61,244 nucleotides of DNA from a virus, in the IMG/VR virus record IMGVR_UViG_3300021335_001271, positions 1 to 61,244 of that record, one strand, 5' to 3'. This document shows positions 1-61,244 of the stretch, one piece after another. The notes beneath the pieces are model-generated. The model was not told the DNA's origin. It made no database searches and was given only the letters and a program-made list of their open reading frames with translations. Numbering within the stretch: position 1 is the first letter of the stretch; the number at the start of each line of letters is the position of its first letter. The translations under genes and the position numbers were made by a program.

Positions 1-2
1 AC

Positions 3-695
3 TTTGTAGATAGTGTTGCACCTACACTAGAACGACTGTATATGACAGGTGGCGAACCTACACTTATACAAGCAAACCAATATGTGCTAGATAAACTTGT
101 AGAAACAGGTAATACAAAATGTCATGTTGCCTGGACTACAAATATGACCACATGGCCTGAAGGATTTTATGATAAACTGGATTTCTTTGATTCAAGCGAA
201 GTACAGATGAGCATAGACGGATATGGTGATCACAACATGTATATACGCTATCCTACAGATTGGAACAAGGTAGAAGAAAACTTTGCCAAAGCAATGACAT
301 TACCTACAAATGTAGAACTAAAAATATACTTTGTGTATCAAGCATGGAATGTGTTTGATGTTGCACCGTTGATCAAATGGTTAGAAAGCACACAAACAAG
401 ACGTGTTGATTTTGTTCCTATATTTTTAGAGCATCCAGATCAAATACACAGTTGCGTATGGCCTGACGATATTAAACACAAAGCACTCGACGATTTAAGA
501 ATGTTAAAAACACATATGCATAAAGATCCTGTTCAAAGAATCATTAACTACACACAGAATACCAATAAATATTCTGTAGAAAATATTAACAAAATGCGTC
601 AATTTATATCAATAAATGACAAATATAGAAAACACAAGTTTGGTGATGTGTTTCCGTTTTTAGATTATGTATTGGAAACTTCATGCAAGATATAA
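3..695 (+). CDS. Radical SAM enzyme, 5'-truncated by window edge
   Basis: The frame is open to the left edge, so the N-terminus with the expected CxxxCxxC iron-sulfur motif lies outside the window. The visible part starts with LERLYMTGGEPTL, whose GGEP motif binds the amino group of S-adenosylmethionine, followed by barrel-like strands (VQMSIDGYGDHN). The C-terminus (KHKFGDVFPFLDYV) resembles the twitch-type radical SAM proteins of marine T4-like phages. No SPASM cysteine cluster is visible in this part. Its end overlaps the next gene by 13 bases, so the two are translationally coupled. The substrate is unknown. Confidence 0.85.
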   Translation, partial: FVDSVAPTLERLYMTGGEPTLIQANQYVLDKLVETGNTKCHVAWTTNMTTWPEGFYDKLDFFDSSEVQMSIDGYGDHNMYIRYPTDWNKVEENFAKAMTLPTNVELKIYFVYQAWNVFDVAPLIKWLESTQTRRVDFVPIFLEHPDQIHSCVWPDDIKHKALDDLRMLKTHMHKDPVQRIINYTQNTNKYSVENINKMRQFISINDKYRKHKFGDVFPFLDYVLETSCKI

Positions 696-1675
696 AGGCT
701 ATTATTCCAGCCAAAGACAAATGGGTAAGTCTAGTATGGCAAGTTAATGACTGGTGTAACTTCCGTTGCACATATTGTAGTGAATGGAACTGGGCAGGAC
801 GCAACAAGAATGATAGTGACATTCCGCTAATTGTAAATACGCTAGAACGTATAATGTTACACTACAAAGCCAAAGGATACAAATATTTTAAACTGTATCT
901 CAGTGGTGGCGAACCTACGTTTTGGAAAGCATTAATTCCTGTTGTGGAAAAGTTTAGAGAACATGCAGAGTGGCCAGGCAGTTGTGTAGGTATTAACACC
1001 AACTTCAGCAAGCCGCTCAGTTGGTGGAAAGAAAACCATCACTTGTTTGAAGATATTGTTGCAAGTTATCATGCAGAGTGGAGTAAAGACGACAAGTATA
1101 TAGAAGTGTATAAGTTTTTACAAGACAAAAAAAATTATTTGTGCAGCAGAATAATGATGCATCACAATCATTTCCAACAGTGTATTGACTTTGGCAATAG
1201 AATCAAAGAAGAATGTGACAACTACATGATTGAGTATGCACCAGTGTATGATGAATTACGTCCTAGTACAGATCCATATCACTATGAAGAACAATGGCAA
1301 ATGGACTTTTTTAAAACAAACAGCACAGTGCAGCAGCAAAGCATTCCTATCAAGAAAGAGCCGAGCTATGCATGGGCAAAAACTTGGTTTCAAGATGATA
1401 CAATAGAACCTATCAACACCAATAGTATTATTACAGAAGGCAAAAACTTCTTTCAAGGTTGGCTTTGTAATATACACGAAAGTTTGCATATACACCCTAA
1501 CGGACGCATACAACAAGCAAGCTGTGGTGTAGGTCCTATTGTGGGTAACATTGTGCAAGGCGAGTTTAACACAACAATGAGTGACGGTGTGTGGTGTCCA
1601 AAGTCACATTGTCACTGTGCAGCAGATTTTAACATTAGTAAAGCAAGGCCAGAGTATGCAGACAAAATTAGATAA
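683..1675 (+). CDS. Radical SAM enzyme with C-terminal cysteine cluster
   Basis: This 330-aa protein has the radical SAM motif CNFRCTYC (Cys25, 29, 32), which holds the 4Fe-4S cluster that cleaves SAM, and GGEP at residues 75-78. The C-terminus has further cysteines (WLCNIH, ASCGVG, CPKSHCHC) in a SPASM/twitch-like arrangement that could hold auxiliary clusters. It sits between two other radical SAM genes, overlapping the first by 13 bases and the third by 20. SPASM enzymes commonly modify peptides or alcohol and sugar substrates; which applies here cannot be told. Confidence 0.9.
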   Translation: MQDIKAIIPAKDKWVSLVWQVNDWCNFRCTYCSEWNWAGRNKNDSDIPLIVNTLERIMLHYKAKGYKYFKLYLSGGEPTFWKALIPVVEKFREHAEWPGSCVGINTNFSKPLSWWKENHHLFEDIVASYHAEWSKDDKYIEVYKFLQDKKNYLCSRIMMHHNHFQQCIDFGNRIKEECDNYMIEYAPVYDELRPSTDPYHYEEQWQMDFFKTNSTVQQQSIPIKKEPSYAWAKTWFQDDTIEPINTNSIITEGKNFFQGWLCNIHESLHIHPNGRIQQASCGVGPIVGNIVQGEFNTTMSDGVWCPKSHCHCAADFNISKARPEYADKIR

Positions 1676-2993
1676 ATTACCAAAAAATTATTGCTATCTT
1701 GCTAACCAAGGATTTAGTAGTCATCCACATGGTCGTAGTCGTCCATGTTGCTTTAGTATGGTAGGTACAAATAGTTTTATGCCTGGTGTTAAAATTGACA
1801 ACATTCGTGAATGGGAACATCATAATAATAGTAACAGCGATACTTTAGCACAGTTTGTAAATGATCCTCAAATAAAAAAAATACGCAAGCAATTAATTAA
1901 CAATGAAGTGCCAGACGGGTGTCGCAGTTGCTTTGGTTTAGAAGAACAAGGTATCCGTAGTTTTAGACAAACGTGGAATGAAATATATGAAGATCATATA
2001 GACGAAACTCTACAACATTTGCAGCCAGACGGCACAATTGATCAAAAAGCAATTACCTATTTGGATATCAGTTTAGGGAATGTGTGCAACTTAAAATGTC
2101 GTAGTTGCAATCCTTGGGCAAGTCATAGATGGATAGAAGAAGGTCCTACAGTACCACACACTGATTGGGATGAAACAGCATATAAAATTGCAGAACTTAG
2201 CAGTAAGGACCCTTGGTTTGTACGTGCATTTGCAGAAGGTTATTTTGATGATGTATTGCCAAATGTGCGTGTGATTAATTTTGTTGGTGGCGAGCCGCTT
2301 GTGGTAGAAGAACACTATGCTTGGCTTGAACATATTATTGAACAAGGATGGAGCAAGAACATTGAGCTACATTATAATACAAATGCTACAACAATACCAG
2401 ATAGACTGCTAAACATTTGGGACAAGTTTCGTGGCGTAATATTAAGTCTAAGTATTGATGCTATTGGTGATCTTGCATATTATGTACGACATCCTAGCAA
2501 ATGGAAAATTGTAGAACGTAATGTGCAAAAATTAAAAGAGTTCAGTGCTACACGACACGGTGTTTTAGTTCATACACATGTCACACTGAGTGTATTAAAC
2601 ATTCATGATTTACCAAATATATTAGATTGGTGTAAAAAACAATATGATGAATGGCACTATACATGGGCTTGGGGTAACTTTGGATATCAAAATTGCCTAC
2701 CACATTTTAATATTGTAGAAAATCCATATAACATGCATTTGCGTAATTTGCCACAAGAACGCAAAGACTTGATGAATGAAATGCTAGAAGAACAGTATGA
2801 GAGATTTAAGTCAGCAGACTTGCCAGAGTGGGAACAATGGGCAGTGGAAAACATTATAGGTTTAAAAAATATAATTAATCAACAATCAGATGAAAATGGT
2901 TGGCAGCATTTTATCGACAATACACATGCCAGTGATAAATTTAGGAAACTGGACATACACAATTATATTCCTTGGATGAAGGAGTACTTTTGA
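1656..2993 (+). CDS. Twitch-domain radical SAM enzyme
   Basis: I chose the ATG at 1656 (445 aa) rather than an upstream GTG at 1581 that lies deep inside the previous gene. An N-terminal cysteine region (CC at 31-32, then CRSC at 89-92) precedes the radical SAM core with CNLKCRSC (Cys144, 148, 151) and GGEP at 211-214. This order, auxiliary cysteines before the SAM barrel, is typical of the twitch-domain radical SAM family common in marine myophages. The stop codon overlaps the TTG start of the next gene. The substrate is unknown. Confidence 0.9.
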   Translation: MQTKLDKLPKNYCYLANQGFSSHPHGRSRPCCFSMVGTNSFMPGVKIDNIREWEHHNNSNSDTLAQFVNDPQIKKIRKQLINNEVPDGCRSCFGLEEQGIRSFRQTWNEIYEDHIDETLQHLQPDGTIDQKAITYLDISLGNVCNLKCRSCNPWASHRWIEEGPTVPHTDWDETAYKIAELSSKDPWFVRAFAEGYFDDVLPNVRVINFVGGEPLVVEEHYAWLEHIIEQGWSKNIELHYNTNATTIPDRLLNIWDKFRGVILSLSIDAIGDLAYYVRHPSKWKIVERNVQKLKEFSATRHGVLVHTHVTLSVLNIHDLPNILDWCKKQYDEWHYTWAWGNFGYQNCLPHFNIVENPYNMHLRNLPQERKDLMNEMLEEQYERFKSADLPEWEQWAVENIIGLKNIINQQSDENGWQHFIDNTHASDKFRKLDIHNYIPWMKEYF

Positions 2994-3535
2994 AACTTGT
3001 TAGTTTTGGTGATGAATATACAAAAGATGTTGCAAACAACCTAGCAAATAGTTTAGGTTTTGAGTTTTGCGATTTGTCAAAACATGATACATGTAATCAA
3101 CAGATATTTAGAGATGTAATTGATTTTAGTGCTGACGATCTAAAAAATGTTTTTATACTAATAGGATGGACACACAGTAAAAGGTTAGAAATACATTGGA
3201 AAGAAACATTTACATATAGGCCAGATGTAAATGAATACATTGACAATGGTATTAATAGTTTGCATAGATTTGACGACATACTGTTCAACGATATTTTATT
3301 AACACAGCATTGGGCAAGCGAAGCATACACACTACAACAAGTTTTAACATCTAAGAATACGAAATATTACATGTATAACACACAAGACTGCATGTACTAT
3401 AATGAAAAAACAAAACATTATATAGATAGCTTGTGTAGAGTACATTATCATAATCCTGTGAATTTACAAAGCAGTATCAAATATCAAAAAGAGGATTTTT
3501 TACTGGGTAAAATTCATGCAGGAGGTATATTATGA
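2990..3535 (+). CDS. Degenerate SGNH-hydrolase-like protein
   Basis: I placed the start at the TTG at 2990, which overlaps the TGA stop of the previous gene (TTGA) and has an AAGGAG ribosome-binding site five bases upstream. This start also aligns the protein (MKLVSFG) with its neighbour at 3532 (MKYLVAFG). The 181-aa product shares with its two paralogues a W-T-[SH] segment followed by R-x-E (GWTHSKRLEI). The nucleophile position is SFGDEYT, where the paralogue has AFGCSHT, so the catalytic Ser appears lost. No C-terminal DxxH-like block is visible. It may be a non-catalytic partner. Confidence 0.7.
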   Translation: MKLVSFGDEYTKDVANNLANSLGFEFCDLSKHDTCNQQIFRDVIDFSADDLKNVFILIGWTHSKRLEIHWKETFTYRPDVNEYIDNGINSLHRFDDILFNDILLTQHWASEAYTLQQVLTSKNTKYYMYNTQDCMYYNEKTKHYIDSLCRVHYHNPVNLQSSIKYQKEDFLLGKIHAGGIL

Positions 3536-4257
3536 AATATCTTGTTGCATTTGGTTGTAGTCATACCAACGGTAGTATGCTTGATGGCACAGCAGGTAGC
3601 AGTTACGAAAATACACAAAGATCGTTTGGTGGCATATTGGCTAAACGTCATGGATACAAATTTTACAATATTAGCAAGCCGGGCGGCAGTAATGCATATA
3701 TTCATAGATGTGTTGTTGAATACATAACTCATTACATGGATAAAGATACGCCTCAACTGTTCCTAATCAATTGGACCAGCAGACCACGCATGGAATATAG
3801 ATATCCCGAAGATACTCATGTGCATGATACCTACGGTGATTTTGTAGATAAAAAGTCTGTGCCTTTTACTGTGGGCAGCAATCCTAGTTTATTTCATGAT
3901 AATAGATACGGACAATTACAAACATATTCGCCGTATTTTTTAGATCCTGATATCAACAGTATGAGATGGGCTACTTGGGCTTATGGACTACAGTGTATGC
4001 TAGATCATATGCGTATTCCATACTTGATGACAAATACTTGCGAAGGTATGCCTGTTATACCAGGTAATGAAAAAATTGTAGATAAACTAAATTTACAAAA
4101 GTACATAGATCCTTTTGATTATAATCAATGCATGTTAGGTTATCTCACTGCAAAAGGATATAAAAAAACAACGTGTTGGCATTTTAGAGAAGATGGGCAT
4201 TTAGCATGGGCAAAAAAACTTGATAAACACTTGAAGGAGTTAGGTTATGTTGAATAG
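3532..4257 (+). CDS. SGNH/GDSL-family hydrolase-like protein
   Basis: This 241-aa protein opens with MKYLVAFGCSHTNG, where GCSHTNG fits the block I nucleophile motif of SGNH esterases and acyl hydrolases. PGGSNAYI resembles the Gly/Asn blocks, and REDGHLAWA near the C-terminus supplies a plausible DxxH-type catalytic His. It carries NWTSRPRMEYR, a segment conserved in its two paralogues in this cluster. It has a GGAGG ribosome-binding site and overlaps its neighbours by 4 and 11 bases. Likely chemistry is ester or acyl hydrolysis or transfer; the substrate is unknown. Confidence 0.75.
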   Translation: MKYLVAFGCSHTNGSMLDGTAGSSYENTQRSFGGILAKRHGYKFYNISKPGGSNAYIHRCVVEYITHYMDKDTPQLFLINWTSRPRMEYRYPEDTHVHDTYGDFVDKKSVPFTVGSNPSLFHDNRYGQLQTYSPYFLDPDINSMRWATWAYGLQCMLDHMRIPYLMTNTCEGMPVIPGNEKIVDKLNLQKYIDPFDYNQCMLGYLTAKGYKKTTCWHFREDGHLAWAKKLDKHLKELGYVE

Positions 4258-5230
4258 ATATATTATAAATGAAAAGTTTAGATACAAAACAAACGACTTT
4301 AACTTTAGACTAGGGTTTTTGGAAGAAACAACTGTAAATAGGCAAGTATTATTCACAAGAATAGATCATTGGAAAAATGTGTTGTTGAGATATTGCGGAG
4401 TACATGCAGGGCAGTCGTTAATGATACATATGAATCAAAACAGTCTTGATGTTTTTGCAATTTATTTTGCAGCAATAGAATGTGATATAAATCTAGTGGA
4501 TTGCAACCCAGATATTATAATTCATAATCTAGCTGATACAGAACTTGAAACACTGCAATTTAACAAGACAAAAAATTATAATTATTTTGACTTAGCTGAT
4601 ATAAAATTCACAGGAAACATCGATTATCAACAACAGGGAACGGCAACTGTTTATGGCAGTATTCAAAACGACTTGCCAAACAAAGTCGATGTAAATGGAA
4701 ATGTTTTACATACCAAATATAAAAATAGCATGTTATTCAAAAATTTCTTTTTACCCAGTCTAAATCAAAAAGTAGAAGCGCACTTTGCTTTAGGATACAA
4801 TGATTTAAATTTAGGATTAGATAAAATTGCCCATATTGTACAGAAATGTGCGATAGATTGTATAGTACTTCCTCATATTCAAGCAGTTTGTGTTTTACAA
4901 AATTGTTGTTCTAAAAGGAATATAGATACATCAAATTTAAAAATATTTTATGCGCAAAACGACTATCTAGTACAAAATAACAATGTTGATTATATCGATC
5001 AGTACAGTGATATCCCCGAAATGTTTCATTTAAATGGAAAGATATTACAAGACAATGAAAAATTATATTTTCAATTTTTTTCAAAAACAGATCCAGCAGT
5101 AGCACAAGTAAAAATTAATTCTATAAATTCATACTTGAAAAAGAAATATGATAAAACTATTTACAAATGGGATGTGCTGGATGCCATGCTCGATTTAGAA
5201 GACACATTGGTAATGTTTAGGAATTTGTAA
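4247..5230 (+). CDS. Divergent ANL-superfamily (AMP-binding-like) protein
   Basis: This 327-aa protein is not an obvious family member. Residues 35-85 (DHWKNVLLRYCGVHAGQ, then LMIHMNQNSLDVFAIYFAAI, then NLVDCNPD) follow the N-terminal pattern of acyl- and aryl-CoA ligases and adenylation domains, where a residue run like LGVxxGDxV is followed by N-x-x-x-F-x-x-x-Y-x-A-x-x-x-G. A later HTKYKNS and FFLPSL stretch looks like the tH-x-x-L region. The P-loop-like TSGTTGxPK motif is not preserved, and the C-terminal domain is absent. It lies between SGNH-like genes. I infer a degenerate or specialised adenylating or acyl-binding protein. Confidence 0.45.
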   Translation: MLNRYIINEKFRYKTNDFNFRLGFLEETTVNRQVLFTRIDHWKNVLLRYCGVHAGQSLMIHMNQNSLDVFAIYFAAIECDINLVDCNPDIIIHNLADTELETLQFNKTKNYNYFDLADIKFTGNIDYQQQGTATVYGSIQNDLPNKVDVNGNVLHTKYKNSMLFKNFFLPSLNQKVEAHFALGYNDLNLGLDKIAHIVQKCAIDCIVLPHIQAVCVLQNCCSKRNIDTSNLKIFYAQNDYLVQNNNVDYIDQYSDIPEMFHLNGKILQDNEKLYFQFFSKTDPAVAQVKINSINSYLKKKYDKTIYKWDVLDAMLDLEDTLVMFRNL

Positions 5231-6003
5231 TGCGAGTAGTATATAGCGACGGATGCAGTTTAATGGCAGGCGCAGAACATGAATCATGGCTTGTAAATTC
5301 AGACACAGGTTATGAGGAATGTGATACTACATGGAGTGCTGTTTTACAAAAAAGATATTTTCCTGATGCAGAATTTATGAGCAGAGCCGCTACAGCAACT
5401 AGTAATTTTAGTATAGCAAGAAGAACTCTTCACTATGTAAATGAATTGTTAAAGGAATATGATGCAAGTGATATACTTGTGTGTATAATGTGGACCAGCA
5501 TTTATAGAAAAGAATTTAGAACTAGCAAAGGCTATTTTAGCACTCTTCCTACTGACAATTCAGTAAGTTTTAAACAAAAGCCAGCAGGCGAAATTATGGA
5601 TTATAATTTAAGAAAAAATATACTTAAAGAACATAATCTTTACAACTTGGCAGATGCATATTATAGAGCACTTAATCAACCTATAAATTTTACTTTGGAT
5701 AGTATGTCACAGATTGAATATGTAAATCTATTTTTACAAAAACATGAGATAAAATCTATCCAGTGTCATGGCTTTGGTGAACACTTTTATCATTTGCAGC
5801 AAGATTCAGATGCATATTTGCAAAGTATGGCAGATCGCATAAAAAGTTTTAACATATATTACATTAATAAACGTCCGCCGCAAGGTTTTAACGAATGGGC
5901 AAATGGCTCATTCAAACTAGGGCCAGGACTACACCCATTAGAAGGCGCACACGAAATGTGGGCAAACTTGTTGGCAAAAAAATACTTGACAAGCATTACA
6001 TAA
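5230..6003 (+). CDS. SGNH-hydrolase-like protein, third paralogue
   Basis: This 257-aa protein begins MRVVYSDGCSLMAG, matching the nucleophile block of the neighbour at 3532, and repeats the shared WTSIYRKEFR segment. The C-terminal HPLEGAHEMWANLL offers a candidate catalytic His. The ATG overlaps the TAA stop of the previous gene (TAATG), making it the last member of the coupled chain that starts before the window. The function is inferred as an esterase or acyltransferase of unknown substrate. Confidence 0.65.
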   Translation: MRVVYSDGCSLMAGAEHESWLVNSDTGYEECDTTWSAVLQKRYFPDAEFMSRAATATSNFSIARRTLHYVNELLKEYDASDILVCIMWTSIYRKEFRTSKGYFSTLPTDNSVSFKQKPAGEIMDYNLRKNILKEHNLYNLADAYYRALNQPINFTLDSMSQIEYVNLFLQKHEIKSIQCHGFGEHFYHLQQDSDAYLQSMADRIKSFNIYYINKRPPQGFNEWANGSFKLGPGLHPLEGAHEMWANLLAKKYLTSIT

Positions 6004-6014
6004 TTTGCTATAAC
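5986..6014 (+). promoter_or_regulatory. Sigma-70 type early promoter
   Basis: TTGACA (5986-5991), 17-base spacer, TATAAC (6009-6014). It lies over the end of the preceding gene and drives the metallophosphoesterase gene. Confidence 0.8.
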
Positions 6015-6032
6015 AAACTATAGGAGGGCAAT

Positions 6033-6554
6033 ATGGCAAACACTTGGGTTATAAGCGACACACATTTTAGACACGCAGCAATCTTGACGTTCAAGGACTA
6101 TGCTGGCAAACCACCTAGAGCAGGATTTGACAGTGTAGAGCAAATGGATGAATGCATGATGGACAACTGGAATGACATGATCAAGCCAGAAGACACTGTG
6201 TATCACTTGGGTGATGTGTTGTTTGGTGAAAACAAGTTAGACTGGATGTTACAAAACTTCAAGAAGTTGCCTGGCAAAAAATATCTTATACTTGGCAACC
6301 ACGACAATCCTAAGTTTATGGGCATGTTCTTCAAACAAATCATGTTATGGAAAGACTTTAATGGATTGATTCTAAGTCATACTCCTTTGCATCCTAGCAC
6401 ATTAGACGAGTCACACAGATTTGGTGATGGAAAGGTTCTTAACGTGCATGGACACATACACAGCAACCCTTCGCCTGAAGGTCCATACAAATGTGTATGT
6501 GTTGAGCAAACTGATTACAAACCAGTTAATTTGGATGAGTTGAGAAATGCTTGA
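6033..6554 (+). CDS. Calcineurin-like metallophosphoesterase
   Basis: This 173-aa protein has the full metallophosphoesterase motif set: DTH near residue 9, GDV around 61, GNHD near 89, SHTPLH and GHIH. These ligate the two metal ions used to hydrolyse phosphomono- or diesters. It is preceded by a strong promoter and an AGGAGGG ribosome-binding site, so it is probably early. Its small size is typical of phage enzymes of this fold. Whether the substrate is a cyclic nucleotide, dinucleotide or nucleic-acid end is not evident. It overlaps the next gene by eight bases. Confidence 0.9.
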   Translation: MANTWVISDTHFRHAAILTFKDYAGKPPRAGFDSVEQMDECMMDNWNDMIKPEDTVYHLGDVLFGENKLDWMLQNFKKLPGKKYLILGNHDNPKFMGMFFKQIMLWKDFNGLILSHTPLHPSTLDESHRFGDGKVLNVHGHIHSNPSPEGPYKCVCVEQTDYKPVNLDELRNA

Positions 6555-6867
6555 TGATCACGCAGCAAAACTATTTGCAAAAAATATCAATATGATGGTG
6601 CCGTGGTATCTCATGGCATCATACGCTTACTACAAACAAGATGATGCTATCTTTTCAGACGGCTTCTTTGACGAAATGGGCAAAACAATGTTGGCCTGTT
6701 GGGATGACATTGAGCACTTCCACAAAGAATATATCACCAAAGGCGATTTGGAAGCAGGCACTTTCCTAGGCGAGTATCCGAGTCGTGTAGAAGGTGGGTT
6801 GGCAAGTTTGCGTGAAGCATACTTTACAAAAAGTGGAACGGTTCGAAAAAAGCCCAAATTAACTTGA
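6547..6867 (+). CDS. DNA ligase LigA-related small protein
   Basis: This 106-aa protein contains YAYYKQDDAIFSDGFFDEM, which matches the YYxxDxPxISDxEYDxL signature of domain Ia of NAD-dependent DNA ligase, the part that binds nicotinamide mononucleotide. The adenylation domain, with its catalytic Lys, is absent. Stand-alone proteins of this kind occur in T4-like marine phages. A ligase-accessory or NAD-related role is speculative. Confidence 0.7.
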   Translation: MLDDHAAKLFAKNINMMVPWYLMASYAYYKQDDAIFSDGFFDEMGKTMLACWDDIEHFHKEYITKGDLEAGTFLGEYPSRVEGGLASLREAYFTKSGTVRKKPKLT

Positions 6868-6892
6868 CTTTTACACTTCAATCATATATAGT
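6864..6892 (+). promoter_or_regulatory. Sigma-70 type early promoter nested on a stop codon
   Basis: TTGACT (6864-6869), 17-base spacer, TATAGT (6887-6892). The TGA stop of the preceding gene (6865-6867) lies within the -35 hexamer. Confidence 0.8.
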
Positions 6893-6915
6893 ACAATAAA
6901 GCATAGGAGAACACA

Positions 6916-7116
6916 ATGTCTAAGTATGGTCCTAAAGTTTATGCTAGTGATTTTATAAAAACAAAAAATCATTGGGCAGTTGGTGTAATTTGGAATGCAG
7001 AAGGCAGCAAGGGTACTTATAATATTGAAATGAAAGATAATGGATTTACTTGTGATTGTCCAGCGTTCAAAAAATGCAAACACATAAAAGCAGTTGAGGA
7101 GGGCTTTAATGGCTAG
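6916..7116 (+). CDS. SWIM-type zinc-finger mini-protein
   Basis: This 66-aa protein ends with CDCPAFKKCKHIKAV, which fits the SWIM zinc-binding pattern CxCx(n)CxH. SWIM domains mediate nucleic-acid or protein binding and normally sit inside larger proteins, such as helicase or recombination partners; here the motif is almost the whole gene. It follows its own promoter and an AGGAG ribosome-binding site, and overlaps the next gene by eight bases. The partner is unknown. Confidence 0.7.
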   Translation: MSKYGPKVYASDFIKTKNHWAVGVIWNAEGSKGTYNIEMKDNGFTCDCPAFKKCKHIKAVEEGFNG

Positions 7117-8302
7117 AGCAAGCAAAGTATCAGCAAAACCTAAAAAGAAAACAGTTCGTTTAAAGCGTAGGGCAAGCCTTTGGGAACTAATGCCAACTAA
7201 CAAAGGTTGGCTTGGAGCTCACTATTATGTGCATTATGAAATCGAATCAAAGGATTGGCTCAATGTATGCAAAAACTATATTAAAAAGAAATACGACAAG
7301 AAGATTGTTGCTGCTATTAATAAGCTACCAGACTGGAAGGTTGGCGGGAAGAGCCATTATGCACTTGCTGCTTATTGTGAGGAACATCACCCGCATTTGA
7401 TTCCAGACTATTATGCAGGTAAATTTGATAAATGGGTAATGGGTTTGGCAGAAGAAGGTGCGAAAGTTGTAGAGCAAAAGAAAGCAGAAGAAAAAGAAAA
7501 AAAGAATGTGTATGTGCCAAGCATACAAGAACGTATTCGTGATCAAGCAATTGAAGCATGTGATGCTATTGAGGAATGGCTTGATGGATTTATTACAAAC
7601 AAAAAAGATTTTAATCCTAAAGGATTTGATTTTGTTAGCCATTTTGCAAAATATAAAGTTAGTCAAGCTCATGCAAGAAAAATCAAAGGATTGTATGCAG
7701 GAGAACTTGAAGAAGCAAGACTGATACAAAATCTTCCTACTCCAGGTGAAATCAAACGTTGCAAAGACGAGCGTGAAGCTGATATGATGCAACAGTTACG
7801 TGAAGGATACGGACACCTAACCAAGAAAGATACCAAAACATATTTGGAAGCATTAGAGACGCTACACGGTGCTTGTGACGTTGTTATAGATGCCGCTAAA
7901 GCAAGTCGTAAGCCTCGTGCAAAGAAAGCACCAAGTAAAGAAAAATTGATTGCAAAACTAAAGTATCTTGAGCGTGATGATAAACTACAATTGGTTAGTG
8001 TTAATCCACTTGAAATTATTGATGCTAAAGAAGTCTGGGTGTATAATATTAAAACACGCAAGTTAGGAAAATATGTTGCAGCAGATCATGCAACTATACA
8101 AGTGAAAGGTGCCGGATTACAATTTTATGACGAAAAAACCAGCATTCAAAAAACACTGCGTAAGCCAAACGAAACACTCAAAGAGTTTAAGAAAGCAGGT
8201 AAGGTTGCCCTTCGCAAGTTTATGGATGATATTAAGACTACAGATATCAAACTAAACGGGCGTTTAAATAGTGATACTATTATACTCAAGTGTGTGAAAT
8301 AA
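7109..8302 (+). CDS. Conserved phage protein, basic and lysine-rich
   Basis: I chose the ATG at 7109 because GAGGAGGG lies just upstream; a TTG at 7094 is less likely. The 397-aa product has a basic N-terminus (KPKKKTVRLKRR), a charged coiled-coil-like stretch around residues 125-145 (EEKEKKN), and a C-terminal segment (ISVNP/ VYNIKTRKLGKY-like, then KTLRKP) that I recognise as conserved in T4-like cyanophage hypotheticals. No enzyme motif is evident. Early expression is likely from the promoter at 6864. Confidence 0.7.
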   Translation: MARASKVSAKPKKKTVRLKRRASLWELMPTNKGWLGAHYYVHYEIESKDWLNVCKNYIKKKYDKKIVAAINKLPDWKVGGKSHYALAAYCEEHHPHLIPDYYAGKFDKWVMGLAEEGAKVVEQKKAEEKEKKNVYVPSIQERIRDQAIEACDAIEEWLDGFITNKKDFNPKGFDFVSHFAKYKVSQAHARKIKGLYAGELEEARLIQNLPTPGEIKRCKDEREADMMQQLREGYGHLTKKDTKTYLEALETLHGACDVVIDAAKASRKPRAKKAPSKEKLIAKLKYLERDDKLQLVSVNPLEIIDAKEVWVYNIKTRKLGKYVAADHATIQVKGAGLQFYDEKTSIQKTLRKPNETLKEFKKAGKVALRKFMDDIKTTDIKLNGRLNSDTIILKCVK

Positions 8303-8305
8303 ATA
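8299..8305 (+). promoter_or_regulatory. T4-type late promoter box ATAAATA
   Basis: ATAAATA overlaps the TAA stop of the preceding gene (8300-8302) and ends four bases before the ATG at 8310, so the transcript would start at or next to the start codon. Confidence 0.55.
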
Positions 8306-8309
8306 TATT

Positions 8310-8615
8310 ATGACATTAGAACAACTTGAACGACAGGTGCTGTTGTGGAACAAAGCTGCCATACTAGCACCTATTTTTTTTACTGGCCTGCTTATGGTCG
8401 CTTGGCTATTGAGTTTTTGTAGCACACAAACACTGTTCTTCATTGCCTGTGGATTGTATTTTCTTACAGCAATTATTTGGTGGTGGTGGACTATGAAAAG
8501 CATACATCTATTGGTTAAAACACTTACCAGCACAAGAGAAGGTGTGGTAGAAGTAGCCCAAGAACTTAAAAGTATTCGAGAAGAACTAAGTGTTGACAAC
8601 TTCCAAGATAAGTAG
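8310..8615 (+). CDS. Small two-helix membrane protein
   Basis: This 101-aa protein has two hydrophobic segments, roughly residues 17-38 and 43-62 (the second ends in four tryptophans), then an amphipathic coiled-coil-like tail (VVEVAQELKSIREEL). It could be a holin-like or inner-membrane accessory protein, but it is far from the lysis cassette. There is no Shine-Dalgarno sequence; a late-promoter box ends four bases upstream of the ATG. Confidence 0.65.
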   Translation: MTLEQLERQVLLWNKAAILAPIFFTGLLMVAWLLSFCSTQTLFFIACGLYFLTAIIWWWWTMKSIHLLVKTLTSTREGVVEVAQELKSIREELSVDNFQDK

Positions 8616-8622
8616 TATATTA
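8594..8622 (+). promoter_or_regulatory. Sigma-70 type early promoter for the queD-like gene
   Basis: TTGACA (8594-8599), 17-base spacer, TATATT (8617-8622). It lies inside the last codons of the membrane-protein gene. Confidence 0.75.
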
Positions 8623-8630
8623 TTAGTACA

Positions 8631-8687
8631 GTGGACTATGTGTTCGACCCACTATAAATATTCCGCACACTCCAGTAGCCGAGGAGT
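8631..8687 (+). promoter_or_regulatory. Structured leader of the queD-like gene with late promoter
   Basis: A hairpin AGTGG/CCACT (8631-8635 with 8649-8653) begins where the early transcript should start. A perfect late box TATAAATA lies at 8653-8660. A second stem, ACTCC (8669-8673) with GGAGT (8683-8687), pairs with the GGAG ribosome-binding site of the gene at 8693. Translation control is an inference. Confidence 0.4.
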
Positions 8688-8692
8688 ATAAT

Positions 8693-9139
8693 ATGAGTTA
8701 CTATAGCACAAAAACATATGGGCACAACATTGGATTGAGTGCCTGCTTTAGACAACCTAAAGCACATAGCCATTGCAGATTCTTACACGGATATAGTTTG
8801 CAATTTAGATTTACATTTGCAGCAAATGAACTAGACGAAAAGAACTGGGTAGTTGACTTTGGTGGTTTGAAGCCGCTTAAAGCATGGCTAGAAGACATGT
8901 TCGATCACAAAGTTGTATTGGATGCAGATGATCCAGAAATGGCGACATTTGAATTACTACAAGACAAAGGACTAGCAGAACTTACAATTTTGGACGGTGT
9001 AGGTGTAGAACGTTTTGCATATCATGCTTGGGAACAAGCAGATGAACTAGTGCAAGAAATGACCAACGGTCGTTGTCGTTGTGTTGAAGTAGAATGTGCT
9101 GAGCATGGAGCAAACAGTGCAATCTACAAAGCAGACTAA
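8693..9139 (+). CDS. queD: QueD-like 6-carboxytetrahydropterin synthase family protein
   Basis: This 148-aa protein belongs to the QueD/6-pyruvoyl-tetrahydropterin synthase fold, which makes the pterin precursor of 7-deazaguanine bases (preQ0, queuosine). Supporting motifs are SHCRFLHGY (25-34), VDFGGLK (54-60) and FDHK. The usual zinc-site HGH is HGY here, and the usual upstream AxH is ACF, so the zinc site differs from the classic enzyme; I know this variant from alphaproteobacterial family members. The companion enzymes FolE, QueE and QueC are not in the window. It overlaps the glycosyltransferase gene. Confidence 0.8.
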   Translation: MSYYSTKTYGHNIGLSACFRQPKAHSHCRFLHGYSLQFRFTFAANELDEKNWVVDFGGLKPLKAWLEDMFDHKVVLDADDPEMATFELLQDKGLAELTILDGVGVERFAYHAWEQADELVQEMTNGRCRCVEVECAEHGANSAIYKAD

Positions 9140-9833
9140 TTACGTAGCATGTCTTAAATGGGGCGACAAATACAGCCCCGAGTATGTCAATAAACTCAAC
9201 AGTATGGTGCGAAAGCATTGTACTGTTGATTACGAGTTTATTTGCTTTACAGAAAACAAACAAGGATTAGACAAAGATATAAACGTATTGCCATTGCCAA
9301 AGTTACGAACGCAAGGCTGGTGGTTTAAACCAATGTTTTTAGGCAGCGACTTAGGAATACAAGGCACATTATTGTTCTTAGACTTAGACGTAATTGTTTT
9401 CAATAACATAAACAAGTTGTTCAAATATGAACCTAACAAATTTTTAATATGTAGAGACTTTAATCGTAGTGTAAGACATAATTGGGATAGAATGAATAGC
9501 AGTGTGTTTAGAACTACTATTGGAAAATATGATGCAAAATGGCAAAGATTTAAAAAAAATGTTGCTCACGAAACAGCTAAATTCCGTGGAGATCAAGACT
9601 GGATGTTTGCAAACATACGTGATCACACATTTTGGCCAGATGATTGGATACAGAGTTACAAGTGGGAAATGCGTGACAGACGTGAATTAAAAATTGATAC
9701 CCATACTCGGAAAAGAAACTTTGTAACAGATTCACCTCCAAATATAAAAAAGGATACTTGTATTGCAGTATTTCACGGAGAACCAAATCCAGCTGATGCA
9801 AATGATAGTTGGGTAAAGGCAAATTGGATTTGA
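9117..9833 (+). CDS. GT-A fold glycosyltransferase-like protein
   Basis: The protein (about 238 aa) has YEFICFTENKQGL, GWWFKPMFL and LLFLDLDVIVF, the last carrying a DxD motif that binds a metal and nucleotide-sugar in GT-A enzymes. A C-terminal VFHGEPNP also fits family patterns. I favour the GTG at 9117 because GGAG lies six bases upstream; an ATG at 9105 is an alternative. It overlaps the queD-like gene by over 20 bases, implying coupling. It may glycosylate a base, a nucleoside or a surface sugar; this is not decided by sequence. Confidence 0.75.
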   Translation: MQSTKQTNYVACLKWGDKYSPEYVNKLNSMVRKHCTVDYEFICFTENKQGLDKDINVLPLPKLRTQGWWFKPMFLGSDLGIQGTLLFLDLDVIVFNNINKLFKYEPNKFLICRDFNRSVRHNWDRMNSSVFRTTIGKYDAKWQRFKKNVAHETAKFRGDQDWMFANIRDHTFWPDDWIQSYKWEMRDRRELKIDTHTRKRNFVTDSPPNIKKDTCIAVFHGEPNPADANDSWVKANWI

Positions 9834-9858
9834 CAAGCCTTAACTTTTGTGTTATAGT
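9830..9858 (+). promoter_or_regulatory. Sigma-70 type early promoter nested on a stop codon
   Basis: TTGACA (9830-9835), 17-base spacer, TATAGT (9853-9858). The TGA stop at 9831-9833 lies inside the -35 hexamer. Confidence 0.85.
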
Positions 9859-9887
9859 TATTGCATAGGCACAAAGAAAGGCACAAG

Positions 9888-10793
9888 ATGACACAGTTTA
9901 AACAATATCTATCGCAGGTAGAATCACATTGTGAAGCATTAACTGGTAAAACAGCAACTCACAATCCTAAAGCAATCAAAGACCTTAAACGCAATCTAAC
10001 GTTGGCACTTTTTGAAAGTGGTAAGACTGTAGAAGAATATCTTGATGCTTACACAAAAGATAAAATCATTGATCCTTCTTTTGTATTTAAAAATGGTGTA
10101 ACATGGAAAGATTATGTTTCATCAGATTGGCTTGATTTTTGTAGTGTAATGTTTGAATTGCGTCCTGTAGGTCTTGGAACACCTAACGCAATGGTAGGAG
10201 AAGCAGAATTTATGCTTGTTTTTGGTTCTCCTCGGGTAGGAATCAGTAAAGTTAAAAATACCGGAGACGTAGTTGTAGATGGTAAAACTGTAGAACTTAA
10301 AGGTTCTGAGATGCGTATTATGGGCAATGTAAAAGGTAAAGAAGTACAAGCTCATGCAAAACGTATTGCTGAAAAATATAATTTCAAACCAAACGATTGT
10401 AATAGAGGAAGAACCGCATTTGAACCTTGGAGCAAAGAAGCTCATTGGCAAGCACAATTTGCAGCAGTAGGCAAAGAACAAGCAAAAAACTTTTTACAAG
10501 AATTGTGTTCAATGTTTATGTCGTGTGATGCAGAAGATTTTGATGTCTGTTTTACCGACGATATTTTTTCATCTGATATACTACTTGAAGTAATGGTAAA
10601 AGGTTTATGGGCAAATACAACAAAGTTGTGGGATTCTTATACTGTGATTGATAACGGAACAGTGTCTAGTTTAAACACTGAAAATAATCAGTTTGACAAA
10701 TTAGTAAATGAAGGTATAATAAAAGTATCCGGAAACTATTTTAGAAGTTTCCAAGACACAAATGTCGGTTTATACGTAACGATTGAGAAATAA
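9888..10793 (+). CDS. Candidate PD-(D/E)XK nuclease, partner of the adjacent methyltransferase
   Basis: I chose the ATG at 9888, after AAAGGCACAAG. The 301-aa protein has GEAEFMLVFG (around residue 98) followed by NTGDVVVDGKTVELKGS, where D and E-L-K match the spacing of a PD-(D/E)XK nuclease core. That core is common in restriction enzymes. It ends one base before the methyltransferase gene and shares its promoter, which is the layout of a restriction-modification pair. Without a structure prediction this is an inference; it could also be a non-restriction DNA-processing nuclease. Confidence 0.5.
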   Translation: MTQFKQYLSQVESHCEALTGKTATHNPKAIKDLKRNLTLALFESGKTVEEYLDAYTKDKIIDPSFVFKNGVTWKDYVSSDWLDFCSVMFELRPVGLGTPNAMVGEAEFMLVFGSPRVGISKVKNTGDVVVDGKTVELKGSEMRIMGNVKGKEVQAHAKRIAEKYNFKPNDCNRGRTAFEPWSKEAHWQAQFAAVGKEQAKNFLQELCSMFMSCDAEDFDVCFTDDIFSSDILLEVMVKGLWANTTKLWDSYTVIDNGTVSSLNTENNQFDKLVNEGIIKVSGNYFRSFQDTNVGLYVTIEK

Positions 10794-10794
10794 G

Positions 10795-11742
10795 ATGATA
10801 GATTTATACAACGCTGATTGCTTTGATATACTAAAAACACTAGACGATAACAGTGTAGATATGGTATGTGTTGATCCACCTTATGGAACAACTACTATTG
10901 CTTGGGACCAAACACTAGATTTTGAACGCATGTGGCAAGAGCTAGAACGCATTTGCAAACCAAAAGCAAATATTATTATTTTTGGTAGCCAGCCCTTTAC
11001 TAGTCTTGTTATTTGCAGCAAGATAAAATGGTTCAGACATGAACTTGTTTGGAACAAAAACAAGTGCGGATCTCCAGGACTAAGCAAATATCGTCCGCAA
11101 AAGGTACATGAAAATGTAATGATATTTTCAAAAGAAAGCGGCGGCACATATAATCCTATTATGGAAGAAGGTGATCCTTATAAACGTGAAAGTAAAGATC
11201 CAAACGGATATGGCAAAGGTATTAACAGTCATGGTTATGGCTTTAAAGAAAAGTTTATGGGCGGTACAAACTCTGGTACCCGATATCCAAAAAGTATCTT
11301 ACATGCAAGTAGAAATTTTAGCGCACAACAAACAGTGCATCCAACACAAAAACCTACAAACATTTTAAATTGGTTAATAATGACTTATAGTAATGTAGGA
11401 GACACTGTATTAGATTTTACTATGGGCGGAGGTGCTTGTGGTGTTAGTGCAAAACTTACAGGACGTAGCTTTATTGGTGTAGAAAAAGAAAAAAAGTATT
11501 TTGACATTGCTAAATTACGTATCGAACAAGCAGATGAAAATGTTGTAACAGAAAACGATCATCAACTTACCACTCAGATACATAAAGATATGAAGACTAC
11601 TCCAGATAAAAAATACGAAGGCGATTTGTTACAATCAATACGTAGTGCAACAGATGATAATAAAGACATTTCAGAAGTTGAAATTAAACCTAAAGACGAC
11701 GGTTCTCCGTTGGATCCTAGTCTGTTTGAAATTTCAGATTGA
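10795..11742 (+). CDS. Beta-class DNA methyltransferase
   Basis: This 315-aa enzyme carries DPPYGT (residues 26-31), the catalytic motif IV of N6-adenine and N4-cytosine methyltransferases. HPTQKP follows in the middle, and the SAM-binding motif LDFTMGGGACG comes late. This order defines the beta class. The ATG at 10795 is preferred over a TTG at 10783. The last 70 residues are charged and probably disordered. It may modify phage DNA to evade host restriction, or guard it from the neighbouring nuclease. Confidence 0.9.
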   Translation: MIDLYNADCFDILKTLDDNSVDMVCVDPPYGTTTIAWDQTLDFERMWQELERICKPKANIIIFGSQPFTSLVICSKIKWFRHELVWNKNKCGSPGLSKYRPQKVHENVMIFSKESGGTYNPIMEEGDPYKRESKDPNGYGKGINSHGYGFKEKFMGGTNSGTRYPKSILHASRNFSAQQTVHPTQKPTNILNWLIMTYSNVGDTVLDFTMGGGACGVSAKLTGRSFIGVEKEKKYFDIAKLRIEQADENVVTENDHQLTTQIHKDMKTTPDKKYEGDLLQSIRSATDDNKDISEVEIKPKDDGSPLDPSLFEISD

Positions 11743-11767
11743 CAAAACTAATAAAGTTTATTAGTAT
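11739..11767 (+). promoter_or_regulatory. Sigma-70 type promoter, likely leaderless start
   Basis: TTGACA (11739-11744), 17-base spacer, TAGTAT (11762-11767); TATAAT also occurs at 11765-11770. The TGA stop at 11740-11742 is inside the -35. With a 17-base spacer, transcription would start near the ATG at 11774. Confidence 0.65.
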
Positions 11768-11773
11768 AATATT

Positions 11774-11938
11774 ATGATTAGAACATACATGATATACGCA
11801 GGTCTTACTTTTCTCGGTTACGAGTACGGTGAAACAGAAGAAGCAGTGTTGTTTAGAACTAGAGGCAAATATGGCCCACCTAGCAACTGGAATGTAAAAG
11901 AATACAAGGCAAAATTGATTGAATTGGAAACCGTATGA
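11774..11938 (+). CDS. Small protein of 54 aa upstream of uvsE
   Basis: This short frame begins MIRTYMIYAGLTFLGYEYG and includes KYGPPSNWNVKEYKAKLIEL. It overlaps the uvsE start by four bases (ATGA). No ribosome-binding site is visible and the ATG sits where the promoter at 11739 should initiate, suggesting a leaderless transcript. I do not recognise the family. An internal Met at codon 6 is another possible start. Confidence 0.6.
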   Translation: MIRTYMIYAGLTFLGYEYGETEEAVLFRTRGKYGPPSNWNVKEYKAKLIELETV

Positions 11939-13014
11939 ACGATCTTAAATTTACAAATGCAGGTGATTATTTGCGATCACAGCAGAAGCGTATGGGCTTT
12001 GCTTGTAAGTATCTGCATTACAATCAGAATCAACCTAAGAAACTTTTAGAAGAAATACAACGTCCACTTACGGAAAAGTGTACAACAGTTGCTTGGCTAA
12101 ATAGACAAACAAAGGATGTTGCAGAACAACGACTGTGGGATATCATGGTGCATAATGCAGCAGCAGCAAAAAGGTTAGTAGAGTATGTGGGAAGCCTTCC
12201 TCCAGAACTTCGTATGGTCCGATTGGGTAGCAATCAGCTTCCTTGTGCTACCGAGCCTAGCTGGCGCTATTTTTGGTCTCGTCCAGATGTGGTGGAGTAC
12301 TGCGAGAAGCACTACAGAGAAGTCGGTGACGCAGCCAGACGCTTGGATGTTAGGCTCTCAATGCACCCAGGACAATTTACAGTCCTTGCTTCGGATAACC
12401 CAGAAATCGTCGAAAGGAGCATAGAAGAATTTGAATATCACGCCACTCTCATCAGGTACATGGGCTACGGTAAACGTTTCCAAGACTTCAAGTGCAATGT
12501 CCACATATCAGGCAGACAAGGTCCAGCCGGTATCAAAAACGTCCTTGGCCGCCTCTCACCGGAAGCAAGAAACACTATTACAATCGAAAACGACGAAAAC
12601 AGTTGGGGACTCGACGCCAGCCTTGAGCTTGCAAACGATCTCGCTTTGGTGCTAGACATACACCACCATTGGGTGAAAACAGGAGAATATATTGAACCAG
12701 ATGACGAACGCATTGACCGTATTATCGATAGTTGGCGGGGTGAGCGTCCTGCTATGCATTACAGCACTAGCCGTGAAGATTACCTTACAGATGCTGACCC
12801 AAGTGTACGACCAGACATGGACACACTACTTGAATCCGGATATAAAAAACAAAAGTTGAGAGCACACAGTGACTATATGTGGAACACTGCCTGCAACGAG
12901 TGGGCATTAGAACATTGGCAGTGGGCAGACATTATGGTCGAGGCCAAGATGAAGAACTTGTCCACAGGACAACTTTACAGCATGACCGAAGAGTCAAAAC
13001 GTATGGCAGCATAA
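11935..13014 (+). CDS. uvsE: UV damage endonuclease UvsE/UvdE
   Basis: This 359-aa TIM-barrel enzyme nicks DNA 5' to UV photoproducts. Family motifs are MRLGSNQ-like RMVRLGSNQL, LSMHPGQFTVL, ERSIEEFEYH, NVHISG, TIENDE and DIHHHW, which include the metal-binding His, Glu and Asp residues. The length matches the family. It overlaps the 54-aa gene by four bases. Repair of sunlight damage fits a surface-ocean phage. Confidence 0.92.
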   Translation: MNDLKFTNAGDYLRSQQKRMGFACKYLHYNQNQPKKLLEEIQRPLTEKCTTVAWLNRQTKDVAEQRLWDIMVHNAAAAKRLVEYVGSLPPELRMVRLGSNQLPCATEPSWRYFWSRPDVVEYCEKHYREVGDAARRLDVRLSMHPGQFTVLASDNPEIVERSIEEFEYHATLIRYMGYGKRFQDFKCNVHISGRQGPAGIKNVLGRLSPEARNTITIENDENSWGLDASLELANDLALVLDIHHHWVKTGEYIEPDDERIDRIIDSWRGERPAMHYSTSREDYLTDADPSVRPDMDTLLESGYKKQKLRAHSDYMWNTACNEWALEHWQWADIMVEAKMKNLSTGQLYSMTEESKRMAA

Positions 13015-13017
13015 ATA
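13011..13017 (+). promoter_or_regulatory. T4-type late promoter box ATAAATA
   Basis: The box overlaps the TAA stop of uvsE (13012-13014) and ends four bases before the ATG at 13022, giving a likely leaderless late transcript. Confidence 0.55.
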
Positions 13018-13021
13018 CATT

Positions 13022-13309
13022 ATGAATTTAGCAAAGATGTACGGAGCAAAGACTCCACAAGCGATTACAAAAGATAAAAATCCTAACCGTGTGCTAGGCG
13101 GATTAAAAGGTGCAGGTGTAAACAGCTTCACCATGCTTGGCGAGGACGAAACAGAAAAACAGATTCCAACTTATGCTTATGTACAAGCATTGGAAGAAAA
13201 AATCAAGCGTCTAGAACAAATGATGCTTGAGCAAGATAAACACATTAGGAGATTGAGAAATGATCAAAGATTGGATCGAGAATCGTTTAAAACAACGTTC
13301 AACCGTTGA
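13022..13309 (+). CDS. Conserved 95-aa phage protein with coiled coil
   Basis: The N-terminus has KTPQAITKDKNPNRVLGGLK; the second half (YVQALEEKIKRLEQMMLEQD) is a clear coiled coil, suggesting oligomerisation. No Shine-Dalgarno sequence is visible; a late-promoter box lies just upstream. It overlaps the next gene by 50 bases. Its function is unknown, but a late, structural or assembly role fits the promoter. Confidence 0.65.
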   Translation: MNLAKMYGAKTPQAITKDKNPNRVLGGLKGAGVNSFTMLGEDETEKQIPTYAYVQALEEKIKRLEQMMLEQDKHIRRLRNDQRLDRESFKTTFNR

Positions 13310-13421
13310 TGGAGTGCTTATGGTTGCAGCAGGAGCAGCAATCATTGTGTTCTCGCCACTAACAAAACTTATTGCATATGGTGCAATTGCATACGGTGCC
13401 TATACTATTTGGCGCAATTAA
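13260..13421 (+). CDS. Small membrane protein of 53 aa
   Basis: This short frame reads MIKDWIENRLKQRSTVDGVL, then a hydrophobic stretch of about 30 residues (VAAGAAIIVFSPLTKLIAYG, AIAYGAYTIW). I recognise this small single-pass protein as conserved in T4-like marine phages. It overlaps the previous gene by 50 bases in another frame. Its stop meets the stop of the minus-strand gene at 13418. Confidence 0.7.
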   Translation: MIKDWIENRLKQRSTVDGVLMVAAGAAIIVFSPLTKLIAYGAIAYGAYTIWRN

Positions 13422-13705
13422 AGTTTGCTAATTGGTATATCGCTACTAGCTTTGATACTCCAAACTTTTTTAGCATTTACGCCACGTTGTTGGGCAAAAC
13501 GTTTTGCATCACAATTTTCACAAACATGGAAATAGTTGTTGTTTAGTCGTTTAGGATCCATGCTTCCTCGTGGGCGCACAAATTCAGTATCACAGTTATC
13601 ACAACGCAGCACAACCATTGTCTTTTTGCGACAATAGTTGTGTTGCTTTCCTAATTTGCTACGGCGCATATGCCAAGTATCAATCAAATATTCTTTTATA
13701 AACAT
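13418..13705 (-). CDS. Zinc-ribbon-like protein
   Basis: This 95-aa minus-strand protein has CDNC (around residues 35-38) and CENC (around 62-65), a four-Cys zinc site with a basic loop between (RPRGSMDPKRLNNN). It probably binds nucleic acid. It is one of only two minus-strand genes here and converges on the 53-aa membrane-protein gene with overlapping stops. The function is not recognised. Confidence 0.75.
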   Translation of the reverse strand: MFIKEYLIDTWHMRRSKLGKQHNYCRKKTMVVLRCDNCDTEFVRPRGSMDPKRLNNNYFHVCENCDAKRFAQQRGVNAKKVWSIKASSDIPISKL

Positions 13706-13739
13706 AACTATATTTACATTAAGATTATAAAAACAACCG

Positions 13740-13746
13740 ATAAATA
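13740..13746 (+). promoter_or_regulatory. T4-type late promoter box GATAAATA
   Basis: ATAAATA is followed by AAAGGA and the ATG at 13762. Confidence 0.6.
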
Positions 13747-13761
13747 TTAGAAAGGAACACT

Positions 13762-14124
13762 ATGAGCATACTTACTTTAACACCAGAAGCAGAGAAACAA
13801 ATAGATCTTTTGAGCAAAGAGAACGATTGCTACGGCATTACTCTTAACATCAAAGGCGGCGGTTGTGCAGGTTTTGAGTACGATTGGGGTACTATTGCAA
13901 GCCCAACAGACTTAGAAGACGGTGACGAAGTTGTAAAAACCTCAAACGGATGTGCGTTTGTAGTAGGAGCTCATAGCCTTATGTTCTTAATAGGAACAGA
14001 AGTAGATTATGTAAAAAGTTTGGTAGGCGCAAACTTTGAAATACGCAATCCAAATGCTCAAAGTGCATGTGGTTGTGGTGTAAGTGTAAATTTTGATATG
14101 GACAGTTTAGTACCACAGTTTTAA
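13762..14124 (+). CDS. A-type iron-sulfur carrier (IscA/HesB family)
   Basis: This 120-aa protein has the family's three conserved cysteines: Cys35 in GGGCAGFEY and Cys103/Cys105 in SACGCG near the C-terminus. These hold a transferable Fe-S cluster. The size matches IscA/ErpA proteins. A late-promoter box precedes it and the tail-fibre genes follow. In bacteria these carriers mature Fe-S enzymes. Here possible clients are the seven radical SAM proteins and the ferredoxin. IscA homologues are known in marine T4-like phages. Confidence 0.9.
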   Translation: MSILTLTPEAEKQIDLLSKENDCYGITLNIKGGGCAGFEYDWGTIASPTDLEDGDEVVKTSNGCAFVVGAHSLMFLIGTEVDYVKSLVGANFEIRNPNAQSACGCGVSVNFDMDSLVPQF

Positions 14125-14135
14125 GGAAAAAATAA

Positions 14136-17100
14136 ATGGCAAGAAAAGAAATTGATATCGGTATTGAGGGTAACGACGGTACAGGCGATAGTATCCGTGA
14201 AAGTTTTCGTAAAGTAAATGACAACTTTCAAGAACTGTATGCTGTATTTGGACTAGGTGGTAGTATATCCTTTAAAAATATTGATGATACACCAGATAGT
14301 TATTTAGGTAATGCAGGCGGCATAGTTGCAGTCAATCAAACTGAAACCGGTATTGGTTTTTATAAATTTATAAGCGATGCATTAGATAACGCTGATACAA
14401 AATCTGCCAGTAGAATTAATAACAGTGTTGTTGTTGAATTTGATGATGTGGATCCTGCAACACCTGATCAAAGCGGAACAGTGAAAATTACAATACTAGA
14501 TCCGCATGTTGAAAGAGATCCTGATCCATCTTTTACAGCTTCTGTTGATTTTGGTGCAGTAGGTGCATATAATAATGCAACTAACACAAAACTAAGAAAT
14601 ACTAGTGGTACCGGAGATGATATAGATACATTAGTAACCCAATGGAATACCACACATTCTTTAAAAGATCCAATTACTGCTACAAATATCATTCCAAGCA
14701 TTGGTTACAATGATGATACATATGTAAATGTTTCTGGCGATACAATGACTGGTGCATTAGAAGTACCAGCAGGTGCAAGCGGCGCACAAGTTCCACGCAC
14801 AGAAGAAGTAATCACAAGAGCAGGCAGCGAAGAAAACAGACGTATGCTTGACACACTGTATTTGTCAGACCATCCAAATCCAATCGAAGGGTTTGGTACT
14901 CCAAATGGCAAAGACGATTTACAAGCTGTAACAAAACTTTATGTTGATACACAAGGTTATAGCAGTGCTACAAACATTTATGTCGCTACCACAGGTGATG
15001 ATAATCAATCAAGTACTCCAGCAGGACAAGAAGGTAGAGCACCTCAGTATGCATATAAAAGTATAAATGCTGCAATGGCTCGTGCCACAGAAATTATTGA
15101 ATCTACACCATACGAACCAGGACCATATGTACAAACAATCACGTATGACTTGCAATCTAAAAATACAACAATTAGCGCAGTAAGTGGATACACTGCATGG
15201 GGTGGTGGCATTGCCGCAGCAGCAAGTCCAATTGTTACACAAAACATCATAGGACTTCAAGAAGAAGTAGAAGAATATGTAGCAACAAATTTTCCTGATC
15301 TAGAATATAATGTTGATACTTGTAAAAGAGATATACAATTAATTATTGATAGTGTCAGACTTGATGTCCTAGCAGGACCAACTGTAAATTATCTTTCACG
15401 TTGGGCAGGACTTAGATACAATGCCAACCCAAGTGCTGTAAAGGCAAAAACAACACAATTAGATGCAACTGTTGGTAGTATCGGTCTTGTAAAAAGCAGA
15501 ATTTTATCTATCTTATCAGATGAATTAACAATTACCTCAGGTGATGCTGTTTATGATGCATATCAAGATAGATTTAATAATGTGTTAGATATTATACAAG
15601 GCACTACTGTAGATATAGAAAGCACTGGTACAGGATATGTATTTGATTTCTTAAATGGTACCTATGACAGTGTGGATCAAGGTATCGAAGGCAACAGTGA
15701 TTTACGTGAAGGTAAATTAATTGTAGGTAAATCAAGTGGTGCAAAAGGTATTATCACAGACTATCGTAGAACAGCAACAGGTACAACAGACAGTATTACA
15801 GTAGATCTAGTTGAACCAATTGAATTTGAAACAGGTGAAGAATTAGAATATGGTAACTTAACACGAAATAACCAAGTTACAGTGCGTGTAGAATCAGGCA
15901 TTTATTACGAACATCTTCCAATTAAATTGCCAGAGAACGTTAGTATCAAAGGTGATGAATTTAGAAGAGTTGTTTTAAGACCAAAACCTGGCGTGTCACA
16001 AAGTGTTTGGGCAAACACATATTTTTACAGAGATGCAGTAATTGATGACTTACCTGCTGCATATTCACCAATCAGCACCACAAGTGCAGTTGCAACTGAC
16101 GCAAGTAGAAGTAATACAGGTTCGCCATATACAATTACAAGTAGTCAGTGGTCATCAAATGGTGCAGGTATTGATGCAGAATTTGAAGTTGCAGTTGATG
16201 CAGTAGGTGCAACAACAGTTACAGTAACCAATGAAGGTGATGGATTTGTTGTAGGCGATACAATTACTATTGCTGACACTGCATTGGGTAGTGGTGGTGC
16301 AGCCGATGTAACATTTACTGTAACAGCAACAGGTGGCGGTACAACCTTTGTCCACCCAATCAGTGGCAAAAATGGTAAGTATGGTTATCACTATCTTGCT
16401 GATCCTAGTACACCAGTAAATGTAGGAAGTTTTGGTACAACGAATCCTGGTAACTTTGACCAGGCAGCAAGATTGATTGAATTCAACAAGTTCTTTATTA
16501 TTGAAGAAACAATTGAATACATTAATGCTACCTATCCTACATTGGTTTATGATCAAGGTAAATGTGAAAGAGACACTGGTTTAATTATTGACGGTATTAT
16601 CAGTGACTTGAAGTCCGGCGGTAGAGAAGCTACACTTACTAATCAAGGTGCTTACTATGAAGGTGCTGTTAGCGGACAAGAAACAGAAACAGCAGCAGCG
16701 ATTACAAATCTAAAAACCATTATCGAACACGTTTTGCTCAACGGCGATGTATCAAGCACATACACACCGTTGGGTACAGTTGATCAAATTACTGATGAAG
16801 ATTACACTGCCGAAGCAGACTCACTAACAAATGCACAACAACTTTGTGACTGTGTTGCATTTGCATTTAATGTTAGCTACAATCCTCCATTGAACAACAG
16901 TGAAATGGATGTTTTGTTGTGTAACGATGGTACAATTGTAAGAAACATCACAGTGCAGAGACACGGTGGCTTTATGATGGTGCTGGATCCAGAAGGACAG
17001 ATTCTTACAAGATCTCCTTATTGCCAAACTGGATCAAGTTTCTCACAATCAAAAGGCACACGTAGAAATTTTGCAGGTGGTCTGTTTATTGACGGTTATG

Positions 17101-20100
17101 CAGGTAACATGCCTGTTAGTGTTTCTGGTGTGAATAGTGCATTTAACATTAATGTTGTATCTCCAGCAGGCGAAGGTTTGTTTGTTAGACGACCTCCTAC
17201 TCCGTTTCCATTCTTTTACAACGGTGGCAGATATCAAGTTAACACAATTACAAACTATAACAAAACAACTGGTACTGCAACATTTGTATTAGACGAAACA
17301 AGTAACGTTGCTGATAGAGTAATCAGAGAAATTGATGCAATTACACAGGCAAGTCCTGCAGTAATTACATTCACTTCAAATCATCCTTTTAATGATGGTG
17401 ACAGAATACAAATCAGTAATGTAAATGGTATGACAGAAATCAACGGTGATACAGTTTATGTTAAAACAACAGGTAGTCCAGATACAGTTGAACTTTACAC
17501 CGATCTTGCCCTAACAAGTGGATATAGCACAGTTACATACACAACCTACACAGGTGGTGGTAATGCTGTGAGTATTGCAGAAGGACAAGGTTGGACCAGT
17601 GGTACAGGTGTTGATATCTTTGTACAAAGTGGTGGTAACAGATCAATGCTTGCTAACGACTTTACACAAATCAACGATTTAGGATTTGGTTGTCTTGCTA
17701 TAAACAACGCATTGTCAGAACTTGTTAGTATGTTCACATACTATTGTCATACAGGTTATCTTGCAGCTGATGGCTCACAGATTCGTAGTATTGCTGGTAA
17801 CAACAGTTACGGCTTCTTTGGACTAGTTGCCGAAGGTAGTGATCCAGATGAGATTGCAACAGATGTTCAACTTGGTGCTGATATGGTATTCCCTGCTAAA
17901 ACATTTAGAGCAGATGGATACTTAGACTTTGCAGCAGCAGTTCCTAGCGTAGGAACCATTACAGTAGGACAAACACTTACACAAGGTTTAATTGAACTTA
18001 CAATCACAGGTATTACACAGGCAAATCCAGCAGTGGTTACAACAAGTGTAGCACACGGACTGTCAAACAGTGATTTTGTAACAATCAATGATGTTGTGGG
18101 TATGATAGAAATAAATGGATTACAGTTCTATGTTGATACTGATGGTAGTGGTAGTGCCGGTGGTACATTCACCACAAGTGAATTTGCATTATACACTGAT
18201 AGTGCATTAACAACAACATATGACAGTACAACTAATACAGCATACAGTAGTGCAGGTGAAGCAGTTAGAGCAGCTAATGCAACTGGTATTGTCAGCTTCT
18301 TAGGCGAAGAAAATGCCAGTGGTAATCCTACAAGAATTTATGTGCATAGCACATCAGGTGTGTTTAATACAACTGGAACTTGTACAACACCAACAGCAAG
18401 CACAGTAGGCATTCCGAACAACGTAGAAACACTTGATTTAGATGCACCAGAAGATTCACTGTTTATGTACGCATATGACTTGGGTGGTTTCCCAAATAAC
18501 ATCAGTGAAGTTGAAGTGTTCCATGATGTCAATCTTTATCAACCTTATGAGATTACCAATGCTACAGATGCAGAATTTACAATTGGTGGATATTCAATTG
18601 AAGTAGATACAGCAGTAGGTGTTACATATGCAGGTAGTGGTACTGGTGCAGTTTTACAAATTAGCAAAATACAAACAGGCGGTGGCACATATCAAGTTAG
18701 AGTTGATAATGCAGGAGACGGAAGTCCAGCAAGTTATGTAGCAACTGAGACTATTACAATCCCGGGTAACCTACTAGGTGGTGCTACTCCGGCAAACGAT
18801 GCAACAGTTACAATCGATGATGCTGATGGCGGTTTGATTACGTCTGCAAGTGTTACTGGTACTCCTAGAGTCGATGATAGTACTCCTATTAAAAGTGGTA
18901 TTGTCTGGAGATTTAACTTTGGTACTGGACTAGAAGGTACTGCTTCAAACGGTCTTCAACAGGATACACCACATGATACTAGATTAGTTGTTAGACACAA
19001 GCAAAACTTCTTAATGGATAGCTTCCCAGCAGAAGACTTGCCAGTGCGTCCGAGTACAGCGTTCCAGTTTATTGACGACACAAGAGATTATACATATCGT
19101 ACAATTTCATTTAGCAACACTATTACAGACGGTGTTAGTGTTGGCACAGATCAACGTATGGTTACTTTTGATAGTAACTTTAGATACATTGATTTGACAT
19201 TGGATAGAGGTGCAGCAAATGCATTAGGTGATACTGAAAGTGCATTTTATGCGGCTGCAACAGTGAATCCAAACTACACAGACATTATGGCGGCTCCTAC
19301 TCCTGCACTAAGCGGTAGTATTACAATGGGTACTACGGCTGCAACAACCAGTACAGATGGTAGTAGATTCCTAGTTATTAGTCCATTAGACGAAACTGAC
19401 GAAGAAAGAATTCTCAACGCTGATATGATCTTTACCTGGGGTGGTAAAATACACCAAATTGATGGATATGCAGTTTATGATTATCCAGCAGGTGCAGGAA
19501 CTAGAGAAGTTGGCGTTATTCAAATTTCAGATGTGTCAGGCAGTGACATTAACTTCCCAGCATTAAGTGGAAGTTTGTACGGAGGATTGGGTCTAAGTGC
19601 CGAGATATCAGATGGACTTGTGTTAAAAGCAGGTCTCGCACAAGGCGAAAACGCAGAGATCACTGTTAATATTAGTACATGTCGTGCAACAGGACATGAT
19701 ATGCTAGACATTGGTGTTGGTGGTTATAACACTGCTAACTATCCAGAACGTATCTTTGGTGAACCATTTGGTACAAGTGCAATTAGTACAAACGATGCTA
19801 TCGACAGTGAAGGCTTCAACAGTGCTGCACAAGTACAAGAACGCAACAAAGGGCGTGTGTTCACTGTTATGACTGACCAAGATGGTTTCTTCCGTGTTGG
19901 TAGATTCTTTACAGTTGACCAAGGTACTGGTAGTGTTACATTCAACGCTGCACTTGTTCTTACAAACATTGATGGTATTGGTTTTAAACGTGGTGTTCGT
20001 GTAAATGAGTTTTCAAACGATGCAACATTTACTGATGCCAAAGGTGACGCAGTTCCTACACAAACAGCAGTTGAAGGATATATCAACGCACGTTTAGGTA

Positions 20101-21257
20101 GAGACAGAAATGGTACTGCACTAACAACAGGATTAATCCCAACAGGTGGCGGATACATATTTAAACTAGGCGACACAATGGCTGGTACGCTGAACATGGG
20201 TTCAAATACACTAACTGGTCTTGCTAACCCAGATCCTGCACAGCCAACTGATGCTGTTAATATTCAGTACTTTGAAGATAACACAGACGAAATCAACGAC
20301 ATCGGTGACGTAACTATAACAGGTACTGGCACAGGCATACGTGGTAACCTGTTGGTATTCAACGGTACTGACCAAGACAGTGAAAACTGTGCTATCACAG
20401 GCGACATCGAAGTAACATACGACCCGCTAACACCTAACCAAATTGAAATTGGATTTACAGCAGGCAGTATCACTAACGATGACGTTGCTGCTGATGCTGC
20501 AATTGAACAAAGCAAGTTGGATTTACAAGCGGCAGTTACAGCAGCATCGGCGCCAGGCAGCTTTGATCAAAGTCTATTAGGCCTTGCACGTTTTGACAGC
20601 GGATCATTTACAGCAACTAATGGTTGGATTGAAATCACAGCAGGCGGAATTGCTAATGCTAAACTAGCAAACGACAGTATTACAATTGGCTCTACTGAAG
20701 TTTTCTTAGGTGATACTATTACAAACCTAACTGGCATTGGAACTATTAATCACACTGGTGATATATTAGGCCCAGCAGGAAGCTCACCAGACAATGGTGT
20801 TAGCATTGGTAGCAGTGCAAACAGATACAACACTGTATGGGCAAGCACATTTAATGGTACTGCAACAGAAGCACTATACGCTGACTTAGCAGAAAACTAC
20901 TTAGGCGATGCAGACTATGAACCAGGTACAGTGCTTGTATTTGGCGGTGATGCAGAAGTGACAGTATGTAGTGCTAAAGGTCAAACCAGTGTTGCAGGTG
21001 TTGTAACAACTAACCCAGCACACTTGATGAACAGTGCATTAGAAGGTGATCACGTTGTAGGATTAGCACTACAAGGTAGAGTACCATGTAAAGTGATTGG
21101 CACTGTAAAGAAAGGCGATATGCTGGTTACAAGTGCCGTACCAGGTTATGCAATAGTGAATAACTCCCCAGGCGTAGGACAAGTGCTTGGTAAAGCAGTT
21201 GGTACAAAAGACACCGAAGACAGAGGTGTTGTAGAGATTGTGGTAGGGAGAGTATAA
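14136..21257 (+). CDS. Giant tail-fibre protein of 2373 aa
   Basis: The N-terminus (EIDIGIEGNDGTGDSIRESF, then FRKVNDNFQELY) is a module shared with the proteins at 21257 and 25863 and probably docks the fibre. Residues around 280-320 (IYVATTGDDNQSSTPAGQEG) begin a pectate-lyase-like beta-helix region. Two YDxxKCxRDxxLIID-type segments and two ITQAxPAVxT...GM.EING repeats follow. The C-terminus (LAENYLGDADYEPGTVLVFG) resembles the self-cleaving or trimer-tip domain of phage fibres (peptidase G2-like). It is a host-recognition component. Confidence 0.88.
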   Translation: MARKEIDIGIEGNDGTGDSIRESFRKVNDNFQELYAVFGLGGSISFKNIDDTPDSYLGNAGGIVAVNQTETGIGFYKFISDALDNADTKSASRINNSVVVEFDDVDPATPDQSGTVKITILDPHVERDPDPSFTASVDFGAVGAYNNATNTKLRNTSGTGDDIDTLVTQWNTTHSLKDPITATNIIPSIGYNDDTYVNVSGDTMTGALEVPAGASGAQVPRTEEVITRAGSEENRRMLDTLYLSDHPNPIEGFGTPNGKDDLQAVTKLYVDTQGYSSATNIYVATTGDDNQSSTPAGQEGRAPQYAYKSINAAMARATEIIESTPYEPGPYVQTITYDLQSKNTTISAVSGYTAWGGGIAAAASPIVTQNIIGLQEEVEEYVATNFPDLEYNVDTCKRDIQLIIDSVRLDVLAGPTVNYLSRWAGLRYNANPSAVKAKTTQLDATVGSIGLVKSRILSILSDELTITSGDAVYDAYQDRFNNVLDIIQGTTVDIESTGTGYVFDFLNGTYDSVDQGIEGNSDLREGKLIVGKSSGAKGIITDYRRTATGTTDSITVDLVEPIEFETGEELEYGNLTRNNQVTVRVESGIYYEHLPIKLPENVSIKGDEFRRVVLRPKPGVSQSVWANTYFYRDAVIDDLPAAYSPISTTSAVATDASRSNTGSPYTITSSQWSSNGAGIDAEFEVAVDAVGATTVTVTNEGDGFVVGDTITIADTALGSGGAADVTFTVTATGGGTTFVHPISGKNGKYGYHYLADPSTPVNVGSFGTTNPGNFDQAARLIEFNKFFIIEETIEYINATYPTLVYDQGKCERDTGLIIDGIISDLKSGGREATLTNQGAYYEGAVSGQETETAAAITNLKTIIEHVLLNGDVSSTYTPLGTVDQITDEDYTAEADSLTNAQQLCDCVAFAFNVSYNPPLNNSEMDVLLCNDGTIVRNITVQRHGGFMMVLDPEGQILTRSPYCQTGSSFSQSKGTRRNFAGGLFIDGYAGNMPVSVSGVNSAFNINVVSPAGEGLFVRRPPTPFPFFYNGGRYQVNTITNYNKTTGTATFVLDETSNVADRVIREIDAITQASPAVITFTSNHPFNDGDRIQISNVNGMTEINGDTVYVKTTGSPDTVELYTDLALTSGYSTVTYTTYTGGGNAVSIAEGQGWTSGTGVDIFVQSGGNRSMLANDFTQINDLGFGCLAINNALSELVSMFTYYCHTGYLAADGSQIRSIAGNNSYGFFGLVAEGSDPDEIATDVQLGADMVFPAKTFRADGYLDFAAAVPSVGTITVGQTLTQGLIELTITGITQANPAVVTTSVAHGLSNSDFVTINDVVGMIEINGLQFYVDTDGSGSAGGTFTTSEFALYTDSALTTTYDSTTNTAYSSAGEAVRAANATGIVSFLGEENASGNPTRIYVHSTSGVFNTTGTCTTPTASTVGIPNNVETLDLDAPEDSLFMYAYDLGGFPNNISEVEVFHDVNLYQPYEITNATDAEFTIGGYSIEVDTAVGVTYAGSGTGAVLQISKIQTGGGTYQVRVDNAGDGSPASYVATETITIPGNLLGGATPANDATVTIDDADGGLITSASVTGTPRVDDSTPIKSGIVWRFNFGTGLEGTASNGLQQDTPHDTRLVVRHKQNFLMDSFPAEDLPVRPSTAFQFIDDTRDYTYRTISFSNTITDGVSVGTDQRMVTFDSNFRYIDLTLDRGAANALGDTESAFYAAATVNPNYTDIMAAPTPALSGSITMGTTAATTSTDGSRFLVISPLDETDEERILNADMIFTWGGKIHQIDGYAVYDYPAGAGTREVGVIQISDVSGSDINFPALSGSLYGGLGLSAEISDGLVLKAGLAQGENAEITVNISTCRATGHDMLDIGVGGYNTANYPERIFGEPFGTSAISTNDAIDSEGFNSAAQVQERNKGRVFTVMTDQDGFFRVGRFFTVDQGTGSVTFNAALVLTNIDGIGFKRGVRVNEFSNDATFTDAKGDAVPTQTAVEGYINARLGRDRNGTALTTGLIPTGGGYIFKLGDTMAGTLNMGSNTLTGLANPDPAQPTDAVNIQYFEDNTDEINDIGDVTITGTGTGIRGNLLVFNGTDQDSENCAITGDIEVTYDPLTPNQIEIGFTAGSITNDDVAADAAIEQSKLDLQAAVTAASAPGSFDQSLLGLARFDSGSFTATNGWIEITAGGIANAKLANDSITIGSTEVFLGDTITNLTGIGTINHTGDILGPAGSSPDNGVSIGSSANRYNTVWASTFNGTATEALYADLAENYLGDADYEPGTVLVFGGDAEVTVCSAKGQTSVAGVVTTNPAHLMNSALEGDHVVGLALQGRVPCKVIGTVKKGDMLVTSAVPGYAIVNNSPGVGQVLGKAVGTKDTEDRGVVEIVVGRV

Positions 21258-22168
21258 TGGCTAAGCAGGTTATCAACGTAGGATCAAGTGCAGGTGATGG
21301 TTCAGGAGATGCATTACGTGATGCAATGATAAAAATCAATGCCAACTTTACAGAATTGTATGATGGCATTGTTGTACAAACTATTGTAGGCGAAAACGGA
21401 ACAACACTAGTTGATATCAGCACAAACAGTGTAAATGCAAATGCATTGACTGGCACAGTGCCAACTGGTGTTGCTACCTGGGCAAACTTGGGTGGCAAGC
21501 CTACAAGTGTAGCAGGATTTGGCATTGCTGATGCATACACTATTGCACAAACTGATGCACAGATTGCCAGCGAGATTGATGATTTAAAAATATCATTAGC
21601 AGCAGATGGCGGTGATTTAAAAGGTAGTGTGTTTGCTGATGATAGCACACTGTTGGTAGATGGTGTAAATGGAACTATACCAGCAGCAAACTTATCAGGT
21701 GCATTACCTGCATTAGATGCCAGTTCTTTAACAAATATCGATGCTGCAAATATCACAGGCAGTTTATCTGGCGTAGCAGTATCTACAGCAGACATTACAG
21801 GCTACGGTGTATTCACAGGCACAGAAGAAGCATTTGCTACACTTACAGGTGCTACAGGAACAGTTGCACACGATTGTGACAACGGACACATCTTTTACCA
21901 CACTACACCAGCAGCAGATTGGACTGCAAACTTTACCAACCTAGGACTCACAGCAGAATACGCTACTACATTGAGTATTGTTATTGATCAAGGTGCTACA
22001 GCATATATTCCAAGTGCAGTAGAAATCGGCGGTGTAGCACAAACACTTTTATGGCAAGGTGGCAGTGCTCCAAGTGGCACAGCAGATGGCACAGATGTAG
22101 TTGCATTTAGCATATTGAATGACGGTGGCACATATATTGTTATGGGACAGTTGGTAGGATTTAGTTGA
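21257..22168 (+). CDS. Tail-fibre-associated protein of 303 aa
   Basis: This begins VINVGSSAGDGSGDALRDAM, the same docking module as its neighbours, then ANFTELYD. The middle has fibre-like repeats (LSGALPALDASSLTNIDAAN) as in collar or short fibre subunits, and the C-terminal half is beta-rich. The ATG overlaps the previous gene's stop (TAATG). It is probably one segment of a multi-subunit fibre. Confidence 0.75.
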   Translation: MAKQVINVGSSAGDGSGDALRDAMIKINANFTELYDGIVVQTIVGENGTTLVDISTNSVNANALTGTVPTGVATWANLGGKPTSVAGFGIADAYTIAQTDAQIASEIDDLKISLAADGGDLKGSVFADDSTLLVDGVNGTIPAANLSGALPALDASSLTNIDAANITGSLSGVAVSTADITGYGVFTGTEEAFATLTGATGTVAHDCDNGHIFYHTTPAADWTANFTNLGLTAEYATTLSIVIDQGATAYIPSAVEIGGVAQTLLWQGGSAPSGTADGTDVVAFSILNDGGTYIVMGQLVGFS

Positions 22169-24336
22169 TGCCTTTCTTTAGTAGTTTTACAGGATCATTC
22201 TCAGGCGGTAGAAGAAGACCTATCAGTATAGGTGGCGGCGGTGGTGGCGGAGCCGTTTCTAGTGCTGATTTTTCTAGCACAACACTAACATATACACTAG
22301 ATAACCCTAATCCTTATGCTGATAGTAATTCAGATCAGTTTGGTTACGTTGTGGCAATTTCTACTAATTATGCTATTGTTACTGCACCAGCCGAAGATGA
22401 GGCAGGCGGTAGTCAATCAGGCAAAGCATACATATTTGATTTATCAGATGGTTCATTACTTTATACATTAGACAATCCAAATGCTTATGACACAGCAGGA
22501 AGCGATTTCTTTGGTCGTGCCGCAGCAATTACCGATACTCATGCGATTGTAGGCACATATTTTGAAGATGACGCAAATGGAACCACTTCGGGTAAAGCAT
22601 ACATATTTGATTTATCAGATGGTTCATTACTTTATACATTAGACAATCCAAACCCTTATGGCACAAGTACAGATGATAGATTTGCTAATAGTGTTGCAAT
22701 AAACGATTCATATGCCATTGTAGGGTCTCCGTATGAAGATGAGGCCGGAGGTGATGATTCAGGTAAAGCATATATCTATAACTTATCAGATGGTAGTTTA
22801 GCATACACACTGGATAATCCAAATGCTTATGACACCGTCGCAGGTGATAGATTTGGAGAAGCCGTAGCAATAAATAGTGGTTATGTAATAGTCGGTGCTT
22901 CAGGTGAAGACGATGCTGGCGGAACTTTTTCCGGAAAAGCCTATGTATTTGATTTGTCAGATGGATCACTAACATATACTTTAGATAATCCAAATGCATA
23001 TAACACAAGTCAGGCAGATTTGTTTTCTCAAGCAGTGGCAATGAGTGAAAGTTATGCTATTGTAGGAGCATACACAGAAGATGACGCTGGTGGAACGACT
23101 TCGGGTAAAGCCTATGTATTTGATTTGTCAGATGGTAGTTTATTATACACACTGGATAATCCAAATGCATATGACACAAGTGCAAATGATAGATTTGCTA
23201 ATAGTGTTGCAATAAACGATTCATATGCTATTGTTGGTGCTTATTTTGAAGACGATGCTGGCGGCACTCAATCAGGTAAAGCGTATATATTTGATTTATC
23301 GGATGGATCTTTGGTGAATACTTTAGATAATCCAAACGCATATAGCACAAGTGCAGGTGACTACTTTGGAATATCAGTGGGTATGGGCAGTGGCTATGTT
23401 ATTGTTGGTGCTCGCGACGAAGATGATGCTGCCGGGACTGATTCAGGTAAAGCATATGTGTATAAAGGTGTTGCAAGCGGCGGCGGCGGTGGCGCAGGTG
23501 GTAGTCCAAATATAGGAACTTATACCTTTGCCAATAGTTTTGATACTGCTACACAAGCAACTGAACCAAAAGACCTATGGTTCAATGATGACGGAACAAA
23601 GGTATTTGTTGCTGACAACTCTTCTAATACCATTTACCGATATGGGTTAAGCACAGGATGGGATATAAGCACAGCAAGTTATGATAGTGTGAGCTATTCT
23701 TTTAGCGGAACAACTACTGCTCTTAATGGATTAACTTTTAATGCCGACGGAACAAGTTTTTATATAATAGGCAACGACCAAGGTGGAACAACACCTGACA
23801 GTATATTCCAGTTTGATATGGCATCAGCCTACGATATTGCAAATGCAAGTCTTGCAGGCAGTGGTGATACAGGAGACAGCGGTAACCTTGCTGTTGATAG
23901 CACCCCGCAGAAACTAATGTTCAACAATGACGGAACAAAACTTTATATTGTTGGCAGTGCAAACGATACAATCTATCAATATAGTTTGAGCAGTGCATAT
24001 GATATTACTACTATTTCTTATGATAACGTAAGTGCTTCTGTAAGGTCTCAAACTAATAATCCAAGAGGTATGAAGTTTGGACACGACGGTACAAAGATTT
24101 TTATTTTAGATAGCGAAGGTAGTTCACCTATATCACTTAAACAATATACACTTGGAACAGCATACGATTTGAGTACGATATCAAGCTCAGTGTCTTCTAT
24201 TTCGTTGAACAGCAATGGCTTAATACGTCCAGAAGGATTATATTTGCATCCAGATGGCACTAGTTTTTATGTTCAAGACGGACACGCAACTTTTGCTACA
24301 GCAGAGATATACCAATACAACACCGATGCACTATGA
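22168..24336 (+). CDS. Double beta-propeller adhesin
   Basis: I chose the ATG at 22168, which overlaps the previous TGA. After an Arg-rich head (SGGRRRP) and a poly-Gly linker come seven near-identical 57-aa repeats (YTLDNPNAYDT, AIVGAYxEDDAGG, SGKAYIFDLSDGS), enough for one seven-bladed FG-GAP-type propeller. A second Gly-rich linker leads to a different propeller with LWFNDDGTKVFV, FNNDGTKLYIVG and GHDGTKIFIL strands (YVTN/NHL-like). It probably forms an exposed receptor-binding tip. Confidence 0.8.
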   Translation: MPFFSSFTGSFSGGRRRPISIGGGGGGGAVSSADFSSTTLTYTLDNPNPYADSNSDQFGYVVAISTNYAIVTAPAEDEAGGSQSGKAYIFDLSDGSLLYTLDNPNAYDTAGSDFFGRAAAITDTHAIVGTYFEDDANGTTSGKAYIFDLSDGSLLYTLDNPNPYGTSTDDRFANSVAINDSYAIVGSPYEDEAGGDDSGKAYIYNLSDGSLAYTLDNPNAYDTVAGDRFGEAVAINSGYVIVGASGEDDAGGTFSGKAYVFDLSDGSLTYTLDNPNAYNTSQADLFSQAVAMSESYAIVGAYTEDDAGGTTSGKAYVFDLSDGSLLYTLDNPNAYDTSANDRFANSVAINDSYAIVGAYFEDDAGGTQSGKAYIFDLSDGSLVNTLDNPNAYSTSAGDYFGISVGMGSGYVIVGARDEDDAAGTDSGKAYVYKGVASGGGGGAGGSPNIGTYTFANSFDTATQATEPKDLWFNDDGTKVFVADNSSNTIYRYGLSTGWDISTASYDSVSYSFSGTTTALNGLTFNADGTSFYIIGNDQGGTTPDSIFQFDMASAYDIANASLAGSGDTGDSGNLAVDSTPQKLMFNNDGTKLYIVGSANDTIYQYSLSSAYDITTISYDNVSASVRSQTNNPRGMKFGHDGTKIFILDSEGSSPISLKQYTLGTAYDLSTISSSVSSISLNSNGLIRPEGLYLHPDGTSFYVQDGHATFATAEIYQYNTDAL
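22285..23469 (+). repeat. Seven tandem 171-bp repeats
   Basis: Seven in-frame units of 171 bases (57 codons) start at 22285, 22456, 22627, 22798, 22969, 23140 and 23311. Identical DNA blocks are visible between units, for example the stretch beginning at 22425 and again at 22596. Confidence 0.85.
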
Positions 24337-24342
24337 TAAATA
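24336..24342 (+). promoter_or_regulatory. T4-type late promoter box GATAAATA
   Basis: ATAAATA begins on the last base of the preceding stop codon, 23 bases before the ATG at 24366. Confidence 0.6.
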
Positions 24343-24365
24343 TTAGAAAGAACAGGATTTAGAGA

Positions 24366-25826
24366 ATGGCAAATAGATTTCCACTAGTAGTAGATACAGA
24401 TGACGGTAACAAACTGAAAGAAATACCAATTGGTGATCAACTTGATCTTGCTAACAGTGGTATTGCTAACCTTACTGAATTGAGTGTTGCTGGTGCATTA
24501 AGCGGTGCAACATTGAGCACTACAGGAAATGTCAGTGTAGGTGGTAACATTGTTGTTACAGGAACAACCACATTGGGTGTTGCAACTATCAGCACAGTAA
24601 ATGCTACAAATATCAACTTGGGTGGCGAAACTGTTAGAGTGCCTGTTCAGTCAGATTGGAACGAAGAAGATAACACCAGTCTTGCATTTATTCAAAACAA
24701 ACCAGATATTGGCAATGTAATTAACAGTATCAATGACATTGGTGACGTTGATACAGTTGGCGCAGTAAATGGCGATATTTTAGTTTATAATGGCTTTGAA
24801 TGGCAATCAGAAGCCAACGACGGAGGCACTCCAGAATCAATACAAGATGCTGTGTATGTACCAGGCATTGGACCAAACCCTATTGGTGTTAGAACACTGA
24901 CTCCAAGTGGTAGAGGTAGTATGGATTTCCAAAACGTAAAAGCAGATCCATTCTATGGTAATTTCCTATATACGCCACCTAATGCACTTATCAAAGGCCA
25001 GCAAGATAATATCAGTGAATTGCTAAATGATTCGTTGTATGTTGATCAAGCATTCCTAACTGCGGTTGACAGTGTAACTGGTAAGTATCTTAAAGGTAAT
25101 GATGTTGTAGGATTTGGTAGAATCACAGCAACAGTTAATACTACTACAGGTAGAGCAGAATTAACTTTTGATGATAGCGGATTGCTAACAATTGAAAGTG
25201 ATACACTACAAACTGTTACTGACAGAGGTGCTGCAACAAGTCTTGCCATTGAAGCTGATGCCTTTAATCAATCACCAGCAAGTTCCAGCACTAGCACAAT
25301 AAAATTTATCAATGCAGAAACAATTGATATTTTAACTAGTTTAACAGCAACTAATGCCAATTTTACTACAACAAATGGTACTATATCAGCAACAAATGGA
25401 CAGGTAATTGCCAACCAAGCATCATTCTCAAACCAATTAGATGGTGGAAATATGAGACTTTCTCTTAATTCCTTATCAAACACCGCAGGTAATAATGTTG
25501 AGATCAACGGCGGAAGTGCTAAAGTTGATATTCAAGGCAACGGTTTGAACATGCCTAGTTCAGGGACACTACCGGGCTCACCAGCAGAAGGTGATGTATA
25601 TTTTAGCAACAACGCACTGTATATGTACGTTGGTGATGATGGATCGGGTGGTCCAGCATGGGTACTAATAGGTGGACCAGGTAACGCTACAGGAGATTAT
25701 GGATTACAACTTCCAGTTTTTGAGGCGCCAGACAGGCCAAGTGTAGCAGGCGAAGGTGTGCTAATTTACAACTTGACTGACAGTGTTGTTCAAGTATGGG
25801 ATGGAACTAGCTGGACCAACTTATAA
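24366..25826 (+). CDS. Tail-fibre protein of 486 aa
   Basis: The start MANRFPLVVDTDDGNKLKEI, then PIGDQLDLANSGI, is typical of cyanophage-type fibre or baseplate-attached proteins. Residues 40-80 form short beta repeats (LSTTGNVSVGGNIVVTGTTT). INDIGDVDTVGAVNGDILVY echoes a segment in the giant fibre (INDIGDVTITG). The C-terminus (PGSPAEGDVYFSNNALYMYV, VQVWDGTSWTNL) resembles fibre tip domains. Confidence 0.8.
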   Translation: MANRFPLVVDTDDGNKLKEIPIGDQLDLANSGIANLTELSVAGALSGATLSTTGNVSVGGNIVVTGTTTLGVATISTVNATNINLGGETVRVPVQSDWNEEDNTSLAFIQNKPDIGNVINSINDIGDVDTVGAVNGDILVYNGFEWQSEANDGGTPESIQDAVYVPGIGPNPIGVRTLTPSGRGSMDFQNVKADPFYGNFLYTPPNALIKGQQDNISELLNDSLYVDQAFLTAVDSVTGKYLKGNDVVGFGRITATVNTTTGRAELTFDDSGLLTIESDTLQTVTDRGAATSLAIEADAFNQSPASSSTSTIKFINAETIDILTSLTATNANFTTTNGTISATNGQVIANQASFSNQLDGGNMRLSLNSLSNTAGNNVEINGGSAKVDIQGNGLNMPSSGTLPGSPAEGDVYFSNNALYMYVGDDGSGGPAWVLIGGPGNATGDYGLQLPVFEAPDRPSVAGEGVLIYNLTDSVVQVWDGTSWTNL

Positions 25827-25837
25827 TCTAGTTTCTG

Positions 25838-25844
25838 ATAAATA
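25838..25844 (+). promoter_or_regulatory. T4-type late promoter box GATAAATA
   Basis: ATAAATA is followed by CGGAG and the gene at 25863. Confidence 0.6.
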
Positions 25845-25862
25845 TATAAAACGGAGACTATG

Positions 25863-26555
25863 ATGGCAATTCAACAGATTAATGTAGGTGTATTAGCAAA
25901 CGATGGCACAGGCGATGACCTGAGAGAGGCATTTATCAAAGCAAATCAAAACTTTGATGATTTAGATTTACGTGTTGCTTCTTTTACAGATATTACTGCT
26001 AGTAATTTAGGCACAACAGGATTTGATGTTTTTGCAGAAAAAGTTGATAATGATTTTCAATTTAGAAAACTACAAGTAGATCCACTTTATGCTAGTAGTA
26101 TGAATATTAGGATAAGTGATGATGGCAATACAGTCTTCCTAAGTACTCCCCAAAGTAGAAGTAGATTTACAGATGGTAGTACAACTATTACAACGCCAGT
26201 AGAAACTCCTATTTTTGTAACAGGAGAAGAAGGTGCTGTTGTAACTGTGAATACAGTAGGACCAGAAATAAGAATACGCAGTGTTATTTCTGGCGAAAGT
26301 TCTCCAGAATTAAGTGCAAACTTAAATGCTGCTGATAACGAAATAACAAATGTTTCTGCATTAAATGGAATCACAGCTGATCAATTAGAAAGAGTATTTG
26401 GATTTGATTTTGGTGCAATACAAAGCAGTTCTACAAGTGTTATAGAATTTATTATATCTAACAATGATGTTGATCTTGGAGGAGATGATGACTGGTTTGA
26501 ATCAGCTACAAGTATTGAATTTGGATCAGCAAGTGACTGGGGTGAAGGTGTGTAA
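25863..26555 (+). CDS. Small tail-fibre-associated protein
   Basis: Two in-frame ATGs occur (25860, 25863). I prefer 25863 because GGAG at 25853 is then six bases away. The 230-aa protein begins AIQQINVGVLANDGTGDDLR, the docking module seen at 14136 and 21257, with NQNFDDLD after it. The rest is beta-rich. It ends immediately before the Ig-domain protein gene. It is probably an adaptor joining a fibre to the baseplate. Confidence 0.72.
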   Translation: MAIQQINVGVLANDGTGDDLREAFIKANQNFDDLDLRVASFTDITASNLGTTGFDVFAEKVDNDFQFRKLQVDPLYASSMNIRISDDGNTVFLSTPQSRSRFTDGSTTITTPVETPIFVTGEEGAVVTVNTVGPEIRIRSVISGESSPELSANLNAADNEITNVSALNGITADQLERVFGFDFGAIQSSSTSVIEFIISNNDVDLGGDDDWFESATSIEFGSASDWGEGV

Positions 26556-29500
26556 ATGTCATTACCAAATTGGACTAAGCTCAACGGTGAATTAGCCAAC
26601 ATTGAGGAAAGAGTTAATGTAACACTTCCTATACCATTAGCATCAACTGACGGTATAGAACTAAATGTTATAAGCGGTGAGTTACCTCCAGGATTAAGAA
26701 TTGAAAATTTTAACTTCATTGGAACTCCTTTTGAAGTAGGAAGAACCACAGAATTTGAATTTGTTCTTAGAGCAAGTAACACGGAAGGTATTTCGGACAG
26801 AACATTTACTATTACTGTTAGAGGTGCTGATGAACCTGTGTGGCAAACAAATGAAGGGCCTTTGCCACTAAAAAGAAGTTTTAGAAATCAATATTGGGTA
26901 GATACACTAAACACCTCATGGGGAATATTTGAATCAGTTGATAGCACATATATAGAGCAAAGTGTAACACTTTATGAAAACATTCCTAGTAGAGAAACTG
27001 GCTCTAACGGAGATTGGGCATTTGTAAGTTCAATAGAACAATTTTGGTACAAAATTGGAGGGCGTTGGTATAGAGCAAATGTCACTCAATTACAAGGTGT
27101 TTTAGGCAGTGGTTATACATTTCAAGTTAGTGATAGTGTGCCTAATCCAAATATTGATCAGTTATGGTTCAACACAAATAAAACAAACAATGGATTAAAT
27201 CTTGCACTGAGACGCTGGAATGATGACTTTCAAGTTTGGCAACCTGTACAATATACTGTTTCAAAGACTGCACCTATATCACCGTTTGATGAACAAATAT
27301 GGATACACATTTTTGATGATACATTTGATTGGGTTTTAAAATCATATGATGCAAGAAACAAAAACTGGGAAGTTGTTAAGTTTGTTGATTACGGTCCCAC
27401 TCCGCCTGATAGATTAAATACTGCATTTTTTGTTTTAGATAGTGCTCCAGTTGAATTCCAATTACAGGCTATAGACAGCGATTTACGTGCAGGTGAAAAA
27501 TTAAATTATTACATTGCTGATAATGATGGAGAACTGCCACCAGGTTTAACACTTTCAAGTGATGGACTTATTAGTGGATTTGTAGATCCTGTTTTAGGAC
27601 TAGATATTGATCAAGATCAAGGTTATGACATTGATCCATTTGATACAGGACCAAGTGATTTATTTGTAGCAGACGATAATGGATTTGATAGTTATTTTTA
27701 CGATACTACTTTCTATGGGTTTGCTGAAAGAACAAGACTGCCTAAAAAATTAAATCGTAACTACACATTTACAGTTACAGTAGAAGATGATGTAAGTTTC
27801 AGTAAAAGACAATTCAGCATTTATGTTGTAGGTGATGATTTCTTACGTGCTGATAACACAATTATGAAAGCTGCTACAGGATTATTTACAGCAGATAACA
27901 CATTCCTTAGAAATCCAATTTGGCTTACAAGTGGTAACTTAGGTGTAAAACGTGCAAATAACTTTGTCACACTCTACTTAGATGTGTATGATCCAAATGC
28001 ACTACTAGGAGAAATTAGCTACAACTTACAACCATTTAATGACGATGGTACAGAAAGTGTGCTACCACCGGGTTTAGAACTTGACGGCTTGACTGGTGAA
28101 ATTGCAGGCATTATTCCATATCAGCCGGCGGTATCAAAAGAATATAAATTCACAGTCGAAGCACTAAGACAATTTGTTGATACAGATGATATTGAAGAAA
28201 TCAATACCAGTATTTTTGAAGATACTTTAAGTGGGCGTAGCAATATTAAAATTAGAAAAATAAGCCAAAATGTTGATGATGACGGAATTTCAGACCTACA
28301 AAAACTTTTAGGACAAGAAATTACTATTGATAATTTAGGTTACGTTGTAGAAGAAATTGACGACTTGCCTGAAGAATATGATATAATACAACTAGCAAGA
28401 GAATTAGAACCTTCTTATAAATTCAAAAGAATAAGAACTGCATTTGATGTAGGACGTGATAGTAACTATATGTATATTCTCGATGACTTAGATAATAGAG
28501 TTGAGAATTGGAAGAACAAAACTCTAAATTATAGTGCAAGCGAATCATATAAATTGATAGACGATTTGACAGATATTATTCCGGGAAGCACTACTCCTAA
28601 GATTTGGCACAAAATGGTAAGATATACAATTACCGCAGCAGATAGTGCAGGTGAGCTACAATTTAATTTTAGTGCTATAGGATTAAACGATCCAGGTGAC
28701 GACGATTTATCCTATTGGTTGAGAAAATGGTTGGAATCAGAAGGCATTGATGTTGTAAATTTATATGATCTAATTTCATTAAATGAAAAACAAATTGTTT
28801 TCGATATTCCAAGAAATAGTAACATTGAAAATGTAATTTTGAATCAGAATCTTTTTACAACAGATGATAGCGTTTTAGATAATTTAGAAATACAAAGAAG
28901 CAGACAGTTTTTTAAAGTCTTTGTTGATAATAATTTACAACGTAACTTTTTATTATCAGATAAAGAAAATGAACTATCTGGAGTACAACTTACACTAGGT
29001 GCCGAAGAAGATACATTAATAAGGAAAAAAATTAATGTTACTCAGACTGAAGATGTAAGCACTATAAAAACATTTACTGTGAATGTTATTGGCGAAGTAG
29101 ATAGCACTATAAATTGGATTACAGATAGTGATTTAGGAACTCTACCTGCAAACCGTCCAAGTTATTTAAAATTAGAGGCAACTACTACATTAGTGGGTGC
29201 AAATTTACGTTATGATTTTATTGACGGTAGATTGCCTAACGGAGTAGAACTTAAAAAAGATGGAGAACTTGTAGGAAAAGCAAATCAATTTCCTACAAGC
29301 ACAGAACTCGGCTTAACCGCAATAGACTCACGTGGTACAACTTTTGATGGAAGTACAACTACATTTGATAGAGTCTATACATTCCGTGTATTAGCCAGAG
29401 ATAGATTTGGTTACAGCGCAGCTATAAAAGAATTCACTTTATCTGTAACTGACACAGACGATAAAGTTTATAGTAATGTGTTTATAAAACCTTTCTTAAA

Positions 29501-30485
29501 ATCAAATCAAAAAACTGCATTTTCAGATTTTATTAACAATTATGAAATTTTTCCTCCTGAGTATATTTATAGACCATATGACGAAAACTTTGGAGTGCAA
29601 AAAGATTTAAAAACTTTAGTGTATGCAGGCATTGAAGCTAAGAGTATTAGGAACTTTGCTTCTAGTATAACACTAAATCATAAAAGAAAGAACTTTTATT
29701 TTGGAGAGCTTAAATCGGCTATGGCAAAAGTGCCTGGTACAAACGAAGTATTATATGAAGTAATTTATGTTGAAATTAAAGATCCGGCACAGCCTAGTGT
29801 AGGAGAAACTGCATTATACGCCCAATCAAAAGGCGCAAACAAACTCAGTATTAATGATGTAAAATTAGAAATTAGAGACGATACAACTGCAAGCGAGGAA
29901 GGCACAGAATTGTATGAGATTACAATGCGTGAAGGAGATCCAGTTCGATTTAGTGCCTTAGGAAATCAATTTACAATTATAGGTAGAGCAGACACATATA
30001 TTGTATCAGCAATTGGACAAATAACAATTACTTTACAATCGGGACAAACTGTGGCTGTGAGAAGTAGTGCAAGTAGTTCAAGCGATAGCGGTGATCCATT
30101 TAGATTTAGACCAAAGAGCGAAGTAATTACTGTTGATAACACAGGTATTCAAGCAAGTCAAAATAAAAATGTAAAACGTTGGATTAGTAACATTGGCAAT
30201 ATGCGCAAACGTATAAATGATATAGGTGCAAACGATAGAGAATTTTTACCATTATGGATGCGCACTGCACAAGAAGAATTAGGCAATGAACTAGATTACG
30301 TAACTGCAATGCCACTGTGCTTTGTTAAGCCAGGACTAGCTCAAACTGTAATTGAAAACATTCAAAATAGTCAATTCAATTTTAACCAAATACATTACGA
30401 TATTGATAGATATATTGTAGATAGAACAGAAGAGTCAGACCAAGAACAATTCATAGTTTTTGGAAACTACAAACTAAATGTATAA
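26556..30485 (+). CDS. Large Ig-domain virion protein of 1309 aa
   Basis: Several putative Ig-type (He_PIG-like) units are visible by their GELPPGLxxxxxGxIxGxP pattern: SGELPPGLRIENFNFIGTP near 40, DGELPPGLTLSSDGLISGF near 330, PPGLELDGLTGEIAGI near 510 and DGRLPNGVELKKDGELVGK near 890. The C-terminal 110 residues (WISNIGNMRKRINDIG, EFLPLWMRTAQEELG) are a distinct helical domain conserved in cyanophage structural proteins. It is probably part of the baseplate or long fibre. The ATG directly follows the previous stop. Confidence 0.8.
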   Translation: MSLPNWTKLNGELANIEERVNVTLPIPLASTDGIELNVISGELPPGLRIENFNFIGTPFEVGRTTEFEFVLRASNTEGISDRTFTITVRGADEPVWQTNEGPLPLKRSFRNQYWVDTLNTSWGIFESVDSTYIEQSVTLYENIPSRETGSNGDWAFVSSIEQFWYKIGGRWYRANVTQLQGVLGSGYTFQVSDSVPNPNIDQLWFNTNKTNNGLNLALRRWNDDFQVWQPVQYTVSKTAPISPFDEQIWIHIFDDTFDWVLKSYDARNKNWEVVKFVDYGPTPPDRLNTAFFVLDSAPVEFQLQAIDSDLRAGEKLNYYIADNDGELPPGLTLSSDGLISGFVDPVLGLDIDQDQGYDIDPFDTGPSDLFVADDNGFDSYFYDTTFYGFAERTRLPKKLNRNYTFTVTVEDDVSFSKRQFSIYVVGDDFLRADNTIMKAATGLFTADNTFLRNPIWLTSGNLGVKRANNFVTLYLDVYDPNALLGEISYNLQPFNDDGTESVLPPGLELDGLTGEIAGIIPYQPAVSKEYKFTVEALRQFVDTDDIEEINTSIFEDTLSGRSNIKIRKISQNVDDDGISDLQKLLGQEITIDNLGYVVEEIDDLPEEYDIIQLARELEPSYKFKRIRTAFDVGRDSNYMYILDDLDNRVENWKNKTLNYSASESYKLIDDLTDIIPGSTTPKIWHKMVRYTITAADSAGELQFNFSAIGLNDPGDDDLSYWLRKWLESEGIDVVNLYDLISLNEKQIVFDIPRNSNIENVILNQNLFTTDDSVLDNLEIQRSRQFFKVFVDNNLQRNFLLSDKENELSGVQLTLGAEEDTLIRKKINVTQTEDVSTIKTFTVNVIGEVDSTINWITDSDLGTLPANRPSYLKLEATTTLVGANLRYDFIDGRLPNGVELKKDGELVGKANQFPTSTELGLTAIDSRGTTFDGSTTTFDRVYTFRVLARDRFGYSAAIKEFTLSVTDTDDKVYSNVFIKPFLKSNQKTAFSDFINNYEIFPPEYIYRPYDENFGVQKDLKTLVYAGIEAKSIRNFASSITLNHKRKNFYFGELKSAMAKVPGTNEVLYEVIYVEIKDPAQPSVGETALYAQSKGANKLSINDVKLEIRDDTTASEEGTELYEITMREGDPVRFSALGNQFTIIGRADTYIVSAIGQITITLQSGQTVAVRSSASSSSDSGDPFRFRPKSEVITVDNTGIQASQNKNVKRWISNIGNMRKRINDIGANDREFLPLWMRTAQEELGNELDYVTAMPLCFVKPGLAQTVIENIQNSQFNFNQIHYDIDRYIVDRTEESDQEQFIVFGNYKLNV

Positions 30486-30488
30486 ATA
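30481..30488 (+). promoter_or_regulatory. T4-type late promoter TATAAATA
   Basis: A perfect octamer overlaps the TAA stop at 30483-30485, followed by AGAGAGGA and the ATG at 30511. Confidence 0.7.
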
Positions 30489-30510
30489 CATACACTAGAG
30501 AGGATTAATT

Positions 30511-31119
30511 ATGGCAAGTAATATTGTACCAGATACTATAGATGATGCTTATCCAGTTGCTGGACAGGATAACGACTCACAAGGTTTTAGAGATAATTTT
30601 AATATTATTAAGACAAACTTCACTTATGCAAAAAGTGAAATTGAAACTCTGCAGGACAATACTGCTAAAACTAATGCTGATAATGTATTTTTTGAAAATA
30701 CAAACTCTAGATATGTGAGCAAGCAAGAATCAATCAAATTTGCAGATGTTGGCGAAAGAGTTGCCGACTACGAAGTAGATTTATCATTAGGTCATCATTT
30801 TGCAATTACAAATGATGCTGCTAGAACATTAACTTTTGCAGGCTGGACAGACCATGGCGAGGATGTAGCAGAATATCAAGAAATGATTGTTCATCTCACA
30901 GGCAACGGTGTATCACCACATGTGATTGCCTTTGCAGGTAAAAATGCAGCAGGAACCGCATCTGAAAATCTTTACGTGCAAGATAATGCAGCATTCGGCG
31001 GCGCTGCACAAGTTACTATGAGTACTAACGATACTGATGTACATGTGGTAAAAGCATACACATATGATCAAGGTGCAAATATCTTTTTTGAATATATTGG
31101 TAAGTTTATTAGAACATAA
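30511..31119 (+). CDS. Tail-associated structural protein of 202 aa
   Basis: The N-terminus (ASNIVPDTIDDAYPVAGQDN, DSQGFRDNF, KTNFTYAKSEIE) is a well-conserved motif of T4-like marine phage structural proteins and parallels the docking module of the fibre genes. The C-terminal half is beta-rich (ITNDAARTLTFAGW). It has its own late promoter and couples to the next gene by a one-base stop/start overlap. Confidence 0.75.
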   Translation: MASNIVPDTIDDAYPVAGQDNDSQGFRDNFNIIKTNFTYAKSEIETLQDNTAKTNADNVFFENTNSRYVSKQESIKFADVGERVADYEVDLSLGHHFAITNDAARTLTFAGWTDHGEDVAEYQEMIVHLTGNGVSPHVIAFAGKNAAGTASENLYVQDNAAFGGAAQVTMSTNDTDVHVVKAYTYDQGANIFFEYIGKFIRT

Positions 31120-31355
31120 TGATTCATCCTCATGAACACGAAATAAAAAATTACACAGACGCACAGCTTGAGCAAAAATTGCTCAAGTTAAATCATATGT
31201 ATTTTATGACTGACAACCAAGAAATGCGTCAGCAAATGATACTGCTTATTGATGGCTACAAATTAGAACTTGAAGCACGTAGAGCAGCAGCAAGATTAAA
31301 ACAAGAACAAGACCAAGGCGAAAATCCTCTTGACGATTTAATCAATGTAAGTTAA
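31119..31355 (+). CDS. Conserved 78-aa phage protein
   Basis: This is a charged, helical protein (QLEQKLLKLNHMYFMTDNQE, QQMILLIDGYKLELEAR). I recognise it as a conserved small protein beside the fibre genes of T4-like marine phages. No catalytic motif is present. It overlaps the upstream stop by one base. Confidence 0.65.
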   Translation: MIHPHEHEIKNYTDAQLEQKLLKLNHMYFMTDNQEMRQQMILLIDGYKLELEARRAAARLKQEQDQGENPLDDLINVS

Positions 31356-31358
31356 AAT
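31330..31358 (+). promoter_or_regulatory. Sigma-70 type promoter, likely leaderless start
   Basis: TTGACG (31330-31335), 17-base spacer, TAAAAT (31353-31358). The ATG at 31365 falls at the expected transcription start. Confidence 0.7.
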
Positions 31359-31364
31359 AGGTAT

Positions 31365-31889
31365 ATGCTATTGAAAACTGATGACTTAGGTATCCCACGA
31401 TTTACAAATCGCGATTTGATCGATATGATTTATAGTGGCAATGTAGAAAAGTGCCACGTTGTTCTCTGTGATCAAAATGATGATGTAGATAAGTTTAACA
31501 CTGCAATGCAAGCGCAAGGTATGAGCCCATTGCAAAAGTATATCCCGCTAGATGTAGATCAAAAGACTTTTGATGGTGTGTGTCAAAGTGAATGGTTTAT
31601 GCCACAAGAATATAAAGAACTTGATGTTTATACATTTGTAATGAACAAAGCAGGTGATGATTTAGCAGAATTAGAAAGAGTTGAAGAAGAACTTGCACAA
31701 TTTAAAGTACGAGGTATGGACAACTTGCTACGCTATATGATCTATCTTGTAGATTTTATGCGTGAGAATGGGATTGTATGGGGTGTAGGACGTGGATCAA
31801 GTGTAGCAAGTTATGTGTTGTATTTGATAGGCGTGCATCGCATAGATAGTGTCAAGTATGATTTAGATTGGCGTGAATTCTTACGATGA
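31365..31889 (+). CDS. DNA polymerase III alpha-subunit-like fragment
   Basis: This 174-aa protein ends with VWGVGRGSSVASYVLYLIGV followed by DSVKYDLDWREFL. That matches the bacterial PolIII alpha (DnaE) segment GRGSAAGSLVxYxLGIT...DPLxYxLxFERFL, a nucleotide-binding part of the catalytic palm. The remainder of DnaE is absent, so it cannot be a polymerase on its own. I recall related short proteins in T4-like cyanophages. It has its own promoter and a four-base overlap with the following radical SAM gene. Confidence 0.75.
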   Translation: MLLKTDDLGIPRFTNRDLIDMIYSGNVEKCHVVLCDQNDDVDKFNTAMQAQGMSPLQKYIPLDVDQKTFDGVCQSEWFMPQEYKELDVYTFVMNKAGDDLAELERVEEELAQFKVRGMDNLLRYMIYLVDFMRENGIVWGVGRGSSVASYVLYLIGVHRIDSVKYDLDWREFLR

Positions 31890-32746
31890 AACACTTCGTA
31901 GAAATGGGGCAATGGTATATTACCCATACTTGCAATCTCAGTTGTGAAAATTGTTTAAGTTATAATAACTATAAAATCGGCGGTCACGAACGTTGGGAGG
32001 ACAATGAAGAATTTGTCAAACTGTGGAGCGAGCGTGTATATATAGAAGATTGCAGTATCATAGGCGGAGAACCTTTTGCTAATCCTGATATACACAAATG
32101 GGCAATGGGTGTGCGCAAATACTTTGATACAAAAGATTTAAAAGTTTGCACAAACGGAACATACTTAGAACATCACATAGATAATATTAAACAATGGATT
32201 GACAATGGTATTGTGTTAGAAATACAATATCACGATCCTATGCACAAGCAAAAAATAGACGTTGCTATAAAACAAATACTAGGCAGCAATACACATAAAA
32301 TCACAGGACGAGATTGGCAGGGCGATCCAGATTACTATGACGAATTTGATGAAATTTATTTTGTAGATAATCGTGTGGCTATATTGGTTGTTGCCAGTTT
32401 TGAATTTTATACACATACAATTGACGGTACAGGTGATGCAGAATTTACACACAAGTTTTGTGCGTGGCGTGACTGTCATTATTTTTACCGTGGCGAGTTG
32501 TACAAATGCGGTGCATTGGTTGGCGCACAAGGTATGGCAGAAAAATTTGATCTGCTTAACAAAGACATAATTACACAGTACAAACCAGTTAATGTTTTTG
32601 ACAATGATTTAAGCAGTGCAATTAAACAACTGCAAAAGAGTGTTCCGCAGTGTGCTATGTGCAATACAAAGAAAATGTTGAACAAAACTTTTCCTGTTAG
32701 CCTAAAGAAAGTTGAATATGAACCTATACCTAGTGCAAGCCAGTGA
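31886..32746 (+). CDS. Radical SAM enzyme, WYITHTCNL-type
   Basis: This 286-aa protein has CNLSCENC (Cys16, 20, 23) and IIGGEPFANPD around 58-68. The C-terminal half has FCAWRDCHYF, LYKCGALVGAQG and QCAMCNTKK, a SPASM-like cysteine set for auxiliary clusters. It closely resembles the proteins at 37096 and 61003 in layout and motifs. It overlaps the PolIII-like gene (ATGA) and the B12 radical SAM gene. The substrate is unknown. Confidence 0.9.
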   Translation: MKHFVEMGQWYITHTCNLSCENCLSYNNYKIGGHERWEDNEEFVKLWSERVYIEDCSIIGGEPFANPDIHKWAMGVRKYFDTKDLKVCTNGTYLEHHIDNIKQWIDNGIVLEIQYHDPMHKQKIDVAIKQILGSNTHKITGRDWQGDPDYYDEFDEIYFVDNRVAILVVASFEFYTHTIDGTGDAEFTHKFCAWRDCHYFYRGELYKCGALVGAQGMAEKFDLLNKDIITQYKPVNVFDNDLSSAIKQLQKSVPQCAMCNTKKMLNKTFPVSLKKVEYEPIPSASQ

Positions 32747-34571
32747 CAATCATGGACCTAATAAGTTTTTACCACTTGCTATAGGTTATCAATGGTGCTA
32801 TGGTAAAAATGACAACTGGACACTAAAAGACGTACTAATAGAAAAAACAGCACCTGTGGATTATGTAGCAACTATGGAATCTCCTGATCTAGTTGCTATG
32901 AGCAGTTATATATGGAATTGGGAATACAATAGAGAACTAGCAAAACAAATCAAACGTAAATTTAGACAGTGCAAGGTCATCACAGGTGGACCACAAATAA
33001 ACAAATACGATCCAGACTTTTTTGACAAGCACCCTATGTTTGATGCGTTTGTGCATGGTGAAGGCGAAGAAGCATTTAAAAGCATATTAGCAGGAGATGA
33101 TTGGGAAACTATATCAAATGTACAAACACTGTACCATATGCCAGAGCCAGCAGTGCGTAGGAAAAACATAAATGATATACCTAGTCCTATACTAGAAGGG
33201 TTTTATGAACCTATTATGGCAAAGTATCCAAAAGACACAATGTTCCAAGTTACTTGGGAAAGTTTGCGTGGTTGTCCTTATCATTGCAGTTTTTGTGATA
33301 TAGGTGAAGACTATTGGAATAAACTTACACTGTTTGCTATGGAACGTTGCAAAGCTGAAATAGAATGGATGGGTAAAAATCGTATTGAATATGTAAGTGT
33401 GTGTGATAGCAATTGGGGAATGTTAGATAGAGATTATGAACTTACTCAATATGTGCTAGATACAAAGAAAAAATATGGATACCCCAAGTGGTGGGATGCC
33501 ACGTGGAGCAAAAACAATTTAGATAAAAATTATGCTATTGCAAAAGCAGCAAACGAAAGCGGTGAAAACATATTCAAAGGCATAACTGTGGCACTGCAAA
33601 GTTTTAATGAAAACACACTACAAATTGTAGATAGATTTAATTTAGATTTTGACACACTTAAAACATACTTTGACAAATACAAAGCAGATGGCATTCCTAC
33701 ATACAGTGAATTGATTTGGCCATTACCCGGAGAAACATTTGATACACTAAAGTCTGGCATACAACAGCTTATAGATGCTGGGCAAGAAAACTATTTGATG
33801 ATACACCCGTTGGTAGTTACAGACAACTCACCAATGGGTAACAAAACTTATCAACAGCAGCACAATTTAGATGTGCGTAAAATTGCATTAGACACAGTTT
33901 ATTTAGGTGCAGATGAAAAGTATATCACAGAATACACAGATGTTGTTTATGCCACAGGCACAGCAGATCATGAAACAGTGATACAAGGACATTTGTACAG
34001 TTGGCTGGTGATATTGATGCACTACTACGGTTGGGGACATTACCTAAGCCGTTACATAAAAAACACAGTAGGTGAAAGCGAAACTGACTTGTATTTGAGG
34101 TTGTTTAATTGGATAAAGAAAAACACGCATACTTGGTTATACAGTGAGTATGCAGCAACAAAAAAATGCTTTGAAGATGTATATGCAAAACGTGCATTAT
34201 GGGGCAGACAAGTATTGGGCAATGATGATATATTTTGGGAATACAAAGGTGCAAGCAGTATTAGAATACACGAAAACAGATTTGACTTCCAAAGAGAAAT
34301 GGAATGGTTTTTAAGTGAGAACTTTGCAGGTATAAATACTCGTGCGATTATGATGTGTAATTTAATAATGTGTAGAGATAGGGATATGGAATATCCTTTT
34401 GATATGAGAGTAGATAGAAAAGTTGCAAAAGCAATGTATGGTATAAATGCAAACTATGTAACAATCGATCATCATGACAAAGGAAACACTGGCAATTATT
34501 TTAACACAGCATATCATTATCAAAGGAAAAACGGATATTGGCGCTGTTCAATATCTGAATTTTGGACTTGA
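32718..34571 (+). CDS. B12-binding-domain radical SAM enzyme
   Basis: I chose the ATG at 32718 over a TTG at 32712. Residues 1-130 form a cobalamin-binding-like Rossmann domain (VAMSSYIWNW, CKVITGGPQ, FVHGEGEEAF). The radical SAM core follows, with LRGCPYHCSFCD (Cys186, 190, 193). The long C-terminal part (to residue 617) is unassigned. Class B radical SAM enzymes methylate carbons or rearrange rings. The DxHxxG motif that provides the lower axial His is not obvious. It overlaps the preceding radical SAM gene by 29 bases. Confidence 0.88.
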   Translation: MNLYLVQASDNHGPNKFLPLAIGYQWCYGKNDNWTLKDVLIEKTAPVDYVATMESPDLVAMSSYIWNWEYNRELAKQIKRKFRQCKVITGGPQINKYDPDFFDKHPMFDAFVHGEGEEAFKSILAGDDWETISNVQTLYHMPEPAVRRKNINDIPSPILEGFYEPIMAKYPKDTMFQVTWESLRGCPYHCSFCDIGEDYWNKLTLFAMERCKAEIEWMGKNRIEYVSVCDSNWGMLDRDYELTQYVLDTKKKYGYPKWWDATWSKNNLDKNYAIAKAANESGENIFKGITVALQSFNENTLQIVDRFNLDFDTLKTYFDKYKADGIPTYSELIWPLPGETFDTLKSGIQQLIDAGQENYLMIHPLVVTDNSPMGNKTYQQQHNLDVRKIALDTVYLGADEKYITEYTDVVYATGTADHETVIQGHLYSWLVILMHYYGWGHYLSRYIKNTVGESETDLYLRLFNWIKKNTHTWLYSEYAATKKCFEDVYAKRALWGRQVLGNDDIFWEYKGASSIRIHENRFDFQREMEWFLSENFAGINTRAIMMCNLIMCRDRDMEYPFDMRVDRKVAKAMYGINANYVTIDHHDKGNTGNYFNTAYHYQRKNGYWRCSISEFWT

Positions 34572-34596
34572 CAAATATCATAAGTAATTGTAATAT
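34568..34596 (+). promoter_or_regulatory. Sigma-70 type promoter nested on a stop codon
   Basis: TTGACA (34568-34573), 17-base spacer, TAATAT (34591-34596). The TGA stop at 34569-34571 is inside the -35 hexamer. Confidence 0.7.
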
Positions 34597-34612
34597 GCAA
34601 AAGGAGAGAGAA

Positions 34613-35029
34613 ATGCCAATGAAAAATAAGGGTCGTAAGACTTATAGAAGTATGCAAGGCAAAGTGGTTGATCTTGATTTGTTAATCAAGCGCAACGAAC
34701 TGACTCCTGCTGTAGGAAATGCAAAAGTAAATGCTAGAGGCGATGAATTAGGACCTGGTGGTAAGATTGTAAAAAAACGTGAAGAAGTAATCAAAGAGTA
34801 TTACAATCAAGCACCAGTAGCACACCAATCAAAGAAGAAAGAATTATCTGAAGCAGAAGCAGCAGAGTTAGAAGAATTTGATAGCGAGCCTGTTCCTCCA
34901 AAACCTGCTCCTAAAGTTGAAGCAAAAAAGCCTGCTCCTAAAAAAGCAGAGCCTGCTAAAATTGTAGAAGTAGAAGAAGACGAATGGGTAGAAGATGAAG
35001 ATGGTAACTTTGTAAAGAAAGGTGATTAA
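34613..35029 (+). CDS. Conserved phage protein with Pro/Lys/Glu-rich tail
   Basis: The ATG at 34613 follows AAGGAGAGAG. The 138-aa protein has a conserved N-terminal half (TYRSMQGKVVDLDLLIKRNE, VGNAKVNARGDELGPGGKI) that I recognise from T4-like marine phages next to the co-chaperonin gene. The C-terminal half is acidic and Pro/Lys-rich (PKPAPKVEAKKPAPKKAEPA), likely disordered. It overlaps the co-chaperonin gene by one base. The function is unknown. Confidence 0.7.
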   Translation: MPMKNKGRKTYRSMQGKVVDLDLLIKRNELTPAVGNAKVNARGDELGPGGKIVKKREEVIKEYYNQAPVAHQSKKKELSEAEAAELEEFDSEPVPPKPAPKVEAKKPAPKKAEPAKIVEVEEDEWVEDEDGNFVKKGD

Positions 35030-35406
35030 TGAGCGAAGGAATGGGTGGTGGATTTAAAGTCACACCAAAAATTAAAGGCAAACTCAGCCCAATTAGAAAT
35101 AGAGTAATTGTAAGGGATATGCACTTCGGTGAACAAGTCACCCGTAGTGGACTTATCCTAACAGGCGACGATGGTACAACTAGAGGTATCTATCCACGCT
35201 GGTGTCGTGTACATGCAAAAGGTCCAGAAAACACAGATGATTACAATGTAGGTGATTGGATCCTAGTTGAACATGGTCGTTGGACAAGAGGCGTAGATGT
35301 TGACGAAGGCGACGGAGAATCAACACTGCGTATGGTAGAAGCAGAAAGCATTATGGGCTGGAGTAAAGAAAAACCAGATGATGTTTTTATTGGTGAAGAG
35401 GCATAA
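35029..35406 (+). CDS. GroES-like co-chaperonin (gp31 type)
   Basis: This 125-aa protein has the GroES-type barrel pattern (LSPIRNRVIVRDMHFGEQVT, RSGLILTGDDG as mobile loop, VGDWILVEHGRWTRGV). In T4, gp31 replaces host GroES on GroEL to fold the major capsid protein. The mobile loop sequence and the length fit phage co-chaperonins. It sits in a four-gene run with a MazG-like and a Bax-inhibitor-type gene. Confidence 0.85.
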   Translation: MSEGMGGGFKVTPKIKGKLSPIRNRVIVRDMHFGEQVTRSGLILTGDDGTTRGIYPRWCRVHAKGPENTDDYNVGDWILVEHGRWTRGVDVDEGDGESTLRMVEAESIMGWSKEKPDDVFIGEEA

Positions 35407-35766
35407 ATGACAAATCCATTTGCAGATATTGAACGCTTTGGCTCGGCGTGTGATCAAGAGCCATCAGAAGCAAACTATGATATGTATCTCGGTCTTATTG
35501 CAGAGGAATATACCGAACTTGCAGATGCTATAGCAGCAGATGATCGTGTAGAACAACTAGACGCACTAATTGACATATTAGTTGTTACCATGGGTGCTAT
35601 TCGTGCTGGCGGCTATGACGGAGAAGGTGCTTGGAAGGAAGTAATGGATACAAACTTTGCTAAGATTGATCCAGTCACTGGCAAAGTTCGCAAACGTGAA
35701 GATGGCAAGGTATTGAAGCCAGAAGGATGGAAGGCTCCAGAACTTGCACAGTTTATAGGAGACTAA
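35407..35766 (+). CDS. MazG/PRA-PH-like nucleotide pyrophosphohydrolase
   Basis: This 119-aa all-alpha protein has LIAEEYTELADAI and LDALIDILVVT, the ExxE and DxxxD metal-binding pairs of the MazG superfamily. These enzymes hydrolyse nucleotide triphosphates to monophosphates. Phage versions may alter nucleotide pools or alarmones. It starts one base after the co-chaperonin stop. A second MazG-like protein is at 38730. Confidence 0.85.
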   Translation: MTNPFADIERFGSACDQEPSEANYDMYLGLIAEEYTELADAIAADDRVEQLDALIDILVVTMGAIRAGGYDGEGAWKEVMDTNFAKIDPVTGKVRKREDGKVLKPEGWKAPELAQFIGD

Positions 35767-35767
35767 T

Positions 35768-36454
35768 ATGGTAGCAAGAACCGCAAATATTGCAAGTCAA
35801 GCATACGACGAAGGCTTGCGTAAATTTATGATTAATATGTATAACCACACTGCTACAGGATTAGCAGTAAGTGGTTTTATTGCCTACCTTGTTTATACAA
35901 CAGGTATGGTATACAGCATGGGTGCCTTAATGTGGGTGTTCATGTTTGCTCCGCTGGGCATGATTTTATATTATGGCTTTGCAGGACAAAACTGGAGCCT
36001 ACAGGGCATTACACGTTTTTACTATGTATTTACAGCAGTAATGGGTGTAAGTATGAGCACTATCTTTGTGGTGTATACAGCGATGAGCATTGCTCAAGTA
36101 TTTTTTATCACAGCAGCAACATTCGCAGCAGCCAGTCTATACGGATACACTACAAAACGTGACCTCACCACAATGGGTAGTTTTCTCATTGTAGGCTTGA
36201 TTGGCATTATTATTGCTAGTATTGTAAACATCTTTCTAGCAAGTAGTGCATTTGCATTTGCAATCAGTATCATTGGTGTACTTATTTTTGTAGGTATGAC
36301 AGCATGGGACACTCAAACAGCAAAGAACTTGTTCCTTTCTGCACCTAGTATGGAAGTAGCAGAAAAGTACGGTGTGCAAATGGCATTGAGTCTTTATTTA
36401 GACTTTGTGAATCTATTCCAATTTTTGTTGGCACTTCTTGGCAATAGGGAGTAG
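35768..36454 (+). CDS. Bax inhibitor-1/YccA family membrane protein
   Basis: This 228-aa protein has seven hydrophobic segments and family landmarks: AYDEGLRKFMINMYNHTATG at the N-terminus, VGMTAWDTQTAKNLF near 178-192 and LYLDFVNLFQFLLALLGNR at the end. In bacteria the family includes YccA, which binds and inhibits the FtsH protease. The sequence looks alphaproteobacterial, so host acquisition is likely. It follows the MazG-like gene by one base. Confidence 0.9.
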   Translation: MVARTANIASQAYDEGLRKFMINMYNHTATGLAVSGFIAYLVYTTGMVYSMGALMWVFMFAPLGMILYYGFAGQNWSLQGITRFYYVFTAVMGVSMSTIFVVYTAMSIAQVFFITAATFAAASLYGYTTKRDLTTMGSFLIVGLIGIIIASIVNIFLASSAFAFAISIIGVLIFVGMTAWDTQTAKNLFLSAPSMEVAEKYGVQMALSLYLDFVNLFQFLLALLGNRE

Positions 36455-36461
36455 ATAAATA
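36455..36461 (+). promoter_or_regulatory. T4-type late promoter box GATAAATA
   Basis: ATAAATA directly follows the stop at 36452-36454 and precedes AAAGGAG and the GTG start at 36479. Confidence 0.6.
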
Positions 36462-36478
36462 CACTAAAGGAGACTGCC

Positions 36479-37102
36479 GTGGATAAAAAAGCAATCACGA
36501 AGGCAATTATTAGAAGTCAACATTGCCAGCGCAATTGGGATTTGTCAAAACAAATACCACAAGAAGATTTAGACATTTTAGAAACGGCAGTTAGCCAGTG
36601 TCCTAGTAAACAAAACGTTGCATACTACAAAGCAATCTTTGTTACAGACAGAGATAAAATTGAACGCATTTATGAAACCACAAATGGTTTTGTAAAAAAC
36701 TTCCAAACTAATGAAACTGTAACCAACAGTCAAGTGCTTGCAAACTTGCTGATTGTATTTGCAGAATCAAACGAAGAACCAAAAGAAAACATATTTGGTG
36801 ATGTGTTTGTTCCTAGCAAAGATTTAGAAAAGCCAGAGGACTTGCTCAAAGACAAACATATGGCTGTGGGCATTGGTGCAGGCTATGCAAACATTACAGC
36901 TAGTATGCTGGGATACAGCACAGGTTGTTGTGCTTGTTTTGATCCTGCACAAGTAGCAGAAATACTGGGCATAGATACTCACGTTCATTTATTAATGGGT
37001 ATTGGTTTCAAAGACGAAACTCGTCCAAGACGTGAACACCACGCAGAGGATTTTGTTTTTCCAACAAAGAAAAAACAAAACATACAAGTGGATAAATGCT
37101 AA
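36479..37102 (+). CDS. Nitroreductase-family flavoprotein
   Basis: The GTG start at 36479 has AAAGGAG six bases upstream. The 207-aa protein has HCQRNWD and CPSKQN near the N-terminus and AVGIGAGYANITASMLGYST near 130-150, typical of the nitroreductase FMN fold. CCACFD follows. Family members reduce nitro groups, quinones or flavins, or modify peptides. It overlaps the radical SAM gene at 37096 by seven bases, so the two may act in one pathway. Confidence 0.82.
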   Translation: MDKKAITKAIIRSQHCQRNWDLSKQIPQEDLDILETAVSQCPSKQNVAYYKAIFVTDRDKIERIYETTNGFVKNFQTNETVTNSQVLANLLIVFAESNEEPKENIFGDVFVPSKDLEKPEDLLKDKHMAVGIGAGYANITASMLGYSTGCCACFDPAQVAEILGIDTHVHLLMGIGFKDETRPRREHHAEDFVFPTKKKQNIQVDKC

Positions 37103-37995
37103 ACGGTCGGATACTTGACACAGGCAAAATACTAGTTCCAACATTACAATGGTATATCAGTCATACTTGTAATTTAACTTGTACAAATTGCAGTAATTTA
37201 AATAACTTTGCAATCACAGGACATAACACCTATGATGATACAATTGCTGCAACTTGGGCTGATCGATTACACGTAAATGACTTTTGTATTATAGGTGGCG
37301 AACCGTTTACAAATAATGATCTAAACACTTGGGCTTTAGGATTACGCAAACACTTTACTTGTAGAGATTTTAGGATTGTAACAAATGGTACACTACTAAA
37401 AAAGTTTGCCCAAGATATACCAAATTGGATTGCAAATAAGATTACAATAGAAATCAGTTTACACAGCGAAGCACACTTTGAACGTGCCTTTGCAGACATA
37501 GATGAAATATTGCAAGGCAACTACAAAAAAGTTAATAAAACAGAATTACAGCAGTTAGGTGTTATGAACCATATTGCTTGTGGATATGAAGATGCAATAC
37601 TTGTGGATGATTTTCCTGCATTTGTGATCAATTACAAAACCAAATTTTACACTTGGGGAGTGCGTGGTGTAAAAGACGGAGTGTGGCAATTTTATGACAG
37701 TGATAGAGAATTAGCACACAGTAATTGCTGGCACAAAGATACACCATATATATTTGCAGGCAAAATGTACAAGTGTGGTACAATTGTAGGTGCTAAAGGT
37801 TTTGCAGAAAAATACAACATTAGACAAAAAGACAAAGACTTGATAGAATCTTATAGGCCTATTGATCCTATGAGCAATAACTTAGCAGAGCAAATACAAC
37901 AACTAAATCACAGCATACCACAATGTACAATGTGTCCAAACAAAAGCAACACATTAGAAAAGATTCAACTTGACAAAAAGAAAATACTACCGTAA
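37096..37995 (+). CDS. Radical SAM enzyme, paralogue of the 31886 protein
   Basis: This 299-aa protein has WYISHTCNLTCTNC (Cys25, 29, 32), CIIGGEPFTNND (around 72-83), then a C-terminal cysteine set NCWHKD, YKCGTIVGAKG and QCTMCPNK. Motif by motif it matches the protein at 31886 (YKCGALVGAQG, QCAMCNTK). A likely chemical role is peptide or small-molecule modification with auxiliary clusters. It is coupled to the nitroreductase gene. Confidence 0.9.
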   Translation: MLNGRILDTGKILVPTLQWYISHTCNLTCTNCSNLNNFAITGHNTYDDTIAATWADRLHVNDFCIIGGEPFTNNDLNTWALGLRKHFTCRDFRIVTNGTLLKKFAQDIPNWIANKITIEISLHSEAHFERAFADIDEILQGNYKKVNKTELQQLGVMNHIACGYEDAILVDDFPAFVINYKTKFYTWGVRGVKDGVWQFYDSDRELAHSNCWHKDTPYIFAGKMYKCGTIVGAKGFAEKYNIRQKDKDLIESYRPIDPMSNNLAEQIQQLNHSIPQCTMCPNKSNTLEKIQLDKKKILP

Positions 37996-37998
37996 TAT
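37970..37998 (+). promoter_or_regulatory. Sigma-70 type early promoter
   Basis: TTGACA (37970-37975), 17-base spacer, TAATAT (37993-37998), overlapping the end of the radical SAM gene and preceding the exonuclease gene. Confidence 0.7.
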
Positions 37999-38024
37999 AG
38001 TACAATAACAGACACGGAGTAAGT

Positions 38025-38552
38025 ATGGCTATTCACGCAATGATCGATCTAGAAACACTAGACGTCACACCTGCCGCAGCAGTGCTAACAGTTGGTGGTG
38101 TAAAGTTTGATCCATTTTCAGACGCAGAACCACACAGTGAGTTTTATTACAAACTGGACATTGACAGTCAATATCGCAAAGTAAATGATGATACTATTGC
38201 TTGGTGGGGACAACAAGATCCTAAAGTACAAGAAGAAGCGTTCTCAGAAGAAGGACGTACAGCAATGGATACTTTTATTGAAATGCTTCCCAAATGGATG
38301 GTAGGTGTTGATGTCCTATGGGGACACGGATACGGTTTTGATATTACAATCATCGAAGATATGTGTCGGCAATGTAGCAAACCTATTCCTTGGCAATTTT
38401 GGCAAGTGAGAGATAGCAGAACATTATTTGCATTGGCAAAGACAGATCCACGCAAATCTATGCAAAGTGATTTGCACAATGCACTAGCAGATGCATACTT
38501 TCAAGCAAAAGGTGTGCAGATGGTTTACAAAGAATTAGGAGTAAAAAAATGA
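38025..38552 (+). CDS. DEDD-type 3'-5' exonuclease (DexA/RNase T-like)
   Basis: This 175-aa protein has MIDLETL (DxE metal motif), WGHGYGFDI (second Asp) and HNALADAYFQA (HxxxxD), the DEDDh exonuclease set. The size fits the phage 3'-5' exonuclease family related to T4 DexA. It could trim DNA or RNA ends. It starts a run of overlapping replication genes with the clamp loader. Confidence 0.88.
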   Translation: MAIHAMIDLETLDVTPAAAVLTVGGVKFDPFSDAEPHSEFYYKLDIDSQYRKVNDDTIAWWGQQDPKVQEEAFSEEGRTAMDTFIEMLPKWMVGVDVLWGHGYGFDITIIEDMCRQCSKPIPWQFWQVRDSRTLFALAKTDPRKSMQSDLHNALADAYFQAKGVQMVYKELGVKK

Positions 38553-38728
38553 CAGATGGACCATTTAAAGCAGCGTTTGACGCTGACACAGACGGAGTGA
38601 TCCGTAGAGAGATTATCACATATCGTATGAAGAACGGTATTATGGTAAAAGAAGAAGCAAGCCGCGATTATTACAAATCAGGCGACTATCATGATTCAAA
38701 CAACAGCAAACCACTGATGCATCAATAA
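38549..38728 (+). CDS. Small 59-aa conserved protein
   Basis: This short frame begins MTDGPFKAAFDADTDG and overlaps the exonuclease stop by four bases (ATGA). It includes RREIITYRMKNGIMVKEEAS and ends two bases before the next ATG. It looks like a small phage replication-region protein. The function is unknown. Confidence 0.65.
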   Translation: MTDGPFKAAFDADTDGVIRREIITYRMKNGIMVKEEASRDYYKSGDYHDSNNSKPLMHQ

Positions 38729-38729
38729 T

Positions 38730-39008
38730 ATGGAGAATAGTCCTATAAACACACTACAGCAGTTGATGGCAATCACAATGGAAGAGTGTGGTGAACTTAC
38801 TCAACGTTGTAGTAAAATAATGCGCAAGTATGAAACTTTAGACTTGATCGAAGAAGAACAACGTGTTAAACTAGTAGAAGAACTAGGCGATGTATTTTGT
38901 ATGATGGAACTAATGGTTGATCATAATATCACAGACTGGATTGAACTGCAAGAACGAGCAGACGTAAAATTAGAAAAACTTAAAAAGTGGAGCACACTTG
39001 TAGAATGA
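38730..39008 (+). CDS. MazG-like pyrophosphohydrolase, second copy
   Basis: This 92-aa protein has AITMEECGELTQRC (ExxE) and LVEELGDVFCMMEL (ExxD), the metal ligands of the MazG-type four-helix fold. It shows no close similarity to the first MazG-like protein at 35407. It overlaps the clamp-loader gene by four bases. A role in nucleotide pool control next to replication genes is plausible. Confidence 0.8.
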   Translation: MENSPINTLQQLMAITMEECGELTQRCSKIMRKYETLDLIEEEQRVKLVEELGDVFCMMELMVDHNITDWIELQERADVKLEKLKKWSTLVE

Positions 39009-39919
39009 AAGAACTATGGGTAGAAAAGTATCGTCCAAAGACAGTGGACGGTTATGTATTTAGAGATGACGCACAAAGAAATCAAGTTAAAACATGGATC
39101 AAAGATAAAACTATTCCGCATTTGCTTTTTAGTGGCAATGCTGGCATTGGTAAAACTACTCTTGCTAAATTACTTTTTAATGAGCTTGATGTAAATCCAT
39201 TAGACATATTGGAAATCAACGCAAGTCGCACAAACAGTGTAGATGATGTGCGAGACAAGATTGTTGCGTTTGTACAAATGATTCCGTTTGGTGACTTTAA
39301 GGTTGTGTTGCTGGACGAGGCTGATTACTTGTCGCCAAACGCACAGGCAGCATTGCGTGGTGTTATGGAAGAATATCACAGCACAGCAAGATTTATACTA
39401 ACTTGTAACTATCCAAACAGAATTATTCCAGCTATTCACAGTCGTTGTCAAGGTTTCCATATTGCTAAGATTGATCAAACAGAGTTTACTGCTAGGGTAG
39501 CAGAGATTTTGATTACAGAAGGTGTTACTCCGGACTTGGATGTGCTAGACACATATGTAAAAGCAACATATCCAGACTTGCGCAAGTGTATCAATATGGT
39601 GCAAATGAATTCAGTTGAAGGCAAACTTGTTAGCCCACAAGAAGGTGATAGTGGCGAAAGCGACTGGAAACTGGATATGGTAGAACTGTTCAAAGCAGGC
39701 AAGATCCATGATGCACGTAAGTTGTTGTGTGGCACTGTGCGAGCAGAAGAAATGGAAGAAATATATCGTTGGTTGTATGACAACATTGAACTATTTGGCG
39801 ATGACGAAAAGCAGGATCAAGCAGTGTTGATTATCAAACAAGGACTAGTGGATCACACATTGGTTGTTGATCCAGAGATAAACTTAGCAGCAACATTAAT
39901 TAGATTGGGAGCATTATGA
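39005..39919 (+). CDS. 44: Sliding-clamp loader ATPase subunit (T4 gp44 type)
   Basis: The start [18 protein letters not shown] is the classic gp44/RFC-small opening; the ATG overlaps the previous stop (ATGA). The 304-aa AAA+ protein has Walker A GNAGIGKT (44-51), Walker B LLDEAD (102-107) and the SRC arginine finger (146-148). Four such subunits with gp62 load the gp45 clamp for phage DNA replication and late transcription. gp62 is not found next to it. Confidence 0.95.
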
Positions 39920-40257
39920 CATATATTGTAAATGACGCTTGTATTCGTTGCAAGCACATGGACTGTGTAGAAGTATGTCCGGTGGACTGCTTCTACGAAG
40001 GTGAGAACATGTTGGTAATTAATCCAGTAGAATGTATCGACTGTGGCGTATGCGAACCAGAGTGCCCAGCAGATGCTATTCAACCAGATACAGCACCTGG
40101 AACAGACGAATGGGTAGTGTTTAATCAAAAGTGGTCAGACATTTGGCCAAACATTACAGAAATGCGTCCAGCGGATGTACCAGAAGACGCAGAGCAATGG
40201 CACGGTGTTGAAGGCAAAATGGAATACTTCAGCGAGGCACCAGGAAAAGGAGATTAA
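39916..40257 (+). CDS. 7Fe/8Fe-type ferredoxin (FdxA-like)
   Basis: This 113-aa protein has two cluster motifs: [17 protein letters not shown] and [12 protein letters not shown]. The first set fits the 3Fe-4S/4Fe-4S FdxA type of alpha- and gammaproteobacteria, and the C-terminal extension ([16 protein letters not shown]) is also FdxA-like. It is unlike the plant-type 2Fe-2S ferredoxins of cyanophages. It could supply low-potential electrons to the radical SAM enzymes. It overlaps the clamp-loader gene by four bases. Confidence 0.92.
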
Positions 40258-40452
40258 ATGTTTAGTAAACAATGTAAAGCACACCTAAATGAAGTAGGAG
40301 AAACTGGATTACAGCATATGGGTAAAGCACTAAAAATTGCAGTAAAATTACAGTTACTTGTGCCAGTATTGATTATACACGCAGTAGCACCAAGATTTTT
40401 TACAAAAACTGCAAGTAATACGATGAGAAAAATTTTGAATGACCGAGAATAA
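40258..40452 (+). CDS. DUF6356-like small membrane protein
   Basis: This 64-aa protein starts one base after the ferredoxin stop. Its pattern (HLNEVGETGLQHMGKALKIA, then a hydrophobic stretch LQLLVPVLIIHAVAPRFF, then T-x-S) matches the DUF6356 family of small membrane proteins in alphaproteobacteria. A single hydrophobic helix is likely. The function is unknown. Confidence 0.65.
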   Translation: MFSKQCKAHLNEVGETGLQHMGKALKIAVKLQLLVPVLIIHAVAPRFFTKTASNTMRKILNDRE

Positions 40453-40621
40453 AAATTTGATAAATGATATTGTAAGAGTTAGTGTATTAGAAGAAGAAAT
40501 TGAATATTACAAAACACTTTTACAGCCTAGTGACACTGGGCATATCCATACAACAATAAATTTTTTAAGTCAAAGACTATCTAACATCAAAGGAGAATTA
40601 GCGGGATGGCCGTTCGATTAG
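40439..40621 (+). CDS. Small coiled-coil protein of 60 aa
   Basis: The frame begins MTENKNLINDIVRV, overlaps the previous gene by 14 bases and the next by 16. The sequence is helical (VLEEEIEYYKTLL, INFLSQRLSNIKGEL) and acidic. No family was recognised. Its position inside a tightly coupled operon supports a real gene. Confidence 0.6.
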   Translation: MTENKNLINDIVRVSVLEEEIEYYKTLLQPSDTGHIHTTINFLSQRLSNIKGELAGWPFD

Positions 40622-41307
40622 TAAGTTACACAAAAGCAACAGAAGAATTTGTAAAAGAAGGTATCAACAACGATGACTTGTTGGATTTGGTTGCGTTTTG
40701 TGCTAGGGTGAGTAATCCTGCCAATCAAATGAATTCAGAAACAAGTGAAAAACTTGTAAAATATTTGATTAAACACGCACACTGGTCACCACTAGAAATG
40801 GTGAACGTGTGTATGGAGATTGATACTACACGTGATATTGCACACCAAATTGTACGTCATCGTAGTTTTGCTTTCCAAGAGTTTAGTCAGCGTTATGCAG
40901 AGCCTGGCGAAATGGGTGAAGTATTTGTTACCAGTGAAGCAAGACTACAAGATACTAAAAATAGACAAAATTCAATTGAGCTGGATTTGGGTGCAGATGG
41001 TAACGCAGAATTAATGGCAAAGTGGGAAGAAATGCAACAAGACGTTTGCTTTACAGCAGGTAAAGCATACGATTGGGCTGTTAATAATGGTATTGCAAAA
41101 GAAGTAGCACGTAAAGTATTGCCTGAGGGTTTAACAAAAACTAGATTGTATATGAATGGCACACTACGTAGTTGGGTGCATTATATTGAGTTGCGAGGTG
41201 CAAATGGGACACAAAAGGAACACATGGAGATCGCTTGGGAGTGTGCTAAGGTCATCGCAGAGGTATTTCCTCTCGCAGCGGAACTCACAGATGCCAGCAA
41301 CAATTGA
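40606..41307 (+). CDS. thyX: Flavin-dependent thymidylate synthase ThyX
   Basis: This 233-aa enzyme makes dTMP from dUMP using FAD and methylene-tetrahydrofolate. The signature RHRSFAFQEFSQRYAE (residues 84-99) fits the ThyX RHRxxSxxxxSxR-type motif. HAHWSPLEM and the C-terminal LRSWVHYIELR are also family features. It supports phage DNA synthesis. It overlaps the genes on both sides. Confidence 0.95.
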   Translation: MAVRLVSYTKATEEFVKEGINNDDLLDLVAFCARVSNPANQMNSETSEKLVKYLIKHAHWSPLEMVNVCMEIDTTRDIAHQIVRHRSFAFQEFSQRYAEPGEMGEVFVTSEARLQDTKNRQNSIELDLGADGNAELMAKWEEMQQDVCFTAGKAYDWAVNNGIAKEVARKVLPEGLTKTRLYMNGTLRSWVHYIELRGANGTQKEHMEIAWECAKVIAEVFPLAAELTDASNN

Positions 41308-41563
41308 AGTTGATATTGAATGGAATGAACACTACGCATGGTGGCCTGTGCGTAGTAGTTGGAGTAAAAAGCGTATCTGGTTAAAAAAGTATCACGTAGG
41401 TGAAATCTTTTACGATGCTATGGGTAGGCCACCAATAAAGGAAAAAAGTTGGAAACTCATTTACACTGAAAATGAGTATTTGATGTATCTGTTAAAGCAG
41501 GATGAAGGTAAATGGGATCATCCTTTGGACAATAGTGTCTTTAAAAGTGTAAGGGCTACGTAG
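41291..41563 (+). CDS. Conserved 90-aa phage protein
   Basis: I chose the ATG at 41291 (MPATIEVDIEWNEHYAWWPV), overlapping the thyX stop by 17 bases, because a longer frame would run deep into thyX. The protein is aromatic and basic (WSKKRIWLKKYHVGEIFYD). I recognise it as conserved in T4-like marine phages. Its stop lies inside the palindromic terminator. Confidence 0.65.
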   Translation: MPATIEVDIEWNEHYAWWPVRSSWSKKRIWLKKYHVGEIFYDAMGRPPIKEKSWKLIYTENEYLMYLLKQDEGKWDHPLDNSVFKSVRAT

Positions 41564-41570
41564 CCCTTAC
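41549..41570. terminator. Palindromic bidirectional terminator
   Basis: A perfect 22-base palindrome (GTAAGGGCTA CG TAGCCCTTAC) lies between the convergent thyX operon and phoH. TTTA follows on the plus strand and TTTT on the minus strand. Confidence 0.75.
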
Positions 41571-41571
41571 T

Positions 41572-42297
41572 TTATGCGTCTCCGTAAATAGCGAGAACTT
41601 CTTTTACCGCCTCATGTCTTTCAATATCTCCTTTGTGGAAACGAACTGTGCTGATTCTTTCACTTTGTCTTTCTTCTAAGTGACGGATAAAATCAATTAG
41701 TCCGTTGTCTTTTAATCTATCTGCTTGGGCTAAATCACCTGTAACTACCATTTTACTATTAGTACCAATACGTGTTAGCAGCATTTTCATTTGATTAGGT
41801 GTTGCGTTTTGCATTTCGTCAGCAATGATATAGGCATCTTTAAACGTTCGTCCACGCATATATGCCAGTGGTGATATTTCTATCACACCTTCTTTTATCA
41901 TGCTTTCAATTTCGCCTGAATAAAAATATTCTCTAAACACATCAAATATAGGTCTTGTCCAAGGTGCCATTTTTTCTTCTAGCGTACCTGGCAAAAATCC
42001 TAAATCTTCGTCTGCACTTACTGCTGGTCTTGTAACAACAATACGTTCTACTTCTCCTGCAATAAATGCTTTAACCGCTGCCTGACAGGCTAGTAATGTT
42101 TTACCTGTACCTGCTGGACCAATACCAAAGACTATGTCTTTACCCGAATCCAGTAATTCTAGGATATATTCTTCTTGGCTGCGATTTCTTGGAAGTAATT
42201 CAACTGAATGTTGTTTTTTTGGAAGGAAATTGTTTAGTTTTACTACGTTAGTAGATGATTTAATATGTGCTTGCCTTTTGGCTCTAGCTTTACCCAT
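41572..42297 (-). CDS. phoH: PhoH-like P-loop ATPase
   Basis: This 241-aa protein has Walker A GPAGTGKT (60-67), RIVVTRPAVSADEDLGFLPG, a Walker B IIADEMQ and VVTGDLAQ, all PhoH features. It shares the fold of superfamily I helicases and is one of the most common marine phage auxiliary genes, although its role is not settled. It is the larger of two minus-strand genes and has an AGGAGGA ribosome-binding site. Confidence 0.95.
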   Translation of the reverse strand: MGKARAKRQAHIKSSTNVVKLNNFLPKKQHSVELLPRNRSQEEYILELLDSGKDIVFGIGPAGTGKTLLACQAAVKAFIAGEVERIVVTRPAVSADEDLGFLPGTLEEKMAPWTRPIFDVFREYFYSGEIESMIKEGVIEISPLAYMRGRTFKDAYIIADEMQNATPNQMKMLLTRIGTNSKMVVTGDLAQADRLKDNGLIDFIRHLEERQSERISTVRFHKGDIERHEAVKEVLAIYGDA

Positions 42298-42451
42298 TTA
42301 GTCCTCCTATGAGTTGAACAGGGTGATTTTTCCTTTGCAGGAAATCCTTCCCTGCTAAGGTATTTACTTTCGATGCACAATCATAATGTGCGTACTGAAT
42401 TATTTTTCTTTATAAACACAATGTGATAAATATACTAAAGCGAGGACAGTC
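42298..42451. promoter_or_regulatory. Divergent intergenic region of 154 bases between phoH and 42452
   Basis: This is the longest gene-free stretch. On the phoH side it holds two stems, GCAGG/CCTGC (42337-42341, 42351-42355) and GCACA/TGTGC (42375-42379, 42387-42391). On the plus side a late box ATAAATA lies at 42426-42432. A minus-strand promoter must lie here, but I cannot place it confidently. Confidence 0.5.
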
Positions 42452-43021
42452 ATGCCACAAATATTAGATACACTAGATGTAATTGAAAATTTATCTTCCA
42501 TTTATGAGAATGATAGATCATTTGCTATACTCAAAGATTTTGAAAGAGTAATTGATGAGTTGGGCATCTATGTTTATAAAAATTGGGACGAAGGTGAATT
42601 GGCAGCAGGACCTGAAGTAGATCGTCATTGGGTCAAATGCACTTTTATGTGGCCTGAGAAAGACATGCCTGATCCAATGGGCGGCAAAAGATTATTAGAT
42701 TATGACTGCAAAATTTCTTACGAAAAAAGCAGTATTATCAAACCTCGAAAAATTAAAAAGCCAGATGATATTCGTCCAGGTACTAAAAAAGGCAAACTGG
42801 ATAAACTGCCTGTTTGGCTAGTTCATATTGAAATGCCTAAGAAGTTGATTATTAGTATATATGGTGGCGATGTAGAAAAGATAGAACTACCTGATACAGA
42901 AGCACAAGCAAGCTCACCAGCACCAGCAGCAGGAGCAATGCCAGCACCAATGCCAGGCGGTGACTTAGGCGGAGCAGCACCAGCAGGTGATGCAGCACCA
43001 GCAGATACAGGAGCAGTATAA
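42452..43021 (+). CDS. Conserved T4-like structural-type protein, Ala/Pro-rich tail
   Basis: This 189-aa protein has a conserved body (NDRSFAILKDFERVIDELGI, VKCTFMWPEKDMPDPMGGKR, DIRPGTKKGKLDKLPVWLV) found in T4-like marine phages, followed by an Ala/Pro/Gly-rich tail (SSPAPAAGAMPAPMPGGD). A late box precedes it and its stop overlaps the next ATG. It is probably a virion or assembly protein; I cannot give a T4 equivalent. Confidence 0.7.
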   Translation: MPQILDTLDVIENLSSIYENDRSFAILKDFERVIDELGIYVYKNWDEGELAAGPEVDRHWVKCTFMWPEKDMPDPMGGKRLLDYDCKISYEKSSIIKPRKIKKPDDIRPGTKKGKLDKLPVWLVHIEMPKKLIISIYGGDVEKIELPDTEAQASSPAPAAGAMPAPMPGGDLGGAAPAGDAAPADTGAV

Positions 43022-43737
43022 TGGGATTACGTGCAGGAGATTTACACGACTTAGTAAAACCAGTTTTTGAAGTAGATAGCTATCGCAGTAAAATGGGCAG
43101 TGATGCAAATATTGTTGTTGTAAGTTTTAGCGTAATGGAACAACAGGCTGCAAAAGATCTTGTAGATTTTATAGAAAAAGGCTATAACTTTGTGCTAGAT
43201 GCAGATGCTACTCCAGGTGAAATTGATGAGGGTATTTACAAAGTATTTGTAGAAATGGAACGTAATCCAAGAGTGTCATCTCAAGTTTTAGAACTACTAG
43301 ATGGCGTAGGCAAACTAGCAGAGGTTGAAGACTTTAGATTCCGTTATTACAAAAGTTTTACAAGCAAGCCTGCAAGTTTAGATAACCTACAAGAAATGAT
43401 ACCGGGTGATACAAGTTCATATGATCAAATTGTAAGCGAAAGTGGAGTCAATAATTTTAAAGATTTCTTTAACAAAAGTTATCTAGAATCAACAGAGATG
43501 TTTGGCGATGCATTATTGGTCAAAAAAGCATATGCAGATCCACTTGCATTTACTGTAAAAGACTTTAGCAATACACATCAAATCAACGAAAGCATAAAAG
43601 AAAAAATCAATATGAACGATTATGCCGAGATATTGTTTTTAACTAAATACCTTGGAGATTACAACGTAATGAAATTTGGAAACAAAACTCTTACGTTTGA
43701 AAACGAAGGACATACTCTTGTCGTCGAAAGACTATAA
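43021..43737 (+). CDS. Conserved T4-like structural-type protein, 238 aa
   Basis: The protein begins GLRAGDLHDLVKPVFEVDSY and has IVVVSFSVMEQQAAKDLVDF and EIDEGIYKVFVEMERNPRVS. It is coupled to the previous gene by a one-base overlap. I know this pair as neighbours in T4-like marine phages, probably virion proteins. No enzymatic motif is visible. Confidence 0.7.
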   Translation: MGLRAGDLHDLVKPVFEVDSYRSKMGSDANIVVVSFSVMEQQAAKDLVDFIEKGYNFVLDADATPGEIDEGIYKVFVEMERNPRVSSQVLELLDGVGKLAEVEDFRFRYYKSFTSKPASLDNLQEMIPGDTSSYDQIVSESGVNNFKDFFNKSYLESTEMFGDALLVKKAYADPLAFTVKDFSNTHQINESIKEKINMNDYAEILFLTKYLGDYNVMKFGNKTLTFENEGHTLVVERL

Positions 43738-43885
43738 ACAAAACTATTGTGAAAATTGTGGGAAACCATCTCATTGTGGTACTCCTTACTATGACGAATT
43801 ACAAAACTACGATGAGCCGCCAAGAACAACAAAAATATGTGATACCTGCAGGTGCGGCCACTGCTCAAAAAAAGGATACAAATAA
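43718..43885 (+). CDS. Small zinc-binding protein
   Basis: A 55-aa frame from a TTG at 43718 (GAAGGA seven bases upstream) contains CENCGKPSHC, then CDTCRCGHC, enough cysteines for one or two zinc sites. An ATG at 43676 is a longer alternative start, overlapping the previous gene more. Its stop overlaps the endolysin ATG. The function is unknown. Confidence 0.65.
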   Translation: MSSKDYKQNYCENCGKPSHCGTPYYDELQNYDEPPRTTKICDTCRCGHCSKKGYK

Positions 43886-44736
43886 TGGCTGTAGAAGATT
43901 TTGAATTTGAATTTACAGAAGAAATGGCAATCGAACTGCTACGTGGAAATGAAGAAGCAGAAGATTGGTATGATGCAATGTGTGAGATACTTCCACTTTG
44001 GGAAGTAGAAACACCAGAACGTGTGGCAATGTTTATTGCACAATGCGGACACGAATCAAACAACTTTAAAGTACTAAGCGAAAACTTGAATTATAGTGCA
44101 AAAGCACTTAACGCAATCTTTCCGAAATATTTTGAAAGAGCAGGTAGAGATGCACAAGATTATCACAGACAACCTAGAAAAATTGCTAACGTCATTTACG
44201 CAAACAGAATGGACAATGGCGATACTGACAGCGGCGATGGCTGGAGATTCCGTGGTGGCGGAATACTACAACTTACAGGACGTTACAATTACACCAAGTT
44301 TGGTGAAGAAGTAGAAATGAGCCCAGAAGAAGCAGTAGAATATGTGCGTACCAAAAAAGGTGCATTGGATAGTGCTTGCTGGTTCTGGGACACAAATGAT
44401 ATTAACAAATATGCAGATGCAAGAGATATCAAAGGTGCTACAAAACGAATTAACGGTGGTTACATTGGTTTAGAAGATCGTAAGAAGCATTACGAACACG
44501 CAATGGAAGTGCTAGGTGGACATTGGGAACCAAGTAAAATTGTATATGAAACAGTACGACTAGGATCACGTGGTCCAACAGTACGTGCAGTACAAGAAGA
44601 ATTAGAAATTGGTGCAGACGGTATTTTTGGTAGAGGTACAGAAGCACACGTAAAAGCGTGGCAAGAAGAAAATGGACTTACACCAGATGGTGTAATGGGT
44701 CCAAAATCACTTGCTATGCTGTTTGGAGAAGACTGA
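43885..44736 (+). CDS. Endolysin: GH19 chitinase-like domain plus peptidoglycan-binding domain
   Basis: I chose the ATG at 43885, overlapping the previous stop, after AAGGA. The 283-aa protein has a GH19 lysozyme/chitinase-like catalytic domain (FIAQCGHESNNF with catalytic-type Glu57, FRGGGILQLTGRYNY, CWFWDTNDINKYAD) and a C-terminal PG_binding_1 domain (RLGSRGPTVRAVQEEL, ADGIFGRGTEAHVKAWQ). It cleaves peptidoglycan at the end of infection. Membrane and spanin-like genes follow directly. Confidence 0.9.
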   Translation: MAVEDFEFEFTEEMAIELLRGNEEAEDWYDAMCEILPLWEVETPERVAMFIAQCGHESNNFKVLSENLNYSAKALNAIFPKYFERAGRDAQDYHRQPRKIANVIYANRMDNGDTDSGDGWRFRGGGILQLTGRYNYTKFGEEVEMSPEEAVEYVRTKKGALDSACWFWDTNDINKYADARDIKGATKRINGGYIGLEDRKKHYEHAMEVLGGHWEPSKIVYETVRLGSRGPTVRAVQEELEIGADGIFGRGTEAHVKAWQEENGLTPDGVMGPKSLAMLFGED

Positions 44737-44930
44737 TGAGCGAACCAGTAGATGACAAAGGTAAAATGGAAATACAATTACGCATTCTAGGCAACGAATT
44801 GGTTGCCATTAGAATGACTGTAGATGACTTTAAAATGAAATGGTTGTTTTTAGGCGTAATTGCAATTGTTGCATTAGGATGGGCAGCAAGTAGTTTTGGT
44901 CCAGACTTAATCGGAATGTTTGGAGAGTAA
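44736..44930 (+). CDS. Small single-pass membrane protein in lysis cassette
   Basis: This 64-aa protein starts at the ATG in TGATG at 44736. Residues 1-35 are charged and residues 36-55 hydrophobic (WLFLGVIAIVALGWAASSFG). Its place between endolysin and spanin-like genes suggests a holin, pinholin or antiholin. A single helix is also compatible with an accessory role. Confidence 0.65.
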   Translation: MSEPVDDKGKMEIQLRILGNELVAIRMTVDDFKMKWLFLGVIAIVALGWAASSFGPDLIGMFGE

Positions 44931-44931
44931 G

Positions 44932-45414
44932 GTGAGACTTGCAGGAATATTACTGGTAGTAATAATTGCAATGGGAGGCATTGGTTATTGGTACTACAAT
45001 GACACACAGGCTCGTATGGCTATCCTGCAAGACAACAATGCTAAACTAAACATAGCAGTACAAACAAATGAAGCAGCATTAGAAAGTTTGCAAGCAGACT
45101 ATGCTAGTGCGCAAAACGAAATAAGCAGTTTAAATGCAGCATACACTGCAATACGCAGACAAAATCAAAGACTAGCAGATAAACTAGAAAAGATTGATTT
45201 AGAAGCAGCCGCTATTGCTAATGCAGAAGGCATCGAACGTGCAGTTAATGCAGGCACTGTAAATGCTGGTAGATGCTTTGAATTACTGTCGGGGGCAGAA
45301 CTAAATGAAAAAGAAAGGACAGCAAAAAATGACATCGCTTTTAACAAAGAGTGTCCTTGGCTTTACGATACTTATAAGTCTCGCGGCCTGCTCGACGAAA
45401 CCCCAGCAGATTGA
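44932..45414 (+). CDS. i-spanin (Rz)-like protein
   Basis: The GTG at 44932 follows GGAGAGTAAG; a TTG at 44920 is an alternative. The 160-aa protein has an N-terminal membrane anchor (LAGILLVVIIAMGGIGYWYY) and a long coiled coil (residues 30-95) reaching into the periplasm, then a Cys-containing tail. Together with the overlapping lipoprotein gene in another frame, this is the classic Rz/Rz1 layout for disrupting the outer membrane. Confidence 0.75.
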   Translation: MRLAGILLVVIIAMGGIGYWYYNDTQARMAILQDNNAKLNIAVQTNEAALESLQADYASAQNEISSLNAAYTAIRRQNQRLADKLEKIDLEAAAIANAEGIERAVNAGTVNAGRCFELLSGAELNEKERTAKNDIAFNKECPWLYDTYKSRGLLDETPAD

Positions 45415-45718
45415 AGTTAGTGCTAAACCAATAGACAAACCTGAACTTGTACTTCCACCTGTGGATGAACTAAACATGAAAAAAGTTGAATGGATTGTTA
45501 TCAACGAAGCAAATGTAGAAGCAGTGATTGAAAAATTAAAAGGTAGTGATGGCGCATTTGCAGTATATGCATTAACAGGAGAAGGCTACGGAAATTTAAG
45601 TTTAAATTTCTCAGACATACGTGCATTAGTACAACAGCAACAAGCAATGATAGCAGCATATGAAGGATATTATCAAGCAGCCGAAGAGGCAATGGATAAT
45701 GCTGTAACAAAGGAATAA
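45305..45718 (+). CDS. o-spanin (Rz1)-like lipoprotein
   Basis: This overlaps the i-spanin-like gene by 110 bases in another frame. The signal peptide ends in a lipobox (ISLAACSTK), predicting a lipid-anchored Cys in the outer membrane. The mature part (about 110 residues) is longer than a classical Rz1 and not very Pro-rich. A second possible start is ATG 45329. The outer-membrane spanin role is an inference from position and lipobox. Confidence 0.7.
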   Translation: MKKKGQQKMTSLLTKSVLGFTILISLAACSTKPQQIEVSAKPIDKPELVLPPVDELNMKKVEWIVINEANVEAVIEKLKGSDGAFAVYALTGEGYGNLSLNFSDIRALVQQQQAMIAAYEGYYQAAEEAMDNAVTKE

Positions 45719-45721
45719 ATA
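45715..45721 (+). promoter_or_regulatory. T4-type late promoter box ATAAATA
   Basis: The box overlaps the TAA stop at 45716-45718 and precedes AGGAGGG and the ATG at 45746. Confidence 0.6.
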
Positions 45722-45745
45722 CACACATAATAGGAGGGCTAAATT

Positions 45746-46042
45746 ATGTGGGAAATGATACAAAACATGGCGAGCGATCGCACGTGGATTTACACTAGCA
45801 TAGCAGGCAGTATTGCAGGTGCTATGGTACTAGCATATTTAAGCACAACAAGAGTAGGACTATGGGGCTATGCCAAGTTTGACCTGATGGTTGATTATTT
45901 GGTAGAGCGTTGGGGATTGACCTGGTTAGAACAACCAGAGGATGCTTGGAGAAAGAAGTATCCAAAAATTACAGCAAAGATTGATTCAATTGAGGCACGA
46001 CTAGACAAATTGGAGGGTAAAGATGCCAAGGAAAAAACCTGA
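45746..46042 (+). CDS. Membrane protein with one N-terminal helix
   Basis: This 98-aa protein has a hydrophobic segment at about residues 15-32 (IYTSIAGSIAGAMVLAYL) and a charged, partly coiled-coil tail (ITAKIDSIEARLDKLEGK). It has a strong ribosome-binding site and a late-promoter box. It overlaps the next gene by 20 bases. A holin-related role is possible. Confidence 0.65.
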   Translation: MWEMIQNMASDRTWIYTSIAGSIAGAMVLAYLSTTRVGLWGYAKFDLMVDYLVERWGLTWLEQPEDAWRKKYPKITAKIDSIEARLDKLEGKDAKEKT

Positions 46043-46478
46043 ACAACTAAAAAGTGCAGCACCAGCAGCAGCACCTACGCCAGCAGCAGCACCAGCTCCT
46101 GCTCCGGCAGCACCAGTAATTCAACAAGCGGCGCCAGCACCGCAACCTGCAGGGGACTATCATCCAGCAGACGTAAATGGCGATGGAGTTGTTAGCCAAG
46201 AAGAACTAGCAATGGAACTAGAGTTTAGACGCAAAGCACTTGAAGACCAAGATGCAATGCGTGATGCACAACGTAAAATGGCTTGGTTTAGTTTAGCAGG
46301 TATGCTACTGTATCCTTTTGCTGTTGTGCTTGCAGTATTATTACAATTGTCACAGGCAGCAGATGTATTAGGATCAATGGCTGCAACATACTTTGTGTCA
46401 GTTGCTGCAATTGTTGCTGCATTCTTTGGTGGACAGGCATACGCAGGCAAGTCATCAAGTTCAGCTAAAAAACGGTAG
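46023..46478 (+). CDS. Two-helix membrane protein with Ala/Pro-rich N-terminus and EF-hand-like motif
   Basis: Residues 10-45 are Ala/Pro repeats. HPADVNGDGVVSQEELAM follows, which matches the DxDxDGxIxxEE calcium loop. Two hydrophobic helices follow at about 88-107 and 118-138. Proteins with this EF-hand plus two-helix plan occur in T4-like marine phages. Calcium sensing and a holin role are inferences. GGAGGG precedes the ATG. Confidence 0.7.
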   Translation: MPRKKPEQLKSAAPAAAPTPAAAPAPAPAAPVIQQAAPAPQPAGDYHPADVNGDGVVSQEELAMELEFRRKALEDQDAMRDAQRKMAWFSLAGMLLYPFAVVLAVLLQLSQAADVLGSMAATYFVSVAAIVAAFFGGQAYAGKSSSSAKKR

Positions 46479-46497
46479 GGTGTAACTAAGTAATAGT

Positions 46498-47313
46498 ATG
46501 GACTATTACAAAACACTTGGCGTACCAAAAAATGCCACACAGGATGATATAAAACGTGCTTATAGAAAATTAGCAAAAGAACATCATCCTGATCGTGGCG
46601 GCGATCAAAAACTATTCCAACAAATAAATGAAGCACACGATACCCTAAAAGATCCTGCTAAAAGACAGCAGTATGATAATCCCCAACCCCGTGCAGATTT
46701 TAATATGAATTCGCAAAATATGAATGATATCTTTAGTCAATTCTTTGGCGGTGGAATGCAGCAGCGTATGCGCAGAAATCGTGACGTTACAATTAACGTT
46801 AGAGTAAGTTTACAAGACGTAATGACAGGCAAAGATGTGGTAGGCAAGTATAGACTAAACAGCGGTAGAGAAGAAGTTGCTAACATAAAAATACCAGCAG
46901 GTGTTGAAGACAATCTTGTTATGCAGTATAGAGGATTAGGTGACGATATTATACCAAATGCACAACGTGGAAATTTAAATGTAAAAGTCACTGTAGAAAA
47001 ACATCCTACTTTTGTAAGAGATAGGTCGCATTTACGCACAAAGTGTAGTATAAATGTATTAGAACTAATTTTAGGCACAGAAGTAATAGTCAATAATTTA
47101 TTAGGCGAACAAGTTAAGGTTAAAATTCCCAAAGGTACAAATCCAGGCACAATATTAAGCATCGCAGGACATGGCTTGCCTGATATGAATACAAGACGTG
47201 TTGGTAATTTATATTTAGAAATTAAAGGTGTAACACCTAAAATAGATAATTGGGATTTAATTGAAAAGGTTAAGGAAATAAAAGATGGAACTAGTATTAG
47301 CACCAGACGGTAG
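46498..47313 (+). CDS. DnaJ/CbpA-like J-domain co-chaperone
   Basis: This 271-aa protein has a J-domain (MDYYKTLGVPKNATQDDIKR, HHPD at 30-33, AHDTL), a Gly/Phe region (FFGGGM), and two C-terminal substrate-binding domains (VSLQDVMTGKDV, LNVLELILGTEV-like). It lacks the four CxxC zinc motifs, so it is of the CbpA class. It stimulates DnaK ATPase. It overlaps the deformylase gene by 29 bases. Confidence 0.9.
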   Translation: MDYYKTLGVPKNATQDDIKRAYRKLAKEHHPDRGGDQKLFQQINEAHDTLKDPAKRQQYDNPQPRADFNMNSQNMNDIFSQFFGGGMQQRMRRNRDVTINVRVSLQDVMTGKDVVGKYRLNSGREEVANIKIPAGVEDNLVMQYRGLGDDIIPNAQRGNLNVKVTVEKHPTFVRDRSHLRTKCSINVLELILGTEVIVNNLLGEQVKVKIPKGTNPGTILSIAGHGLPDMNTRRVGNLYLEIKGVTPKIDNWDLIEKVKEIKDGTSISTRR

Positions 47314-47809
47314 ATTAGAAACAAAACTAGAACGATTTGATTTTGCACAAATGCATCCTGCTCCTGTTGCACTAGACATGATGGATTTGATGAACAAGCA
47401 CAATGGATTAGGATTGAGTGCTAACCAAGTTGGATTTCCATGGCAAATTTTTGTTATGCGTACAATTATTAACAAAAGGCTAGGATCTCCAATTGTTGTT
47501 ATGAATCCAATTATCAAAGGACTTAGTGAAGAAATTGAAGCAGGTGTAGAGGGCTGTTTGAGCCACCCTGATCTTATTCTAAAAGTTAGACGTCCAATCA
47601 GTTGTATGGTAGAATTTGATACCTTGACAAATGACATGAAAGATGTTATACACGTAGAGGAAAAGTTTGATGATATTGATGCACGTATCTTCTTACACGA
47701 ATACGATCACTTGTACGGTATTCAGTTCATCGATAGAGTAAGCAAATTAAAACTAGAAATGGCAGAAAAGCGCAGACTTAAAAAACAAAAAAGGAAAGTT
47801 AATGGTTGA
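47285..47809 (+). CDS. def: Peptide deformylase
   Basis: All three family motifs are present: GLGLSANQVG (41-50, GxGLAAxQ box), EGCLS (89-93, metal Cys) and HEYDH (138-142, metal His and catalytic Glu). At 174 aa it keeps a basic C-terminal tail (EKRRLKKQKRK). It removes the formyl group from new proteins. Phage-encoded deformylases are known in marine cyanophages. It is embedded between dnaJ and clpA with overlaps on both sides. Confidence 0.95.
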   Translation: MELVLAPDGRLETKLERFDFAQMHPAPVALDMMDLMNKHNGLGLSANQVGFPWQIFVMRTIINKRLGSPIVVMNPIIKGLSEEIEAGVEGCLSHPDLILKVRRPISCMVEFDTLTNDMKDVIHVEEKFDDIDARIFLHEYDHLYGIQFIDRVSKLKLEMAEKRRLKKQKRKVNG

Positions 47810-50051
47810 ACCTAGCAAAGAGTTACAAGCTGTATTTGACAAAGCAGTGAAAGATGCAAGAGTATTAAAGCATGAATATGTAACTCTTGAACACTTGCTG
47901 TATGCAATGCTTTGTGAAGAAACATTTAGCACAATTGTAAATGGGTATGGTGCAGATGTAGAATACATTAAAAAAGAGCTAGAACTGTATCTTAAAACAA
48001 AACTAGATGATATTAAAATTGAATTGGAAGGCAAGTGGAAGCCTAAGAAAACAAGCACAGTTGAACGTGTGTTAAACCGTGCGTTTACACAGGTTCTTTT
48101 CCAAGGTAGAAATGATATACAAATTTCAGATGTATTTACAAGTATTCTTGCTGAGAAAAAAAGCTGGGCATATTTTATTACACAAAAAGTTGGTATTGAA
48201 AAGAGCAAGTTCCAAAACTATCTCAGCAACGAAAGCGATATCTTTGATAACGAAGAAGAAGCAGTTAATCAAGGTGCTGCAAACAAAGCACTAAGAGACT
48301 TTACAACTGATCTAAATGAACAAGTAAAAGTTAATAAAATTGATCCTGTGATTGGACGTAACGAAGAAATTGAACAGGTTGCTCTTGCGTTAGGACGTAG
48401 GACAAAAAGCAACGTGCTTATGGTAGGCGATCCAGGTGTAGGTAAAACTGCTATTGCAGAAGGACTTGCTTTCCAAATTGTACAAGGCAATGTGCCTGAA
48501 TTCTTAAAAGAATACAAGGTTTATAGTTTAGACATTGGTGCTATGCTTGCTGGATCAAAGTATAGAGGTGATTTTGAAGAGCGTTTTAAAATGGTATTGC
48601 AAGGACTAAAAGGCAAAGGCAAAACCATTATGTTTATTGACGAAGCACACATGATTTCGGGCGCAGGTGCAGGAGGTGGAAACAGTGCAAATGACTTGGC
48701 TAATATGTTGAAGCCAGCATTGGCAAAAGGCAACATCAGTGTTGTTGCAAGCACCACTTGGGAAGAGTATCGCAAGTACTTTGAAAAGGATCGTGCGTTG
48801 ATGCGCAGATTCCAGCGTGTAACAGTAGATGAGCCTAGCAAAGAAACAACGCTGGAAATCCTCAAAGGTGTTAGGAAGTACTATGAGGAGTTCCACGGTG
48901 TGTTAATTGAAGATGATGCACTACAGGCCAGTATTGATTTGAGTTGTAAATATCAAACTGACAAAAAATTGCCAGATAAAGCAATTGACCTGATTGATGT
49001 TGCGTGTGCTAGATTTAAAGTGCGTGATATCACAGAAAATAAAATAGTTAATAAAGACAGCATCCAATATGAACTTGCAAAAATGATCAAGTTGCCTGAA
49101 GAACAGGTTAAAGAACGTGAAAGCGAAAACTTGGCACACTTGGAAGAAAACTTGAAGAAAGTTGTGTATGGACAAGACCAAGCAATTGAAGATATTGTTG
49201 ATAAAATCCTAGTTGCACAAGCAGGACTTAAAAGCGAAAACAAACCAATTGGATCGTTTGTGTTTATGGGTCCAACAGGTGTAGGTAAAACAGAACTCGC
49301 TAAACAGTTGAGCAGTCAAATGGGTGTGAAACTTGTGCGTTTTGATATGAGTGAATATCAAGAGAAACACAGTGTATCCAAGTTGATTGGTTCACCTCCG
49401 GGTTATGTAGGTTATGAAGATAACGCAGGCGGTTTGTTGATTGAGAAATTACAAGAAAATCCAAACTGTGTATTGTTGCTTGATGAAATTGAAAAAGCAC
49501 ACCCAGATGTCAGCAGTATTCTATTGCAGATCATGGACAATGGTACTATTACGGGTAGCAATGGTAAAGAAGCAGATGCACGTAATTGTACGTTGATTCT
49601 TACTACAAACTTAGGTGCGCAAGATGCAGAAAAGAACGCCATTGGTTTTGGTGATAGTTTTGAGAAGGACTATGAAGACACTAGTTTGAAAAAGTTCTTT
49701 ACACCAGAGTTCCGTAATAGACTAGATGGCGTGATTACATTTGGCAAGTTAAGCAAAGAAGTTATGCTAAAAATTGTTGGCAAGTTCTTGTTGGAACTAA
49801 AGTCTCAAGTTGTTGCAAAAGACATTGCTATTACTATCACAGACGAAGCATTGGATCATTTGGTAGATGCAGGCTTTGATAGGAAAATGGGTGCTCGTCC
49901 ATTACAGCGTGTAATTGATAATGAGATTAAACGTCCATTGTCAAAACTGATGTTGTTTGGTGATTTACGCAACGGCGGTAGTGTAACAATTGATTACAGA
50001 CAAGATGAGCTAAAGTTGGATTGCGAAATCGAAGAACATGAGACTGTATGA
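47802..50051 (+). CDS. clpA: ClpA-type AAA+ unfoldase
   Basis: This 749-aa protein has a Clp_N domain (residues 1-145), then two AAA+ modules with Walker A motifs GDPGVGKT (209-216) and GPTGVGKT (490-497). It lacks the long ClpB middle domain, so it is ClpA-like. Residues 614-616 are IGF, where ClpA/ClpX carry the IGL/IGF loop that docks ClpP. No clpP is in the window, so it may use host ClpP. It overlaps def by eight bases. Confidence 0.93.
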   Translation: MVEPSKELQAVFDKAVKDARVLKHEYVTLEHLLYAMLCEETFSTIVNGYGADVEYIKKELELYLKTKLDDIKIELEGKWKPKKTSTVERVLNRAFTQVLFQGRNDIQISDVFTSILAEKKSWAYFITQKVGIEKSKFQNYLSNESDIFDNEEEAVNQGAANKALRDFTTDLNEQVKVNKIDPVIGRNEEIEQVALALGRRTKSNVLMVGDPGVGKTAIAEGLAFQIVQGNVPEFLKEYKVYSLDIGAMLAGSKYRGDFEERFKMVLQGLKGKGKTIMFIDEAHMISGAGAGGGNSANDLANMLKPALAKGNISVVASTTWEEYRKYFEKDRALMRRFQRVTVDEPSKETTLEILKGVRKYYEEFHGVLIEDDALQASIDLSCKYQTDKKLPDKAIDLIDVACARFKVRDITENKIVNKDSIQYELAKMIKLPEEQVKERESENLAHLEENLKKVVYGQDQAIEDIVDKILVAQAGLKSENKPIGSFVFMGPTGVGKTELAKQLSSQMGVKLVRFDMSEYQEKHSVSKLIGSPPGYVGYEDNAGGLLIEKLQENPNCVLLLDEIEKAHPDVSSILLQIMDNGTITGSNGKEADARNCTLILTTNLGAQDAEKNAIGFGDSFEKDYEDTSLKKFFTPEFRNRLDGVITFGKLSKEVMLKIVGKFLLELKSQVVAKDIAITITDEALDHLVDAGFDRKMGARPLQRVIDNEIKRPLSKLMLFGDLRNGGSVTIDYRQDELKLDCEIEEHETV

Positions 50052-50730
50052 AAGTAAAAAACTACACTATGGCAAGTACCTTTACAAACTTGCCATAGTG
50101 AATAGCCTTGCTAGTTATTTTAGAACAGAGTTCCAGCCCAAAGGCGACCTAAAATGGTGTAAAAAAAGACTTGACGAAGTACAGAGTTTCTTTAGACCAA
50201 ACACACAATATATAGAAAAACCTTGGGGTAACGGTGGCAGATTTAAAGACACAATTCCTGTGGAACATTTCTTTGATGCTATAGACATTTATAGACATTT
50301 AAAAAAACACACAGAATACAAAATACGCTGTGAAATGAATACACTACACATTTATTCTAATGATAGAAAAATGATTGTGGATTTAGGAAATAAATTAAGA
50401 CAACGTTATGTTGAATTGTGGGAACCAAATCCAAACAATGTAACACTATTACAAAACAACACAAATATTATATTGGTTAATAAAACACCAGAATATGAAT
50501 ACAAAATTACACTAGGTAAAAAACCAGGACAACCTAGTTTAGCAAAGTGGGTTGATAACAATCCCAAACTGGCAAAAATGGGCGAAATAGCAAAAGAAGA
50601 ATGTCTCAAAGGTGGCTACATTAAAGGTTATTACTTCCATGTGAGAGACAACAAAGCATTGAGTCTTGCACAGTTGTTGGTAGGTGACAACATACAAAGA
50701 ATAGATAAATTTGTGTATGTGCCTACATAG
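50038..50730 (+). CDS. Conserved phage protein of 230 aa, function unknown
   Basis: The start MRLYESKKLHYGKYLYKLAI overlaps the clpA end by 14 bases. The middle part has RCEMNTLHIYSNDRKMIVDL. I do not recognise an enzymatic family, though the opening resembles other marine T4-like hypotheticals. It is followed directly by a late-promoter box. Confidence 0.65.
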   Translation: MRLYESKKLHYGKYLYKLAIVNSLASYFRTEFQPKGDLKWCKKRLDEVQSFFRPNTQYIEKPWGNGGRFKDTIPVEHFFDAIDIYRHLKKHTEYKIRCEMNTLHIYSNDRKMIVDLGNKLRQRYVELWEPNPNNVTLLQNNTNIILVNKTPEYEYKITLGKKPGQPSLAKWVDNNPKLAKMGEIAKEECLKGGYIKGYYFHVRDNKALSLAQLLVGDNIQRIDKFVYVPT

Positions 50731-50737
50731 ATAAATA
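50731..50737 (+). promoter_or_regulatory. T4-type late promoter box ATAAATA
   Basis: The box follows the stop at 50728-50730 and ends four bases before the ATG at 50742, so the transcript would be leaderless. Confidence 0.55.
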
Positions 50738-50741
50738 CTGT

Positions 50742-52688
50742 ATGGAACATTTTATCAATATCATTTACAAAGAAAATGCGGACTCTCACGGGATAGCCGA
50801 GTGTATTGCAAGTGGCTCAAATATACTTACAGAAAGCAGTATTGATTTTTACACAGGTGAGTTAGACACCAATGAAAAAATTATTACAATGGCATTGCCT
50901 GAAGCAGTTAAAGATATTGATAATGCAGCACAGGACATTGCTATGAGACTTTTTGAATTTGGACTAAAAGATTTTGATATTGAAATCACAGAAGATGAAA
51001 CTATTGCACGTACATTAAGACGTGGTATGCGTGGTGATGATGTCAAACGCATACAAAGAGAAATTGGTATGCCGGCAGCAGACCAAGATGGTATTTTTGG
51101 TCCAAAAACCGAACGTGCTGTAAGAGCATTCCAGCAAAATGCAGGTATCCAAGTTGATGGTATTGTAGGACAACAAACACAAAGTGCTATATTAAAATAT
51201 AGAATGCCGGGCACAGGTGTGGCTGTGCAACAACCAGGTCCTGCATACATTGATGCACCATATCCTAAAACACAGCCTCCAGTAGGTAAAAGCGAGTTAA
51301 GGAAAAGAAAAGAACGTGAAAGAAATCTCAAGGTAGCAACACCTCCGGAAAGAAAAGTAGGACAATTGCCAAGAGATCAAAAATCTGGTGGTGTTGGTGT
51401 TGGTGTTTATGACCCAGACAAAAACGATCCTAGAGACGATAGCCTCAGTGGCTTTAGAAAAGGTGAAGCACCAAAAAGTATGTTTGCTACAGGGAAAGCC
51501 GGACACGAAGATAAAGGATATGCTTATGTTATTCCTGCACCAGAAGGATTAGGTTATTCAGTAATTCTTCCAGGTGGAGATCTTTGGAGAGAACTTAACA
51601 ATGGTATGGGCAGAAGCAGCAGCGAAGAAAAAGCACAATCAGCAGCAGATCGTATTAACAAACAACAAGGATTAACAGTACCAACAGGCGGCGATGATGT
51701 AGAAGTTGATACATCAAAAATAACTAAGCCTGAAATAGTTACTCCACAAGGATTAGGAAAACCATCTGATTCGGGTGATTCAAATTTTCAAGGCGGAAGT
51801 AGTATAACTGGTACAGGGACAACAAGTGGTCCGGCTGGTATGACTGCACCTGATACAGACGATGAATTTAGTGTAGATCCAAATGATGCAACGCAAAGAC
51901 AAAATATTCAGCAACAAAAGTGGGAAAAGAAATACGGTAGTGCTCCAAGAGATTTAAGTGCAGGACTACCTGCAGAATTTACAACACAATATTTAAATCC
52001 AGCACTAGATGATTTAACAAGCGATGCAGCAAAGGATCTTGCTACGGAATTAAAAGGCGCACCACCGCCAGTGGCTAGACTTGTAATGGATAGAATGGAA
52101 AAAATGTTAGGTATTGAAGACGGTGATGAAATACTAGATATGGCAAGAGAAATTGAACAAGAAGAGCCTGATCAAGCAAGTGCGCTATCTACATTAGCAG
52201 AAATTTACAAACAATTAGAGGATACAGCAATGCCAAAAGATGAAAGCGTATCACCACGTCCAAAAGGTGCATTTATGTTCCGTGAGCGTAACGAATGGAA
52301 TGCTCAATTTAGAAACACACACAACATTGATGGTACTCCTAAACAACTTACAGAAAGCATCGAAGACTACGAAGTAACTTATGAAGACGATGATAAGTTT
52401 TACGAAGACTATGGCGTTATGTGGTACAACGAAGATGAAGTAGTTGATGAAGCTGAATACCAAGGACGCAAAGTTAAACTAGGCAAGCCTATGGCAGGTG
52501 ATGTTAAGAAGTTTAAAGTGTATGTGAAGAATCCAAAAGGCAATGTTGTAAAAGTTAATTTTGGACAAAAAGGTGTTAAGATTAAAAAAGACAATCCTAA
52601 CCGCAGAAGAAGTTTCCGTGCTAGACACAACTGTGATAATCCAGGACCACGTCACAAGGCACGTTATTGGAGTTGCAGAAAATGGTAA
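50742..52688 (+). CDS. Virion protein with peptidoglycan-binding domain and DUF5872-like C-terminus
   Basis: This 648-aa protein has a PG_binding_1 domain at about 110-165 (LRRGMRGDDVKRIQREIG, DQDGIFGPKTERAVRAFQQN), a long low-complexity Gly/Ser/Asp linker (about 300-400), and a C-terminal domain (FKVYVKNPKGNVVKVNFGQK, FRARHNCDNPGPRHKARYWS) shared by many T4-like marine phage proteins. It is probably a late, virion-associated protein involved in cell-wall contact or head assembly. Confidence 0.72.
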   Translation: MEHFINIIYKENADSHGIAECIASGSNILTESSIDFYTGELDTNEKIITMALPEAVKDIDNAAQDIAMRLFEFGLKDFDIEITEDETIARTLRRGMRGDDVKRIQREIGMPAADQDGIFGPKTERAVRAFQQNAGIQVDGIVGQQTQSAILKYRMPGTGVAVQQPGPAYIDAPYPKTQPPVGKSELRKRKERERNLKVATPPERKVGQLPRDQKSGGVGVGVYDPDKNDPRDDSLSGFRKGEAPKSMFATGKAGHEDKGYAYVIPAPEGLGYSVILPGGDLWRELNNGMGRSSSEEKAQSAADRINKQQGLTVPTGGDDVEVDTSKITKPEIVTPQGLGKPSDSGDSNFQGGSSITGTGTTSGPAGMTAPDTDDEFSVDPNDATQRQNIQQQKWEKKYGSAPRDLSAGLPAEFTTQYLNPALDDLTSDAAKDLATELKGAPPPVARLVMDRMEKMLGIEDGDEILDMAREIEQEEPDQASALSTLAEIYKQLEDTAMPKDESVSPRPKGAFMFRERNEWNAQFRNTHNIDGTPKQLTESIEDYEVTYEDDDKFYEDYGVMWYNEDEVVDEAEYQGRKVKLGKPMAGDVKKFKVYVKNPKGNVVKVNFGQKGVKIKKDNPNRRRSFRARHNCDNPGPRHKARYWSCRKW

Positions 52689-53011
52689 AAATTAATGAAT
52701 TCCACGACATGGATATTCCACAAGAAATAATCCCAAAGCCGGATTATGATGTACCTAGTGATTTGTTGATTTTTATGCGTAACGATCCAATGTTTTATCG
52801 CAAGAACTTTTTTCCAGCAATAGAAAGTTACAAAGAAGATACAAAAAACACTGCACCACTGGAAAATATGGTAAAGCGTGGGCTAGGTGAATATTGTAAT
52901 AAATTTAAAATTGAAAATCCAAAAGAAGAACTTATGGGCGAAGGCGACATTATTGATTTGGTGCGTACTATAATTGCTGACGAAATGGAAGATCAGGATG
53001 AAAATAAGTGA
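52682..53011 (+). CDS. Conserved 109-aa virion-region protein
   Basis: The ATG at 52682 overlaps the previous stop. The protein begins MVKINEFHDMDIPQEIIP and is acidic at the end (IIADEMEDQDENK). The first residues resemble the leader seen in the genes downstream, but no clear I-x-E site is present. The function is unknown; its place in the coupled chain suggests a head or internal protein. Confidence 0.6.
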   Translation: MVKINEFHDMDIPQEIIPKPDYDVPSDLLIFMRNDPMFYRKNFFPAIESYKEDTKNTAPLENMVKRGLGEYCNKFKIENPKEELMGEGDIIDLVRTIIADEMEDQDENK

Positions 53012-53204
53012 TATATTGGATAGAATTTGGAAAGGTCCTGCAGATAACTTCAGTGCTATGATGACAGCAGTGGTAGCAATGTATGCCAGAACTAGACGTC
53101 ATCCTAAATCAGTGCCCGACGAATATATGAAAATGTTAAAAAAACAATTTCCTGATGCAAAACCATTGGATATGCGCAGAGCTATAGAAAAGGCTGACAT
53201 ATAA
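52998..53204 (+). CDS. Small 68-aa virion-region protein
   Basis: The ATG at 52998 follows GATCAGG and overlaps the previous gene by 14 bases. It begins MKISDILDRIWKGP and is basic in the middle (YARTRRHPKSVPDEYMKML). Its stop overlaps the next ATG. Function unknown. Confidence 0.6.
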   Translation: MKISDILDRIWKGPADNFSAMMTAVVAMYARTRRHPKSVPDEYMKMLKKQFPDAKPLDMRRAIEKADI

Positions 53205-53407
53205 TGGATATAGCAGAATTACAACACTTAGCAGGCATACGCAATAAGTTCACAGGTTTTACTCCATATGTTCCTGAAAACATGAGTATTACTGGTACAG
53301 AAAAATCTAAAATACAACGAAAGAAAAAAATACAACCAGGCACCGAAGAATGGTTCAAACTATGGTTTAGCCAACCACACTTAACAGGGGAGAAACCAGT
53401 AGATTGA
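53204..53407 (+). CDS. Small 67-aa virion-region protein
   Basis: This begins MDIAELQHLAGIRNKFTG FTPY and has a Lys-rich centre (KSKIQRKKKIQPG). The LxxLAGI N-terminal segment recurs in marine phage structural proteins, for example ALAGI inside the protein at 55634. It is coupled to both neighbours by overlaps. Function unknown. Confidence 0.6.
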   Translation: MDIAELQHLAGIRNKFTGFTPYVPENMSITGTEKSKIQRKKKIQPGTEEWFKLWFSQPHLTGEKPVD

Positions 53408-53622
53408 AACGCTGGCTTTACAAAACTTGGCGCAGTTGGAATCCGTGGTATACACTTGAAGTTGATTACCGTGGTACAACCAAGCGAATTATTGTAAAAG
53501 ACTTTAAAAAGAAAACACCTAAGCACATAAAAGGTATTAACAGTGACGGTGAATGGTTTGAATTAAAAAGTGATGCACCTATGGACTATTATGTACAAGA
53601 ATACAAGGCAGATTTACAATGA
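53404..53622 (+). CDS. Small basic 72-aa protein
   Basis: The TTG start at 53404 overlaps the previous TGA (TTGA) and follows GGGGAG. The protein is Trp-rich at the N-terminus (RWLYKTWRSWNPWYTLEVDY) and otherwise basic beta-type. The family is not recognised. Confidence 0.6.
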   Translation: MKRWLYKTWRSWNPWYTLEVDYRGTTKRIIVKDFKKKTPKHIKGINSDGEWFELKSDAPMDYYVQEYKADLQ

Positions 53623-54359
53623 GAATACACCATATAGATGAAGGCGTTGGACGTATCGTAAAAGGTGTCAATACTACAGTTGATGTAGGTGTTGATCAAA
53701 CACGTATCGAAGCAGCAAAGTTTGGCAATAAAGTGGATAAAGACGGGCGTCCTCCAACACTTTCAAAGAAAGTTAAAGGCAATAGCACAAATGTAATGTA
53801 CAATTTAGGTATGGTAAAAGAACAACGTTATACAGCAGCCGAATGGGCTATTATGGAAGGTGGACATACGTTAGAAGAAACCACACCACAACTTAAAAAG
53901 CCAGGTAGAATATTTGCAGCACTTACAGAAGATGTAAAAATAGACAACAAAGAAGGTTGGGGTTCTGTACCTTGGAATCAAGAAGTAGACTATAGAGGTT
54001 TGCGTGTTAAAATGAAACCAAGTGTATTCATCAACCTAGCAGCAAGTCGCAACGGCGAACCACCTGTGCCTAAAGTAGTACAATATGTAAAAGACGGAGG
54101 TGCTATTGGTGCTCCGTTCCTACAAATATTTGTAGATGATGATGACAGTCAAATACCAGAAGTGCGTGGTCACGAAGGACGCAGCCGAATGGCTGCTATA
54201 TTAGAAGTACACGGTGACGTACCAGTAGAAACACACTTGTTCTTCCAAGGTAAAGTAAATCGCAACAGACACATTACACCAGAGTTTGTTGAAAAGATTC
54301 AAAGATATTTAATCAGCGAAAATGACAAAATGGTAAGAGGGCCACTGTTTGAGATTTAG
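53619..54359 (+). CDS. Conserved protein with ParB-like RGHEGRSR motif and possible capsid-targeting leader
   Basis: This 246-aa protein opens with MRIHHIDEG, where I-D-E fits the [L/I]-x-E cleavage rule of T4 prohead protease. VRGHEGRSRMAAILEVHGD (near residues 187-205) resembles the GxxRxxA motif of ParB-like nuclease domains. The rest (KKVKGNSTNVMYNLGMVKEQ) is unassigned. If the leader is real, the protein would be packaged in the head. Confidence 0.6.
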   Translation: MRIHHIDEGVGRIVKGVNTTVDVGVDQTRIEAAKFGNKVDKDGRPPTLSKKVKGNSTNVMYNLGMVKEQRYTAAEWAIMEGGHTLEETTPQLKKPGRIFAALTEDVKIDNKEGWGSVPWNQEVDYRGLRVKMKPSVFINLAASRNGEPPVPKVVQYVKDGGAIGAPFLQIFVDDDDSQIPEVRGHEGRSRMAAILEVHGDVPVETHLFFQGKVNRNRHITPEFVEKIQRYLISENDKMVRGPLFEI

Positions 54360-54549
54360 TGAGATCATAGAAAACTTTGCTGACGGTAAGAAAAAAGGCA
54401 AAAGCAGACCAGGGCGTGTAAAACGTTCAGGTGCTAGTTGTAAAGGATCGGTGACTGATTTGCGCAAACGTGCAAAGAAGTATTCAGGCGAACGTGGTAA
54501 AATGTACCATTGGTGTGCTAATATGAAAAGTGGAAGAAAGAAAAAATAA
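54349..54549 (+). CDS. Small basic protein with Cys motif and capsid-targeting-like leader
   Basis: The TTG start at 54349 overlaps the previous gene by 11 bases. The 66-aa protein begins MRFSEIIEN (I-I-E site) and then is strongly basic, with ASCKGSVTDLRKRAKKYSGE and MYHWCANMKSGRKKK. This module recurs at the ends of marine phage virion proteins. DNA binding inside the capsid is an inference. Confidence 0.65.
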   Translation: MRFSEIIENFADGKKKGKSRPGRVKRSGASCKGSVTDLRKRAKKYSGERGKMYHWCANMKSGRKKK

Positions 54550-54653
54550 TGGATATAGAGTATTACGTTAAAAAACTTAAAGAACACGAAGAACAAAGAA
54601 CTAGCACTAACGAACGTAATAACTTTTGGAGGCAATACAATGAAAATAAATGA
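54549..54653 (+). CDS. Very small 34-aa frame
   Basis: The frame starts at the ATG within TAATG at 54549, begins MDIEYYVKKLKEHEEQRTST, and ends 14 bases into the next gene. It is highly charged. The stop/start overlap and the absence of another gene in this 90-base stretch support it, but such a short frame may be chance. Confidence 0.4.
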   Translation: MDIEYYVKKLKEHEEQRTSTNERNNFWRQYNENK

Positions 54654-54828
54654 ACTATGTGAAACAACAGCAGCCGCAGTAGCAACAGTAGCCACTCCAG
54701 TAGGCGGTATGATCAGTCGTCAAATGAAAAACCCAGACGGTACTGCTAAAAATGCACTAGATGTTGATACAAACCTACTAGGTGGAAAAGCAAAGAAGAA
54801 GAAGGCAAAGAGCTCTAAAGATAAATAG
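54640..54828 (+). CDS. Small 62-aa protein with capsid-targeting-like leader
   Basis: This begins MKINELCET (L-C-E site), then TAAAVATVATPVGGMISRQM and a Lys-rich tail (GGKAKKKKAKSSKDK). TTTTGGAGGC precedes the ATG. I recognise it as conserved in T4-like marine phages. It is a candidate internal head protein that is cut after Glu8. Confidence 0.65.
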   Translation: MKINELCETTAAAVATVATPVGGMISRQMKNPDGTAKNALDVDTNLLGGKAKKKKAKSSKDK

Positions 54829-54843
54829 TATAGTAATTACTAT
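54821..54843 (+). promoter_or_regulatory. T4-type late promoter box plus 14-base palindrome
   Basis: ATAAATA (54821-54827) overlaps the TAG stop at 54826-54828. A perfect palindrome ATAGTAATTACTAT (54830-54843) follows where transcription should start, before the ATG at 54856. Confidence 0.5.
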
Positions 54844-54855
54844 TGGAGCATTATA

Positions 54856-55509
54856 ATGACTGAAAAAGCCACAAAAGAAAGCGGCCTTCAAAGACATATC
54901 GGTATTAAAAAATACGGTAAAAAAGGTTTTGAGGAACTACAGAAGGCCGGTCGCGAAGGCGCAAGCGAAGAAGAAAAAGGCGCAATCAAAGATAAACATC
55001 TTCCTAAAAAGAAAACAAATGAAGGATTAGCGGATCTTGCTGATATGGCAGAACGTGATCACGAAGTACAAATGGCACGTAGCGATTTGTATAAAATTGC
55101 CAAGTATGCTATCAAACTTCACGAAATGATGAAAAACGTAAGTGAAGCAGAAGGAATTGAAGGATGGCAACAAGCAAAAATCACAAAAGCAGCAGACTAT
55201 TTAGGTAGTGTATATCACGCACTAGACTATGACACAAAGTTTGAAAGTGTTGAGATTCCAGAAGATGCAAAACCAAAGCAACATAAGCGTGTGTTAAGCG
55301 ACAGCGAAGTAAAATCATACAAGGGTAGTTTAGCAAGCAAACTAGCGGAAGCAAAAGGTGTTTGCCCAGACTGCGGAAACCCAAGTTACACAACACTACC
55401 AGAAGAAAAACAAAAAGGTGTTGATGGCAAAGTATGCTGGAAAGGATACAAGCGTATGGGCACAAAGAAAAAGGGCGGTAAAACCGTAGATAACTGCGTT
55501 AAAATGTAA
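54856..55509 (+). CDS. Conserved 217-aa virion-region protein
   Basis: The N-terminus is basic (RHIGIKKYGKKGFEELQKAG); the centre is helical and conserved in T4-like marine phages (DHEVQMARSDLYKIAKYAIK, EGWQQAKITKAADYLGSVYH). The end carries CPDCGNPSYTTLPEE and CWKGYKRMGTKKKGGKTVDN, a module repeated across such proteins. A virion-packaged DNA-binding role is likely but unproven. Confidence 0.7.
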   Translation: MTEKATKESGLQRHIGIKKYGKKGFEELQKAGREGASEEEKGAIKDKHLPKKKTNEGLADLADMAERDHEVQMARSDLYKIAKYAIKLHEMMKNVSEAEGIEGWQQAKITKAADYLGSVYHALDYDTKFESVEIPEDAKPKQHKRVLSDSEVKSYKGSLASKLAEAKGVCPDCGNPSYTTLPEEKQKGVDGKVCWKGYKRMGTKKKGGKTVDNCVKM

Positions 55510-55634
55510 TGAAAATTAAAGAAGTCATATCGGAAAAATGGAGCGCAAAATACAAGAAAAGTATTAACTGCTCCAATCCAAAAGGCTTCTCACAAAAGGC
55601 ACATTGCGCTGGCAAAAAGAAAAGGAAAAAGTAA
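55509..55634 (+). CDS. 41-aa protein: leader plus Cys/Lys module
   Basis: This begins MKIKEVISEK (I-S-E site) and consists otherwise of a basic module, KKSINCSNPKGFSQKAHCAG followed by KKKRKK. It starts on the stop of the previous gene and ends on the ATG of the next (TAATG). The NPKGFSxKAHCxG module is common as a C-terminal tail of marine phage virion proteins. It is a strong candidate for a minimal internal protein. Confidence 0.65.
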   Translation: MKIKEVISEKWSAKYKKSINCSNPKGFSQKAHCAGKKKRKK

Positions 55635-56449
55635 TGGACTACAATGCACTACAACACAAACTGTTTGCTATGGATCCTACCGATCCAAAAGAAGATTTAG
55701 CAAAACTACGAGCACAAGCAGGTGGCAATGCTCCAGCGCCTGCACCACAAGTTGACTATATCGCAGAAAGTGCTAGTGTGCCAGAAGGTTCATTACAAAT
55801 GGATAGAGACTACAGTGTAAGCGACTTTGCTGCACTTGCTGGTATTCGTTTAGATGAAAAACAAAAAATGGGCAGTGCAGGACAAGCAAAAGGCAAGGAT
55901 CCTATGCCTAGCACAAGCAAACCTAGTCGTACTGGCGAACAACCGCATCCATTGAAAGACAAACTTGTAGGTGAAGATGTTCCCGGAATGCGCCCATTTA
56001 AGGCTGCACCTCCTAACCCAAAAAGTGCGCCGCCAGATAAAGCACTCGGTATGACACCTCCAGGTGCAGATTTTGGCAAAACTGCTAAAAGTGTAGATGA
56101 TCATTTCCAAACTAAATTCATGTCAGACTTAGTCAAAGCATTTTATCGTGCTATTGGTAGATTAAAGCCTGATGCAGATCCACAAGATATCAAAAAAGCA
56201 GCACAAGCAGCAGCAAATAGTATGCAAGAATCAATGTATGAGCGTAGTCTAACCAAAGGCGAAGAAAAGAAAAAAGAAAAGTACGTCAAAGGTATGAAGA
56301 AAAACGCAGGCGACTTTAAAAAACGTTACGGTGATGATGCCGAAGCAGTAATGTATGCCACTGCAACAAAAAATGCAAAAAACGAATCTAGTATTGACAG
56401 TATTAAAGATCAATTATATGCTGCATTAAACAAAAAAATGAGTGACTGA
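55634..56449 (+). CDS. Conserved 271-aa virion-region protein
   Basis: The ATG at 55634 overlaps the previous stop. The protein has a Pro/Lys-rich, disordered middle (GKDPMPSTSKPSRTGEQPHP) and a C-terminal module (LTKGEEKKKEKYVKGMKKNA, FKKRYGDDAEAVMYATATKN) known from T4-like marine phages. SVSDFAALAGIRLDE is a short conserved helix. It is probably an internal or head protein. Confidence 0.7.
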   Translation: MDYNALQHKLFAMDPTDPKEDLAKLRAQAGGNAPAPAPQVDYIAESASVPEGSLQMDRDYSVSDFAALAGIRLDEKQKMGSAGQAKGKDPMPSTSKPSRTGEQPHPLKDKLVGEDVPGMRPFKAAPPNPKSAPPDKALGMTPPGADFGKTAKSVDDHFQTKFMSDLVKAFYRAIGRLKPDADPQDIKKAAQAAANSMQESMYERSLTKGEEKKKEKYVKGMKKNAGDFKKRYGDDAEAVMYATATKNAKNESSIDSIKDQLYAALNKKMSD

Positions 56450-59139
56450 TGAAATTAACGGATCTAATATTTGAAAACACTGGAAGTTTAAAATCATTTA
56501 TGGGTGCTGTTCGCGGTAACATGGGCGATAGATTAGGTCCTCAAAACCCTGGAAATCCAGATGGAAGTACTGTCAAAGAAATACAAACACAACTTAAACG
56601 ACATCAGCTTCAAATTGCTAATCAACCACCAAATCCTAATCAAATAGCATGGGTAGGACCTGTAGATGGAAAATGGACTCCTGCACTAAGTGATGCTATT
56701 ATACAATGGAAAAAAAGTATTAATTTACAAGAGCCAAGTGCAAGACTAGATGTAACCACAGCAGAATTAAGTCCAAGAGCATTAGAATATCTAGTTGCAA
56801 AAAAATTATACACCGATACATCAGTAAAAGGATTATTATATAAAAGTGCAGGTGGTGATGCAGAACCAAAAGATTATAAAAAATTTGTTTGGAGTGGCAG
56901 AACTTTTGATGTAGGACATCAGATAAACACTCCAACTAGTGCAATCCAAAACACCAAAGACTTTTTATTAGCAATTGGAGAATCTGGTTGGATAGCAATA
57001 TTAGATGATTTTGTCAAAACCAAAGGTGTTAATTTATTTAAAGGAGATGCAAAAACTAGATCAGAAGCCAAAGCATTAGTTGCTTTAATGAAAGAAGTAG
57101 AAGCAGGACAAATGCGTCATCCTGTAATTTGGCTTAAGATATGGGAAGATAAAGTGCTCAAAAGAGAAGGCTTGAAAATGAAAGCTACTCTTCAGAGTGG
57201 TAACGAAATGCACTATTCTCCTAGACAGGCAGGCGGATACAAAGAATTTGGTAGTGTAAAAGAAGGTGCGCAACAATTATATAATTATTTTAGAGTGCTA
57301 GCCACAGGAATTCTAGCAAAATATAAAGAAGCCGTCGAAGCTGAATCTCCAGAAATAGATCCTAAAACAGGCGAACCAAAACCTCCTACAATGAACAGAC
57401 AAGAACAAAACACTTGGGCAATGGATATGCAAAAAGCCCTTTATGAAGGTTGGTGGGAATTTGTTCCAGTATTTGGAGATCCAAATGATGAGGCATCTGT
57501 TAGAGATCTAATGCTTCAAGTTAGATCAGCGGAAGAGTATGATATTCTAACTGCAAAGTATGCTGAAATATTTGACAGAGATTTAAATGAAGATTTAGTA
57601 AATGAATTAGATGAGGATAGTTATAATAATTTTGTTGTTAGAATTTTAAGTAGATTAAACAGAATTAGACCAAACTTACTACATGCTAGTATTCCATTTG
57701 GAACAGCAGATAAAATTACCGTAACATTGGATAATGTAAAATATACTGTTATGAAAGAGCTAGAGAATGGCAGTGTTGTTCAAGTCAAGTATAGATCACG
57801 TATGATAAAAAATGTTATTCTACAGGATGCAGTGTTAAAGGCAGCAATAGAACAACAAAATGGAACTATTCCAGATGTTATTTCTAAACCAGCAGATGAA
57901 TTCCTTGATGAAGCTGCACTTATTGTCATTGCCGCTGTTCAAGAAGAAGCAGCGTTTATGGTTCCATATTACACAGCATCTGAACCTTTTGATCAAATGA
58001 CTGATCCAACTATGGGTGTTAAAAGAATTAAAGGTTTGCAGGAAAATGCAGCAAGAATGTTACAAAGCGGTATGGATTATAATGGCGTATTTAAATACAT
58101 TATGGGCGAGTCTATTGAAGACGGAAAATGGTTGATATCAACAAAAACTGTACATTGGGATGCACAATGGAAAAATGTCAATAACAATATTGTTGGAAAA
58201 CTAGATGGTATATTAGATGATATAGAGGCTACTGATGAACAACGTGATTTAGTAAATAGATTACATAAAGAAGATACTAGAGAAGAAGCAATGGCAGAAA
58301 TACTTGCCGAAACAAATGTAAAAACATTTTATGAAGAAATTTATAGAATTTTTCCAGAACAACACAACAAACACTTTGACGAATATGTGTTGAATAACAA
58401 AACAGATCAAATAGTAGAGTATGTTGAAAAGGGTGCAGACTTTGAAGATCCTGCATTAAATAGTATTGTCAATGAAATTGGACTTGCATCTGCTGCACCT
58501 GCAATGACTGCTAGAACTTTTAAAAAGTCACTGCAAAGAGGATGGTGGAACATTACTAACAATGATGAAGATTTGGCCTTTGCACTAGTAACACAAATTC
58601 AAGAACCTTCTGATTATGCATTAGTAAATGAGTGGTATAAAAAACAAGGTGCAAGTGCTGCATTAATTGACGATATCGACGGAAGCGAATGGGCTTTAAT
58701 CGGAGAAGGTAAAGCTGTTGAGTTACTAAAGAGAAGACTCGGTATAAACACAGAATTAGCAAGAGCAGGATTTGATCCTCAATTTGAGAATCTAATTCAA
58801 AAAGCCAAAAATGATCCTAGTGAAGAAAATTTAACACCTTTGAAAACTGTAATCGAACGTAATAGAACTAATTTGTTTTCTGTTACAAAAGACGATAAAG
58901 TTGTATCATTATCAGAAGATAAGATTAAAATTTTCTATGGCGAATTGACAACTATGTCAAAATCTATTTTAAAAGATTCCCCAGAAGCAGAACTTTTATT
59001 TGAAATTTTAGATGCAATGGTAGTAGCTGTTCAAAACACACATGACAAATTAAATAAGCCAAGTCTACTGCCAAATGAAAGAGGCTTAAAAGCAGCCAAT
59101 GATGCTAGACTAAGAGCAGAAGAAGACTGGTTTGATTAA
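56449..59139 (+). CDS. Large virion protein with PG-binding-like and annexin-like repeats
   Basis: This 896-aa protein starts MKLTDLIFEN (I-F-E site). Residues 42-95 (VKEIQTQLKRHQLQIA, VDGKWTPALSDAIIQWKKSI) match a PG_binding_1-like fold. Later segments resemble annexin-type helical repeats: DEASVRDLMLQVRSAEEYDI with YAEIFDRDLNEDLVNELDED near 345-400, and a second set near 695-760 (NNDEDLAFALVTQIQEPSDY). It could be ejected into the host cell with DNA. Function unproven. Confidence 0.68.
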   Translation: MKLTDLIFENTGSLKSFMGAVRGNMGDRLGPQNPGNPDGSTVKEIQTQLKRHQLQIANQPPNPNQIAWVGPVDGKWTPALSDAIIQWKKSINLQEPSARLDVTTAELSPRALEYLVAKKLYTDTSVKGLLYKSAGGDAEPKDYKKFVWSGRTFDVGHQINTPTSAIQNTKDFLLAIGESGWIAILDDFVKTKGVNLFKGDAKTRSEAKALVALMKEVEAGQMRHPVIWLKIWEDKVLKREGLKMKATLQSGNEMHYSPRQAGGYKEFGSVKEGAQQLYNYFRVLATGILAKYKEAVEAESPEIDPKTGEPKPPTMNRQEQNTWAMDMQKALYEGWWEFVPVFGDPNDEASVRDLMLQVRSAEEYDILTAKYAEIFDRDLNEDLVNELDEDSYNNFVVRILSRLNRIRPNLLHASIPFGTADKITVTLDNVKYTVMKELENGSVVQVKYRSRMIKNVILQDAVLKAAIEQQNGTIPDVISKPADEFLDEAALIVIAAVQEEAAFMVPYYTASEPFDQMTDPTMGVKRIKGLQENAARMLQSGMDYNGVFKYIMGESIEDGKWLISTKTVHWDAQWKNVNNNIVGKLDGILDDIEATDEQRDLVNRLHKEDTREEAMAEILAETNVKTFYEEIYRIFPEQHNKHFDEYVLNNKTDQIVEYVEKGADFEDPALNSIVNEIGLASAAPAMTARTFKKSLQRGWWNITNNDEDLAFALVTQIQEPSDYALVNEWYKKQGASAALIDDIDGSEWALIGEGKAVELLKRRLGINTELARAGFDPQFENLIQKAKNDPSEENLTPLKTVIERNRTNLFSVTKDDKVVSLSEDKIKIFYGELTTMSKSILKDSPEAELLFEILDAMVVAVQNTHDKLNKPSLLPNERGLKAANDARLRAEEDWFD

Positions 59140-59639
59140 TGTTTAAAGATTCTATCAAGGACTGGATAGAAAACTTTTTATGCAAAGATAATCCAGCATT
59201 TAACAATATGCCTCCTTGCCCATTTGCTAAACAAGCAATGTTAGATGACAAAATACTTTACTTGGAACTACAACCTTTACACATTCCAATGGGCGATTAT
59301 TTTGTAGCAGAACTAGAAAACTTCAGCTATCATTGGCCTAAAGGTAAAGAAGTTGTTGTTATAGGCACAGATCCGCAATATATCTCAGCAGAAGAATTAT
59401 CACTAGCTGTAGAAGGTGCTATGGCACGTTTTTTAAAAGACAGAGGATATATTGCATTAGAAGATCATCCTGATGCAGAAGAAAAAGTACAAGACGTTTG
59501 TGTAAATCAAGGCAAATATGCTCTTGTGCTATTACAGGAACGTGATAAACTAAAACGTGCAAGAAATATTTTACAGAAACAAGACTACTATAAATACTGG
59601 ACACCCGAGTACTATGAAGAAGTAGTCAATGATATGTAG
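59139..59639 (+). CDS. Conserved 166-aa phage protein
   Basis: This begins MFKDSIKDWIENFLC and has NMPPCPFAKQAMLDDKI and VQDVCVNQGKYALVLLQERD. The CPFAKxA motif family is common in marine phages and bacteria, with no settled function. It starts on the stop of the large virion gene and overlaps the next by 11 bases. Confidence 0.68.
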   Translation: MFKDSIKDWIENFLCKDNPAFNNMPPCPFAKQAMLDDKILYLELQPLHIPMGDYFVAELENFSYHWPKGKEVVVIGTDPQYISAEELSLAVEGAMARFLKDRGYIALEDHPDAEEKVQDVCVNQGKYALVLLQERDKLKRARNILQKQDYYKYWTPEYYEEVVNDM

Positions 59640-60081
59640 AATCAACTTAACTAAGACAAACTACAAACAAATAGATTTTAAGTTATTAGGTAAAAATGAC
59701 TTTGCAAGTTGCGAACAAATATACAAACAATATATTGAACACAATGAAATAGAAAATCCACACCCTGTGTTTGAAGAAGAATGGAATCGCGAAGCAAAAT
59801 ACAATGCAGATGTACTAGGATACTACGATAAAGAAGATTTAGTTGCTTGGAGTTTAGTTTATAAATTTCCTAGCAAACAAACCATATTAGCAGATCAGTT
59901 TGCTTGGAACTATGAGAATCCTAAACTTAAACTAGGGTATCGCAGCATACGCAGCGAGTGTGCATACTACAAATCTAAAGCATACAAATACTTTATTTTA
60001 GGCGATCCTGATAAGTACAAAGAAGAACTGCAAGGTTATGAGATAATAGAAAGAGGTATGGATGGCATTTTTAGTGCATAG
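59629..60081 (+). CDS. Conserved 150-aa protein, possible acyltransferase fold
   Basis: This begins MICRINLTKTNYKQIDFKLL. The alternating pattern with VLGYYDKEDLVAWSLVYKF and IRSECAYYKSKAYKYFILGD weakly resembles an N-acyltransferase (GNAT/FemX) fold, but no acetyl-CoA loop is evident. It sits with overlaps between two conserved phage genes. Confidence 0.6.
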   Translation: MICRINLTKTNYKQIDFKLLGKNDFASCEQIYKQYIEHNEIENPHPVFEEEWNREAKYNADVLGYYDKEDLVAWSLVYKFPSKQTILADQFAWNYENPKLKLGYRSIRSECAYYKSKAYKYFILGDPDKYKEELQGYEIIERGMDGIFSA

Positions 60082-60706
60082 TTTACCACTACAATCAGTT
60101 TATGTGCGTAAAGAGTTTTTATATGATCACGAACGTGGCCACGGAGAATTTACCCCAGGCATTTGGGTAAGCGTAAAAAGCATAGAAGCAAAAGCATTGT
60201 ATTTTGAAACACTATTAACAGACTATGGAGCATTATATGATAAACTACCTATCTCAGCATTTGTATGGAAAACTGACCACGGTGAACTACTTCCGCTTGA
60301 TGTTCTTCAGTTGTGGGATTGTTTTGATTACGACATCACCGTTATCCAAAAACCATTATTGTCACGATGCGAATTTTTTGGTAAAGACAGACGTATGCAT
60401 CCCGGTGAGTATTGCTTCACAATCGATAATTGTCACAGGGATACTTCCATCCTTGACACCAACTTCAGCGAACACGACCCTGAGCACAAATCATTTAATG
60501 TTATTAAACTGGACAACGGTCAATTCGCTGCTCAGCCTAACAATAGGGTTATCTGGCGTGATAGCTCCCTAACACCAGAAAACTTGCTAACACCAGACTT
60601 TAAAGTATGCACACAGAACTACAAAGTAGAAACAGAACCCAAGTGGAGCGTAGGGCATACTGAAGAATGGCAATATAAAACACTTGACGAAGAGTCAGAA
60701 ACATAG
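60062..60706 (+). CDS. Conserved 214-aa T4-like phage protein
   Basis: Strong conserved blocks (SVYVRKEFLYDHERGHGEFT, YGALYDKLPISAFVW, LQLWDCFDYDITVIQK, HKSFNVIKLDNGQFAAQPNN) are known to me from many T4-like cyanophages as an uncharacterised core-type protein. No catalytic motif is certain. The ATG follows AGAGG and overlaps the previous gene by 20 bases. Confidence 0.75.
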   Translation: MAFLVHSLPLQSVYVRKEFLYDHERGHGEFTPGIWVSVKSIEAKALYFETLLTDYGALYDKLPISAFVWKTDHGELLPLDVLQLWDCFDYDITVIQKPLLSRCEFFGKDRRMHPGEYCFTIDNCHRDTSILDTNFSEHDPEHKSFNVIKLDNGQFAAQPNNRVIWRDSSLTPENLLTPDFKVCTQNYKVETEPKWSVGHTEEWQYKTLDEESET

Positions 60707-60712
60707 TAATAT
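60684..60712 (+). promoter_or_regulatory. Sigma-70 type promoter
   Basis: TTGACG (60684-60689), 17-base spacer, TAATAT (60707-60712), ahead of AAGGAG and the DsbA-like gene at 60737. Confidence 0.65.
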
Positions 60713-60736
60713 TAACAGATAACTAAGGAGTAATAT

Positions 60737-61003
60737 ATGAGCGATCGTGTGTATGGCCCAGAAGAAAAGGCCAAACTAGAACGTCTTGTCCGTGAAGGCG
60801 TAACTGTATTACAAGAAATAGAAGATTTACAAGGCGGATTAAAAGAAACAATCAAAGCAGTTGCAGAAGAATTAAGTGTAAAACCAAGTTTGATCAACAA
60901 AGCAATTAAAGTAGCACAAAAACGTGACTGGAGTCGTGTTGCTGATGAATTTGAAGATTTAGAAACACTTGTTGCTACCACAGGATACGACAAAGACGCA
61001 TAA
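60737..61003 (+). CDS. dsbA: DsbA-like double-stranded DNA-binding protein (T4 late-transcription type)
   Basis: This 88-aa helical protein (RVYGPEEKAKLERLVREGVT, EIEDLQGGLKETIKAVAEEL) matches the phage DsbA family, which binds late-promoter DNA in T4; it is unrelated to the disulfide oxidoreductase of the same name. It has AAGGAG upstream and its own promoter. Its stop overlaps the start of the following radical SAM gene. Confidence 0.8.
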   Translation: MSDRVYGPEEKAKLERLVREGVTVLQEIEDLQGGLKETIKAVAEELSVKPSLINKAIKVAQKRDWSRVADEFEDLETLVATTGYDKDA

Positions 61004-61244
61004 TGTACCGTATATTTGACGGTGCATTTAACATCACCAACGTTTGTAATTTAACTTGCAGTGGTTGTGAAAGTTTTAATAATTTTAACTTTCGCAATCA
61101 CTTTCGTTTTGACGATTACAAAAACCTATACAAACGTTGGAGCGAACTGGTTAGTATAAATGTTGTTACTATACACGGTGGAGAACCATTTACCAATCCT
61201 GATATACTTAACTGGGCACGTGGTTTAAAAGAATTATGGCCCGA
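61003..61244 (+). CDS. Radical SAM enzyme, 3'-truncated by window edge
   Basis: The first 80 residues are visible. They include NVCNLTCSGC (Cys15, 19, 22) and HGGEPFTNPD (around 58-67), the same layout as the proteins at 31886 and 37096. The ATG overlaps the TAA of the previous gene (TAATG). The C-terminal cysteine cluster, if any, lies outside the window. Confidence 0.88.
   Translation, partial: MYRIFDGAFNITNVCNLTCSGCESFNNFNFRNHFRFDDYKNLYKRWSELVSINVVTIHGGEPFTNPDILNWARGLKELWP

Follow-up and report, generated by a model that had tools for sequence, protein, structure and literature searches.

What pathway is encoded where a run of viral radical SAM (rSAM) genes passes directly into genes of the SGNH type? 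The stretch of DNA analysed, the window, comprises the 61,244 nt of IMG/VR virus record IMGVR_UViG_3300021335_001271, a genome fragment of an uncultivated marine phage, and seven same-strand open reading frames occupy positions 3–6003 at its left edge. All seven are present, as originally predicted, and the starts of genes 2–4 were verified in the sequence. These genes, and those further downstream to which the argument refers, are as follows.

3–695, + strand: gene 1, N_Twi rSAM of type F, open at the left edge of the window
683–1675, + strand: gene 2, rSAM of 330 aa with a Cys-rich C-terminal region
1656–2993, + strand: gene 3, N_Twi rSAM of type G, ATG at 1656
2990–3535, + strand: gene 4, degenerate SGNH paralogue, TTG start at 2990 with GGAG at 2981–2984
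3532–4257, + strand: gene 5, predicted SGNH hydrolase or acyltransferase of the DUF6071 family
4247–5230, + strand: gene 6, fast-evolving protein for which an ANL label is unsupported
5230–6003, + strand: gene 7, predicted SGNH hydrolase or acyltransferase of the DUF6071 family
8693–9139: QueD-like gene
9096–9833, + strand: GT8-like glycosyltransferase, a possible partner (phrog_1962, E = 2.8e-21; PF01501, E = 7.6e-5, below cut-off)
13762–14124, + strand: Fe–S cluster A-type carrier (PF01521, 51.3 bits against a cut-off of 26.3)
14136–21257, + strand: tail or baseplate-fibre protein (T4_gp9_10_N, 23.6 bits, just under cut-off)

The junctions between genes 1 and 7 overlap by 13, 20, 4, 4, 11 and 1 bases, just as the original prediction had it. 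Its reading of these overlaps as joint production does not hold as a special coupling, since 27 of the 55 junctions outside the cluster also overlap. They reflect compact packing more than any particular coupling, and were dismissed as evidence of the latter.

The identity of the three rSAM genes is confirmed by family profile scores. Gene 3 is a member of the N-terminal twitch rSAM family (N_Twi_rSAM, NF033640), scoring 322.5 bits against a cut-off of 170. The gene 1 fragment reaches 169.4 bits, and a full-length orthologue that is 82% identical to it (L006:7808–9043) scores 304.8 bits. Gene 2 has the CX3CX2C and GGE motifs and matches PF04055 (28.8 bits), and its orthologues (79–95% identical) occupy the same position in relatives; it falls outside N_Twi_rSAM, with an NF033640 score of 21.4 bits that covers the rSAM core alone. 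In the N_Twi alignment all the cluster cysteines are conserved in gene 3, and the CX3CX2C, GGE and N-terminal twitch cysteines are invariant.

The cluster was expected to continue beyond the left edge, and in relatives it does so as a longer operon. Six consecutive rSAM genes (71–95% identical), one of them B12-dependent, adjoin the tail-fibre module. The order runs from a 393-aa protein through two N_Twi rSAMs and a B12-binding rSAM to genes 1, 2 and 3. The B12-binding rSAM (L006:5679–7838, outside the window) scores over cut-off with both PF02310 (38.6 bits) and PF04055 (48.8 bits), and is probably a methyltransferase. Profile searches of the PDB with the 393-aa protein (P393) and with two families of neighbours returned no useful match, and P393 is not significantly enriched in the vicinity of arrays (p = 0.84). 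Lack of co-occurrence in related genomes had been named as what would refute the original prediction; the same rSAM block recurs in the relatives, and the prediction was not refuted on this count. The conserved core of the cluster is an rSAM array lying mostly outside the window, which was overlooked earlier, while the SGNH genes and gene 6 form a variable tail. The dN values are 0.04–0.14 for the rSAM genes and 0.36–0.44 for genes 4–7, compared with 0.32 for a tail-fibre gene, so that the amino-acid divergence of the variable tail about equals that of a tail-fibre gene. The GT8-like gene also diverges rapidly (dN 0.20).

Arrays of this kind are widespread. At least 583 viral relatives were recovered when the search was widened, and every one of the 80 loci examined is an array of two to seven N_Twi genes, drawn from about ten ancient, single-copy types. 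The order of these types is strongly conserved, with agreement in 602 of 629 type pairs (shuffled mean 57%, maximum 62%), for which common descent of the phages could partly account. The CX3CX2C and GGE motifs are kept in 366 of the 369 viral N_Twi relatives. A sister at the same locus is found for only three of the 369 proteins, and an origin of the arrays by recent tandem duplication was rejected. In sequence searches of isolated phages, N_Twi queries matched only Vibrio phages and a single short fragment of marine origin, and queries with genes 2, 5 and 6 gave no match. Of 100 bacterial N_Twi sequences, 75 belong to the type A clade.

The usual neighbours of the arrays are GT8/glycogenin-like proteins, carbamoyltransferases (at 33 of the 80 loci), SGNH proteins and nucleotide-sugar enzymes, with epimerases and UDP-sugar dehydrogenases also among them. 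One locus (L034) combines a carbamoyltransferase with a DegT aminotransferase, an epimerase and a PIG-L deacetylase. In the isolate Vibrio phage K566 a distant array, accompanied by GT-like genes, lies beside LpxC (E = 6.5e-19) and an annotated PagP. SGNH genes are enriched close to N_Twi arrays (89 of 666 genes there, against 19 of 318 far from them) and lie mostly downstream; on bacterial contigs too, N_Twi and SGNH genes adjoin. The carbamoyltransferase and two GT-like families that other arrays commonly have are absent from the lineage of the window, so part of its glycan context is taken from distant arrays. Twitch rSAM enzymes such as BtrN act in aminoglycoside pathways, where sugars are also processed by carbamoyl-, amidino- and aminotransferases. 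BtrN and N_Twi proteins are both twitch rSAMs, likened here by description only, and in N_Twi the twitch domain is N-terminal.

These neighbours bear on the idea that the rSAM enzymes make modified nucleosides, either for a 7-deazaguanine-type DNA modification with QueD or as viperin-like antiviral nucleotides. The QueD-like gene lies nearby, the best-scoring relative of N_Twi among solved structures is viperin (E = 8e-7), and weak QueE-like and viperin matches are found. However, the viperin profile NF038283 gives at most 32.5 bits (genes 2 and 3) against a cut-off of 180, and QueE 17.5 bits against 206, so both identities were rejected. SGNH, glycosyltransferase and carbamoyltransferase neighbours do not fit such chemistry, and four to seven distinct rSAMs exceed the needs of these pathways. 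We regard a nucleoside product as most improbable.

A protein or peptide substrate has more to recommend it. The rSAMs might act, for example, on the neighbouring tail fibres or on a peptide of the RiPP kind, with the glycosyltransferases and SGNH proteins adding or trimming groups on the same protein. Many SPASM/twitch and B12 rSAMs act in this way, N_Twi proteins have twitch/SPASM-like cysteines, and the cluster adjoins tail-fibre genes. The best matches of the B12-binding rSAM are moreover the RiPP enzyme ApyD and rSAM_ocin_1, but the scores are far under the RiPP cut-offs (97.6 bits against 750 for ApyD). Genes 1–7 overlap or abut, leaving no room for a precursor peptide between them, and other arrays are flanked by sugar-nucleotide, carbamoyl and LPS genes. 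Modification of a protein or peptide is judged unlikely.

The variable tail of the operon contributes the SGNH proteins. The original assignment of genes 5 and 7 is borne out by their scores with PF19547 (DUF6071; 34.0 and 35.2 bits respectively, against a cut-off of 27). On alignment both have a GCS motif (GCSHT/GCSLM) that places the catalytic Ser in block I, together with a C-terminal His. The Asp of the DxxH motif is missing from both, the corresponding sequences being TCWH in gene 5 and GLHP in gene 7. Structure prediction, proposed earlier as a check, gives a confident AF2 model for gene 5 (pLDDT 87.4), and Foldseek matches it to the SGNH enzymes of the CE2 esterase, PatB and TesA types, the fold having been compared for gene 5 only. 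A PDB profile search with SGNH returned nothing useful, and no viral relatives emerged when genes 5 and 7 were each used as a single query, probably because both diverge too fast. Gene 4, described before as SGNH-like, is indeed a paralogue of gene 5 (25% identity, E = 1.3e-5). In the alignment GxS is replaced by GDE or GDK in most orthologues, and the His is gone in the window copy. With both Ser and His lost, gene 4 is probably a non-catalytic SGNH paralogue.

Gene 6 had been proposed to be ANL-like, a reading set aside as unsupported. Its single weak match is partial, to MenE (17.7 bits, where the cut-off is 494), its P-loop is degenerate, with no intact P-loop in the sequence, and hhalign against three bacterial ANL proteins, the only ANL sequences used, gives a probability of 0.15%, within the range of decoys. 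The AF2 model, built from two sequences, has a pLDDT of 38.7, too low to be usable. Orthologues of gene 6 are found in a few relatives only.

Downstream of the cluster the window continues into a host-recognition module, marked by the tail protein with a T4 gp9/10-like N-terminus 8 kb away. Pelagimyophages and cyanomyophages have a host recognition cluster described, in the available part of the account, as a variable tail-fibre island with GT8 glycosyltransferases, LPS genes and rSAM cassettes (PMC7029224). A variable island, tail fibres and a GT8-like glycosyltransferase are all found in the window, together with rSAM genes. In that same part of the source the rSAM cassettes are mentioned in passing, without ordered N_Twi types, a B12-rSAM or an SGNH tail.

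Just before the tail protein lies the A-type carrier, a possible supplier of Fe–S clusters to the rSAM enzymes. A carrier of this kind, encoded by the virus itself, could instead belong to an auxiliary metabolic cassette that boosts cofactor or Fe–S metabolism of the host and does not act on surface glycans. The portion of PMC5332604 consulted describes similar phages with many Fe–S proteins, among them the T4-like environmental virus TARA_ERS488813_N000010 with 12 rSAM genes and an A-type carrier. By description this resembles the window, a T4-like marine virus with many rSAM genes and an Fe–S carrier; there it is read as Fe–S metabolism, and that portion holds no analysis of gene order, subfamily or partners. 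Such a cassette leaves the order of rSAM types, the glycosyltransferase and SGNH partners and the adjacency to tail fibres unexplained, and we think it very unlikely.

The reading that we prefer, and hold to be moderately probable, takes these genes as the 3′ end of a viral operon for the synthesis or tailoring of a glycan at the surface, in all likelihood the LPS or O-antigen of the infected cell. Its basis is the gene content, the array-type order, the co-location of glycan enzymes and tail fibres, the SGNH fold of gene 5 and the fast divergence of the tail. The earlier suggestion of a biosynthetic or surface-modification pathway, its genes transcribed together, fits well with the recurring rSAM block, the glycan neighbours and the SGNH genes near arrays; its acyl activation by an ANL enzyme is not supported, and hydrolysis by gene 4 is unlikely. 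As to substrate, reactions and benefit, we infer the following scheme. Each rSAM would probably catalyse a single step of its own, be it dehydrogenation, epimerisation, deoxygenation or C-methylation, the substrate being a sugar or a lipid-linked glycan, with the viral A-type carrier helping to provide Fe–S clusters. The SGNH proteins of genes 5 and 7 would then strip or transfer acyl groups on the glycan, in the manner of carbohydrate esterases and PatB, and genes 4 and 6 may encode partners without catalytic function. The changed surface could stop superinfection, or mask the receptor from released virions.

Bacterial N_Twi_rSAM loci (Bacteroidota, Elusimicrobia and Bdellovibrionota) belong to the same NF033640 family, some with SGNH, carbamoyltransferase or B12-rSAM genes. 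These are mostly of the type A clade and often single copy, while ordered arrays of several types are found mainly in viruses. In the literature searched, no substrate or reaction is reported for any N_Twi rSAM and no description of the ordered array was found, though rSAM genes in such phages have been noted before. We suggest tentatively, at a little under even confidence, that a multi-step rSAM pathway not described before is built from some ten ancient types of N_Twi protein, encoded in fixed order, together with partners of the B12-rSAM, glycosyltransferase and SGNH kinds, and that many uncultivated tailed phages would use it to place radical-made modifications on the surface glycan of the host during infection.

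The rSAM genes of marine phages have so far been regarded as scattered genes of auxiliary metabolism. The conserved order of types points to a single dedicated pathway, one whose product can be tested, in numerous uncultivated phages of the T4-like kind, and the isolate Vibrio phage K566, with its distant array by LpxC and PagP, makes the question open to bench work. If LPS is remodelled, phages would have in this a widespread means, new in its chemistry, of altering host surfaces.

The seven ORFs originally predicted at the left end of the window (genes 1 to 7: 3–695, cut by the left edge, 683–1675, 1656–2993, 2990–3535, 3532–4257, 4247–5230 and 5230–6003) were confirmed in coordinates and overlaps by ORF calling and sequence checking. 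Overlap alone says little, since neighbouring genes also overlap at 27 of the 55 window junctions outside the cluster. Genes 1 and 3 encode N-terminal twitch radical SAM (N_Twi) proteins, corresponding to NF033640 (NCBIfam 'twitch domain-containing radical SAM protein', cut-off 170 bits). In profile searches gene 3 scored 322.5 bits, the gene 1 fragment 169.4 bits and a full-length orthologue of gene 1 304.8 bits. Gene 2 comprises a radical SAM core with C-terminal cysteines, and no curated subfamily fitted it in the profile search.

At least 583 relatives were confirmed when viral contigs were scanned with an N_Twi alignment. All of the best 80 loci, three of which are one species, are arrays of two to seven N_Twi genes, most often five. 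A tree of 477 N_Twi proteins places the viral sequences in ∼10 nearly single-copy clades (types), and a paralogue from the same locus is the sister of just 3 of 369; 75 of 100 bacterial proteins are in type A. Pairs of types within loci follow the majority order in 602 of 629 cases (95.7%), compared with an average of 57% and at most 62% on shuffling. Because the clades were picked for being single-copy and the phages are related by descent, this test shows conservation and not independent origins. B-D-A-C-E is the most frequent order (18 loci). Relatives of the window have I/B-A-F-G, where the gene 1 orthologue is type F and gene 3 type G.

Genes 5 and 7 score above the DUF6071 cut-off in the profile search, and alignment shows that both retain the GCS motif and C-terminal histidine and lack the usual aspartate of DxxH. 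Gene 5 was modelled with confidence (pLDDT 87.4), and the model matches SGNH enzymes including CE2 carbohydrate esterases, the peptidoglycan O-acetyltransferase PatB and TesA. Gene 4, paralogous to gene 5, no longer has the catalytic serine, and the window copy also lacks the histidine. The proposal that gene 6 is ANL-like is not supported; its single profile match (ANL) is partial and weak, its P-loop is degenerate, and in profile comparison three ANL proteins matched it no better than decoys did. Some orthologues have just 213–229 amino acids.

The cluster was expected to run past the left edge, and 11 viral relatives of gene 3, with their contigs, reveal a longer operon upstream of gene 1. 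In contigs long enough to show it, the order is DUF6267, nucleotidyltransferase, a 393-aa protein, N_Twi, N_Twi, B12-binding radical SAM, N_Twi (gene 1), radical SAM (gene 2) and N_Twi (gene 3). The six-radical SAM core is 71–95% identical among relatives, while the 3′ tail is variable. It is SGNH, SGNH, gene 6, SGNH in one species (three records) and two SGNH genes in four other loci (L012–L014 and L016); in L011 (14310–19083) its place is taken by other genes, one of which matches SGNH weakly, with DNA ligase and gyrase/topoisomerase IV subunits coming next. When the window is compared with its nearest full relative, with dS near saturation, dN is 0.04–0.14 for genes 1–3, 0.36–0.44 for genes 4–7, 0.32 for the adjacent fibre gene and 0.20 for a GT8-like gene. 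The tail genes thus resemble host-recognition genes in how far they have diverged.

The window is a complete 61-kb IMG/VR record of the linear class, which is often a fragment. Its genes for baseplate/tail-fibre proteins, clamp loader, thymidylate synthase, Clp-type ATPase and endolysins fit a T4-like myovirus; no major capsid or terminase gene was identified in it. A QueD-like 6-pyruvoyl-tetrahydropterin synthase (8693–9139) keeps its position in relatives, a second radical SAM group lies at 31886–37995, and the 5′ part of another radical SAM gene (61003–61244) runs off the right edge. The A-type carrier listed first below may supply clusters to the radical SAM enzymes; the remainder belong to the second group.

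13762–14124: Fe-S A-type carrier
31886–32746: radical SAM
32712–34571: B12-binding radical SAM
36479–37102: nitroreductase, overlapping the next gene
37096–37995: radical SAM

At the best 80 loci, several families are significantly enriched near arrays: GT8-like proteins (57 loci; glycogenin by profile), a candidate GT-A-like family read by eye (62 loci) that a PDB profile search did not confirm, SGNH proteins (52), carbamoyltransferases (33), and a family of ∼360 aa (cluster c4; L126–L192, e.g. L150:13907–14971) at 33 of the 80, which almost always adjoins the array and had no PDB match. The 393-aa family, though common, shows no enrichment. SGNH genes are mostly just downstream, with 67 at most four genes downstream and 10 upstream. 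One locus (L034) combines five N_Twi genes with SGNH, carbamoyltransferase, DegT aminotransferase, epimerase and PIG-L deacetylase; it is filed under a Pelagibacter MAG, yet has a phage tail gene. A phage-like tail gene accompanies the N_Twi array in L034, L036 and L037 (Pelagibacter, Betaproteobacteria and Rickettsiales MAGs), which are probably phage contigs that were binned into bacterial genomes. N_Twi and GDSL/SGNH domains also share bacterial contigs G019:C40, G018:C5 and G023:C102, the last adding a carbamoyltransferase and a sub-threshold Wzt-like match.

The isolate Vibrio phage K566 carries four N_Twi genes, GT-like proteins (by eye), an annotated PagP and LpxC (E 6.5e-19) within ∼12 kb, LpxC adjoining PagP near the N_Twi genes (L193, 20733–21999). 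In Vibrio phage QD01 a radical SAM pair adjoins a protein noted as RfaF-like.

PMC5332604 describes a T4-like virus with 12 radical SAM genes and an A-type carrier, interpreted as Fe-S metabolism, and PMC7029224 a pelagimyophage host recognition cluster holding radical SAM cassettes; viromes enriched in radical SAM and glycosyltransferase genes are also reported (PMC7150976). A search of the open-access journal literature found no description of an ordered N_Twi array. The main alternative function is that the radical SAM enzymes act on proteins such as tail fibres, and RiPP enzymes are among the best matches of the B12-binding member. The glycan-related neighbours, the LPS genes of K566, the SGNH fold and the adjacency to tail fibres point to a surface glycan, most likely LPS. 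That distinct enzymes keep a set order suggests that the arrays constitute a multi-step pathway; what it acts on, which reactions it performs and how the phage gains from it are inferred.
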